Source: Siphonodentalium dalli (lineage: Eukaryota > Mollusca > Scaphopoda > Gadilida > Siphonodentaliidae). From it: a DNA stretch of 64,000 nucleotides. Shown here in pieces: positions 1 through 64,000 of the stretch; within the stretch, counting starts at the first letter, position 1, and each line of letters begins with the position of its first letter. The notes under the pieces are model-generated. The model worked only from the letters and a program-made list of their open reading frames with translations, did not search any database and was not told the DNA's origin. The stretch spans positions 132,565,129 through 132,629,128 of the forward strand of contig CP136064.1 in NCBI GenBank assembly GCA_032622095.1, in the 5' to 3' direction. The translations under genes were made by a program, and so were the position numbers.

Positions 1-362
1 TTTATATTCATTACATATACATAATTACGTGCAGCTTACAGGTATTCATTCAATACAAAAGTTATTCATAATCATTTACCTACCGTGTGACGCCTTGTTT
101 CAGTCGTGTTCTCTCCGCGGTGGAGGGCCGTTAGCGGTAATTTGAACGCGGTTACGAATAAAAATACCGCGGTGTACGGCGGTAACGAACACCAATAACG
201 CGGTGACCTGCGGTAACCAACGGTAAAAATACCGTACCAGTACCGCGGGTCAACCGCCCTCCGTCGCGGTACAGAATGATAACCGCGGTATTTTGGTGGT
301 AACACCGCGGTAAGTACCGGCCCATAACCTCGTTAAACAGGTCGCTTACTGAGAGCATAGCT
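1..362 (-). mobile_element. CGCGG-rich nonautonomous element (cut by window edge)
   Basis: A GC-rich block in AT-rich surroundings with many short ACCGCGGT palindromes. It is the inverted copy of 14417-14770: both read, in their own orientation, CAGCTATGCTCTCA, then GACCTGTTTAACGAGG, a run of CGCGG motifs, and GAATACCTGTAAGCTGC. By eye the two agree at about nine positions in ten. The inner edge lies near 362, where degenerate satellite monomers begin. The outer edge is beyond the window. The open frames here have no recognisable domain and are not called as genes. Confidence 0.7.
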
Positions 363-945
363 GTACATGTCAATGTCAACAGCCAAGAAAAATTTCAAAA
401 TGATCTGACCAAAGGTAGGACTTGTAGCCCAAGCCAAAGAATTTAGTAATGCAAAGAGTAAAATCCAAGATGACCCCAAAATGAGTCGTTCCCATATACA
501 TGTCAATGTCAACATCCAAGACAAATTTCATAATGATCCGACCAAAGGTAGGACTTGTAGCCCAAGCCAAAGAATTTAGTAATGCAAAGAGTAAAATCCA
601 AGATGGCTGCCGGCAGCCATGTTTTATGGCCGAATAACCCCAAAATGACTCGTTCCCATCTATATGTTAATGTCAACAGCCATAATGAAAATAATGAAAG
701 TGTCCATGACACTGTAGCTCAACTTTGCGCAGAAATTAAATTTTTGTGATCAGCAATAAATGGAATGATGAATTGAATTTTAAAACCCAAGATGGCAGCT
801 GGCTGCTGAATGAACCCAAAATGACTCGTTCCCATTTTCACATGTCAATCTTAACATCCGTGACAAATTTCATGATGAGCCCATGCTAATGAATTGAATT
901 TTGAAATCCAAGATGGCCACCAGCGGCTATGTTTTTTTTGCCGAC
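363..945 (+). repeat. Degenerate monomers of the satellite-bearing element family
   Basis: About three diverged monomers with the hallmarks aaatccaagatgg, ccccaaaatgactcgttccc, catgtcaat and tttagtaatgcaaagag. One monomer lacks about 30 bp between aagatg and acccc. At 695 the family start sequence (gaaagtgtccatgacactg, then tagctcaactt) interrupts the run, suggesting a second nested copy. These are older and more diverged than the main array. Confidence 0.8.
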
Positions 946-1779
946 CGAAAATACAAGATAATATGAACATAAAAGTAACTTAATTTACGATATTTTGAGA
1001 AGAATGTATACTTTGATGCGATGGAAATTGGCAAACTTTCCGAATGAATGGAAAGCTGTGAATGAAATATATTATGAGTGAACTTACAAACATGAATTAT
1101 AGTTATAATAAATAATGTAATGGTATGAATCAACTTTAAAACATGAGAAATACAACATACAAATATGCATGAAAAGAGCGTCTGTAGTTATACTACACTA
1201 TCAACAGTTGAAGGTAAACCCATCATATTACCGGCAGGATCACAAAGTATTCATCAAAATATTAAGCCTAACCAATTTCCACAATCTTTCATTTTCCAGT
1301 CTTTGATTAATAATTCAGCAAACAGGAAGTTGAAATTAACTTACTGGTAATATCTACCGAATTCACCGGTAATAACAACCGAATTCTCCAAAATATTTAC
1401 CGATCCTTACAAAATTGGAAAAACTGGGATAATATCGGGAAAACTACCAAATTAATTATGACGTTGCCGCCAAGATAAAAAACATAAATGATGTAACATA
1501 GATACTGATTTCTTCTTAATAATTGCGTTGGCTGGGATGGTGAGGTTATAACTTGTGTCGGCTGTTGGCAGTGACATTGGTAATATCCGTATTGGGTAAA
1601 GGGTTAATAAAGTTTCAGCAATGTCCTTGCAACTATTTGTCTGTCAAAAGAGTAACATTCTACTGTGTCCTAATCACATTTACAGCTTGCAATGTACACT
1701 GCAACAAGGTAATTAGGAGCGAGATATTGTATACATTTTATATACAGTTTACAGCAAATGATAATGATCCCCAACTTAC
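946..1779. other. Intron or 3' flank; no gene seen
   Basis: AT-rich sequence downstream (in gene direction) of the LIM2 exon. I looked on the minus strand for a LIM3 exon (C-x2-C, H-x2-C) with splice sites and found none. Short open frames here have no recognisable content. Confidence 0.6.
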
Positions 1780-1910
1780 TTATGAAAATCATCAATACAG
1801 TGTATCTGGTTGGTAGCATCCACAGTGAATGGTATTCCATCCAAACTGACTCCACAAACAACACACACAAAGCAATCAGGATGATATGGCTTCCCTGTGG
1901 CTCTCAATAG
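1780..1910 (-). CDS. LIM2 exon (second part) of zyxin/LPP-like protein
   Basis: A 131-bp exon: acceptor tttccag ends at 1911 and donor AA|gtaagt starts at 1779. It encodes 43 codons plus two bases. It begins [14 protein letters not shown] and contains [10 protein letters not shown], ending IHCIDDFH with a split Lys codon. It supplies the H-x2-C, C and C zinc ligands of LIM2 and the last C-x2-D pair. The [10 protein letters not shown] and HCIxDFH wording is typical of LPP and TRIP6 LIM2 (family knowledge). It follows the 7126-7079 exon in phase 0 without missing residues. The next exon, expected to start LIM3, is not visible between 1 and 1779. The open frame on the other strand over this interval is a shadow. 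Confidence 0.93.
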
Positions 1911-3300
1911 CTGGAAATAAAGAGTCAATCTTTTAGTGCACATTGTGAAAATATGATAAATAATTAACTACTGGACCACACCATGTTCAAATCTCCAAAT
2001 TTTTAATACAAACAAGACTTTCTATTTATATATCAATCTAAAGTGCATTCAAAGTAGTGAAACTTAAGGTGTTCGTGCTATCCCCTTTTCTGATCTGAAT
2101 TGAAAGTGTCAACTGGAATTCAACAGTTAACTGAAAAATAAAGGATTTATATGGTCTAGAAACCACAAACGCAAATGGAAAGACCGGAGCTTTGGAACTT
2201 CATTTCATCTCACAATTTTCAAATCCGAAATGCATCCAAACCACTGACTTGGTATTAGCTTTTGTCAAAAGATCCATTTTCAATTGAATAATCGGACAGC
2301 CTTCGGATAGATATATACCAATGTTTATTATGTTTTCACAAAGTATTAAAGCGAACACATTAGCTGGACTCAATTTTGTTTCATTGTCACTTCCATGAGG
2401 TGCGACTTATGTAATTTCAAACCAGTCAAATTCAGTTAACACCAGCCTCTGAATGCAGACCAGGGGCACCCATTGTTTTATCCCTGGGGTCCTATACAGT
2501 AGCGACACTGCGATTGACTGTCGCAAGCTGTGAATGAAACCCCATGGCATACTCCATTATATTAGGTACACAAATACAAAACTATAAAGTGTCCAATTAT
2601 ATATTTCTACACGGATTATATCCCTTAATATTTTATTTTCTTTTGCAGGTTTTGTCACAAGCCGCATTAGTTTTCAATGATAGAAATAACAATTTTATTT
2701 TTTCACAACCATTATTCGATACCTTGAAATGGATACCGACCTTCTCGATATATCAAATAATCCAAAATCCATAAAGTTTTAATTGGTATTCAAAAAAATA
2801 TTGGCTAAGCAGTATATTATCAAAATAATGTGCAGCCCTAGGTGTTTATGTTGATAGACCACCTATTCAAAGATATGCCACTAAATGGGATGTAAATATC
2901 ATACTGAATTATTTGAAGACATTGTCACCTGTAAAGTCTTTGATCTTATAACAACTTTCACATAAACTGGCTATGATTATACTACTGTTGTCTGGCCAAA
3001 GAGCACAAGTGCTCTATCTTATGGATATTAGAAATAATAGCTTTATTTACAGCAAAGGTTGTTGTAAAGTTTGGGGATTTGTTTAAACAATAACAGTTGG
3101 AGAGTGTATTACCGAACTTGTTATGTCGGCTTACGCTCCAGACAGGAAAATTTGTAAAAAGTATTTACGTTTTCAGTATTTCATTCGACAAACAAAACTA
3201 GTGCAAGGAACCGAAATGCAACTGTTTATCTCTATTCAAGAACCCTATGGAAGGGTTACAGGAGAAACCCTTTTCCACTATGGGGTATATTCCCACCAGC
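1911..3300. other. Intron sequence; nothing recognised
   Basis: AT-rich, no domain-bearing frame on either strand, no clear terminal repeats. Confidence 0.6.
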
Positions 3301-3315
3301 CTTTGTACAGGTGTT

Positions 3316-3515
3316 TCTAATTATACTCCCACCCGCCTGAATACAAGCGAGATACTCTTTCCCCGCTGGATTCGCTGTGTTCTCAATAAATCCGGAATTT
3401 AGATATATCAGGCGAGATATTTTTTCCCCGCTGGTGTTCTAAATGTCAGGTGAGATACTTTTTTCCCCCTGTATTGGCTGTGCTCTAAATAAATCTGGAA
3501 TGGATAATGTTTAAA
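3316..3515. repeat. Imperfect short tandem repeat (GCGAGATACT...TTCCCCGCTGG units)
   Basis: Three imperfect units share gcgagatact or gtgagatact, a T-run, then ccccgctgg. Two also share tctcaataaatccggaat or tctaaataaatctggaat. It looks like decayed tandem duplication of a roughly 70-110 bp unit. Confidence 0.5.
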
Positions 3516-3815
3516 CATCACCCCAGGAGGACAGCAGCTACATCAGTAGCTTTGAGAGCAAAAGTACCACTCCAAACTATATTGAACAACTCCGGCTGGA
3601 TAAGCGTATCCACTTTTTCAAAATACTAGTACTAGAAAAAAACTAGTCCAGCCTACCTCTACAGTTCTGTTAGCTCCGGGCATCATGTCTACAGAAATGT
3701 TAAAGGTAATTTTCTCGTATTATATCTGCTTACAGCATTTTATCATTACTTTTGAAAAATTGATGCAGGGTCTAAAATCTCCATGGAATCCCGATGTGTC
3801 AAGGCATTTAAATGA

Positions 3816-4071
3816 AATTGATAGATTAAACGAGACTTACCTTTAAGGTGATGTTTGATCAGAATTTCATTTAAATGCCGAGAACATTGAGGGATAACAT
3901 ACCCTCCCATCACACCCTTTTGGAATTATTCCTGCATCCATTTAGCACGCTGAACTATGATGTTGGTCACACAAAATGAGACCTCCATGTTATCCCTCAG
4001 TGGTCTCGGCATTTAAATGAAATAATGATCAAACATCACCTTACAGGTAAGGCTCGTTTAATCTATCAATT
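3816..4071. mobile_element. Foldback/MITE-like element with long inverted arms
   Basis: Arms of about 80-85 bp are inverted copies: the outer ends are AATTGATAGATTAAACGAG and CTCGTTTAATCTATCAATT. Inner parts share GGTGATGTTTGATCA, CATTTAAATGCCGAGA and GAGGGATAACAT. The spacer is about 90 bp and has no coding content. No clear target duplication was found. The inner arm word GCATTTAAATGAAAT also occurs just outside the left end. Confidence 0.7.
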
Positions 4072-5085
4072 ACAAACTGGGCTGCTACTAGTTATGATGG
4101 TGACTGATTTACTGGTTTTGTTGCAAAATAAATATATATTACTCATATGAAAATATAGGTCAAGTTCCAATTACAAATAATATTGAACCTGTCAAGTTAT
4201 ATTCCTTAAAGAGCTTTTGATATAAGTTTTTAAGTGCGTAATAAATGAAACACCAAATGTTGCAAGTCTCTAGTCTCATATCACAACAAGAATATTGCTC
4301 ATATAATTTAAGATTATCTATGCAGGCATATGAGCATACTTTTGAATTTAAATGTGTATTGTCATACTATGATGTTTACAGTTGGATTACGCAAACATGC
4401 AATATGTGCTGGAGGTGTATGTTGAAATGTATATAATTTAATCATAAGCTGTCAATCCACTTAATACTGTAAAACAATTGATTGTCACACATTTAGCTAT
4501 TAAAGTTGTTTCTCAATAAATAAAATTTCTTCATTACTTCTGCTATTGAAATGATAGCACTCATAGCAGTATCTTGCTATAATCACCATGCCTACATACA
4601 GCGTGCCTAAAATGTACATGAAAACTATTATTCGATACTTTCTGAGATATAAACAGAGATTCCGATGCTACATCAAAAATCCTTCAGGCAGTACTGCTCT
4701 GCCATTAAAATTACTGCTTATTACCCACCAGTACTCAGGTGCATAAGTAACTAGACAAATCAACAAGACTCGATCTGGCAATCCAACTAACATTTTCAAA
4801 GAAATGAAGTTTCATAAACTAGCAACTCAAGTCACCATATACAGGCAAAATATTTCTTGACCACCTGCTATCACAGTGGATGCTGTTTGCTAACCAATCA
4901 AAAGTGACGAATTCACGATAACTTTGATCACTCGATAATTGGATGTATGATTGACAACATTTCAACTTTGGTGCGTCTTTTTCGTCAGTAATAATCTCAA
5001 AGGTTTACGCTCCTTTTAAACTTATACCTTCTACTTATGCAGAATGAGAGATTAAATTATAAGAAATAATTCTTGTTTCGATTAA
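4072..5085. other. Intron sequence; nothing recognised
   Basis: AT-rich, no domain-bearing open frame, no clear repeats. Confidence 0.55.
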
Positions 5086-5086
5086 G

Positions 5087-5177
5087 GTTATGAGTTATAA
5101 CCGAAAAGCTTTTCTAAAACTGAGCTAAGAGTTATAGAATTTATCTTCAAACTTTTCGGTTATGAGTGCATAACCTT
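5087..5177. repeat. Imperfect hairpin
   Basis: AAGGTTATGAG-TATAACCGAAAAG pairs with CTTTTCGGTTATGAG-GCATAACCTT across about 40 bp. Each arm also contains a small internal palindrome (GGTTAT/ATAACC). It could be a decayed MITE. Confidence 0.5.
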
Positions 5178-5293
5178 AAAGGGGGTACTGTACGCCATTT
5201 TCAATAAATTCCCGGTGATAACAATGATCTAATATCGATAGTATTTAGAAACTAATTAATTTGAGTCAAAGATGTATTCTGTAAATGTTCAGG

Positions 5294-6470
5294 TTAACTC
5301 TTTGATTGCCAGGGGCCGATATTATCGGCCCAAATATCCGGTCGGTAAATTGCCAGGGCCGATATTATCGGCCATAATTGTAACCGTAATTATTTTGATC
5401 ACAACTGTATGACAATAATAAAAAAGTTTTTAAAGTTTCATAAAATTATTGTTTTAATTGTTTCTAATTAAATTCTGCAGTATATATCTGATTTTTAATC
5501 CTTTTTAAGACGTTTGAAAATTAAAATAATGAAATAAGTTTGTAAAAAAAATGTAAGATCCGCAGTCGGAAATCCAAAATGGCCGACAATTTCAGAAAAA
5601 TATTTTTAGACAATTATTTATATGAAAGATCTGCATTTTACCAATGCATTAACTAATTTAAACATGATAGTATGACAACCTGACATGACAATAAAGATTA
5701 TGTGTACTTTAGATTGTTTTATTAGTATTTTTAATAGTCAAAATTGCCGTTTTTGCTGAATGAATCACCTATTTTTCAAGGTAAAAACGCAATTCACTAA
5801 AAGTTAAAACAAACAGCGTGATTATAAACTCCCACAGGTTTAGACCACATGCATATGTGTTATTTTTGTTATTTTATTTATAGCACAATGATGATAAGCT
5901 TGTAGTTAGAGATTTAATTATATATCACAATTTTTTATTTTTTTTTTGACAGTCAAAATTGCCATTTTCCTCAATTAAAAAACCTAGCTATTTTCGTAAT
6001 AAACTGTGCAACTAAATTCTAAATCGGCTCCTGCATTGTGTAGCTCCTCACATATGGTCCAGCTATACCAGAACTAGACCCTAATTTATTCTTACAAGTT
6101 TTTAAATGAGAAAGACAGTAGAAAGATTTATCAGATCATCATTGTTGGAATACTGTCTCAGAAAACCAATATTGAATATAGCAGGTTCTGGGTCATTTTT
6201 CAATAGGATTATTGCAAAAAAATCCTTATTTGGAGTTATTTCCCTTGGGTGACAAGGAGTTATGCCCCTTAATTGTCGTGAATATTCTTCGGCAAAATAT
6301 TCACCTGAAATTCTTTGGCTAATCACCTACATACATGTCCTTGATATTTGAAACATTATTTCATAAGAAGAAGACTATTATTGTATCATACTATTCCACA
6401 ATAAAATCAGTTTTCTCATAAATTCTCCGGCAATTTAGGTGTAAAATTAGCTCGGCAACGAAAGAGTTAA
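5294..6470. mobile_element. TTAA-bounded nonautonomous DNA element with GGCCGATATTATCGGCC palindromes
   Basis: The left end reads TTAACTCTTTGATTGCC and the right end reads GGCAACGAAAGAGTTAA, an imperfect terminal inverted repeat with TTAA at each outer edge. TTAA targets are typical of piggyBac and Kolobok elements (established knowledge). Near the left end two copies of the palindrome GGCCGATATTATCGGCC stand about 50 bp apart and could be transposase-binding sites (inference). No transposase frame was found, so it is nonautonomous or decayed. Confidence 0.65.
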
Positions 6471-6507
6471 TAGGTTATCTCAAAATCAAAGTTAATAATT
6501 TGATATA

Positions 6508-6541
6508 AATTTAATTTATGGCTGGAGCCATAAATTAAATT
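6508..6541. repeat. Perfect 15-bp-arm hairpin
   Basis: AATTTAATTTATGGC, loop tgga, GCCATAAATTAAATT. Perfect pairing; function unknown. Confidence 0.8.
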
Positions 6542-6943
6542 ATGAATTTCCATGGACAAGACATTATCAAAATAATTCATGGATAGTGGATTGGCCAATG
6601 CGTGGCACACACGATCGTGTAAACAATTATGTTGATAAACTCAAGCCATTCACTGACTAGTGACTATACAATGACCTAAATGAGTATACGCGACTAGTAT
6701 GCATATAATATAACATTTATTTTATACATGTGCTTGAAAACTGTCCAAAAATTATTTGATAATGACAATTTGTAATTTTGCATTCCAGCTAATCTGCCAT
6801 TCGTAACATTACTTCGTACTCAACAGACTTTCAAATAAAATGGAAATCTGGTTACCTTATTCTACGACTAAGAGACTATAGAAACCAACAACAACATTTG
6901 AGCAGAGTATCCCTTTAATCGAAAAAAGAGTTATTTCTTAATT

Positions 6944-6965
6944 ATGTATGTATGTATGTATGTAT
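6944..6965. repeat. (GTAT)n microsatellite
   Basis: About five tandem GTAT units, 113 bp from the LIM2 microexon donor. Confidence 0.9.
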
Positions 6966-7078
6966 AAACATGTGCTTCTTTCCAATAAATAATTGAATTT
7001 AAGTGGACCGAAATGAGGTTGTTTCATCTTTGCATGATGTATTGTACATTGTTTATATTTAACTAGATGAACACTCAC

Positions 7079-7126
7079 CCTGTCGGTTACTGGCTTGGAA
7101 CAAACTGAACACTTCTCCAAGGTGTT
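7079..7126 (-). CDS. LIM2 exon (first part), 48-bp microexon-like
   Basis: A short symmetric exon of 16 codons with acceptor tttctccag and donor gtgagtgt. It encodes NTLEKCSVCSKPVTDR, giving the first C-x2-C zinc pair of LIM2. It joins seamlessly to CEKCYM from the 17142-17075 exon upstream and LLRATGK from the 1910-1780 exon downstream, both in phase 0. Because it is exactly 48 bp and phase 0-0, skipping it would keep the frame but remove the first zinc pair of LIM2. Whether it is ever skipped cannot be told from the sequence. Confidence 0.93.
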
Positions 7127-7329
7127 CTGGAGAAAAGTGAATTATTAATGACATTTTGAAGAAAATATGCATGCAGTTACATCAATTATATTATTTTTTT
7201 GCATTTGAAATCAATATTAGCACCATTATTCATGATTAATGGATTAAGGAGGTGCCCCATTTGAAGGGCAAAATCATTATCCTCTATAACCAATGCATAC
7301 TATAGTACTATAACAACACATGTTCACCC

Positions 7330-7332
<3 letters not shown>

Positions 7333-7361
<29 letters not shown>
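7333..7361. repeat. (TA)n microsatellite
   Basis: Uninterrupted TA dinucleotides for nearly 30 bp. Confidence 0.95.
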
Positions 7362-7594
7362 ACAATAACACACATGTATATTACCAATATAAGGTACTCT
7401 CAGGTGCCTAATAACTTAACTGGATAGCTGGTCAAACTTGACCAGATATTTCCTTTGACAGCTAAGTACAACTTTACAGTCTGCTTTTGTTGAAGACGTG
7501 AAAAGAGCTGACAAAATCAATCAGAACTTAAAAAGTGAAACATTTGTGATGAAATTTCCATCGCTTGGTAATATACAGACCCTCTCAAAATAAG

Positions 7595-7870
7595 TGTCCC
7601 TTTTAACGCGGTCCTCAACATGGTCATAACGCGGTCGTAACATCAACGCAACAAGGTCGTTGCGTTGATAACGCGTTGGCGATACGTTACGACTGCGCTG
7701 AAAATCAACGGACCGTGTTGAAGTTTAACGCAGACCGCATTAAAGTTTATCGCAGACCGCATTGAAGTTTAACGCAGACCACGTTTACGTTAAACGCCTT
7801 GTGTTAAGGATCAACGCACACACGTTGAAGATTACAATCACCGCGCCGAAAAGTAAACAGACGTTAAATG
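7595..7870. repeat. Cluster of AACGCGGTC/AACGCAGACC motifs (DNA-element end?)
   Basis: CpG-rich patch in AT-rich intron with many diverged 9-12 bp words such as aacgcggtc, gttgcgttga and tttaacgcagacc (three close copies). A related patch lies at 13900-14010 (accgcgtttgttgcgttgac, gaccgcatta, acacaagg). Dense subterminal repeats like these are common near the ends of DNA transposons (established knowledge); no terminus or target duplication was located. Confidence 0.45.
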
Positions 7871-9035
7871 AGTCGCGTTATTCGGTTTTATACCAATCAA
7901 TTTTTGTTTTATTTACAATCACCTATGACTAATTTAGTGTCATTTTCCCACTCTCCGAAAACCGAAAATCACATATCTACGCATTCGTTCCAAATAAGGC
8001 AATTTATTTGCAGCTTTTGACTCGCGTTAGACATTTTTGTGATATATACAGGTACAATGTGTATGTATCAGTGTATCGCACGGAGTGGTCGTGTGGTTGT
8101 GTTTCCCAACACTACTCACGAATATATTGCCATAAATGTCTGCTACAGAACTGGTGGAGAGTGAATATATGTACACGTTGTTGCAAACGGAACTAATAAT
8201 ACATCTAATAGGCTTAGTAGCAGTAAATAGATCACAATTGACCTAATTTCTGGTTTTGTAGTTGACGAAACCAGAATAACTTAGTAAACTTTAATAGTTT
8301 CAAAATGAGCAGTATAAGCATGTTGTCTGTCGTTTCCCTGCACCAGTATATCAGTCTCCGTTCAGGAAGTGAATCTGACCAATTAGAAAATCAATTGTCA
8401 AATATGGGTGGAGTTACAGAAAAATTATGTGGTGGAGGTTTGTGTGTGGGGTTTTTTTTTAGCGAGGCATGGAATTACCGTACATATTTTGTCTGGCATC
8501 GGCGTTTGAAATCAAATGAGTATGCCATTATGTGTAGACTTGTTTTTGATTTGAATTGTTGCTATTTTACGATGTACTTACATGTACAAAGGTAAAATGC
8601 ACAGGGGTTGTGCAACTTTTTATTTTATTATATTATTTTTTAAAATAGTATCACAAAATAATTTTTTTAAATAATTTTGTTTACTGTGTGTAAAAGATAT
8701 CATTGCATGTTTATTTTGGTGTGGTTATTAAGAACAACGCTTGCCGTTTTATTCCTAATGTAACTATATACATGTACATGTATCATACCATGAACACAAG
8801 GTTTCTATAATTGACATACCGGTATTGACGTTTTGATGGCCAGCTATCGGCTTTCGAGAGAATAAATTTTACTCATTTGTTGTCAGCCTTGCAAAAATTC
8901 CATTTATCGCCTCTCATAAAGAGCGACCATACTTCCGTCAAAACGTGGTAAGCAATAAAGACCGTTTGAATTATGATAATTTGTACTGGTTTTTAACGTA
9001 AAACCATCGACGTATGTAAGTATAGATCGATAGTA
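7871..9035. other. Intron sequence; no gene seen
   Basis: Contains two modest open frames (around 8008-8196 and 8305-8595) without any recognised domain, splice context or homology that I can name. Treated as noncoding. Confidence 0.5.
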
Positions 9036-9512
9036 ACGAGAGGCCGATCACGATCGGCAGATGTTAACCCATCCCTTGGCGATAGTAAGTTACTCTGTTA
9101 CTGTTACTACTTTTTTTTTAATTATTATAAAAAAACAATTTTATTATTTTTTGTTGTTATTTATTTATTTATTCATTTTTTGTTGTTATTTATTTATTTA
9201 TTCATTTTATATTGTGCGAGAAATTAAAACTAAATTTTTATTTTTTTAAGAGTGAATATGTTTTTGGAAAAAGGGCCATAACTCACTTAAAAATAGTCTG
9301 ATCAAACCCATATTCAAACTCAATCTGTCTTTTGTGCTGTAAAATTCATATACAAAATTTGGTTCCGATCAGATAGAAAATGTTTGAGTTATCGCACCAT
9401 GCATAAAGTGTCTACAGGCAGACAGATGGACGGATGGGATGGACTAACGACGAGTGGTCAATCCGGACATTGATACTATGTTTTAATACCATACTATGGT
9501 ATGGGTAAACAT
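9036..9512 (+). mobile_element. 'ggccataactc' family element, short copy
   Basis: It starts with ACGAGAGGCCGATCACGATCGG, in which GCCGATC-ac-GATCGGC is a hairpin, followed by CAGATGTTAACCCAT. It ends with TACCATACTATGGTATGGG and TAAACAT. The start word GTTTAACCCATACC (seen intact in other copies) and the end word GGTATGGGTAAAC are inverted copies of each other. Between lie a T-rich stretch, one gggccataactc unit and a short CAGACAGA tail. No coding content. Confidence 0.7.
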
Positions 9513-9891
9513 ACAAATTAGTCATTTGTGGTTAAGTATCAATTTTCCCATCTCCACTAGCATGGGCATGTATGTGATTTTTGTGAAACACTGGACAAAC
9601 ATGACAGATTATGTGATAAAACACAATTTATTTCCTATGAGTTTTCTATTGCAAGCCATCTTTCTTGACATAGAGACCTCCTCAGAAACCCAGGCTAACA
9701 GGGCAAATTAATTACACAGAGCTCTTATCTCTCCACAGGTATAAAGTATCTCTGGTTTAGGCCTCATACTGATGGCTAAAAATAACTCTATTTCTCATAA
9801 TACAGATTACTGCTTATCTCCTTCTCTAAGGAGTTAAATTTCATATCACTGGTAATTAATTGAAGACTGCTAGGGTTGTCTGATCAATTCT

Positions 9892-10444
9892 TAGTTGAAA
9901 AAGGGCCATAACTCCATTAAAAAATAACGGATCAAACCCATATTCGAACTCGATCTGTATTTTGAGTTGATAAACTCACATACAAAATTTGGTTCCTATC
10001 AGTTGAGAAATGGTGTATTTATGGAAGCATGCATGAATTCTATGTCAAAGGGCCATAACTTCATTAAAAAATATCAGATCAAACCCATATTCGAACTCGA
10101 TACGTATTTTGGGCTGAGAAACTCGCATACCAGATTTGGTACCGGTCAATTTTTTTTTTTGAGTTATGGCAGCATGCATGAATTCTAAGTCGAAAAAGGG
10201 TCATAACTCCGTAAAAAAAACTTGGATCGAACCCATATTCGAACTCGATCTGTATTTGGTGCTGAGAAATTCATATACAAAATTTTGTTCCGATCAGATA
10301 GAAAATATTTCAGTTATCGCACCATGCGTAAAGTGTCTACAGACAGACAGCCAGACAGACAGACAGACAGACGGACGGACTAACGACGAGTGGTCAATCC
10401 GGACAACGACACTATGTTTACCATACTATGGTATGGGTAAACAT
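9892..10444 (+). mobile_element. 'ggccataactc' family element with three ~148-bp tandem units and (ACAG)n tail
   Basis: ggccataac (or gtcataac) recurs near 9904, 10051 and 10199. Each unit continues with cccatattcgaactcgatc, tgtatttt, and an aaatttggttc word. The last unit leads into an ACAGACAG/ACGG microsatellite, gacgagtggtcaatccgga, and the palindromic end accatactatggtatgg. The long open frame over part of this is repeat-derived and is not a gene. Confidence 0.75.
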
Positions 10445-10500
10445 AACGAGAGGCCGATCACGATCGGCAGATGTTTAACCCATACCTTGGCGATAACGAT
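10445..10500 (+). mobile_element. Second element start abutting the previous element end
   Basis: The start sequence acgagaggccgatcacgatc and gtttaacccataccttgg follows directly on the palindromic terminus at about 10443, a head-to-tail junction of two family members or of one element's two ends. Confidence 0.65.
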
Positions 10501-10555
10501 TAGCTATTTTCATATAATCCTTACACCAACCTTTTCAACAATTCACACCTTACTA

Positions 10556-11082
10556 TTAAAGCTACTCGATCTGATTAAGCACCCCTCAGTTACTATTTAT
10601 TTGGCTTCGGGGGTAAAAAATATTTTATTCAAATCGAGGAACCCATTCCTCAAAGCTCAGAGTAAGCAGATATCAATTTTTAAATCTATTATCTTTAACC
10701 ACCTGGAATATTTAGTGGCCATATGAAAGTCGATGAAGATGGATAACTCTAAAATCAAGTGGCTTTTTTTGTGTCAGATATATGACAAAATTTCATTGTA
10801 CAAAATGTTGATAAATAACAGATTTTGGGCAATTTTATACTATAGTGGACTGTGGTTAGCATTATTTTTGGGCAATTAATCGATTCTCATAACAGAAGCG
10901 GAAGTGGCATAAGACTTATTGGGCACATTCCATATGAACATGGATATGGCATTTGATTCCAACCTATTAAGTCAGTTGAAAATATAGTCTTATAGAGCTC
11001 AGTCCATAGTCAGGCAGAAGAACCATACATAACAGTTGAAATTTAGTAAAATATGATTGATAATGATTGGATATAACATACT
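10556..11082. mobile_element. Related foldback-element arm and internal sequence
   Basis: TTAAAGCTACTCGATCTGAT at 10556 resembles TTAAAGGTACTCAATCCGAT at 11083. It is followed by homologous sequence (ttggcttcgggggtaaaaaa, caaatcgaggaacccat, caaagctcag). A second inverted pair, ggataactctaaaatcaagtgg near 10740 and its complement near 11280, links it to the neighbouring element, so the two are nested or recombined. Confidence 0.5.
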
Positions 11083-11611
11083 TTAAAGGTACTCAATCCG
11101 ATAAAACTCCTCTCAATTACTATTTCAATGACTTTGGGGGGTCAAAAATATTTGATTCGAGTCGAGGAAGCCACCCATCAAAGCTCAGATTTTTTAGATA
11201 TAGATTTTAGAAATCTATTATTTTTCTTTATCGGGAATACTTTCTGGCCCAGATCACAGTCAAAATTGCGTTATTATTACCACTTGATTTTAGAGTTATC
11301 CATCCTTGTCTGTTTGAATAGTGTTTTGGTGTACACATCTCGAGCATATTACGAAGTTGAAGGCAATTATTAGTACTCATCTCGAGAAAATAACAAATTT
11401 CAAAAATCAATATCTAATAACTCGAGAAAATAACAAATTTCAAAAATCAATATCTAATAACTCTGAGCTTTGTTTGATGGGTTCCTCGACTCGAATCAAA
11501 TATTTGTTACCCCCAAAGCCAAAGAAATAGTAATATAGGAACCTCTGATCGGATTGTTGTTGTTGGAATCTGTTGAGATGGGGACCCTCTGATCGGATTG
11601 AGTACCTTTAA
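11083..11611. mobile_element. TTAA-flanked foldback element with ~130-bp inverted arms
   Basis: Ends are TTAAAGGTACTCAATCCGAT and ATCGGATTGAGTACCTTTAA. The arms continue through cctctcaattactattt, gactttggggg, gattcgagtcgagga and caaagctcag and their complements on the right side. TTAA ends suggest a piggyBac or Kolobok-type target (inference). No transposase frame. Confidence 0.65.
11381..11460. repeat. 40-bp unit, two tandem copies
   Basis: ctcgagaaaataacaaattt, then caaaaatcaatatctaataa, repeated once exactly at 11421. Confidence 0.9.
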
Positions 11612-12340
11612 TGCATAATTATGAGATAACTAGAGGTGGGATATGAGATTGAAGATATTAGATTTATTACATTGGATAGCATACTGTATGTCTATGGAAT
11701 GGGTGGGTTAATTTTGTTAATATTTTAAAGCAATTAAACCAAATGACCCTCTCTATACAGGTTAGGGGTGTGTTATCATAAACTATGACTTGAAATATAA
11801 TATAATCAATGACAAATATTTGAGTTATTAAATGAGATAGCAAGGGGTTGATCTTAATCACACTAATGAACTGATCAAAATAGTCTATAAATGCATGTAT
11901 ATGGATTTAGAAGCCCACACAATAAGTCAGTCTCAAGAATACAAGCAACATTATTATTATCCTGCACCCCAAATGCAATAGAGGGAATTTCAAAATAAGA
12001 CATTTCCTCTAATGTTTTTAGAAATCCTTACTGAACCTGGCTCAAAGTGAAAGATATAATTTAATATCTGCCTATCAGATATCATGTGTCTATGGAATGG
12101 GTTAATTTTAATCCCAAAATCCATGCAAGACCAGAGAGCTATGTTGGAGTTGATAAATCCTGAGAAGTCACTGTCCACACACTATGGAAATGCAACAAAC
12201 AACAGATAGCTATTATAGTGCAGCAGTGAATATCAGATTTCATTACCGGGTATCAATAATAGAGATTATCTCTAGTCTCTCTTACTGATACCAGAGTTGT
12301 AAGCTGCTGCAGTTATATATTGTAAGCAAATCTCAAATCT
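11612..12340. other. Intron sequence; nothing recognised
   Basis: AT-rich; gtctatggaatgggt occurs twice (about 11690 and 12090), suggesting a decayed duplication. No coding evidence. Confidence 0.5.
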
Positions 12341-12798
12341 GTTCAATTCTTAGTTAAAAGGGGCCATAATTCTGGTATAAAAAACTGGATCTGACCCATA
12401 TTCAAACTTGATCTGTATTTTGAGTTGATAAACTCGCATACCAAATTTGGTTCTTATCAGTTGAAAAATGGTTGATTTATCAAAATATGCAGAAATTCTA
12501 TGTCAAAGGGCCATAACTCCATTAAAAAATATCGGATCAAACCCATATTCGAACTCGATCTGTATTTTGGTCCGAGAAACTTGGATACCAAATTTGATTC
12601 TGATCAGATAAAAAAAATTTGAGTTATGGTAGCATGCATGAATTCTAAGTCGAAAAAGGGCCATAACTCCGTGAAAAAAACTCGGATCGAACCCATATTC
12701 GAACTCGATCTGTATTTGGTGCTGACAAATTCATATACAAAATTTGGTTCCGATCAGATAGAAAATGTTCGAGTTATCGCACCATGCGTAAAGTGTCT

Positions 12799-12832
<34 letters not shown>

Positions 12833-12901
12833 GGACTAACGACGAGTGGTCAATCCGGACGTTGACACTATGTTTACCATACTATGGTATGGGTAAACAT
12901 A
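12341..12901 (+). mobile_element. 'ggccataactc' family element with three ~149-bp tandem units and (ACAG)n tail
   Basis: Units begin near 12362, 12509 and 12659. The 3' part carries about eight ACAG repeats, then gacgagtggtcaatccggac and the palindromic terminus ttaccatactatggtatggg followed by taaacat. It has the same layout as 9892-10444, so this is a dispersed family rather than a local accident. The frame over it is repeat-derived. Confidence 0.78.
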
Positions 12902-14416
12902 AAAACGGGTGGACACTGTTGTGTGTTTTCGTGATGCCTGTGACATAATAAGTGATGGTGACTATTTTTAAGTTTTCTTTTAACCCGGAATGCTAGAAAA
13001 ATACAATTTTGTCTAATTTGGTATCGACTCCGTGGGACCGTGCTTGGATCTTCAAATTTATATGTTTTGTGTTTAAATATTTGATGAGGACAAATGAATA
13101 ATTGAATAGCAATTATTTAATTCTGGTAAGAAAAACAGAAGTTAATATGTATTATATGCTTGTCTATACAATAGCGGACAATTAATGACATAGATCTCGT
13201 ATACACGGTCTCATGACAGTACACTTGCATCTCTTCGAAGCCACATTAATACGATTTCATTATTACATCATCATGAAAGTAACACGATCTCATCGAGTGA
13301 TCATTGTGCACGCTGTCAACTAGCCAATCATATCCGACGATGTTATGACGGCACGTGTTCCATCGAGAATTCTGTGTTGGAAGCTTCGGGAATACACCGA
13401 AGACACGCCCCTATTGTATTTGAGTTCATTGACACCGCTGTCAATCATTCGCGGTAGGCTTTTGATCCTGGCCGCAGCCTGTCAGTAAAAATGACAACTC
13501 ATTGGTTACTAGTCAGAGCGCTGCGTGTATTGCAGGTGTTGAAGAACACATGGATAATTAATATGTTAAATTATTCACTTCATTGTAGATCTGTTATCGA
13601 GTTATCATATCCTCACAAAGATTTCAAATGACATCGGACTCTTGGCGTACAGATAATCGACCTCTAATCGGATGTGACGCTGAATATTAAATATTAAAAA
13701 ATATATGTACATGTACATGTACATTGCGACGTGAACTCAAGAGTGTTTTGTTTGTTAGAAATCTCAATTGCATCTCTATTAATTCGTGCAGTGCGATCAA
13801 TGCGATCTCATTTATTTATTAGCTTTTTCCGGAAAAATTCTAATTGAAATGTAAAACATTTCACACCAATCAATCATGCATTATCCATGCCTCCCACCAA
13901 ACAAGGTTGACGGTTACCTCGACCGCGTTTGTTGCGTTGACGATCATGCCGACCGCATTATGTTGCGTTGATGGTTACCTCGAATATTTTAAACACAAGG
14001 CTTCTATTTATTGATTCGTTGACAATTATTCTCTGCATGATGCAGTATATTCAACAAAATTAGTTAATGACAAAAGACTGAGAATAGATATTGCCATCAT
14101 CAAGGAGGAAATGCAAATACTACGGATTGAAAGCAAAGGTCAGCTGGAGAATTCTCTGATGAAGAAAGAAGCAAGTGGGTCAAGTCTTCTTGACACGGTC
14201 AACTGTAAATGCAGTTTTCTAAATGTGTATATTGTGTATATAACAAATAGAGAAGAGAGGGAGATTGTTAATATTCCTATTCCTAATTATGGACTAATCC
14301 AAAACAGGAAGTGACATCACAGATGTAATTTTGGAAGGAGACACAGTGAACAAGAGATGAGTGGAGACAAAAGGTGGTGGACAGTCAGTGGCGAATATAG
14401 AGGGACCAACAACTAC
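12902..14416. other. Intron sequence; short repeat fragments only
   Basis: Holds a fragment at 13242-13277 (cacattaatacgatttcatt, attacatcatcatga) that matches the complement of part of the CG-rich element at 16570-16860, and the CpG-rich patch 13900-14010. No gene. Confidence 0.5.
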
Positions 14417-14770
14417 AGCTATGCTCTCAATAAGTGACCTGTTTAACGAGGTTATGGGCCGGTACTTACCGCGGTGATACCAACAAAATACCGCGGTAAT
14501 CATTTTGTACCGCAGCAGAGGGCGGTTGACCCGCGGTACTGGTACGGTATTTTTACCGTTGGTTACCGCGTTATTGGTGTTCGTTACCGTCGTACACCGC
14601 GTTATTTTTTTTGTGACCGCGTTCAATTTACTGCTAACGGCCCTCCACCGCGGAGAGAGAACACGTCTGAAACCAGGCCTCACACGGTGGGTAAATGATT
14701 ATGAATAACTTTTGTAATGAATGAATACCTGTAAGCTGCACATAATTATGTATACGTAATGAATATAAAT
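14417..14770 (+). mobile_element. CGCGG-rich nonautonomous element, inverted partner of 1-362
   Basis: It begins ACAGCTATGCTCTCAATAAG, contains many CGCGGTA words, and ends around ctgcacataattatgtatac. It is the reverse complement of 1-362 with a few small indels (for example a roughly 8-bp gap after ggttaccgcg). The open frames on both strands are by-products of GC richness. The inner boundary (14417) coincides with the inner boundary of the other copy. Confidence 0.75.
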
Positions 14771-16569
14771 GAATAATAATGCAATCGGAGTACATATGGG
14801 CAAAGTACATGAACATGTCGGGTTATATGTACCATATTACAAAGTTACACGTACATCTCGTTTAATCTCATCTCATGTCCTGTATATATATGAAATTTTT
14901 TTACCAGAAAATCATATTATTATGATATTTTTTAACCACATCGGCAGTTTTTGAACTCAGCTATAGGTTGCTTACGGTGATTACACAAAGCATCATGGAG
15001 TAATAGTTTTGTTGTTGGCATCTATCTTACATATCGTCAAATGATTTACGCCCCCGATTCCTATATCGGTTTCCACTCATGTGTGATTTTTTGTTTTGTT
15101 TGTGTTTCCGAAATTTAAATTTCTTATAAAATGGGAGAAGTAAAACCGCCATTTATCTGAATTTAGTCGAAACCAGTGGGGACGGTGCATTAGTAATATT
15201 CCGGTTTTAGTCGTAGCGGCCATGGCGGCGTATATACGTTCAATGCAGAAATATTCATAATCGTTCAAAGCGCCATCAACGGAAGGGAGATTTAAAAATC
15301 TATAGTTCTGTTCATATGCCAAACATCGGCACGTAAATAGTATATTGTCGTCAAGACGTACGATTGTACGCATGCGTGAAATAGTAGAGCAATTTACAAA
15401 CATTTGCGCCTCAAGAGTTCTTGTCGGTGGGAATAAAATTTATAATTAAGAAAGCGTGGCACATGTCATGCAGCAAAGTTGTTATCGTCGCCAATGTGCA
15501 CGACAAAAGACACACGCAAAACACCAAACATTGAAAGACACAACGTTGTCAAATCAGTCTTTGATTTTGTTACGTGGACATTCATTGAGCTCGTGCGTGT
15601 CGGGCGGCATTGTTTGATGTGGAATTGCAACTTTTGACGATGGCGTGCACTTGTGGTTCTCGGTGGTTCGCAGTATAAATTATATTCACATATTCCTATC
15701 TAATCACGATTCGGAAGAAAAACATGCATGGTGTTGGAAAGTGGGAAAGTTGACCTCTAAATATGTTTGTTTGGTTATATACTGAGGTTAACATTGTAAC
15801 ATAATTATTTTAAGTGATCGAATTCGGTGTGTTTGGGTCCTTGTTAGTTTATTCCCGATATGGTAGCAATAAAGAGCGATTGTCTCACTTTTGTGCAACA
15901 AATATTTATAAATAGCTATTACGTGCACACCATTTTAAAGATCGAATGAGCATCTAAAGTGTCCCGTGTCTTATATTAACAGAGTTTATACCAGATGGAG
16001 TATGATGTAATCGGTGACACGTGCTTTTGCACAGAATGTATTTGTTTTCCCTGGATATACGGCAGTTCCACTTTGTGTCTTTTATTGCTAAGACAATAAT
16101 TCCCTTTATACGAACAAATGGTGTTTGTGATTTGAAGTGTTAAACAACTATATTTATTCTGGGAACTGTTTAAATATTATCGTTATCATTCAATTTGGGG
16201 ATCACGTACATCTGAACATTGATATAGACTATAGATACTGGATTTACCGAGCTGTCTAAATTGGTCAAAATCATTTGTTCCCTTCCCGATAACCCACACT
16301 GCTCACAAAATAGTGTTGTTCACGGGAATTTTGGGCAATAAAACAACAAGACTAGAAGTGTTATTATAATATTTTAATATTCACATTTAATTTAGAAATT
16401 ACTTTCTCAAAGTAACTTATACTTACCTTTACTTAACCTGAAAGCCGGGTATATTTCCCGATACTCGGATTTCATCTATTTCAATATTTTAATAATACAC
16501 TTCACGGTACACAATCATGGACGGAGATCGTGAGAACAGCCGTCCTATTTTGGAAGATTGACGGTCAGA
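14771..16569. other. Intron sequence with a CpG-richer patch; no gene called
   Basis: 15180-15640 is richer in CG than its surroundings and contains gcggccatggcggcg, gcgccatcaacggaag and gtacgcatgcgtga. These resemble YY1, ETS and NRF1 promoter motifs. A minus-strand open frame at 15403-15077 has no recognised domain. An alternative promoter of the host gene is possible but unsupported by any transcript signal. Confidence 0.4.
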
Positions 16570-16860
16570 CATAGAATCCCGTCATTAACCTCGTTACAAG
16601 AACGCTACTGTGTAGCGGTAATGTCACCGCGTTTGTGCGGTACATTATCGCATGCCACCGCGGTACCAACATTCGTTGGTACCGCGAATTTCGCGGTCAT
16701 GATGATGTAATAATGAAATCGTATTAATGTGGTACCGCGGTACATGCGTGGTAGTGCGACCGCGAATCGGCGGTATGTCACGGTATTAACGCATGTACAC
16801 CTCGTTAAAAAAGGTCGCTTAATTTGAGCAGTGCTGTAGTTGAAACTATAGGTAAGCTCA
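16570..16860 (-). mobile_element. Relative of the CGCGG-rich element
   Basis: It shares cctcgttaaa-aaggtcgctt and the trailing agc-ctgtag with the inner end of 1-362, and repeats accgcgg/ccgcggtac words. cctcgtta occurs near both ends in direct orientation. It is diverged from the other two copies over most of its length. Confidence 0.55.
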
Positions 16861-17074
16861 GCATCTAACAAACAAAAATACAAAATGTCAATGAAATTTG
16901 ACAATTAGTGGTTGAGATATCTGCTTGAATGGACAGACAGGTGCCCATACAGATGGATCTGGGACTGCACAAATTCTATACTGCTTCAAAAAAAAGTTTA
17001 AACAATTTCTGTACAAATTTTGTCTAGGTTAAACCTTAGTTTGATGGGACTATTGTAGCTGTTATAAAACTTAC

Positions 17075-17142
17075 CATATAACATTTTTCACAATAAGGCT
17101 TGCTTTCCATAGAGTAGAATGACTTTCCTTGGAGCATCATCC
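17075..17142 (-). CDS. LIM1 exon (second part)
   Basis: A 68-bp exon with acceptor ccttcacag and donor gtaagttt. The first two bases complete a Gly codon split by the 26.5-kb intron. It encodes MMLQGKSFYSMESK, then PYCEKCYM. It supplies the final C-x2-C pair of LIM1, 17 residues after the previous zinc ligand, as the LIM consensus requires. The upstream intron contains the entire satellite array. Family comparison: the equivalent vertebrate segment reads LRGQ-FYAVE-KAYCE-CY. Confidence 0.93.
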
Positions 17143-18254
17143 CTGTGAAGGAATGGTAGAAACTATTATTTACATAAAACATATAATAATATCATGCAGC
17201 GATTTTGACAGAGATGATCAATACAAACAGTTAAAGACCTTTCATTGTGTACCTCACTCAACAGCCAGCAACAGTTTATTCTATAATAGAATAGCAGAAT
17301 AAAACACACTCTAATTGGACACTTGCTTGGAGAGATAACAGAGCTGTTTTAATTGTGACATTCAACTCGACCTGGTGTTTTCAGCCAAATAATTAATTTT
17401 TGGTGCGAATTTAATATCCTATACATATTTGCTGATTTTGTCATTTTTTGTCTTAACTTGACATTTCAAAATGAGCTTTCACAAGGTTTATATATAAATG
17501 CATACATGTATTAATTCTAACCAATGAGACATTCCAACCGGATTTACTATTACAATATAGTAATAGTAAATAGCAATGATCAGAATCATAATCTAAGAGT
17601 TTAATGTTTATTTATAGAGTACATGTTTAGTATTATGTACTAAAGTAGTATAGACAGATGTATATAATAACACACAATTCTCAGAATGTATGGGTCCTAG
17701 TGCCAATTTGGCACTGCTGCTGATAGGCCCCCGACTTTCAGTAATTGCATTAGTGCCGATCACATACCCATGTGAACCCTTCAGCACATTTTCAAAACCT
17801 GTGTAACCTTCAGAACTTTTTTTGGTGAGAGTGACCCCCTTCAATAAAATGTTTCACACATTAGAGTGTTTTACAAGTACATGTAGCTTGGACACTAAAA
17901 TCCATAACCTTCAATATTAATCTTCTATTTATAAAAGTGCTATGTCCCCACTACAATTCAATCAGCCATAACAGTATGAACTTATTGGAAACTATGGTTC
18001 ATGGCCAGGGTTGGCGCTGGAAGAAAATTTTCTCTTGCCAATGTGTTTGACAAATGAAATAATTTTTTGGTAAATTAAAACAATATTTGCCAAATTTAAT
18101 TGCGCGAATAATTGGGGAAATTATCGTGTTTTTATCTTTGTTAAAAACTAACCACAGACATAGGTAAAATAAAAGGCCGTCCCGCCACAGTGTCCCCCGA
18201 AAAAGTGGCTTCATTTTTTCAGCTTTTCTGAACAAAATAACAAGGACCCTAAAT
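17143..18254. other. Intron sequence; nothing recognised
   Basis: AT-rich. A minor word shared with 52.3 kb (agcttggac-ctaaaatccata near 17886) hints at a decayed element. No coding evidence. Confidence 0.5.
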
Positions 18255-18732
18255 CAGAAGCAACCAGACAAAAATGGGTGGATTGTACCCATATTCGAAC
18301 TTGATCTGTATTTCGAGCTGATAAACTCATATACCAAATTTGATTCAGATATGATCACACCAACTAAAGTTATCATCAGGAAACCAGAAATTGACAAGAT
18401 TCTAAGTCGTAAAAGGGCCATAACTCTCACAAAAATGGGCAGAGCAAACCCATATTCGAACCTGACCTGTATTTTGGGTTGATAAACTATCATACTAAAT
18501 TTAATTCAGATATGATCACACAAACTAAAGTTATCAACCAGAAACCAGAAATTGACAGGATTCTAAGTCGAAAAAGGGCCATAACTCTAGCAAAAATGGG
18601 CGGATTGCACCCATATTCGAACTTGACCTGTATTTCGAGCTGATAAACGCACATACCAAATTTGGTTCAGATATGATCACGCAAACTGAAGTTCTCATCC
18701 GGAAACCAGAAAATTACAAAATTCTAAGTAAC
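18255..18732 (+). mobile_element. 'ggccataactc' family tandem units, truncated
   Basis: About three units with a 161-bp period (ggcca near 18416, ggcc at 18577). They share cccatattcgaac, aaccagaaattgaca and cagatatgatcac. It ends directly against the start of the satellite array at 18733 without its own palindromic terminus, so it appears truncated by or fused with the array element. Confidence 0.65.
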
Positions 18733-21700
18733 ATGAAAGTGTCAATGACACTGTAGCTCAACTTGGAAAGGGAATAATTTAATATATTACAGTCAATGGA
18801 GCGATTAGGAATGTGGAAAGTTGAATGTCTAATACTAGTTTATAGACATGAAGAGAAAAGTAAAATCCAAGATGGCTGCTGACGACCATGTTTTTTGGCC
18901 GATTGACCCCAAAATTACTCGTTCCCATCTACATGTCATTGTTAACATCCAAATTATATGATGATCAGACTAAAGGTACGACCTGTAGCCCGTGCTAAAG
19001 AATTTAGTCATACAAAGAGTAAAATCCAAGATGGCTGCTGGCAGCCATGTTTTTCGCCAAATGACCCCAACATTACTAGTTCCCATCTACATGTCAATAT
19101 TAACATCCATGACAAATTTCATGATGATCAGACGAACAGTACAACCTGTGGCCCGTGCTAATGGATTAAATTTTGAAATCCAAGATGGCCGCTGGCGGCC
19201 ATGTTTTTTGTCCAAATGACCCCAAAATGACTCGTTCCCATTTACATTCCAATTTCAACAGCCATGAAAATTTTTATGATGATCAGACTAAAGGTACGAC
19301 CTGCAGCCCGTGCTAAAGGATTTAGTCATACAAAGAGTAAAATCCAAGATGGCTGCTGGCGGCCATGTTTTTCGGCCAAATGACCCCAAAAGTACTCGTT
19401 CCCATCTACATGTCAATATTAATATCCATGACAAATTTCATGATGATCAGACGAACAGTACTAACTGTGGCCCGTGCTAATGGATTAAATTTTTAAATGC
19501 AAGATGGCTGCTGGCGGCCATGTTTTTTGTCCGAATGACCCCAAAATGACTCGTTCCCATCTACATTCCAATATCAACAGCCATGACAAATTTTATGATG
19601 ATCAGATTAAAGGTACGACCTGTAGCCCGTGCTAAAGGATTTAGTCATACAAATAGTAAAATCCAAGATGGCTGCTGGCGACCATGTTTTTTGGCCAAAT
19701 GACCCCAAAATTACTCGTTCCCATCTACATGTCATTGTTAACATCCATGACAAATTTTATGATGATCAGACTAAAGGTACGACCTGCAGCCCGTGCTAAA
19801 GAATTTAGTGATACAAAGAGTAAAATCCAAGATGGCTGCTGGCGACCATGTTTTTTGGCCAAATGACCCCAAAAGTACTCGTACCCATCTACATGTCAAC
19901 ATTAATATACATGACAAATTTCATGATGATCAGATGAACAGTACTAACTGTGGCCCGTGCTAATGGATTAAATTTTTAAATGCAAGATGGCTGCTGGCGG
20001 CCATGTTTTTTGTCCGAATGACCCCAAAATGACTCGTTCCCATCTACATTCCAATTTCAACAGCCATGACAAATTTTATGATGATCAGACTAAATGTACG
20101 ACCTGTAGCCCGTGCTAAAGGATTTAGTCATACAAAGAGTAAAATCCAAGATGGCTGCTGGCGACCATGTTTTTTGGCCAAATGACCCCAAAATTACTCG
20201 TTCCCATCTACATGTCATTGTTAACATCCATGACAAATTTTATGATGATCAGACTAAAGGTACGACCTGCAGCCCGTGCTAAAGAATTTAGTGATCCAAA
20301 ATGGCTGCTGGCGGCCATGTTTTTTGGCCGAATGACCCCAAAATTACTCGTTCCCATCTACATGTCAATATTATCATCCATGACAAATTTCATGATGATC
20401 AGACAAACAGTACGACCTGTGGCCTGTGCTAATGGATTAAATTTTGAAATCCAAGATGGCCGCTGGCGGCCATGTTTTTTGTCCGAATGACCCCAAAATG
20501 ACTCGTTCCCATCTACATTCCAATATCAACAGCCATGACAAATTTTATGATGATCAGATTAAAGGTACGATCTGTAGCCCGTGCTAAAGAATTTAGTGAT
20601 ACAAAGAGTAAAATCCAAGATGGCTGCTGGTGGCCATGCTTTTTGGCCGAATGACCCCGAAATTACTCGTTCCCATCTACATGTCAATATTATCATCCAT
20701 GACAAATTTCATGATGATCAGACAAACAGTACGACCTGTGGCCTGTGCCAATGGATTAAATTTTGAAATCCAAGATGGCCGCTGGCGGCCATGTTTTTTG
20801 TCCGAATGACCCCAAAATGACTCGTTCCCATCTACATTCCAATATCAACAGCCATGACAAATTTTATGATGATCAGATTAAAGGTACGACCTGTAGCCCG
20901 TGCTAAAGGATTTAGTCATACAAATAGTAAAATCTAAGATGGCTGCTGGCGGCCATGTTTTTTGGCCGAATGACCCCAAAATGACTCGTTCCCATCTACA
21001 TGTGATTATTAACATTCTTGACAAATTTTATGATGATCAGACAAAAAGTAGGACCTGTAGCCCGTGCTAAAGGATTTAGTCATGCAAAGAGTAAAATCCA
21101 AGACGGCTGCTGGCGGCCATGTTTTTGAGCCGAATGACCCCAAAATGACTCGTTCCCATCTACATGTCAATATTAACATCCATGACAAATTTCATGAAGA
21201 TCAGACGAACAGTACGACCTGTGGCCCGTGCTAATGGATTAAATTTTGAAATCCAAGATGGCCGCTGGCGGCCATGTTTTTTGTCCGAATGACCCCAAAA
21301 TGACTCGTTCCCATTTACATTCCAATTTCAACAGCCATGAAAAATTTTATGATGATCAGACTAAAGGTACGACCTGTAGCCCGTGCTAAAGGATTTAGTC
21401 ATACAAAGAGTAAAATCCAAGATGGCTGCTGGCGGCCATGTTTTTCGGCCAAATGACCCCAAAAGTACTTGTTCCCATCTACATGTCAATATTAATATCC
21501 ATGACAAATTTCATGATGATCAGACGAACAGTACTAACTGTGGCCCGTGCTAATGGATTAAATTTTTAAATGCAAGATGGCTGCTGGCGGCCATGTTTTT
21601 TGTCCGAACAACCCCAAAATGACTCGTTCCCATCTTCATTCCAATTTCAACAGCCATGACAAATTTTATGATGATCAGACTAAATGTACGACCTGTAGCC

Positions 21701-22904
21701 CGTGCTAAAGGATTTAGTCATACAAAGAGTAAAATCCAAGATGGCTGCTGGCGACCATGTTTTTTGGCCAAATGACCCCAAAATTACTCGTTCCCATCTA
21801 CATGTCATTGTTAACATCCATGACAAATTTTATGATGATCAGACTAAAGGTACGACCTGCAGCCCGTGCTAAAGAATTTAGTGATACAAAGAGTAAAATC
21901 CAAGATGGCTGCTGGCGGCCATGTTTTTTGGCCGAATGACCCCAAAATTACTCGTTCCCATCTACATGTCAATATTATCATCCATGACAAATTTCATGAT
22001 GATCAGACAAACAGTACGACCTGTGGCCTGTGCTAATGGATTAAATTTTGAAATCCAAGATGGCCGCTGGTGGCCATGTTTTTTGTCCGAATGACCCCAA
22101 AATGACTCGTTCCCATCTACATTCCAATATCAACAGCCATGACAAATTTTATGATGATCGACTAAATGTACGACCTGTAGCCCGTGCTAAAGGATTTAGT
22201 CATACAAAGAGTAAAATCCAAGATGGCTGCTGGCGACCATGTTTTTTGGCCAAATGACCCCAAAATTACTCGTTCCCATCTACATGTCATTGTTAACATC
22301 CATGACAAATTTTATGATGATCAGACTGAAGGTACGACCTGCAGCCCGTGCTAAAGAATTTAGTGATACAAAGAGTAAAATCCAAGATGGCTGCTGGCGA
22401 CCATGTTTTTTGGCCAAATGACCCCAAAAGTACTCGTACCCATCTACATGTCAATATTAATATCCATGACAAATTTCATGATGATCAGACGAACAGTACT
22501 AACTGTGGCCCGTGCTAATGGATTAAATTTTTAAATGCAAGATGGCTGCTGGCGGCCATGTTTTTTGTCCGAATGACCCCAAAATGACTCGTTCCCATCT
22601 ACATTCCAATTTCAACAGCCATGACAATTTTTATGATGATCAGACTAAATGTAAGACCTGTAGCCCGTGCTAAAGGATTTAGTCATACAAAGAGTAAAAT
22701 CCAAGATGGCTGCTGGCGACCATGTTTTTTGGCCAAATGACCCCAAAATTTCTCGTTCCCATCTACATGTCATTGTTAACATCCATGACAAATTTTATGA
22801 TGATCAGACTAAAGGTACGACCTGTAGCCCGTGCTAAAGAATTTAGTGATACAAAGAGTAAAATCCAAGATGGCTGCTGGCGGCCATGCTTTTTGGCCGA
22901 ATGA

Positions 22905-25900
22905 CCCCGAAATTACTCGTTCCCATCTACATGTCAATATTATCATCCATGACAAATTTCATGATGATCAGACAAACAGTACGACCTGTGGCCTGTGCTA
23001 ATGGATTAAATTTTGAAATCCAAGATGGCCGGCCATGTTTTTTGTCCGAATGACCCCAAAATGACTCGTTCCCATCTACATTCCAATATCAACAGCCATG
23101 ACAAATTTTATGATGATCAGATTAAAGGTACGACCTGTAGCCCGTGCTAAAGGATTTAGTCATACAAATAGTAAAATCCAAGATGGCTGCTGGCGGCCAT
23201 GTATTTTGGCCGAATGACCCCAAAATGAATCGTTCCCATCTACATGTGATTATTAACATTCTTGACAAATTTTATGATGATCAGACAAAAAGTAGGACCT
23301 GTAGCCCGTGCTAAAGGATTTAGTCATGCAAAGAGTAAAATCCAAGACGGCTGCTGGCGGCCATGTTTTTGAGCCGAATGACCCCAAAATGACTCGTTCC
23401 CATCTACATGTCAATATTAACATCCATGACAAATTTCATGATGATCAGACGAACAGTACGACCTGTGGCCCGTGCTAATGGATTAAATTTTGAAATCCAA
23501 GATGGCCGCTGGCGGCCATGTTTTTTGTCCGAATGACCCCAAAATGACTCGTTCCCATTTACATTCCAATTTCAACAGCCATGAAAAATTTTATGATGAT
23601 CAGACTAAAGGTACGACCTGTAGCCCGTGCTAAAGGATTTAGTCATACAAAGAGTAAAATCCAAGATGGCTGCTGGCGGCCATGTTTTTCGGCCAAATGA
23701 CCCCAAAAGTACTCGTTCCCATCTACATGTCAATATTAATATCCATGACAAATTTCATGATGATCAGACGAACAGTACTAACTGTGGCCCGTGCTAATGG
23801 ATTAAATTTTTAAATGCAAGATGGCTGCTGGCGGCCATGTTTTTTGTCCGAATGACCCCAAAATGACTCGTTCCCATCTACATTCCAATTTCAACAGCCA
23901 TGACAAATTTTATGATGATCAGACTAAATGTACGACCTGTAGCCCGTGCTAAAGGATTTAGTCCTACAAAGAGTAAAATCCAAGATGGCTGCTGGCGCCC
24001 ATGTTTTTTGGCCAAATGACCCCAAAATTACTCGTTCCCATCTACATGTCATTGTTAACATCCATGACAAATTTCATGAAGATCAGACGAACAGTACGAC
24101 CTGTGGCCCGTGCTAATGGATTAAATTTTGAAATCCAAGATGGCCGCTGGCGGCCATGTTTTCTGTCCGAATGACCCCAAAATGACTCGTTCCCATTTAC
24201 ATTCCAATTTCAACAGCCATGAAAAATTTTATGATGATCAGACTAAAGGTACGACCTGTAGCCCGTGCTAAAGGATTTAGTCATACAAAGAGTAAAATCC
24301 AAGATGGCTGCTGGCGGCCATGTTTTTCGGCCAAATGACCCCAAAAGTACTCGTTCCCATCTACATGTCAATATTAATATCCATGACAAATTTCATGATG
24401 ATCAGACGAACAGTACTAACTGTGGCCCGTGCTAATGGATTAAATTTTTAAATGCAAGATGGCTGCTGGCGGCCATGTTTTTTGTCCGAATGACCCCAAA
24501 ATGACTCGTTCCCATCTACATTCCAATTTCAACAGCCATGACAAATTTTATGATGATCAGACTAAATGTACGATCTGTAGCCCGTGCTAAAGGATTTAGT
24601 CCTACAAAGAGTAAAATCCAAGATGGCTGCTGGCGACCATGTTTTTTGGCCAAATGACCCCAAAATTACTCGTTCCCATCTACATGTCAATATTATCATC
24701 CATGACAAATTTCATGATGATCAGACAAACAGTACGACCTGTGGCCTGTGCTAATGGATTAAATTTTGAAATCCAAGATGGCCGCTGGCGGCCATGTTTT
24801 TTGTCCGAATGACCCCAAAATGACTCGTTCCCATCTACATTCCAATATCAACAGCCATGACAAATTTTATGATGATCGACTAAATGTACGACCTGTAGCC
24901 CGTGCTAAAGGATTTAGTCATACAAAGAGTAAAATCCAAGATGGCTGCTGGCGACCATGTTTTTTGGCCAAATGACCCCAAAAGTACTCGTACCCATCTA
25001 CATGTCAATATTAATATCCATGACAAATTTCATGATGATCAGACGAACAGTACTAACTGTGGCCCGTGCTAATGGATTAAATTTTTAAATGCAAGATGGC
25101 TGCTGGCGGCCATGTTTTTTGTCCGAATGACCCCAAAATGACTCGTTCCCATCTACATTCCAATTTCAACAGCCATGACAATTTTTATGATGATCAGACT
25201 AAATGTAAGACCTGTAGCCCGTGCTAAAGGATTTAGTCATACAAAGAGTAAAATCCAAGATGGCTGCTGGCGACCATGTTTTTTGGCCAAATGACCCCAA
25301 AATTTCTCGTTCCCATCTACATGTCATTGTTAACATCCATGACAAATTTTATGATGATCAGACTAAAGGTACGACCTGCAGCCCGTGCTAAAGAATTTAG
25401 TGATACAAAGAGTAAAATCCAAGATGGCTGCTGGCGGCCATGCTTTTTGGCCGAATGACCCCGAAATTACTCGTTCCCATCTACATGTCAATATTATCAT
25501 CCATGACAAATTTCATGATGATCAGACAAACAGTACGACCTGTGGCCTGTGCTAATGGATTAAATTTTGAAATCCAAGATGGCCGGCCATGTTTTTTGTC
25601 CGAATGACCCCAAAATGACTCGTTCCCATCTACATTCCAATATCAACAGCCATGACAAATTTTATGATGATCAGATTAAAGGTACGACCTGTAGCCCGTG
25701 CTAAAGGATTTAGTCATACAAATAGTAAAATCCAAGATGGCTGCTGGCGGCCATGTATTTTGGCCGAATGACCCCAAAATGAATCGTTCCCATCTACATG
25801 TGATTATTAACATTCTTGACAAATTTTATGATGATCAGACAAAAAGTAGGACCTGTAGCCCGTGCTAAAGGATTTAGTCATGCAAAGAGTAAAATCCAAG

Positions 25901-28021
25901 ACGGCTGCTGGCGGCCATGTTTTTGAGCCGAATGACCCCAAAATGACTCGTTCCCATCTACATGTCAATATTAACATCCATGACAAATTTCATGATGATC
26001 AGACGAACAGTACGACCTGTGGCCCGTGCTAATGGATTAAATTTTGAAATCCAAGATGGCCGCTGGCGGCCATGTTTTTTGTCCGAATGACCCCAAAATG
26101 ACTCGTTCCCATTTACATTCCAATTTCAACAGCCATGAAAAATTTTATGATGATCAGACTAAAGGTACGACCTGTAGCCCGTGCTAAAGGATTTAGTCAT
26201 ACAAAGAGTAAAATCCAAGATGGCTGCTGGCGGCCATGTTTTTCGGCCAAATGACCCCAAAAGTACTCGTTCCCATCTACATGTCAATATTAATATCCAT
26301 GACAAATTTCATGATGATCAGACGAACAGTACTAACTGTGGCCCGTGCTAATGGATTAAATTTTTAAATGCAAGATGGCTGCTGGCGGCCATGTTTTTTG
26401 TCCGAATGACCCCAAAATGACTCGTTCCCATCTACATTCCAATTTCAACAGCCATGACAAATTTTATGATGATCAGACTAAATGTACGACCTGTAGCCCG
26501 TGCTAAAGGATTTAGTCCTACAAAGAGTAAAATCCAAGATGGCTGCTGGCGACCATGTTTTTTGGCCAAATGACCCCAAAATTACTCGTTCCCATCTACA
26601 TGTCATTGTTAACATCCATGACAAATTTCATGAAGATCAGACGAACAGTACGACCTGTGGCCTGTGCTAATGGATTAAATTTTGAAATCCAAGATGGCCG
26701 CTGGCGGCCATGTTTTTTGTCCGAATGACCCCAAAATGACTCGTTCCCATCTACATTCCAATATCAACAGCCATGACAAATTTTATGATGATCGACTAAA
26801 TGTACGACCTGTAGCCCGTGCTAAAGGATTTAGTGATACAAAGAGTAAAATCCAAGATGGCTGCTGGCGACCATGTTTTTTGGCCAAATGACCCCAAAAT
26901 TACTCGTTCCCATCTACATGTCATTGTTAACATCCATGACAAATTTTATGATGATCAGACTGAAGGTACGACCTGCAGCCCGTGCTAAAGAATTTAGTGA
27001 TACAAAGAGTAAAATCCAAGATGGCTGCTGGCGACCATGTTTTTTGGCCAAATGACCCCAAAAGTACTCGTACCCATCTACATGTCAATATTAATATCCA
27101 TGACAAATTTCATGATGATCAGACGAACAGTACTAACTGTGGCCCGTGCTAATGGATTAAATTTTTAAATGCAAGATGGCTGCTGGCGGCCATGTTTTTT
27201 GTCCGAATGACCCCAAAATGACTCGTTCCCATCTACATTCCAATTTCAACAGCCATGACAATTTTTATGATGATCAGACTAAATGTAAGACCTGTAGCCC
27301 GTGCTAAAGGATTTAGTCATACAAAGAGTAAAATCCAAGATGGCTGCTGGCGACCATGTTTTTTGGCCAAATGACCCCAAAATTTCTCGTTCCCATCTAC
27401 ATGTCATTGTTAACATCCATGACAAATTTTATGATGATCAGACTGAAGGTACGACCTGCAGCCCGTGCTAAAGAATTTAGTGATACAAAGAGTAAAATCC
27501 AAGATGGCTGCTGGCGACCATGTTTTTTGGCCAAATGACCCCAAAAGTACTCGTACCCATCTACATGTCAATATTAATATCCATGACAAATTTCATGATG
27601 ATCAGACGAACAGTACTAACTGTGGCCCGTGCTAATGGATTAAATTTTTAAATGCAAGATGGCTGCTGGCGGCCATGTTTTTTGTCCGAATGACCCCAAA
27701 ATGACTCGTTCCCATCTACATTCCAATTTCAACAGCCATGACAATTTTTATGATGATCAGACTAAATGTAAGACCTGTAGCCCGTGCTAAAGGATTTAGT
27801 CATACAAAGAGTAAAATCCAAGATGGCTGCTGGCGACCATGTTTTTTGGCCAAATGACCCCAAAATTTCTCGTTCCCATCTACATGTCATTGTTAACATC
27901 CATGACAAATTTTATGATGATCAGACTAAAGGTACGACCTGTAGCCCGTGCTAAAGAATTTAGTGATACAAAGAGTAAAATCCAAGATGGCTGCTGGCGG
28001 CCATGCTTTTTGGCCGAATGA
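22905..28021 (+). repeat. Higher-order unit U1 (5117 bp)
   Basis: Bounded by the variant ccatgctttttggccgaatg at each end. It consists of two similar halves of 2554 and 2563 bp (division at 25458), each opening with ccccgaaattactcg, then the shortened monomer gatggccggccatg, the gccatgtattttggccg variant and the gacggctgctgg variant. The private variant gttttctgtccg lies at about 24159. Confidence 0.9.
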
Positions 28022-31000
28022 CCCCGAAATTACTCGTTCCCATCTACATGTCAATATTATCATCCATGACAAATTTCATGATGATCAGACAAACAGTACG
28101 ACCTGTGGCCTGTGCTAATGGATTAAATTTTGAAATCCAAGATGGCCGGCCATGTTTTTTGTCCGAATGACCCCAAAATGACTCGTTCCCATCTACATTC
28201 CAATATCAACAGCCATGACAAATTTTATGATGATCAGATTAAAGGTACGACCTGTAGCCCGTGCTAAAGGATTTAGTCATACAAATAGTAAAATCCAAGA
28301 TGGCTGCTGGCGGCCATGTATTTTGGCCGAATGACCCCAAAATGAATCGTTCCCATCTACATGTGATTATTAACATTCTTGACAAATTTTATGATGATCA
28401 GACAAAAAGTAGGACCTGTAGCCCGTGCTAAAGGATTTAGTCATGCAAAGAGTAAAATCCAAGACGGCTGCTGGCGGCCATGTTTTTGAGCCGAATGACC
28501 CCAAAATGACTCGTTCCCATCTACATGTCAATATTAACATCCATGACAAATTTCATGATGATCAGACGAACAGTACGACCTGTGGCCCGTGCTAATGGAT
28601 TAAATTTTGAAATCCAAGATGGCCGCTGGCGGCCATGTTTTTTGTCCGAATGACCCCAAAATGACTCGTTCCCATTTACATTCCAATTTCAACAGCCATG
28701 AAAAATTTTATGATGATCAGACTAAAGGTACGACCTGTAGCCCGTGCTAAAGGATTTAGTCATACAAAGAGTAAAATCCAAGATGGCTGCTGGCGGCCAT
28801 GTTTTTCGGCCAAATGACCCCAAAAGTACTCGTTCCCATCTACATGTCAATATTAATATCCATGACAAATTTCATGATGATCAGACGAACAGTACTAACT
28901 GTGGCCCGTGCTAATGGATTAAATTTTTAAATGCAAGATGGCTGCTGGCGGCCATGTTTTTTGTCCGAATGACCCCAAAATGACTCGTTCCCATCTACAT
29001 TCCAATTTCAACAGCCATGACAAATTTTATGATGATCAGACTAAATGTACGACCTGTAGCCCGTGCTAAAGGATTTAGTCCTACAAAGAGTAAAATCCAA
29101 GATGGCTGCTGGCGCCCATGTTTTTTGGCCAAATGACCCCAAAATTACTCGTTCCCATCTACATGTCATTGTTAACATCCATGACAAATTTCATGAAGAT
29201 CAGACGAACAGTACGACCTGTGGCCCGTGCTAATGGATTAAATTTTGAAATCCAAGATGGCCGCTGGCGGCCATGTTTTCTGTCCGAATGACCCCAAAAT
29301 GACTCGTTCCCATTTACATTCCAATTTCAACAGCCATGAAAAATTTTATGATGATCAGACTAAAGGTACGACCTGTAGCCCGTGCTAAAGGATTTAGTCA
29401 TACAAAGAGTAAAATCCAAGATGGCTGCTGGCGGCCATGTTTTTCGGCCAAATGACCCCAAAAGTACTCGTTCCCATCTACATGTCAATATTAATATCCA
29501 TGACAAATTTCATGATGATCAGACGAACAGTACTAACTGTGGCCCGTGCTAATGGATTAAATTTTTAAATGCAAGATGGCTGCTGGCGGCCATGTTTTTT
29601 GTCCGAATGACCCCAAAATGACTCGTTCCCATCTACATTCCAATTTCAACAGCCATGACAAATTTTATGATGATCAGACTAAATGTACGATCTGTAGCCC
29701 GTGCTAAAGGATTTAGTCCTACAAAGAGTAAAATCCAAGATGGCTGCTGGCGACCATGTTTTTTGGCCAAATGACCCCAAAATTACTCGTTCCCATCTAC
29801 ATGTCAATATTATCATCCATGACAAATTTCATGATGATCAGACAAACAGTACGACCTGTGGCCTGTGCTAATGGATTAAATTTTGAAATCCAAGATGGCC
29901 GCTGGCGGCCATGTTTTTTGTCCGAATGACCCCAAAATGACTCGTTCCCATCTACATTCCAATATCAACAGCCATGACAAATTTTATGATGATCGACTAA
30001 ATGTACGACCTGTAGCCCGTGCTAAAGGATTTAGTCATACAAAGAGTAAAATCCAAGATGGCTGCTGGCGACCATGTTTTTTGGCCAAATGACCCCAAAA
30101 GTACTCGTACCCATCTACATGTCAATATTAATATCCATGACAAATTTCATGATGATCAGACGAACAGTACTAACTGTGGCCCGTGCTAATGGATTAAATT
30201 TTTAAATGCAAGATGGCTGCTGGCGGCCATGTTTTTTGTCCGAATGACCCCAAAATGACTCGTTCCCATCTACATTCCAATTTCAACAGCCATGACAATT
30301 TTTATGATGATCAGACTAAATGTAAGACCTGTAGCCCGTGCTAAAGGATTTAGTCATACAAAGAGTAAAATCCAAGATGGCTGCTGGCGACCATGTTTTT
30401 TGGCCAAATGACCCCAAAATTTCTCGTTCCCATCTACATGTCATTGTTAACATCCATGACAAATTTTATGATGATCAGACTAAAGGTACGACCTGCAGCC
30501 CGTGCTAAAGAATTTAGTGATACAAAGAGTAAAATCCAAGATGGCTGCTGGCGGCCATGCTTTTTGGCCGAATGACCCCGAAATTACTCGTTCCCATCTA
30601 CATGTCAATATTATCATCCATGACAAATTTCATGATGATCAGACAAACAGTACGACCTGTGGCCTGTGCTAATGGATTAAATTTTGAAATCCAAGATGGC
30701 CGGCCATGTTTTTTGTCCGAATGACCCCAAAATGACTCGTTCCCATCTACATTCCAATATCAACAGCCATGACAAATTTTATGATGATCAGATTAAAGGT
30801 ACGACCTGTAGCCCGTGCTAAAGGATTTAGTCATACAAATAGTAAAATCCAAGATGGCTGCTGGCGGCCATGTATTTTGGCCGAATGACCCCAAAATGAA
30901 TCGTTCCCATCTACATGTGATTATTAACATTCTTGACAAATTTTATGATGATCAGACAAAAAGTAGGACCTGTAGCCCGTGCTAAAGGATTTAGTCATGC

Positions 31001-33138
31001 AAAGAGTAAAATCCAAGACGGCTGCTGGCGGCCATGTTTTTGAGCCGAATGACCCCAAAATGACTCGTTCCCATCTACATGTCAATATTAACATCCATGA
31101 CAAATTTCATGATGATCAGACGAACAGTACGACCTGTGGCCCGTGCTAATGGATTAAATTTTGAAATCCAAGATGGCCGCTGGCGGCCATGTTTTTTGTC
31201 CGAATGACCCCAAAATGACTCGTTCCCATTTACATTCCAATTTCAACAGCCATGAAAAATTTTATGATGATCAGACTAAAGGTACGACCTGTAGCCCGTG
31301 CTAAAGGATTTAGTCATACAAAGAGTAAAATCCAAGATGGCTGCTGGCGGCCATGTTTTTCGGCCAAATGACCCCAAAAGTACTCGTTCCCATCTACATG
31401 TCAATATTAATATCCATGACAAATTTCATGATGATCAGACGAACAGTACTAACTGTGGCCCGTGCTAATGGATTAAATTTTTAAATGCAAGATGGCTGCT
31501 GGCGGCCATGTTTTTTGTCCGAATGACCCCAAAATGACTCGTTCCCATCTACATTCCAATTTCAACAGCCATGACAAATTTTATGATGATCAGACTAAAT
31601 GTACGACCTGTAGCCCGTGCTAAAGGATTTAGTCCTACAAAGAGTAAAATCCAAGATGGCTGCTGGCGACCATGTTTTTTGGCCAAATGACCCCAAAATT
31701 ACTCGTTCCCATCTACATGTCATTGTTAACATCCATGACAAATTTCATGAAGATCAGACGAACAGTACGACCTGTGGCCTGTGCTAATGGATTAAATTTT
31801 GAAATCCAAGATGGCCGCTGGCGGCCATGTTTTTTGTCCGAATGACCCCAAAATGACTCGTTCCCATCTACATTCCAATATCAACAGCCATGACAAATTT
31901 TATGATGATCGACTAAATGTACGACCTGTAGCCCGTGCTAAAGGATTTAGTGATACAAAGAGTAAAATCCAAGATGGCTGCTGGCGACCATGTTTTTTGG
32001 CCAAATGACCCCAAAATTACTCGTTCCCATCTACATGTCATTGTTAACATCCATGACAAATTTTATGATGATCAGACTGAAGGTACGACCTGCAGCCCGT
32101 GCTAAAGAATTTAGTGATACAAAGAGTAAAATCCAAGATGGCTGCTGGCGACCATGTTTTTTGGCCAAATGACCCCAAAAGTACTCGTACCCATCTACAT
32201 GTCAATATTAATATCCATGACAAATTTCATGATGATCAGACGAACAGTACTAACTGTGGCCCGTGCTAATGGATTAAATTTTTAAATGCAAGATGGCTGC
32301 TGGCGGCCATGTTTTTTGTCCGAATGACCCCAAAATGACTCGTTCCCATCTACATTCCAATTTCAACAGCCATGACAATTTTTATGATGATCAGACTAAA
32401 TGTAAGACCTGTAGCCCGTGCTAAAGGATTTAGTCATACAAAGAGTAAAATCCAAGATGGCTGCTGGCGACCATGTTTTTTGGCCAAATGACCCCAAAAT
32501 TTCTCGTTCCCATCTACATGTCATTGTTAACATCCATGACAAATTTTATGATGATCAGACTGAAGGTACGACCTGCAGCCCGTGCTAAAGAATTTAGTGA
32601 TACAAAGAGTAAAATCCAAGATGGCTGCTGGCGACCATGTTTTTTGGCCAAATGACCCCAAAAGTACTCGTACCCATCTACATGTCAATATTAATATCCA
32701 TGACAAATTTCATGATGATCAGACGAACAGTACTAACTGTGGCCCGTGCTAATGGATTAAATTTTTAAATGCAAGATGGCTGCTGGCGGCCATGTTTTTT
32801 GTCCGAATGACCCCAAAATGACTCGTTCCCATCTACATTCCAATTTCAACAGCCATGACAATTTTTATGATGATCAGACTAAATGTAAGACCTGTAGCCC
32901 GTGCTAAAGGATTTAGTCATACAAAGAGTAAAATCCAAGATGGCTGCTGGCGACCATGTTTTTTGGCCAAATGACCCCAAAATTTCTCGTTCCCATCTAC
33001 ATGTCATTGTTAACATCCATGACAAATTTTATGATGATCAGACTAAAGGTACGACCTGCAGCCCGTGCTAAAGAATTTAGTGATACAAAGAGTAAAATCC
33101 AAGATGGCTGCTGGCGGCCATGCTTTTTGGCCGAATGA
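28022..33138 (+). repeat. Higher-order unit U2 (5117 bp)
   Basis: The same length and variant order as U1; half-unit lengths are again 2554 and 2563 bp. The private variant gttttctgtccg recurs exactly 5117 bp after its U1 position. Differences from U1 are rare by eye. Confidence 0.9.
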
Positions 33139-36100
33139 CCCCGAAATTACTCGTTCCCATCTACATGTCAATATTATCATCCATGACAAATTTCATGATG
33201 ATCAGACAAACAGTACGACCTGTGGCCTGTGCTAATGGATTAAATTTTGAAATCCAAGATGACCGGCCATGTTTTTTGTCCGAATGACCCCAAAATGACT
33301 CGTTCCCATCTACATTCCAATATCAACAGCCATGACAAATTTTATGATGATCAGATTAAAGGTACGACCTGTAGCCCGTGCTAAAGGATTTAGTCATACA
33401 AATAGTAAAATCCAAGATGGCTGCTGGCGGCCATGTATTTTGGCCGAATGACCCCAAAATGAATCGTTCCCATCTACATGTGATTATTAACATTCTTGAC
33501 AAATTTTATGATGATCAGACAAAAAGTAGGACCTGTAGCCCGTGCTAAAGGATTTAGTCATGCAAAGAGTAAAATCCAAGACGGCTGCTGGCGGCCATGT
33601 TTTTGAGCCGAATGACCCCAAAATGACTCGTTCCCATCTACATGTCAATATTAACATCCATGACAAATTTCATGATGATCAGACGAACAGTACGACCTGT
33701 GGCCCGTGCTAATGGATTAAATTTTGAAATCCAAGATGGCCGCTGGCGGCCATGTTTTTTGTCCGAATGACCCCAAAATGACTCGTTCCCATTTACATTC
33801 CAATTTCAACAGCCATGAAAAATTTTATGATGATCAGACTAAAGGTACGACCTGTAGCCCGTGCTAAAGGATTTAGTCATACAAAGAGTAAAATCCAAGA
33901 TGGCTGCTGGCGGCCATGTTTTTCGGCCAAATGACCCCAAAAGTACTCGTTCCCATCTACATGTCAATATTAATATCCATGACAAATTTCATGATGATCA
34001 GACGAACAGTACTAACTGTGGCCCGTGCTAATGGATTAAATTTTTAAATGCAAGATGGCTGCTGGCGGCCATGTTTTTTGTCCGAATGACCCCAAAATGA
34101 CTCGTTCCCATCTACATTCCAATTTCAACAGCCATGACAAATTTTATGATGATCAGACTAAATGTACGACCTGTAGCCCGTGCTAAAGGATTTAGTCCTA
34201 CAAAGAGTAAAATCCAAGATGGCTGCTGGCGCCCATGTTTTTTGGCCAAATGACCCCAAAATTACTCGTTCCCATCTACATGTCATTGTTAACATCCATG
34301 ACAAATTTCATGAAGATCAGACGAACAGTACGACCTGTGGCCCGTGCTAATGGATTAAATTTTGAAATCCAAGATGGCCGCTGGCGGCCATGTTTTCTGT
34401 CCGAATGACCCCAAAATGACTCGTTCCCATTTACATTCCAATTTCAACAGCCATGAAAAATTTTATGATGATCAGACTAAAGGTACGACCTGTAGCCCGT
34501 GCTAAAGGATTTAGTCATACAAAGAGTAAAATCCAAGATGGCTGCTGGCGGCCATGTTTTTCGGCCAAATGACCCCAAAAGTACTCGTTCCCATCTACAT
34601 GTCAATATTAATATCCATGACAAATTTCATGATGATCAGACGAACAGTACTAACTGTGGCCCGTGCTAATGGATTAAATTTTTAAATGCAAGATGGCTGC
34701 TGGCGGCCATGTTTTTTGTCCGAATGACCCCAAAATGACTCGTTCCCATCTACATTCCAATTTCAACAGCCATGACAAATTTTATGATGATCAGACTAAA
34801 TGTACGATCTGTAGCCCGTGCTAAAGGATTTAGTCCTACAAAGAGTAAAATCCAAGATGGCTGCTGGCGACCATGTTTTTTGGCCAAATGACCCCAAAAT
34901 TACTCGTTCCCATCTACATGTCAATATTATCATCCATGACAAATTTCATGATGATCAGACAAACAGTACGACCTGTGGCCTGTGCTAATGGATTAAATTT
35001 TGAAATCCAAGATGGCCGCTGGCGGCCATGTTTTTTGTCCGAATGACCCCAAAATGACTCGTTCCCATCTACATTCCAATATCAACAGCCATGACAAATT
35101 TTATGATGATCGACTAAATGTACGACCTGTAGCCCGTGCTAAAGGATTTAGTCATACAAAGAGTAAAATCCAAGATGGCTGCTGGCGACCATGTTTTTTG
35201 GCCAAATGACCCCAAAATTACTCGTTCCCATCTACATGTCATTGTTAACATCCATGACAAATTTTATGATGATCAGACTGAAGGTACGACCTGCAGCCCG
35301 TGCTAAAGAATTTAGTGATACAAAGAGTAAAATCCAAGATGGCTGCTGGCGACCATGTTTTTTGGCCAAATGACCCCAAAAGTACTCGTACCCATCTACA
35401 TGTCAATATTAATATCCATGACAAATTTCATGATGATCAGACGAACAGTACTAACTGTGGCCCGTGCTAATGGATTAAATTTTTAAATGCAAGATGGCTG
35501 CTGGCGGCCATGTTTTTTGTCCGAATGACCCCAAAATGACTCGTTCCCATCTACATTCCAATTTCAACAGCCATGACAATTTTTATGATGATCAGACTAA
35601 ATGTAAGACCTGTAGCCCGTGCTAAAGGATTTAGTCATACAAAGAGTAAAATCCAAGATGGCTGCTGGCGACCATGTTTTTTGGCCAAATGACCCCAAAA
35701 TTTCTCGTTCCCATCTACATGTCATTGTTAACATCCATGACAAATTTTATGATGATCAGACTAAAGGTACGACCTGCAGCCCGTGCTAAAGAATTTAGTG
35801 ATACAAAGAGTAAAATCCAAGATGGCTGCTGGCGGCCATGCTTTTTGGCCGAATGACCCCGAAATTACTCGTTCCCATCTACATGTCAATATTATCATCC
35901 ATGACAAATTTCATGATGATCAGACAAACAGTACGACCTGTGGCCTGTGCTAATGGATTAAATTTTGAAATCCAAGATGGCCGGCCATGTTTTTTGTCCG
36001 AATGACCCCAAAATGACTCGTTCCCATCTACATTCCAATATCAACAGCCATGACAAATTTTATGATGATCAGATTAAAGGTACGACCTGTAGCCCGTGCT

Positions 36101-37936
36101 AAAGGATTTAGTCATACAAATAGTAAAATCCAAGATGGCTGCTGGCGGCCATGTATTTTGGCCGAATGACCCCAAAATGAATCGTTCCCATCTACATGTG
36201 ATTATTAACATTCTTGACAAATTTTATGATGATCAGACAAAAAGTAGGACCTGTAGCCCGTGCTAAAGGATTTAGTCATGCAAAGAGTAAAATCCAAGAC
36301 GGCTGCTGGCGGCCATGTTTTTGAGCCGAATGACCCCAAAATGACTCGTTCCCATCTACATGTCAATATTAACATCCATGACAAATTTCATGATGATCAG
36401 ACGAACAGTACGACCTGTGGCCCGTGCTAATGGATTAAATTTTGAAATCCAAGATGGCCGCTGGCGGCCATGTTTTTTGTCCGAATGACCCCAAAATGAC
36501 TCGTTCCCATTTACATTCCAATTTCAACAGCCATGAAAATTTTTATGATGATCAGACTAAAGGTACGACCTGTAGCCCGTGCTAAAGGATTTAGTCATAC
36601 AAAGAGTAAAATCCAAGATGGCTGCTGGCGGCCATGTTTTTCGGCCAAATGACCCCAAAAGTACTCGTTCCCATCTACATGTCAATATTAATATCCATGA
36701 CAAATTTCATGATGATCAGACGAACAGTACTAACTGTGGCCCGTGCTAATGGATTAAATTTTTAAATGCAAGATGGCTGCTGGCGGCCATGTTTTTTGTC
36801 CGAATGACCCCAAAATGACTCGTTCCCATCTACATTCCAATTTCAACAGCCATGACAAATTTTATGATGATCAGACTAAATGTACGACCTGTAGCCCGTG
36901 CTAAAGGATTTAGTCCTACAAAGAGTAAAATCCAAGATGGCTGCTGGCGACCATGTTTTTTGGCCAAATGACCCCAAAATTACTCGTTCCCATCTACATG
37001 TCATTGTTAACATCCATGACAAATTTCATGAAGATCAGACGAACAGTACGACCTGTGGCCTGTGCTAATGGATTAAATTTTGAAATCCAAGATGGCCGCT
37101 GGCGGCCATGTTTTTTGTCCGAATGACCCCAAAATGACTCGTTCCCATCTACATTCCAATATCAACAGCCATGACAAATTTTATGATGATCGACTAAATG
37201 TACGACCTGTAGCCCGTGCTAAAGGATTTAGTGATACAAAGAGTAAAATCCAAGATGGCTGCTGGCGACCATGTTTTTTGGCCAAATGACCCCAAAATTA
37301 CTCGTTCCCATCTACATGTCATTGTTAACATCCATGACAAATTTTATGATGATCAGACTGAAGGTACGACCTGCAGCCCGTGCTAAAGAATTTAGTGATA
37401 CAAAGAGTAAAATCCAAGATGGCTGCTGGCGACCATGTTTTTTGGCCAAATGACCCCAAAAGTACTCGTACCCATCTACATGTCAATATTAATATCCATG
37501 ACAAATTTCATGATGATCAGACGAACAGTACTAACTGTGGCCCGTGCTAATGGATTAAATTTTTAAATGCAAGATGGCTGCTGGCGGCCATGTTTTTTGT
37601 CCGAATGACCCCAAAATGACTCGTTCCCATCTACATTCCAATTTCAACAGCCATGACAATTTTTATGATGATCAGACTAAATGTAAGACCTGTAGCCCGT
37701 GCTAAAGGATTTAGTCATACAAAGAGTAAAATCCAAGATGGCTGCTGGCGACCATGTTTTTTGGCCAAATGACCCCAAAATTTCTCGTTCCCATCTACAT
37801 GTCATTGTTAACATCCATGACAAATTTTATGATGATCAGACTAAAGGTACGACCTGCAGCCCGTGCTAAAGAATTTAGTGATACAAAGAGTAAAATCCAA
37901 GATGGCTGCTGGCGGCCATGCTTTTTGGCCGAATGA
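33139..37936 (+). repeat. Higher-order unit U3 (4798 bp, one monomer gained and one trimer lost)
   Basis: It opens like U1 and U2 with one base change (gatgaccggccatg). Relative to them it gains one 164-bp monomer near 35200 and lacks a 483-bp trimer near its end: 5117 + 164 - 483 = 4798, the observed length. This is the signature expected of unequal exchange in register with monomers and trimers. Confidence 0.85.
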
Positions 37937-39534
37937 CCCCGAAATTACTCGTTCCCATCTACATGTCAATATTATCATCCATGACAAATTTCATGATGAT
38001 CAGACAAACAGTACGACCTGTGGCCTGTGCTAATGGATTAAATTTTGAAATCCAAGATGGCCGGCCATGTTTTTTGTCCGAATGAACCCAAAATGACTCG
38101 TTCCCATCTACATTCCAATATCAACAGCCAAGACAAATTTTATGATGATCAGATTAAAGGTACGACCTGTAGCCCGTGCTAAAGGATTTAGTCATACAAA
38201 TAGTAAAATCCAAGATGGCTGCTGGCGGCCATGTATTTTGGCCGAATGACCCCAAAATGAATCGTTCCCATCTACATGTGATTATTAACATTCTTGACAA
38301 ATTTTATGATGATCAGACAAAAAGTAGGACCTGTAGCCCGTGCTAAAGGATTTAGTCATGCAAAGAGTAAAATCCAAGACGGCTGCTGGCGGCCATGTTT
38401 TTGAGCCGAATGACCCCAAAATGACTCGTTCCCATCTACATGTCAATATTAACATCCATGACAAATTTCATGATGATCAGACGAACAGTACGACCTGTGG
38501 CCCGTGCTAATGGATTAAATTTTGAAATCCAAGATGGCCACTGGCGGCCATGTTTTTTGTCCGAATGACCCCAAAATGACTCGTTCCCATTTACATTCCA
38601 ATTTCAACACCCATGAAAAATTTTATGATGATCAGACTAAAGGTACGACCTGTAGCCTGTGCTAAAGGATTTAGTCATACAAAGAGTAAAATCCAAGATG
38701 GCTGCTGGCGGCCATGTTTTTCGGCCAAATGACCCCAAAAGTACTCGTTCCCATCTACATGTCAATATTAATATCCATGACAAATTTCATGATGATCAGA
38801 CGAACAGTACTAACTGTGGCCCGTGCTAATGGATTAAATTTTTAAATGCAAGATGGCTGCTAGCGGCCATGTTTTTTGTCCGAATGACCCCAAAATGACT
38901 CGTTCCCATCTACATTCCAATTTCAACAGCCATGACAAATTTTATGATGATCAGACTAAATGTACGACCTGTAGCCCGTGCTAAAGGATTTAGTCATACA
39001 AAGAGTAAAATCCAAGATGGCTGCTGGCGCCCATGTTTTTTGGCCAAATGACCCCAAAATTACTCGTTCCCATCTACATGTCATTGTTAACATCCATGAC
39101 AAATTTCATGATGATCAGACGAACAGTACTAACTGTGGCCCGTGCTAATGGATTAAATTTTTAAATGCAAGATGGCTGCTGGCGGCCATGTTTTTTGTCC
39201 GAATGACCCCAAAATGACTCGTTCCCATCTACATTCCAATTTCAACAGCCATGACAATTTTTATGATGATCAGACTAAATGTAAGACCTGTAGCCCGTGC
39301 TAAAGGATTTAGTCATTCAAAGAGTAAAATCCAAGATGGCTGCTGGCGACCATGTTTTTTGGCCAAATGACCCCAAAATTACTCGTTCCCATCTACATGT
39401 CATTGTTAACATCCATGACAAATTTTATGATGATCAGACTAAAGGTACGACCTGCAGCCCGTGCTAAAGAATTTAGTGATACAAAGAGTAAAATCCAAGA
39501 TGGCTGCTGGCGGCCATGCTTTTTGGCCGAATGA

Positions 39535-42500
39535 CCCCGAAATTACTCGTTCCCATCTACATGTCAATATTATCATCCATGACAAATTTCATGATGATCA
39601 GACAAACAGTACAACCTGTGGCCTGTGCTAATGGATTAAATTTTGAAATCCAAGATGGCCGGCCATGTTTTTTGTCCGAATGACCCCAAAATGACTCGTT
39701 CCCATCTACATTCCAATATCAACAGCCATGACAAATTTTATGATGATCAGATTAAAGGTACGACCTGTAGCCCGTGCTAAAGGATTTAGTCATACAAATA
39801 GATAGTAAAATCCAAGATGGCTGCTGGCGGCCATGTTTTATGGCCGAATGACCCCAAAATGACTCGTTCCCATCTACATGTGATTATTAACATTCTTGAC
39901 AAATTTTATGATGATCAGACAAAAAGTAGGAACTGTAGCCCGTGCTAAAGGATTTAGTCATGCAAAGAGTAAAATCCAAGACGGCTGCTGGCGGCCATGT
40001 TTTTGAGCCGAATGACCCCAAAATGACTCGTTCCCATCTACAAGTCAATATTAACATCCATGACAAATTTCATGATGATCAGACGAACAGTACGACCTGT
40101 GGCCCGTGCTAATGGATTAAATTTTGAAATCCAAGATGGCCGCTGGTGGCCATGTTTTTTGTCCGAATGACCCCAAAATGACTCGTTCCCATTTACATTC
40201 CAATTTCAACAGCCATGAAAAATTTTATGATGATCAGACTAAAGGTACGACCTGTAGCCCGTGCTAAAGGATTTAGTCATACAAAGAGTAAAATCCAAGA
40301 TGGCTGCTGGCGGCCATGTTTTTCGGCCAAATGACCCCAAAAGTACTCGTTCCCATCTACATGTCAATATTAATATCCATGACAAATTTCATGATGATCA
40401 GACGAACAGTACTAACTGTGGCCCGTGCTAATGGATTAAATTTTGAAATCCAAGATGGCCGCTGGCGGCCATGTTTTTTGTCCGAATAACCCCAAAATGA
40501 CTCGTTCCCATCTACATTCCAATATCAACAGCCATGACAAATTTTATGATGATCGACTAAATGTACGACCTGTAGCCCGTGCTAAAGGATTTAGTCATAC
40601 AAAGAGTAAAATCCAAGATGGCTGCTGGCGACCATGTTTTTTGGCCAAATGACCCCAAAATTACTCGTTCCCATCTACATGTCATTGTTAACATCCATGA
40701 CAAATTTTATGATGATCAGACTAAAGGTACGACCTGCAGCCCGTGCTAAAGAATTTAGTGATACAAAGAGTAAAATCCAAGATGGCTGCTGGCGACCATG
40801 TTTTTTGGCCAAATGACCCCAAAAGTACTCGTACCCATCTACATGTCAATATTAATATCCATGACAAATTTCATGATGATCAGACAAACAGTACGACCTG
40901 TGGCCTTTGCTAATGGATTAAATTTTGAAATCCAAGATGGCTGCTGGCGGCCATGTTTTTTGTCCGAATGACCCCAAAATGACTCGTTCCCATCTACATT
41001 CCAATTTCAACAGCCATGACAAATTTTATGATGATCAGATTAAAGGTACGACCTGTAGCCCGTGCTAAAGGATTTAGTCATACAAATAGTAAAATCCAAG
41101 ATGGCCACTGACGGCCATGTTTTTTGTCCCAATGACCCCAAAATGACTCGTTCCCATCTACATGTGATTATTAACATTCTTGACAAATTTTATGATGATC
41201 AGACAAAAAGTAGGACCTGTAGCCCGTGCTAAAGGATTTAGTCATGCAAAGAGTAAAATCCAAGACGGCTGCTGGCGGCCATGTTTTTTGGCCGAATGAC
41301 CCCAAAATGACTCGTTCCCATCTACATGTCATTGTTAACATCCATGACAAATTTCATGATGATCAGACGAACAGTACTAACTGTGGCCCGTGCTAATGGA
41401 TTAAATTTTTAAATGCAAGATGGCTGCTGGCGGCCATGTTTTTTGTCCGAATGACCCCAAAATGACTCGTTCCCATCTACATTCCAATTTCAACAGCCAT
41501 GACAATTTTTATGCTGATCAGACTAAATGTAAGACCTGTAGCCCGTGCTAAAGGATTTAGTCATTCAAAGAGTAAAATCCAAGATGGCTGCTGGCGACCA
41601 TGTTTTTTGGCCAAATGACCCCAAAATTACTCGTTCCCATCTACATGTCATTGTTAACATCCATGACAAATTTTATGATGATCAGACTAAAGGTACGACC
41701 TGCAGCCCGTGCTAAAGAATTTAGTGATACAAAGAGTAAAATCCAAGATGGCTGCTGGCGGCCATGCTTTTTGGCCGAATGACCCCGAAATTACTCGTTC
41801 CCATCTACATGTCAATATTATCATCCATGACAAATTTCATGATGATCAGACAAACAGTACAACCTGTGGCCTGTGCTAATGGATTAAATTTTGAAATCCA
41901 AGATGGCCGGCCATGTTTTTTGTCCGAATGACCCCAAAATGACTCGTTCCCATCTACATTCCAATATCAACAGCCATGACAAATTTTATGATGATCAGAT
42001 TAAAGGTACGACCTGTAGCCCGTGCTAAAGGATTTAGTCATACAAATAGTAAAATCCAAGATGGCTGCTGGCGGCCATGTTTTATGGCCGAATGACCCCA
42101 AAATGACTCGTTCCCATCTACATGTGATTATTAACATTCTTGACAAATTTTATGATGATCAGACAAAAAGTAGGAACTGTAGCCCGTGCTAAAGGATTTA
42201 GTCATGCAAAGAGTAAAATCCAAGACGGCTGCTGGCGGCCATGTTTTTGAGCCGAATGACCCCAAAATGACTCGTTCCCATCTACAAGTCAATATTAACA
42301 TCCATGACAAATTTCATGATGATCAGACGAACAGTACGACCTGTGGCCCGTGCTAATGGATTAAATTTTGAAATCCAAGATGGCCGCTGGCGGCCATGTT
42401 TTTTGTCCGAATGACCCCAAAATGACTCGTTCCCATTTACATTCCAATTTCAACAGCCATGAAAATTTTTATGATGATCAGACTAAAGGTACGACCTGTA

Positions 42501-43609
42501 GCCCGTGCTAAAGGATTTAGTCATACAAAGAGTAAAATCCAAGATGGCTGCTGGCGGCCATGTTTTTCGGCCAAATGACCCCAAAAGTACTCGTTCCCAT
42601 CTACATGTCAATATTAATATCCATGACAAATTTCATGATGATCAGACGAACAGTACTAACTGTGGCCCGTGCTAATGGATTAAATTTTGAAATCCAAGAT
42701 GGCCGCTGGCGGCCATGTTTTTTGTCTGAATAACCCCAAAATGACTCGTTCCCATCTACATTCCAATATCAACAGCCATGACAAATTTTATGATGATCGA
42801 CTAAATGTACGACCTGTAGCCCGTGCTAAAGGATTTAGTCATACAAAGAGTAAAATCCAAGATGGCTGCTGGCGACCATGTTTTTTGGCCAAATGACCCC
42901 AAAATTACTCGTTCCCATCTACATGTCATTGTTAACATCCATGACAAATTTTATGATGATCAGACTAAAGGTACGACCTGCAGCCCGTGCTAAAGAATTT
43001 AGTGATACAAAGAGTAAAATCCAAGATGGCTGCTGGCGACCATGTTTTTTGGCCAAATGACCCCAAAAGTACTCGTACCCATCTACATGTCAATATTAAT
43101 ATCCATGACAAATTTCATGATGATCAGACAAACAGTACGACCTGTGGCCTTTGCTAATGGATTAAATTTTGAAATCCAAGATGGCTGCTGGCGGCCATGT
43201 TTTTTGTCCGAATGACCCCAAAATGACTCGTTCCCATCTACATTCCAATTTCAACAGCCATGACAAATTTTATGATGATCAGATTAAAGGTACGACCTGT
43301 AGCCCGTGCTAAAGGATTTAGTCATACAAATAGTAAAATCCAAGATGGCCACTGGCGGCCATGTTTTTTGTCCCAATGACCCCAAAATGACTCGTTCCCA
43401 TCTACATGTGATTATTAACATTCTTGACAAATTTTATGATGATCAGACAAAAAGTAGGACCTGTAGCCCGTGCTAAAGGATTTAGTCATGCAAAGAGTAA
43501 AATCCAAGACGGCTGCTGGCGGCCATGTTTTTTGGCCGAATGACCCCAAAATGACTCGTTCCCATCTACATGTCATTGTTAAAATCCATGACAAATTTTA
43601 TGATGATCT
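39535..43609 (+). repeat. 2.25-kb tandem duplication at the array end (second copy incomplete)
   Basis: Features at 39352, 40443 and 40634 recur at 41600, 42687 and 42878 (offsets 2248, 2244, 2244). The first copy is 39535-41782; the second runs from 41783 to the array edge. It carries variants not seen in U1-U3, such as gtccgaataaccccaaaatg and the ggcctttgctaatgg word. Confidence 0.85.
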
Positions 43610-43645
43610 GTAAGAAATGATCAATATCTAAGATTAATCACTCAC

Positions 43646-43747
43646 CACAGTTGATGCAAGTGAAGCAGTTAATATGGTAAACTTTATCCAGTGCAGTGCA
43701 TCCGTTCACTTCTCCTATCACCTTTGTCTCACAAATATCGCACATTC
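43646..43747 (-). CDS. LIM1 exon (first part), flanked on both sides by repeat elements
   Basis: A 102-bp exon with acceptor ttattttag and donor G|gtgagtga. Joined to the split G from 55006 it reads FGMCDICETKVIGEV, then NGCTALDKVYHINCFTCINC. It holds C-x2-C, 18 residues, H-x2-C, C and C of LIM1. The GCTALDKV motif matches GCTAMDxV of zyxin-family LIM1 (family knowledge). The donor lies 36 bp from the edge of the 24.9-kb array and the acceptor about 120 bp from the start of a dispersed element at 43870. It is therefore an island of single-copy sequence of about 260 bp. The codons look intact, with no stop or frameshift. Confidence 0.93.
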
Positions 43748-43869
43748 CTAAAATAACAATTTATGCTAAATTGGAGTCATTGATAGCATACAATACAAGG
43801 ATTGCGAATCGAAGTTGGCGACTTTCAAGTTTTTAAAACCCATAAGAGTGTATCTTTCCGACCGAACTA

Positions 43870-45350
43870 ATGAAAGTGTCAATGACACTGTAGCTCAACT
43901 TAGGTAGGGGAATAATTTAATGGTTGACAGTAAATGGAGGAATTAGGAAAGGTGCAAATTGAAATGTCTTAGTAACACAAGATGTACATGTCAATATCAA
44001 CATTCATGACAAGTTTCATAATGATCGGATCAGGGATGTACATGTAGTCTGTAGGGTGTGCCAAAGGATTTAGTGATGCAAAGAGTAAATTCTAAAATGG
44101 CCACCGGCGGCCATATTTTCTTGCCGAATGACACCAAAATGACTCGTTCCCATCTACATGTCAATGTAAACATCCATGACAAATTTCATGAAGATCAAAC
44201 AAACAGATCGGTTATAACCCATGCTAATGGATTTTGTAGAAATATTTAGTCATACAAAGATTAAAATCCAAAATGGCCTTGGTGGCCATATTTTTTTGCC
44301 AAATGACCCCAAAATGACTCGTTCACATTAAGAGGTCACCCCGATGATCCACATGAAGTTTGGTGATGATCACATCAGGGATGTAGTATGTAGGGTGTGT
44401 CAAGTATTTAGTGATGCAAAGAGTAAAATCCAATATGGCTGCCGGCGGCCATGTTTTTTGGCCAAATTACCCCAAAATGAGTCGTTCCCATCTAGATGTC
44501 ACCCCGATGATCCATATGAAGTTTAGTGATGATCGGATCAGGGATGTGGTCTGTAGGATGTGTCAAAGGATTTAGTGATGCAAAGAGTAAATTCCAAGAT
44601 GGTGCGGCCTGTAGCCCGCGCCAATGGATTCAATTTTGAAATCCAAGATGGCCACCAGCAGCCATGTTTTTTGGCTGAATTACCCCAAAATGATTCGTGC
44701 CAACTAGGTTCCACCCCAATGATGAATATGAAGTTTGGTGATGATCGGATCAAGGTTGTGGTCTGTAGGCTGTGTGAAAGTATTTAGTGATGCAAAGAGT
44801 AAAATCCAAGATGGCTGACGGCGGCCATGTTTTTTTGCCAAATGACCCCAAAAGTACTCGATCCCATCTAAAGGTCACCCCGATGATCCGTATGAAGTTT
44901 GGTGATGATCGGATCAGAGATGTGGTCTGTAGGATGTGTCAAAGGATTTAGTGATGCAAAGATTAAAATCCAAGATGGCCACCAGCGGCCATGTTTTTTG
45001 GCCGAATGATCCTAAAATGACTCATTCCCATCTACATGTAAATATCAACATTCATCACAAATTTTATAATGATCAGACAAACAGCATGGCCTGTAGCCTG
45101 CACCAATGGATTTAATTTTGAAATCCAAGATGGCCACCAGCAGCAATGTTTTTTGGCCGAATTACCCCAAAATGACTCGTTCCCATCTACATGTCAATGT
45201 CAACATTCATGACAAATTTCATAAAGATCAGACCAAAGATACGACCTGTAGCCCGCGCCAAAGGAAATTGTTGACGGACACACAGACACACGCACGACGG
45301 ACGCCAACCCATGGCAATAGCTCAAACTTACAAAGAAAGTTGAGCTAAAA
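43870..45350 (+). mobile_element. Complete-looking dispersed element with the array monomer (Helentron/pearl-like layout)
   Basis: The start is ATGAAAGTGTCAATGACACT then gtagctcaactt, a leader of about 120 bp, about eight diverged monomers (tccaagatggc, ccccaaaatgactcgttccc), and a tail cacagacacacgcacgacgg leading to atggcaatagctcaaac and aaagttgagctaaaa. The ends contain inverted words AGCTCAACTT and AAGTTGAGCT. This organisation (subterminal inverted repeats, central tandem repeats, short microsatellite tail, no coding capacity) is that reported for nonautonomous Helentrons and bivalve pearl elements (established knowledge; assignment here inferred). It starts about 120 bp from the LIM1 exon acceptor. 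Confidence 0.75.
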
Positions 45351-45393
45351 ATGGATGAACTAAGAAACCATAAATCAGGACAGCCACAAAAAA

Positions 45394-45644
45394 TGAAAAT
45401 GTCAATGACACTGTAGCTTAACTTGGGGTGACATTCATTTTATGCCGAGAAGTCATAAGAAATATAAAGAAGAAGGAAAGTCAAAACGTTTCAGCAAAGG
45501 GCTTGTATTGTGTACTGGTAGATGCAATTATTTTAATTTTAAACACTTCACCAATAAATGGGCTGCAGCAGGGAATTTTGATGGATTAATAATTCATATG
45601 TGAAATCCAAGATGGCAGCTGATATAGAATGAAGATGGCGGACG
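45394..45644 (+). mobile_element. Degenerate start of the same element family
   Basis: atgaaaatgtcaatgacact then gtagcttaacttggggtgac resembles the family leader. It contains aatccaagatggc but no intact monomers. It lies about 45 bp after the end of the previous copy, head to tail, and is interrupted by the MITE-like element at 45651. Confidence 0.55.
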
Positions 45645-45650
45645 CATTGG

Positions 45651-46187
45651 CAGGGTTCATACTGGTTCTTAAAATGTAAATTTAAGGACTTTTAAAGACC
45701 TATTTAAGTACTTTCAAGATGGTCGTGGGACAGTCGGTCAACGCCGACTGCCAAAGGCAAGAGCAGGGGAGAGTACGAGAGGGGTGTCCCCTCTTGTTGG
45801 TGAGGGTCCGGGGAAAATTAAAAAAATTCAATGCCCTGAGAGTGAATTTGGGCCCTACTGAGGTCTTCTTCCAGACTTTTCTAGGGGTCATTACCCAGGT
45901 TTTGGCAAATATTTCACATTACTTTTTGATGTTGAGAAAACAGGTATGTTTCTGTGATAGTGAACAATTTCATGTACTAGGTTTCATAATTTGATATGTT
46001 GAAAATAAGAAATAAGAAACACAAACATAATGAACACATAGTTAGCATGTAAGTGGGGATGTCGAATTTAAGCACTTTCAAGTACTTTGGGGGGTTTTGT
46101 ACCAAAATTTAAGTACTTAAAGGCCTTAAAAAACGGGACTCAAAATTCAAGCACTTTCAAGCACTTTAAGGACCTGTATGAACCCTG
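45651..46187. mobile_element. 537-bp MITE-like element with TIR CAGGGTTCATAC and CATTGG flanks
   Basis: Ends are CAGGGTTCATACTGGTTCTT and AAGGACCTGTATGAACCCTG, imperfect inverted repeats. CATTGG stands immediately outside both termini (45645-45650 and 46188-46193), giving a clear 6-bp target duplication. Subterminal words aagtactttcaag and gcactttcaa repeat on both sides. The CAGGG terminus resembles hAT-type ends, but hAT elements normally duplicate 8 bp, so the superfamily is left open. The frames inside carry no known domain. Confidence 0.8.
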
Positions 46188-46696
46188 CATTGGACACGTC
46201 GGAGAAACGGTGACAAAATTTCGTTAATTTCTCATGAAGTAGCCGCCTTGAACTTCTCCAAAGATGGCAAGGATGGACGATGAGTATGGCCCGAATTTAC
46301 CCTTCATTTTGCCTTCTCGCTACATATCGATTATTTAGTTTGAGAGACTTTTCGTTCAATTTATATTCAACTTTGGATACAGTTCCCATTGGTATCCATG
46401 TATGGCCCAAAGGCTTTGTTTACATTCTGAGAGGTCCATGTTTGAGAGGTCCGCCACGTCGTCCAAAAGCGAAAGTCAGCCCAATGGCATTTGAAACCTG
46501 CCCAGCTGTGTGTCATGTCGCCACGCTCAGGACACACGGAATGAACTGTCGCAGTGTCTAATCCAGGTCAGCAATCAAGCTTGTCAACATGCCTGTGTTG
46601 AGTGTATTGTGACTGGCTAACATATTACGTCATGTTGAAGTGCCCATATGTGTTCGTGTGCTTTGACTTATTCAATTGCTCCCATTGCAAATAAAC
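46188..46696. other. Possible LINE 5' untranslated region; boundary not found
   Basis: No coding domain was recognised. The sequence leads directly into the LINE ORF1 start at 46697 and may be its 5' UTR. A weak open frame (46280-46561) has no recognised content. Confidence 0.4.
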
Positions 46697-48511
46697 ATGA
46701 TGGAGAGTGAATCGCCAAAAATCTACACAGATCTGGACACACATGAACTTGTATCAGACCCCTCTGTGGTTTCCACTTCTCAGCCCATACAAACCATAGA
46801 AGAACAAACTGTCAATAACTGTACCATAACTTAATTTTCGTCCACACAACCAGTTGTGAATCGTTTTATGCTTCATCCAACTGACTTACCGACCTCATTA
46901 CAGATTTTGATCGCCGAGATGAGTGCTAATAATGATGCCATAATGTCACTGTGTATTCTAGATGTTCTAAAATTTGTTAACTCAACACCAAAAGAGGATT
47001 TCATCCAAATTATTATATCATCTGGGAATCTGGAAACTCTTGAAATCCTGAGACAAAGTGCATTTAGTGAAGCTAGAAACTCTCGAGCGTTTTCGCTTTC
47101 ATTTGACCACAATTCATCTCTAAAAAAATGAGTTCAACCAAAATCTTCATCTGGTCCCAGCATCGCTGAGAAGTTGAGTAATGATATATACTGTATACTT
47201 ATGTATTTAGCCGATGAAGATCCGGAAAGTATTTCTGAAATGATTAGTGCGAGTAAATCGTCGCGTGCCATTTCTACTCATCAATCTCAACCTTCAGCAT
47301 CCGAATCGCATTTGCCGACTGTGTCTTCTTCACTGTTGGAATTGAGAAAAGACATCCTCCTTCTTCAAACTAAGAATGAACACATCTCAACTGAATTCGA
47401 AAAATTGACGCCAGAACTAAATGGGTCAATAGCTCGCCTGGAAAGTCGAATAAATGCCATAGAAAATAACTCCATGTGTGGGAAACAGAACGCTCGATTG
47501 AACAAACACGAGTCACCCATGTTGAAAGTAGCCAAAATGACGTGAACACTCGTATAGCGAATATGGAGAAACAGATGTCTAAAATTCAAGATGAACGAAT
47601 GAATGGAATGGCCCATCTACGTGATGAAATTTCTAAAATTGGTGCAGATATCCATCGGATATGTTCGAACCTTGAAGGATTCAATCATAATATACACACA
47701 AATGCTATGAATATAAGTGCTCTAAGAAATTCTTTCGCTGACATTTCTACTAAATTGAAGCATTCAGATAAAACAGAATCGATTCGTGCTGATACGGGTG
47801 CCAAATATTTTGACATTTTGCAAAAAGCTTTTACTAATTTATCTGACAATATGGGTGATAAATTGCAGACAATAGGACACCAAATATCCGAGACGTTGAA
47901 ATCTTCATCTGGTTTTAATTCTCAGAAATACCAAAATAATACATCCAGAGATCCTCCAGAAAAAAGTCCGAGAAACGTGTCACGCCATATACAGGACGTG
48001 TACCGCGAAACAGCGATAGCATCAGCGTGGCATCGGCTGATGTTTCAGGTGACATTCAACAAGCCTCTTCTAATCACATAACTGATATTCGAGATCACCA
48101 AGACACAACAGATATCAACAGTCTTCAAACCATCAAAACAATTCTAGTGGTAATACTAATTATGACATTCACTATCATAGAAACTCAAAGCCAATTGTAC
48201 CCAGGCGACTTTTTGTAGACAATCTAGAGTACGAAACTCGTGTAGCGGACATTGTAGATCACTTGATAAAAAATAGAATAAAATTCTCCGTCGTCAAAGT
48301 GATGTATAACTCCCGTAAAAACAAAGCAACTTGTCGAATAAATGCAGATGAGGACTCAGCAGAATATGTGATGAACGATGAATTCTGGTGGGATGGTGTT
48401 ATTTGCAAAGATTGGACCCCGTTTGGCATTTCTAACGAATTCTCCGCCGACAAAGTTTATGACTTCGACTATGACAGAAACAACAACAACAACTTCAGGG
48501 GGGACAGGTGA
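46697..48511 (+). pseudogene. LINE ORF1 remnant (coiled-coil and RRM-like C-terminal region)
   Basis: It begins at tandem ATGs (46697, 46700) reading MMESESPKIYTDL and breaks soon after. Segments continue at 46856-47131, 47174-47545 (same frame, separated by a TGA), 47476-48081 and 48263-48511 in shifting frames. The third is rich in heptad-like helix (MEKQMSKIQDERMNG, DEISKIGADIHRI), fitting a coiled coil. The last part, from about 48205, reads RLFVDNLEYETRVADIVDHL and ends WWDGVICKDWTPF, matching the RRM-like nucleic-acid-binding tail common in CR1/Jockey ORF1 proteins (family knowledge). The broken frames argue against function. Confidence 0.7.
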
Positions 48512-48679
48512 AATAATCACCACTGGGACAGAGACCACAGCAGTCGAAGTCCATCTCGTACCAGACAGTCGAACCTGGACTAGGTCATTCATGTGTACAC
48601 ACAAAGCATTATCAGATAACTATGTCACACACCAATCAATTCACCGCTAAGCCGTCAACGGTTGTTTCTATTGTTGTCA

Positions 48680-51344
48680 TGCTTTCATTACTCGCTTGGA
48701 ATGCCACAGGCATTATGTCGAGCGCAGTTATTTACAAGACACACTGGATAAAATGAGAATAGATCTATGCGGTATAAGTGAACATTGGCTAAAAAGACAC
48801 TGGGGAACAAGATATCACTTTTAGATATCCATGATGATAGAATCTTAGGAATCCAATTGCAAATTACCGATTGCCAATATATTTATATCTTTCAGATATA
48901 TATGCCATCAACTAACTACACCGATGAATACTTCAAGGAATATTTCACCAAATTGTCTAGCATATGTGACAGCTACAAAGGGTTGATTAAAATCATTGTA
49001 ATGGGAGATTTTAATGCCACACTGTACAAAAATGATCTCAGATCTATCACAATGAAAACATTTTATAAAACATTTGAACTTGTGGCATTGACCGATCCCA
49101 TAATTTGTCAAAATCTTAACAACACATTCGTATCTGCTTCAGGTGGGCATGGATCCGTCATAGATCATATTCTCATTCCGGAAGTTAATCTTCCTGATAT
49201 CCAGTTTGTCACAGTTTTAGATGATCATGCCTTGAATGTTTCAAATCACCGTCCCATCTATGCTCAGGTTAACCTTAACATGTCTACATTAAAATCGCGA
49301 ACAAATAATCTCTTTGAGAGACCAAAATTCAATTGGAAGCGATTTACTTCAGATCCAAATCAGGTCTCAGCTTATCAACACGATTTAGCACATTCCCTTC
49401 CAAGATACACTAACCTCAATCGGGAAAATCTAGATTCGTTTTATGACAATATAGTTGAATCCATTGATAAATCTGCAAAAAACAATATCCCAAAGGTAAA
49501 ACATAAACCTTTCTTGAAACATTTTTGGAATCCCCGTCTCAGTGGTTTACCCAATATTATGTCATTTCACAGAAATCAATGGATCAATGTAGGTCGACCT
49601 GCAGATCCAGAGAATGAGCAATATAAAGCGTACAAAGAAGCCAAATGTAATTTTAGACGTGAGTATAGAAAATGCTCATCACAATTTTTATCAACCTTTA
49701 ACGATGAAATTGATCAAAATGTTAAATCTGATCAAGAAACCTTTTACAAACTATTTAACGCTAAACGGAAATTAAATGGATCAACATCTTGTTCAACCTT
49801 CATTTTTGAAGGTCGGTCTCTCAGAGATCCACTGGAGATAGTAGAGGGGTGGGAAACATACTATAAATCAATATTTTCTACTCCTTTGTCGGATGCAGCA
49901 TTTGATGATATTCATTACCAATCAACTAACGCCTTCATTCAATCAGAATTGGCAAATAGTGAATTGAGCTATATTGACAAGCTAACCACATATCCTGTCA
50001 CTACTTCTGAAATTGTCTCAATTATTTCCACACTCCCTCACAATAAAGCTAGCGGTTGGGATAATGTCAGCTATGAACATATTATACACGGTGGAGATTC
50101 ACTTGTAGAATGCATTGCATATCTTTTCACAAATATGATTGATCTCGAATATATATGCCCATTAACGCAAAACGTGGTATCATTTTCTCGCTGTACAAAG
50201 GAAATGGTAAGCCCAGAAATTCATTTGACAGCTACAGGCCGATAACACTATTGCCAAACTTGTACAAACTCTTTGAAAAGGTTATACTTCGGAGACTTCA
50301 AGCTAATTCCCCAAAGGCGCTAAGCGTTCACCCTATGCAAAATGGATTTCAAAGAAATGTTAGTTGCATAATGTCCTCTTACGCTGTGACTGAATTAATT
50401 TCCTACACATCCGAGAGGCAAAGCAAGTTATTCACGTGCTTCTTGGATGTTTGGAAAGCATTCGACATAGTATGGATAAATGGCCTCTTGCGAAAACTCT
50501 ATGATCGCCATATAAGGGGGAGAACTCTAAGAATATTCAACATGCTGTTAACAGGCATCAAATGCTCTGTTTCTTTTCAGGATACATTTTCAGAATGGTT
50601 CGAAGTCTGCCATGGGGCCAGACAAGGAGGCACAGTTTCACAATTTTTATACAATATTTTCATTGACGATTTGATATATCAACTAGAAACATCAAATTAT
50701 GGTCTTCGTGTGTATAATAATATTAATTGTGCTTGTCTGGCTCACGCTGATGACATGGCATTATTCTCATTAACTCGAGTAGGACTTCAAGCTTTGTGTG
50801 ATATCTGCATTCAATATAGTAATAAGTGGCGGTACCGCTTTAACTATAAAAAAAAACATTCGTCATAGTTTTTAATGAAACTCCACGTGACACACGTACC
50901 TCTAATAGATCATGGAGACTTGGTGACGATACAATTTCTGAAGTAACTGAGGTAACACATCTTGGTATTCCTCTGAATTCTCAAAATCTCCAAAACAAAC
51001 TCGTTGAAAATATGACCAATAAAATAAGATCTTCGTACTTCATGTTATCTAATGCAGGTTTATATGCGAGAGGAATTACTCCAGTTAGTTCAACAAAACT
51101 TTATGACCATATTGTCTTGCCTCGAGGTCTGTATGGGGCAGAATTGTTACACAATCTTTCATCTAGCAACGCAGAGCGTTTAGAACGAATGCACAGAATG
51201 TGTCTGAAAAACATGCAGGGCCTTCACACTAGGACTAGGACTGACATGGTACTCTCCTTAGTAGGTGTTCCACCCATCGAATATTTGTGGGACTTATGGA
51301 CAAGTCGATCACCCCAACCTGCTATTGGTGAAAACCATACATAG
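48680..51344 (+). pseudogene. LINE ORF2 remnant: APE-type endonuclease and reverse transcriptase
   Basis: The endonuclease begins near 48690 (LLAWNATGI), shifts frame to DLCGISEHWL, then runs in the long frame 48785-50245 with GDFNA, SVIDHILIP and SNHRPI, the catalytic motifs of the exonuclease-endonuclease-phosphatase fold. The reverse transcriptase starts with NKASGWDNVSYEH, shifts near 50155 to SYRPITLLPNLYKLFEKVI, and shows palm motifs FLDVWKAFD, GARQGGTVSQFLYNIF and HADDMALF with both catalytic aspartates. A further shift occurs at an A-run near 50850; the thumb-like part resumes as HLGIPL and ends near 51344. Four frames are therefore needed to follow one ancestral protein. Confidence 0.9.
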
Positions 51345-51950
51345 ACGTTCATAGACACGACATATATATTCACTATTCAAAAACAACATTGATGACTCGA
51401 CAATAATAACAATGTTAATTAATATGTGGCTAGTACATATTACATTATAACATACATACGAATTACAGTATATAGATACCATTATAGACAGTAGCCAAGC
51501 TCCAGTTCCAGGAGCTTACTGATGCGCGCCACAATACACAGGCATTACTTTAATCCGGCGCCATTTATTTTCATCTCGCAAATCGATGATGACCTTGCGC
51601 ATGTAAATATGTTGCTTTAGATTTGTATCTTGTATCACCATGTATTGTTTCTCCTTTTTTGTTGTTTTTTTTCGTTTTAACTAATTAAAAATATTTTTTG
51701 TATTTTTTTTCCTTTACTTGATGTAGATTTTTTTTTTTTTTTCATGTCAATTTTGTTTTATACCTTTATACCACATTTGTTTAATTACTTCATTGGTTTT
51801 TTTTCTTCTTTCGATTTAATATTTTCTTTTTTCTTGCACTTTCATGTTTGATTAGAGATTATTTTGTATATCTTTATGTAATTGTGTTAGTTTCCTGTGT
51901 TTGTCTGAAACTCTCCATGTATGGAGGAAAGAAATAAATATATAAAAAGA
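51345..51950 (+). other. LINE 3' untranslated region, T-rich
   Basis: No frame. Long T-runs (51650-51830) and the terminal hairpin plus AATAAA described with the element. Confidence 0.7.
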
Positions 51951-52230
51951 AATCCGAGCTTTTCCAAACTAAACTGGAAATCCTATAATATCCAAGGATT
52001 CCCAAGCTTTGAATCGAGAATTTTTGACAATAACTGTCACAGTTTATTTATTTAAGTTAGGAAAACCTTGGTAAAGCAAAGAAAACATTGGATCCAAATT
52101 TTTGTCGCCACCTTACCTGAAACCTTAGAAATACTAGGATCAGAGTTTACCAAGCTTTTCCGATGTTGCCCTCTAAACAGAAACATTAGACAACCTTGGA
52201 AAACCTGGGATGTTGATAGTATACATTGAA

Positions 52231-52440
52231 CGAGGGGCCGATCACAATCGGCAGATGTTTAACCCATACCTTGGCGATAGTGATCAGCTACTTTCAGCTT
52301 GGACGCTAAAATCCATAAGCCATAACTCCGTTAAAAAAAAAACGGATCAAACCCAAATTTGAATTCTATCTGTATCTTTGGCTGAGAAACTCACATACCA
52401 AATTTACATACATCTCAATAAAATGAGACATATCAGATGA
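52231..52440 (+). mobile_element. 'ggccataactc' family element, 5' end and one partial unit
   Basis: It starts acgaggggccgatcacaatc, gtttaacccataccttggcg as at 9036 and 10445, then gccataactccgttaaaaaa and gatcaaacccaaatttgaa. It is truncated before the microsatellite tail. Confidence 0.7.
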
Positions 52441-52467
52441 AAGGTATTTCTGTTAAAGTATCAGGAA

Positions 52468-52565
52468 TTAGTGATGGGCGGTTAACCGAGAAAGCAACTC
52501 GGTTTCGGTTTAAAACAATACCGACCGAAACTGATCGAGGTGATTCTGCCCCAACCGACGTTACG
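52468..52565. mobile_element. Possible hAT-type MITE end
   Basis: tagtgatgggcggttaaccg followed by repeated cggtttcggttt/accgaccgaaac words. TAGTGATGGGC resembles hAT-type termini. No matching second end was located. Confidence 0.35.
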
Positions 52566-52910
52566 TTTTTTTTTTTTTGTATGTTTATTTTTCACTTAAT
52601 AGTTGATACTCTTGTAAAATTATCGGCCTCTATGATCAATAATGAGATGGAATGTGTCAATTTTGACTCAGCCACCATGTTGTTATCATTATCGCAAGCA
52701 ACCGTTTTGTACTTTTTCAACAGCTGAGTGAATACGCCGACAAAAAATGCCTTGTTTTGCGCTATTTTATGAGCTTTGACGATAGACGCCTGATTAACAG
52801 TTTAAAACACCCAGCAAACATGAACCAATCTATGCGTGACTGTTTAATTTGAACTTATGATTAAATTTTATTCCATTCAAGTTCAGGGGAAAAATATTTA
52901 TTAGCCAGCA

Positions 52911-53421
52911 TCAAAAAGACTCGTTTCCATTTACATGTCATTGTTTAATAACATCCATCACAAATTTCATGAAGATCCGACCAAAGCTACCACCTGTAGC
53001 CCGTGCCAAGGATATAGTCATGCAAAGAGTAAAATCCAAGATGGCTGCTGGTGGCCATGCTTTTTGGCCGAACGACCCCAAAATGACTCGTTCCCATCTA
53101 CATGTCAATATTAACATCCATGACAAATTTCATGATGATCAGAAGAACATAACAACCTGTAGCCCGTGCTTATTGATTGAATTTTGAAATCCAAGATGGC
53201 CACTGGCGGCCATGTTTTTTTGGCGAATGACCCCAAAATGACTTGTTCCCATCTTCATGTCAATGTCAACAGCTATGACAAATTTCATAATGATCCGACC
53301 AAAGGTACGATATGTAGCCCGTGCTAAAGGAAATTGTTGACGAATCACACATGCACACACACACGACGGATATCAAGCTATGGCAATAGCTCAAACTTTA
53401 CAAAGTAAAGTTGAGCTAAAA
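52911..53421 (+). mobile_element. 3' half of the satellite-bearing dispersed element
   Basis: About three monomers (tccaagatggctgctggtgg, ccccaaaatgactcgttccc) and a complete 3' end: aaattgttgacgaatcacac, a CA-rich run, gacggat, atggcaatagctcaaac, aaagttgagctaaaa. It lacks the 5' start, so it is 5' truncated. Confidence 0.78.
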
Positions 53422-54559
53422 AAGAGTCCTTCTGTCAAATGGACACCCGCTTGCAATCGGCAAATGTTTATGTACAATATATACTTTAGTTTATAGCTGT
53501 GGGGAAACTGTCTATCTGGTCTGAAAACTGGTTTTCATGGTGTAGTTTTGATCCTTCTGTAGCAGTTGTGTTCTAAAAATAGAATTTTTCGTCTTGCGAA
53601 AGCGTCTTCCGATTATATTTGTATTGTTTATCCACAGTGAAACATGCAAGAATGAAAATATGATAAATAAGTACAATGCGATAATTAACGGCGACTTCTT
53701 TTAATTTCGGTCAAGCCTTGCAAGGACCTCACCAGACATCATTGCTGTGCAGCAAGCACAATTTTGATATAACTAGGTCAGCCCCCATGCACTTGTTCAG
53801 TGTCATGGACTCATGGAACTTGTTATAGTGTTAATTGCGCACTCTCTTGTCAAAGTTATCTGAGTACATGTCATGATGTTTATATAGGGTAGCGGTACTC
53901 ACTAATGTACATGCCCCAGCCATGAGTTGTGAATTAAAACACGTTCAGACTGCCAGATTTGATGTTTTTATTTTTATAAATAAATAAACCCAATATTCAT
54001 TGACCTACAATAGTATGTGGTGATATTTAAATACCGGCCTCGACAATCATGAATATATTCCGCAAATTTTCCGAAAGGGTACATTAAATTTCCGAAAATG
54101 CAGCAATGTTTTCCGAAAGAAAGAATGTAATTTCCGCAAAATTACCGGTAACAGATTTTCGCAAAGTTTTTATAACGTCGTATTTTCACAGAAAATGCTT
54201 TACGGATTCGCAAAGACTAACGAGATGTGCCCTTAACATGAAACTATTAAAAACCTTCACACACTGCGATAAAAATTATGTAGTACAATAAACGTGACGG
54301 CCGCTCCTGATTTTGTCCCCATGGTCTACAGTTGCAATTTTAAGCGACCGCTGAATATATCAATTGAAATGAAATGACATAAAGGAAGCAATCTCAAATT
54401 TGTCAAAAATAAAATTTCGCTGACCTAAATGTCCCCTAGTGACGAAGGTGGCAGGTTTGAAGGATTTATGGGTTTCAGACCCCTATACGACAAACTGTAG
54501 GAGGAATTGATTACACCAATATGTTATAATGTGATATTGACTAAATATGTTGAACATCT
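53422..54559. other. Intron sequence; nothing recognised
   Basis: AT-rich. 54050-54170 repeats ttccgaaa/ttccgcaaa words. No coding evidence. Confidence 0.5.
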
Positions 54560-54925
54560 TCAATGTGTCGAGAAAGCATCAATAACTCTAAAATAAAAAC
54601 ATAAAACATTTCTATGTTGAAAAATGGCAATAACTCCGCCAAAATGACTCAATTCAACTGAACTCAAAATTGCAGGTGCGTAGGTTCTCAGGCTGGTTGA
54701 CATAGATCTGCGCCAAGTTTTAAAATGGCAATAACTCCGCCAAAATAAGTTTGACTGAACTCAAAATCGCAGGTGTGCAGGTTCCCATGCTGGTTGATAT
54801 AGGTGCCAAGTTTTTTTTGTTAAATTGACCGGAAAATGACAGAATTCAGACTCGGACAAAGTTCTGGACGCACGCACGCATGATGATGAAGGTCATTACT
54901 ATAGTCCTCTAGTTATGTACACTAA
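54560..54925 (+). mobile_element. Third tandem-unit element family ('ggcaataactccgcc')
   Basis: Two units (atggcaataactccgccaaaat near 54625 and 54725) with gaactcaaaattgcaggtg and gctggttgacata. The tail reads ggacgcacgcacgcatgatg, again a short CG-containing microsatellite. The layout parallels the other two families, with different sequence. Confidence 0.6.
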
Positions 54926-55005
54926 ACAGACAAATAAACACACTGTCAATTGAAACTAAAAATCACCCCATTTTTTAAGTCTCCAATTGTAATTAATATA
55001 CTAAC

Positions 55006-55715
55006 CAAAATAATCTGGATCACCTGCCGACTCCATTTTCTGCATTAGTAAATTTGTCAAAGCATCAACTTCAGCTTCTCTCCCTGATGGAGGCTGTTGT
55101 CGATTCACTTGCGGCTGAGGAGACACCGGCGCTGTGACTGGCTTGGGAGTATTATAGCTGCTGGTGATGGGAACCTGCGGACCCGGCACTGGACGCTCAT
55201 AGTGGATCGGTATTGGGACCCCCTGGGGAGATGAAGATCTATGGCTGGGGAATGACGGAGATGTGGATCTTTGGCCACTGAATGAAGGAGATGTAGATCT
55301 GTGGCCGCCATAAGAAGGTGATGTAGATCTATGACTGGTAAATGAAGGTGACGTGGATCTGTGGCTACTAATTGAGATTGGAATAGACCTCACTGTAGAA
55401 TCATTCCTGCTTTTAGCTGCTTCATGCTGACTTACATTTGATTCATATTGGCTCTTGACAGGCTCATACTGGTTTCTGATTGGCTCATATTTGTTCTTGC
55501 TGGGTTCATATAAATATTCTTGAGGCTCACTTGAATAGAAACTTTTGGAAGATATTGAGGAAGCAGGATTAACATTAGAGTAATTATTGGAGTAATTATT
55601 ATCCAATGATGAGTAGTTCGACCTGGGTGAATCTCTCCCTCGAATCGGCATCATGTCAGCTCCAGGTCCTCTGACAGACTGGAAACGTTGATCTTTGATT
55701 GGATCACCAGTTCTT
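55006..55715 (-). CDS. Linker exon of zyxin/LPP-like protein, Ser/Tyr/Pro-rich with two internal peptide repeats
   Basis: A 710-bp exon with acceptor ctgtttag at 55716 and donor G|gttagtat at 55005. It encodes 236 full codons, beginning RTGDPIKDQRFQ (upstream codon split) and ending SAGDPDYF plus G. Two repeats stand out: YEP-type heptads (about 55427-55510) and five 10-residue copies built on HRSTSPSF (about 55220-55366). A proline-rich stretch follows, then EVDALTNLLMQKM just before LIM1. That last segment occupies the place of the leucine-rich nuclear-export-like helix of zyxin (family knowledge; function here inferred). The Met at 55654 is not taken as a start because the frame stays open to a good acceptor. 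FPPPP-type Ena/VASP-binding motifs are not present in this exon. Confidence 0.9.
55220..55366 (-). repeat. In-frame 30-bp tandem repeat coding for RSTSPSF decapeptides
   Basis: Five consecutive units of ten residues: HRSTSPSF twice, HRSTSPSY once, QRSTSPSF once, and a degenerate last unit HRSSSPQ. The 30-bp period keeps the frame. RSxSP is a plausible phosphorylation site for proline-directed or basophilic kinases (inference). Because it is a coding tandem repeat, copy number could vary between individuals. Confidence 0.85.
55427..55510 (-). repeat. In-frame heptad repeat YEPxxxx in linker exon
   Basis: Four units of seven residues, YEPSKNK, YEPIRNQ, YEPVKSQ and YESNVSQ, followed by a degenerate HEAAKS. 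The regular Tyr-Glu-Pro spacing suggests repeated tyrosine-phosphorylation or SH2/SH3 docking sites. This is inference only. Confidence 0.8.
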
Positions 55716-55918
55716 CTAAACAGAATAGAATATTACAGAGAAGAATAGAAAGTTATGCAATAAATAACATATCACATCAAACTTTTTTCATCAGGCCTCT
55801 GCTTTAGGCCACCCGGAGTTGATTGATTATCAAGCACACTCTCATGCATCGGCTCCTTTGTTTTTTTTCTGAGTGTGTAATAATATCAACATCATCAATA
55901 TTAATATCCATATGCTCA

Positions 55919-55986
55919 AATATTTTGCACTCAGGAGCAGCACGAAGATGGAAAGTTACGTCGTGCTGCTCCTGTGCAAATATATA
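55919..55986. repeat. Strong stem-loop of precursor-microRNA size
   Basis: The inner stem AGGAGCAGCACGA (55933-55945) and TCGTGCTGCTCCT (55961-55973) pair perfectly across a 15-nt loop. After a 2-nt bulge the stem continues as TTTGCAC/GTGCAAA and then imperfectly through AT-rich sequence. The about 68-nt total and one small bulge resemble an animal pre-miRNA. It lies in the host-gene intron just upstream of the linker exon. A decayed MITE is the main alternative. Confidence 0.6.
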
Positions 55987-56809
55987 AAGTGATATTGTGA
56001 TAATTAGCTTGGAATTAATATGCAAATAAACATCTATAAATATCAAGACTGAGTCCAAGTTTCCTTCAACGTAAACCAGCTAGTGAAATTGGTTGGGATA
56101 ATAATCGTACATCGTATATCAAGTATTATATTTGTTCCGAGCTCCAAAAGCATTGCCAAATGAAATGTGAATAATATATTACATCACAATGTTTAAAGAA
56201 TACAAACTTATTTGACCTCGCGAAGTGCAGATTATATTAAATGTAAACAAATTGAGATTGACCCTAATTAAGCGTCATATGCTATGCACAATTTAACATG
56301 AAAGTTAGATTGTGATAAATCATTATGACTGTAAGATGTATAAAGCATCATGTATTAACCTGTAGCGTAAAATCTATTACAATTTACCAAAAATGCCACC
56401 ACTGGATCTGGGTGTAAAGTCTGGTATAGAAAGATATTACACGAAACTTCAACGTAAAACAGCGTTATCTCAACTGATGTCACTAGCTGGCTTTTGTCGA
56501 AGAAAACTTGAACTAGTCATGGCAGTTTCATAATCTCGGAATGGAAATACAATTATATTTTGACATAAAAAGTGATTAAAATATAAAAAAATGCCTTTTT
56601 TTTTACATTTGATTATCATAACCTTCAATGAATGAGATCATAGCTGTGATAAAAGGATTTCATTATTTTATTGAAGAAAACAAACATATAGTGGGTCTAT
56701 GGTGTCAAATGAGATGTGTATATGTACATGTAGAATAATGAGCTTGCTATCTGGAATATACTTTTTGAATGGAATGTTATAATATTATACAGTTATCGCC
56801 CGCGATTGA

Positions 56810-56903
56810 GTGAGACACGTGGATTTGTCGCCGGCTCGAGACCTGGAATGTCACCGAGGGTGACATTCCAGGTCAAGAGCGGCGACAAATCCCTGTGTCT
56901 CAC
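56810..56903. repeat. 94-nt near-perfect hairpin, 45-bp arms, 3-nt loop
   Basis: The left arm 56810-56855 and right arm 56859-56903 share GTGAGACAC, GGATTTGTCGCCG and GACCTGGAATGTCACC with a few mismatches around ctcgag/ctcttg. The loop is gag. It is GC-rich against its surroundings. It could be a foldback element, a long hairpin RNA source or a young palindrome. The frame across it is a by-product. Confidence 0.75.
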
Positions 56904-59830
56904 GAAAACAAGGGTCATAACTTACTCTAGTAGCTCATGGTGGTTTTGTATGTCCAGAGCAAAACTCTTCATGAATCCACTAATTGAAGGTACACAAACA
57001 ATATTTGGTTGGTAACACATTTCCCATTGACGGCGAAATGGGGTCAAATGGCCACGCCCCTTTTTGCGCGAAGTACTACCCCCCGTCGTGACTATATCTC
57101 CAGAACCGTTGGACATAGGGGGTCGTGTGACCACTCAAAATGTGCGGAAAGGCCACATTATGGGGGGTCAGTAATACATTTTCATATCCAAAAGTCAATG
57201 GTTTTTAAGATAATTGCCACACAAAAAAAAAAAAAATGGGGTTCAGCACTTTTATCTCAAAGCTGAGCCCCCAATTAGAATTTTATTTATCTATATCCAT
57301 CGGTGCCACATATAGGTATAATTTCTGTACCATTATCGGATGGGATTGACCTTCAAGGAGCTTTTGACCCTGAAAATCCACATTAGCGAGTTTGCGATAC
57401 CCGTTCAACGGGAACGGGTACGGGTAAATCTGTGAACATCGTCACGGTCACTTGGGTACTTTCAATGCAGCACATAAAGCGATAGCGAATAGAAACGGGT
57501 AGATTTGTCCCATTGACCGGTAGCCTTTCACTACGATTTTCTCACTCAAAGGTCCATGAATTCCATGAATTCCAGTCAGCTATGCGTTAACTTATTTATT
57601 GAAAGATTTCATGGGCAAATATTATTGATAAAGTTGTCATTTTAACCCAGGATTTGTGTTCAAATTCTCGAGGCGGCTTCTAGCACTTAGATAAATACGG
57701 AAGGCCGATTTTTGTTCACTAACAACTTTGTTCACTGCATTAATGACAGGTTGTGATTAATAGAGTGAGTAGATGGTGCTATAGACGCCCATTACAGGGA
57801 CATGGCTATAGATGGTGTGCGCGTTAGGAAGGGTGTCCACCTTCGAATTTCTAACTACACATCTCGAACCATATCAAATTCACTAGTTTGCGCGTAAATC
57901 CACCCCTCCCCTTGGCTGGCATCAAGCTTTCCAATTGTTGGAAATTTTGAGACCTGACACCCCCCACCCAAGCTTGAACAATTTCCAACTGTTTCTGACA
58001 GCCATTTCAGTCCAAATTTTTTTTAACAAAAATAGGGAAATATGCAAATGTTGGTCTAAAAACTACAAATTATCCACTAATAAATTGTTCGAAAATCAAA
58101 CTACGAAAACAATTTCAACCTATTGTTTGTGTGAAATTTCCAACAAATGTTGTGTCAGGTATATCAAATTTCCCAATGTTGAACATTTGAACATGTCGTC
58201 ACGTCCCTGTCTCAACCCATTGTACAAGGACAAAATTTTGTTACTTTGTGGGGAGTGCGCGTGCATTCGTGAACACCTGCGGGCAGTTTTGACATCATAT
58301 TTGTTCGAGTTATTGAAGGCAAATACATATAGTCTTGGCAAATATGGACATAGGTGTCGCCTCGGGAGGGAATTTATTAGACCTACATTTTTGGTTAGCA
58401 TAAACACTTAACTTTCGGAATTTGTATATTATTGGATTTGTCAGATAGGTGGACTTTTCTCTCACCACATGGTTTATTGAGGCACCCGACGAAGAAATAA
58501 ATCTGACATATTTGACAGAATATATTCACACCTTTTGAGAAGGGATATCCCTCAAATTTTGATACCCGAGTATGTGACGATGACCAAAGTAAGGTAATAG
58601 ATGTAACTGTTGAATCTGGGAATGACAGTCATGCGACGTCAAATATTGAGCGTGAGAAGAATATGATGATTCACGCAAAGAGATGTCTTTCATTTCTTAT
58701 AAAACCAAATGTAAGATTAATGTTATGCCCAATTAATTTATACCATAGGAAACTACTGCCAATTAGCTACTTTTAATATATCATTTGTCGCTGTTGCCCA
58801 TATTATTTAGAAAAATCAACCCACTCCCATAAGCTAACAGGCCCCTGGCTCTGGTATAAGGCACCCAGAACACACAATTATGATCCACATTACATAATTA
58901 ACACAATGGCCATTGGATGACTGGTAAAGCAATGAAAAGCATTGTTTAATATATAGGTTTCGATCTACATAATCAAACATTAAAGTAAAACTATTACATA
59001 ATTTTCCTCCTGATCCCCCCCCCCCCCACCAAAATAATCTACCATGCATTTTGTCAACTTTTTGGAAGACAAAAAAGAAAAGAATGTAGTAAGGGTGGAG
59101 GCAATTGGTGGATACGATAATTTCATTTTGTCTTGGTTTGAAAATGGCCTACTAACCCCAAAATGGCTGCTAAACTATTATTGAATACATATCCCGATCC
59201 ACAGACTAGAACATAAAAGTGAAAATATTCCACAATGCACCTCTGACACAAATTTTCTATGAAATTTAGGTGTTTTTCTCCAAACATAAGCGAAAACAAA
59301 TTTTTGTCATCTTCTTGAAAGACAGAATAATCATACCACAGATAATTGGTATGTTGGGGGTTCATTGGGGGTTACTAACCCCAAGATGGCTGGTATATGT
59401 ATGAAATTGTGAAATCAGTCATGTCGCAATTAACAACACCATCACAGCAATGAAATGTCTTATAAAACCCAGTCTTATTATATTCATTACATTTTGCAAT
59501 ACTAGGATGCAATGGTGTCCAGTTCTATTAACAAGACAGTCAATGAGTGTGGGTCGCTAACTAGACTGTAAAGAGGGACAAGACTGGGATGCTGAAGACA
59601 AAAGTGAGTACATGTCAAATCACTCTAAAACAAGTAGTTCTAAACAAAGTCAGAATTCAAATAAGTCCTCGTAACTTTGTCAGACCTTGGTAACAAAAAG
59701 TTATATTTTTTGTTAACAGAAATAAAATGTTAGGCTTATAGGGCAATATATAGGTTCCCTTAGCTATAGCGGCTAGCCCTTATCCTGAGTATCTTATCCT
59801 GTTATCCAGTCCTTTCTATGTGAATCATTT
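56904..59830. other. Intergenic or intronic sequence; no gene supported
   Basis: Contains a plus-strand open frame of 158 codons (57935-58411) with scattered cysteines but no recognised domain or splice context; a C-run at 59015-59027; and a loose duplication around ctaaccccaaaatggctgct (59150) and ctaaccccaagatggctggt (59375). Unseen N-terminal exons of the LIM gene could lie here but I could not identify any. Confidence 0.45.
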
Positions 59831-59832
59831 CA

Positions 59833-61506
59833 TCACGCCGGGAGTATCAAGTCCCAGTTATTCCTAGCCCAAATCAAAGTTTTGGCATTATACTTTGACA
59901 GGCTGTGTCGCTGATCACTGATCGGGTTGCTGCCAGTAGAGTTAACCCGCTTGGACGAGCAATTATTTGATTGTATGCCTAATACATCCTTTAATGCACT
60001 TGCCAGCGAAGGTAGTGTTTCGGTGTGCATTTGCACTTAATTTGAGGAGGAATTCTAGCCTTCCAAGCAACTGCATTCTCTGGTACGTGTCCATTTCAAT
60101 TCTAAGTCGTTCGGAGAGCAGATTATCTAGGACGGGAGTTTGGTTTCGCTCGTGTGAATGCTTTACATCCTGGAACATGACATCCAGCAGACTCCTGATA
60201 TCTGCGGTACCAGTGATTCCTGCAGCACTATCTCGACCGGTGACCACAGCAGCACTCTGATTATTATCAACAGATATCTCATCACAATGCCCATGGAAGG
60301 AAAGCCACTCTTCAATAAACCTTTTCACTGTATTATTGTCAGTTGTGTTTGTTGACACTCCCTTGAAGCGAGGGTCAAGATAATTTCCAGCAAGGAGGTG
60401 TGGCAATCCGAGGTCAAAGCGACATTCCAGCTCAGAGAGCAGTTTATCTCTGAATGTCTTCACCCCTCTTGCTGGTTCACAGGCGAGTTTCCACTTGAGT
60501 GTCTGTATGCAGAGTAGAACAATTGATATGGTGACATTTCCATCGGCACTCTAAATGGAAGTCGCTTCAGCAGTAGGCTTCAGTACTGGAATACCTTTGT
60601 CAGAATGTCACTGAGAGACTTGCCCAAGGGCAGTGGTGGTATTGTTGCACAATTCTTTCTCCTCTTGGCACTCTACCGAAGCAAGTGATATGGCGACTTC
60701 ATTTCTTCGAGAGCATGAACATAGTATTGAATCGAGTAGTTACATCTAGCGGGGATCAGATTCTTTGAGGATCTTATTGTCACCATCAGTTTCTGGATCT
60801 GCAGTTTGCAGTTGGAATTTATGAAGTGCGGCAAGTCCCACTGTTGAAGAATTGAAGAAGTCCGAAATTCTGTGGATGTTACTGATAAGATTTTTTATCA
60901 TTTGTTGCACATCCAAATCACTGCCTAGATATTGCACAGTGCATGGCATAACGTTGGTGGAGTCCATGGTTGCAAACATTACTCGTTTGACATCAATATC
61001 ATATTTGTCTAATTGCTCCCTAATAATTTGTTCCGTTGATTTTGTTGTGTGGTCGGCGTCCAGTTGCTCTAAGTTTATAACAGACAGACAGACATCGGGT
61101 TGCAAATTTCCAGTCAGCACTCATATAGTGTATCGTGAGGACAAGGTAGTTGCTGTTGTTATCAGCCTTCCAATGGTCAAACGTGATAGAAGGGCAACAC
61201 CCTCTAGTGGCTGACTTCAGATGACTTTTCAAATTTTTTTCTGTAGATACATGTACACGCAAATCGTCCAATTGTCTTGAAATGGTCGTTGGATGGGGTT
61301 GGGCGTTTGCATCATTCGTCAGAACTGGTTTCGGCTTTTTTGTTTCGTCTAACTGTTTTTTTTAATGAAGAGGGCCGGATGCTTTCGCTGTACCGTATAT
61401 GCAGCCTCAAGTGCGATGTAGTGCCTGTCGTTTGCACCAACAGACTTGCCGGACAATGTTTACAGACATACAAGAGACTTAGAGTCATCTGATTTATGTA
61501 AATCAA
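59833..61506 (-). pseudogene. Decayed BED-zinc-finger hAT-type transposase (ZBED-like)
   Basis: The order of pieces on the minus strand matches hAT transposases. A BED-like finger is at about 61475-61400 (CKHCPASLL, TSHLRLHIRYSE). At 61271-61020 comes SITFDHWKADNNSNYLVLTI followed by DWKFATRCL, equivalent to the T-DxWTS--N-SYL---HF stretch. At 61120-60746 comes FATMDSTNVMPCTVQYLG, the DNxxN block. Near 60720 a degenerate RWNST-like word precedes a helical region, and GNYLDPRFKGV is at 60463-59963. The C-terminal dimerisation region (WARNNWDLILP) stops near 59833. At least three frame changes are required. The likely right terminus lies near 61885 where cacaggggcc follows gattcg repeats. Confidence 0.8.
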
Positions 61507-61779
61507 ACAGGGATCTGAAATCTGCCATTTTGAATTTTGTTATGAAATTCCCAGTCCCACATGATTGTGAAGTCAAGTGATTCCTGGAATGTCGCAGTCG
61601 GACAGAGTGTCGAGTTACGTCATGGTGCCGAATTATGCGGTCTATTTATAGATTAGTTGGCGACAGTGTTATATTTATGCGTGATTGTCAGACTTCGGTT
61701 AAACTCTGTTAATTTAGGGTCATAAGTTGGCAAATTCTCTTCACTCAAATGAATTGCAGTCTGTAGAAACACGAAAATG

Positions 61780-61895
61780 CACCTAATGCCAAAGATTCGA
61801 TAACATACGAATCAAGGCAGACGATTTCGAATCAAATCAAATCAGACAAACGATTCCAAATTGCATCGAATCGCATTGATTCACAGGGGCCTAAT
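61780..61895. repeat. GATTCGAATC-type subterminal repeats, probable hAT element end
   Basis: Many diverged gattcga/cgaatcaa words in about 100 bp, ending at ttgattcacaggggcc. hAT ends often start CAGGG and carry such repeats (established knowledge). It lies upstream of the transposase remnant in the expected place. The opposite terminus was not found. Confidence 0.5.
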
Positions 61896-61959
61896 AAAAC
61901 CACTATACACCATGAATCTCTTACTGATTATACACCCGGAGGGCGCAATATTAAACTTG

Positions 61960-62452
61960 CCTGCAGCTACTCACCTCAGTGACCTGTGCAAGCTTCTACT
62001 CAAAGTTAAAAACTCCAAAATTGCAGGTGCACAGGTTCTCATGATGATTGATCCCTGTAGCAAATTTAATTCAAATTGAACAAGAAAATTCTGAGAAAAC
62101 ATCTCGACAATAAATACTCAAATCTGGGAAATTCTAAATCGAAAAGGTGGATAACACCACAACAATAAAAAAAAGTCAGATGGAGCGCATATCACAGGTT
62201 CCCTTAATTGGAACTAAATATCTGTGCCAACTTAAAATAAATATTGACAAAAAATGTAGGAATAAAAGCTCGTACAAAATTAAGCAAGTCGAAAAAGGGG
62301 ATAACTCCACAAAAAAAGTATAATAGACCTCATTATCACAGGTGCACAGTTTCCAATGGTATTAATTATTTGTGCCATGTTTTTTTTTAAATTGACCAAA
62401 AAAAATGTAGGAATAACAGCTCGGACAAAATTGTGACAAGCTGATTCAAGTA
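61960..62452 (+). mobile_element. Third tandem-unit family, second copy
   Basis: aaaaactccaaaattgcagg, tgcacaggttctcatgatg, then aaggtggataacaccac and aaaggggataactccac units about 150 bp apart, each followed by cacaggt and tgtaggaataa. Related to 54560-54925. Confidence 0.55.
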
Positions 62453-62473
62453 CCCCCCCCCCCCCCCCCCCCC
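62453..62473. repeat. Poly-C run (21 bases)
   Basis: Uninterrupted C homopolymer at the end of the preceding element; length is likely unreliable. Confidence 0.9.
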
Positions 62474-62821
62474 ACAACTCGTTGCAAGGGCTATAATAAA
62501 TTTCTTGGATATGCTAAATGTGTTGGCGCTTCAGCACATGGAATATAATACTTGCAGTGTGCAAAATGTCCGAAAAATTTCAAATGTTCAAAGTTCAACA
62601 ACCACATGCTGACAAATTTGTCATGGCAGAGCAGGGACCAGCCTAGAGATTTCAAATTGGGAGAAGTCACCTATTAGATTAAGGGAGAAATGGACTGTTA
62701 TCAGGGAGAAGTCATTTAATAGGCTGAAGTTCAATTTACTCCCTAAGCAGCCCTACTAAACATCAGCTTTCTGTGATTCAATGAGTATTATGCAATACAA
62801 GAGCCCATTTATATTACCATT

Positions 62822-64000
62822 ATGAAAGTGTCAATGACACTGTAGCTCAACTTGGAAAGGGAATAATTTAATGTATTACAGTCAATGGAGCGATTAGGAA
62901 TGTGGAAAGTTGAATGTCTTATAATACTAGTTTATAGACATGAAGAGAAAAGTAAAATCCAAGATGGCTGCTGGCAGCCATGTTTTCGGCCGAATGACCC
63001 CAAAATGATTGTATCCCATCTACATGTCATCGTTAACATCCATGAGAAATTTTATGACGATCAGACTAAAGGTACGACCTGTAGCCTATGCTAAAGGATT
63101 TAGTCATACAAAGAGTAAAATCCAAGATGGCTGCTGGCGGCCATGTTTTTTGGCCGAATGACACCAAAATGACTCGTTCCCATCTACATGTCATTATTAA
63201 CATCTATGACAAATTTTATGACGATCAGACTAAAGGTACGACCTGTAGCCCATGCTAAAGAATTTAGTCATACAAAGAGTAAAATCCAATATTAACAACC
63301 ATGACAAATTTCATGATGATCAGACGAACAGTACGACCTGTGGCCCATGCTAATGGATTAAATTTTGAAATCCAAGATGGCCACTGGCGGCCATGTTTTT
63401 TGTCCGAATGACCCCAAAATGACTCGTTCCCATTTACATTCCAATTTCAACAGCCATGACAAATTTTATGATGATCAGACTAAATGTACGACCTGTAGCC
63501 CGTGCTAAAGGATTTAGTCATACAAAGAGTAAAATCAAAGATGGCTGCTGGCGGCCATGTTTTTCTGCCGAATGACCCCAAAATTACTCGTTCCCATTTA
63601 CATTCCAATTTCAACAGCCATGACAAATTTTATGATGATCAGACTAAAGGTACGACCTGTAGCCCGTGCTAAAGGATTTAGTCATACAAAGAGTAAAATC
63701 AAAGAGGGCTGCTGGCGGCCATGTTTTTCTGCCGAATGACCCCAAAATGACTCGTTCCCATCTACATGTCATTATTAACATTCACGACAAATTTTATGAT
63801 GATCAGACTAAAGGTACAACCTGTAGCCCGTGCTAAAGGATTTAGTCATACAAAGAGTAAAATCCAAGATGGCTGCTGGCGACCATGTTTTTTGGCCGAA
63901 TGACCCCAAAATTACTCGTTCCCATCTACATGTCATTGTTAACATCCATGACAAATTTTATGATGATCAGACGAACAGTACGACCTGTGGCCCGTGCTAA
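62822..64000 (+). repeat. Second satellite array/element, running off the window
   Basis: It begins with the same start and leader as 18733 (ATGAAAGTGTCAATGACACT, ggaaagggaataatttaat, cagtcaatggagcgattagg) and continues with at least six monomers to the window end. The leader differs from the 18733 copy by only a few bases, so these two share a recent source, unlike the more diverged 43870 copy. The final length is unknown. Confidence 0.88.

Follow-up and report, generated by a model that had tools for sequence, protein, structure and literature searches.

Primate alpha satellite consists of divergent monomers of ~160-170 bp arranged in multi-monomer units, and the copies of such a unit are nearly identical. 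Tandem repeats also form the center of non-autonomous elements of the Helentron type (HINEs), whose plan, as set out in the passages of PMC7492417 and PMC4067079 used here, comprises a subterminal inverted repeat, a microsatellite, a 3' palindrome, and central repeats. In the oyster Crassostrea gigas, Cg_HINE carries central repeats of 140-180 bp and is present as thousands of dispersed arrays (PMC7492417), and the Helitron-associated satellite DNA CgiSat01 forms arrays associated with an element that reach 89 monomers as well as a standalone array of up to 232 monomers, ~40 kb in length and containing an assembly gap (PMC8268682). The passages of PMC8268682 used here describe no nested order for CgiSat01, at least under the hyphenated spelling 'higher-order'. 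In Drosophila, the DINE-TR1 satellites consist of ~150-bp Helentron central repeats in arrays reaching ~82.6 kb (~540 copies) (PMC9957191).

We describe here a locus of the scaphopod Siphonodentalium dalli contained in a stretch of 64,000 nucleotides, the window, to which positions refer unless another contig is named. The element at this locus and Cg_HINE have the non-autonomous Helentron plan in common, although the longest Cg_HINE array given in PMC7492417 has 29.3 monomers and the window copy has ~155 in nested order, and the microsatellite, which is on the left side in Cg_HINE, is on the 3' side in the present element (PMC7492417).

The intronic array and its higher-order units

Judging from its LIM motifs and an upstream ORF, the host gene is zyxin/LPP-like, a family name that we presume to be the right one, as we do the likeness of the Ser/Pro-rich N-terminal ORF. 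Zyxin is a focal-adhesion protein. The order of its parts fits the zyxin/LPP plan of a Ser/Pro-rich N-terminus followed by LIM domains, in that the ORF is followed by LIM exons at 43.7, 17.1, and 1.8 kb. The gene was recognized by its LIM motifs; Pfam searches of 25 single ORFs outside the array identified a LINE endonuclease and a reverse transcriptase together with a few hits that fell short of the curated thresholds. The N-terminal ORF matched no Pfam family, and the exon at 17074-17142 has no PF00412 match of its own. Within the Ser/Pro-rich region of the minus-strand coding ORF, a 30-bp tandem repeat (55227-55365, 4.6 copies) encodes an HRSTSPS-like decapeptide repeat. The splice sites and LIM exons bear out the claim of an earlier note on this DNA that a nested higher-order repeat lies within one intron (Table 1). 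We would expect no function of the array, except that the size of the intron might influence how the gene is expressed or spliced.

Table 1. Features of the locus, with positions in the window
Feature	Position	Strand	Basis and remarks
Later LIM exon of host gene	1779..1940	-	PF00412, E 2.4e-6
Exon, second half of LIM domain 1 (MMLQGKSFYSMESKPYCEKCYM)	17074..17142	-	Splice site and joining phase; lower end approximate
Predicted intron within first LIM domain	17143..43645	-	26,503 bp; donor GTGAGT 43645-43640; acceptor before exon base 17142; predicted from splice sites and phase
161-bp tandem repeat, insertion target of the element	18269..18732	+	Sequence; flank reconstruction
HINE: 5' end and ~155 tandem monomers, 3' end missing	18734..43608	+	~25 kb; 94% of intron
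Unique 5' end of HINE	18734..18863	+	Palindrome GTGTCAATGACAC, subterminal repeat TAGCTCAACTT
Array 5' edge, less homogenized	18864..22268	+	Exact twin for 7/22 monomers
Higher-order unit 1	22905..28021	+	5117 bp (2554 + 2563); 1 mismatch to unit 2
Higher-order unit 2	28022..33138	+	5117 bp
Higher-order unit 3	33139..37936	+	4798 bp (2718 + 2080; +164, -483); monomer string, offset 5281
Array 3' edge	37938..43608	+	Exact twin for 19/35 monomers; ends 37 bp from splice donor
Exon, first half of LIM domain 1 (...CDICETKVIGEVNGCTALDKVYHINCFTCINC)	43646..43747	-	PF00412, E 4.7e-4
ORF with Ser/Pro-rich N-terminal region, ending ...SAGDPDYFG	55004..55732	-	Sequence

The array, whose bounds of 18733-43609 in the earlier note are corrected here to 18734-43608, is made up of ~155 assembled monomers, mostly of 164 and 155 bp, and the 59 different monomer sequences in it are on average 86% identical. 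The strongest autocorrelation period of 18733-43609 is 5117 bp (68%). A 483-bp trimer level had been proposed beneath it and is present (57%), although a 319-bp dimer is the stronger sub-period (65%). Alignment confirms the 5117-bp offset: over 22269-30100 (7832 bp) there are two mismatches, at 27942 and 28145, only one of which separates unit 1 from unit 2 over their 5117 bp, and near-exact periodicity thus extends across 22269-35217. The exact register that had been claimed for all three units holds over that interval but not in the remainder of unit 3, which runs one monomer out of step, at offset 5281 with a single mismatch over 2525 bp. A landmark, GTTTTCTGTCCG, recurs every 5117 bp as had been noted, and its three occurrences in the window begin at 24158, 29275, and 34392, one base from the positions first given.

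Calling monomer types at 97.5% identity yields a string in which type M appears once per half, with starts at 22932, 25486, 28049, 30603, 33166, 35884, and 37964. The spacings are 2554, 2563, 2554, 2563, 2718, and 2080 bp and sum to 5117, 5117, and 4798 bp, so that both the three consecutive unit lengths and the division into halves of 2554 and 2563 bp stand as originally read. Units 1 and 2 have the same string (ERPSMNCDEIT-DEIKQ / ERPSMNCDEIT-QGERG), and that of unit 3 (ERPSMNCDEIT-DEIKQG / ERPSMNCDEIT-QG) agrees with the changes of +164 and -483 bp attributed to it. Each half has ~16 monomers as proposed, although the common variant order applies to the first 11 of the 16 types and not to the remaining five. 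At an offset of 32 monomers, 35 identical monomers follow one another, the longest such run at any single offset, compared with maxima of 4 when monomer order was shuffled 200 times and 10 when 200 shuffles were made within types; the order is far beyond what chance produces. The higher-order unit comprises 32 monomers, divergent from one another inside the unit, and its copies are near-identical, the organization that defines a higher-order satellite. Exact twins exist for 97 of the 98 monomers starting in 22269-37937 compared with the lower proportions at the two edges (Table 1), a distribution expected if exchange homogenizes the center of the array.

The element and its copies in the genome

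The interpretation in the earlier note is supported in part, its omission being that the window array is, by the features of its sequence, the core of one Helentron-type non-autonomous element and no free-standing satellite. A HINE origin largely accounts for the presence of a satellite-like array in an intron. We sampled dispersed copies at 11 of the 19 places listed at ≥97% identity for a 501-bp piece of the array, excluding the window array and a second contig considered below, and all 11 represent one element, with a 5' end that includes GTGTCAATGACAC, a monomer core, a microsatellite rich in CA, and a hairpin at the 3' end. The first 130 bp of the window element match seven of these copies without mismatch and the other four with one mismatch, and the cores have 11-18 monomers in all 11, counting the first 264-bp segment. 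An 11-bp subterminal inverted repeat links the two ends (TAGCTCAACTT on the 5' side and the complement on the 3' side, in copy L006), and the 3' palindrome is present in all 11 copies (by fold in L006) as well as in the second contig. The element thus has the hallmarks of HINEs: subterminal inverted repeats, a 3' palindrome, a microsatellite with central tandem repeats, and no target-site duplication. In all 11 copies the 5' end is preceded by A, and the 3' end is followed by T in seven and by A in four, so that the flanking bases read AT or AA (TT on the opposite strand).

We counted 4968 exact matches to the 39-base 5' end in the genome (2438 + 2530) and none to its reversed control; the 501-bp piece of the array has matches on all nine contigs among the best 40 of 3958 candidates. 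At 13 of 100 listed 39-mer places (every eighth, all within the first 61.6 Mb of C1), a 3' end lies within 5 kb of the 5' end in every case, at distances of 0.9 to 4.3 kb, and 12 of the 13 (the exception being L029) have tandem repeats of the monomer period in ~6-15 copies per element. Ordinary copies of the element therefore have ~6-18 monomers, against the ~155 of the window. Elements also lie head to tail, 57 bp apart, at one of these 13 places, L031 (101-4201), and at C1:28904665-28920077 three 5' ends (28908765, 28914402, and 28920039) are spaced exactly 5637 bp apart; both are possibly tandem copies of whole elements. Helitron_like_N has at least 151 matches in the genome, several of which sit in open frames of 1,600 to 2,864 amino acids, and these frames suggest that intact autonomous Helitrons or Helentrons may persist. 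The single autonomous Helentron-like locus examined has no ends in common with this element, which counts against the account favored below.

A genome search with 22932-25002 (best 29 of 8625 candidates, the window itself not being among the matches listed) identified at least six other long arrays, and we examined five. All five strings, read here without a shuffle control, contain recurring blocks of monomer types, and two arrays have a strong multi-monomer offset (L023, 93% at 1768; L021, 84% at 2397, equaling its 319-bp dimer); in the remaining three the best offset is that of the monomer or dimer (59-64%) and longer offsets reach 57-60%. Exact-match termini are present at both ends of L021 and L022 and at the 5' end of L023, and in neither of the other two pieces. 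The higher-order periods in other copies indicate that such order is not private to the window locus. Tentatively, and with more doubt than confidence, we raise the broader idea that among thousands of near-identical Helentron copies, each with a small tandem array, higher-order repeats arise anew and independently in many, including copies in genes, and faster than haplotypes diverge; if this were so, the genome would constitute a replicated natural experiment on the birth of higher-order satellites outside centromeres.

Relatives of the element and other repeats are found elsewhere in the window. A tandem repeat family of another type (147-161 bp) is present at 9886-10296, 12345-12787, and 18287-18729, the last being the insertion target. 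Just upstream of the first LIM exon, 43870-45352 is a diverged relative of the element, with 84% identity over 100 bp at its 5' end and 89% over 82 bp at its 3' end, and a further copy, ~90% identical to the 5' part, is cut by the window end (62822-64000). The 5' end (45393) and 3' end (near 53422) of another element flank LINE frames for an endonuclease (48782-50242) and a reverse transcriptase (50143-50865), an arrangement suggestive of LINE insertion into a HINE.

A second assembled copy and the history of the locus

A second contig, C4:131301174-131333010, is 31,837 bp long and lies 1.29 Mb from the window between 100-N gaps; it starts partway through an array and stops partway through the 55-kb exon. 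Aligned to window positions 43604-55591, it is 99.34% identical (12,017 aligned positions with 37 mismatches and 10 gap openings). Its array is at least 17.8 kb long with 109 monomers, 17 of which are exact in the window, and it retains the element 3' end followed by ~2 kb of intron that is missing from the window. The offset 5117 is outside its 20 strongest, which do include 802 and 1285; the question raised in the earlier note, whether the array varies between chromosomes, is thus answered in part by an assembled copy of the locus that lacks the 5117-bp unit. Joining the window 5' flank to the 3' flank of the second contig reconstructs an empty site that aligns without gaps to the neighboring 161-bp unit (90% over 209 bp), which argues for a single insertion without target-site duplication. 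Comparison of the two contigs also shows a 5-bp microhomology, TGATC, at the 3' junction of the window array.

The second contig is probably the other haplotype of the locus. A true duplicated gene fragment would explain its placement elsewhere on the same chromosome, but we consider this unlikely in view of a 31,837-bp contig that sits between 100-N gaps, starts in the array, and stops inside an exon, past whose break the window alone, among the best 40 of 1721 candidates, gives a full match. Gene duplication is disfavored by that gap-bounded end. If the contigs are alleles, the 5117-bp unit is probably younger than their split, because the units (2 mismatches in 7832 bp) are ~12 times less diverged than the contigs (37 in 12,017; Fisher p 1.4e-6), although gene conversion or polishing could also have lowered the divergence between units. 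Turnover of array order inside an intron is suggested to outpace change in the flanking sequence.

The exactness of the units invites the explanation that the assembly copied or mis-joined a shorter array, and the second contig, stopping within its own array at a gap, does mark the region as hard to assemble. The window, however, contains no N, its units are distinguished by entire monomers and by single-base changes at sensible places, and higher-order periods of other lengths occur in other copies of the element, so we regard an artefact as quite improbable. Rolling-circle read-through, which would join whole elements head to tail, has a parallel in L031, where three 5' ends have two 3' ends between them, but neither a second 5' end nor any 3' end or 3' palindrome was found inside the window array. 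The absence of termini from the interior indicates that growth was confined to the element core; it rules out whole-element multimers as the repeat unit, and read-through, already disfavored, is very improbable. The array lies between exons at 132.6 of 299 Mb, a position compatible with pericentromeric DNA, and its nested order and monomer size are like those of alpha satellite; a functional satellite (e.g. centromeric or regulatory) maintained by selection is nevertheless highly unlikely given that the repeats are on all nine contigs in thousands of elements and that their order differs in the other copy of the locus.

We therefore favor, with a probability of roughly 85%, an account in which insertion of a HINE was followed by expansion of its core through block duplication, by a 3' deletion, and by formation of the 5117-bp order after the haplotypes had split. 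That a HINE whose center was a row of 155/164-bp repeats entered the 161-bp repeat in the zyxin/LPP-like intron without target-site duplication is shown by its 5' end, its repeats, and the flank reconstruction. Its core would then have grown from perhaps 6-18 to ~155 monomers by repeated tandem duplication of blocks within the array, with monomers and trimers followed by a 16-monomer block and then by the 32-monomer block of 5117 bp, with unequal exchange or a similar homology-driven process as the likely agent. To judge from the second contig, a later microhomology deletion would have removed the element 3' end and ~2 kb of intron here, and the 5117-bp order would have formed after haplotype separation provided that the second contig is an allele. 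The array could already have been long before insertion, since the evidence dates the 5117-bp unit only.

Comparison with known systems

Growth of a Helentron core into a satellite is already known from oysters and Drosophila, and we do not claim higher-order repeats in HINE arrays as unpublished, since PMC12692304 uses the term 'higher order repeat' once; the window provides a clear intronic example with nested order and a probable allele. CgiSat01 resembles the window array in that central repeats of an element also form long arrays, a likeness drawn from their description (PMC8268682), and the locus fits the model, discussed in the same source, that growing arrays lose mobility and gain recombination. 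The DINE-TR1 satellites exhibit the same growth from core to satellite in an unrelated lineage, again as judged from their description (PMC9957191).

What this locus offers is a link between a higher-order satellite and its source transposon: one end of the element survives, a probable second haplotype allows comparison, and sister copies represent other stages of growth. The likeness to alpha satellite drawn in the earlier note is sound for organization but does not go beyond it: in contrast to the primate arrays, the window has about three units, confined to one intron and of transposon origin.
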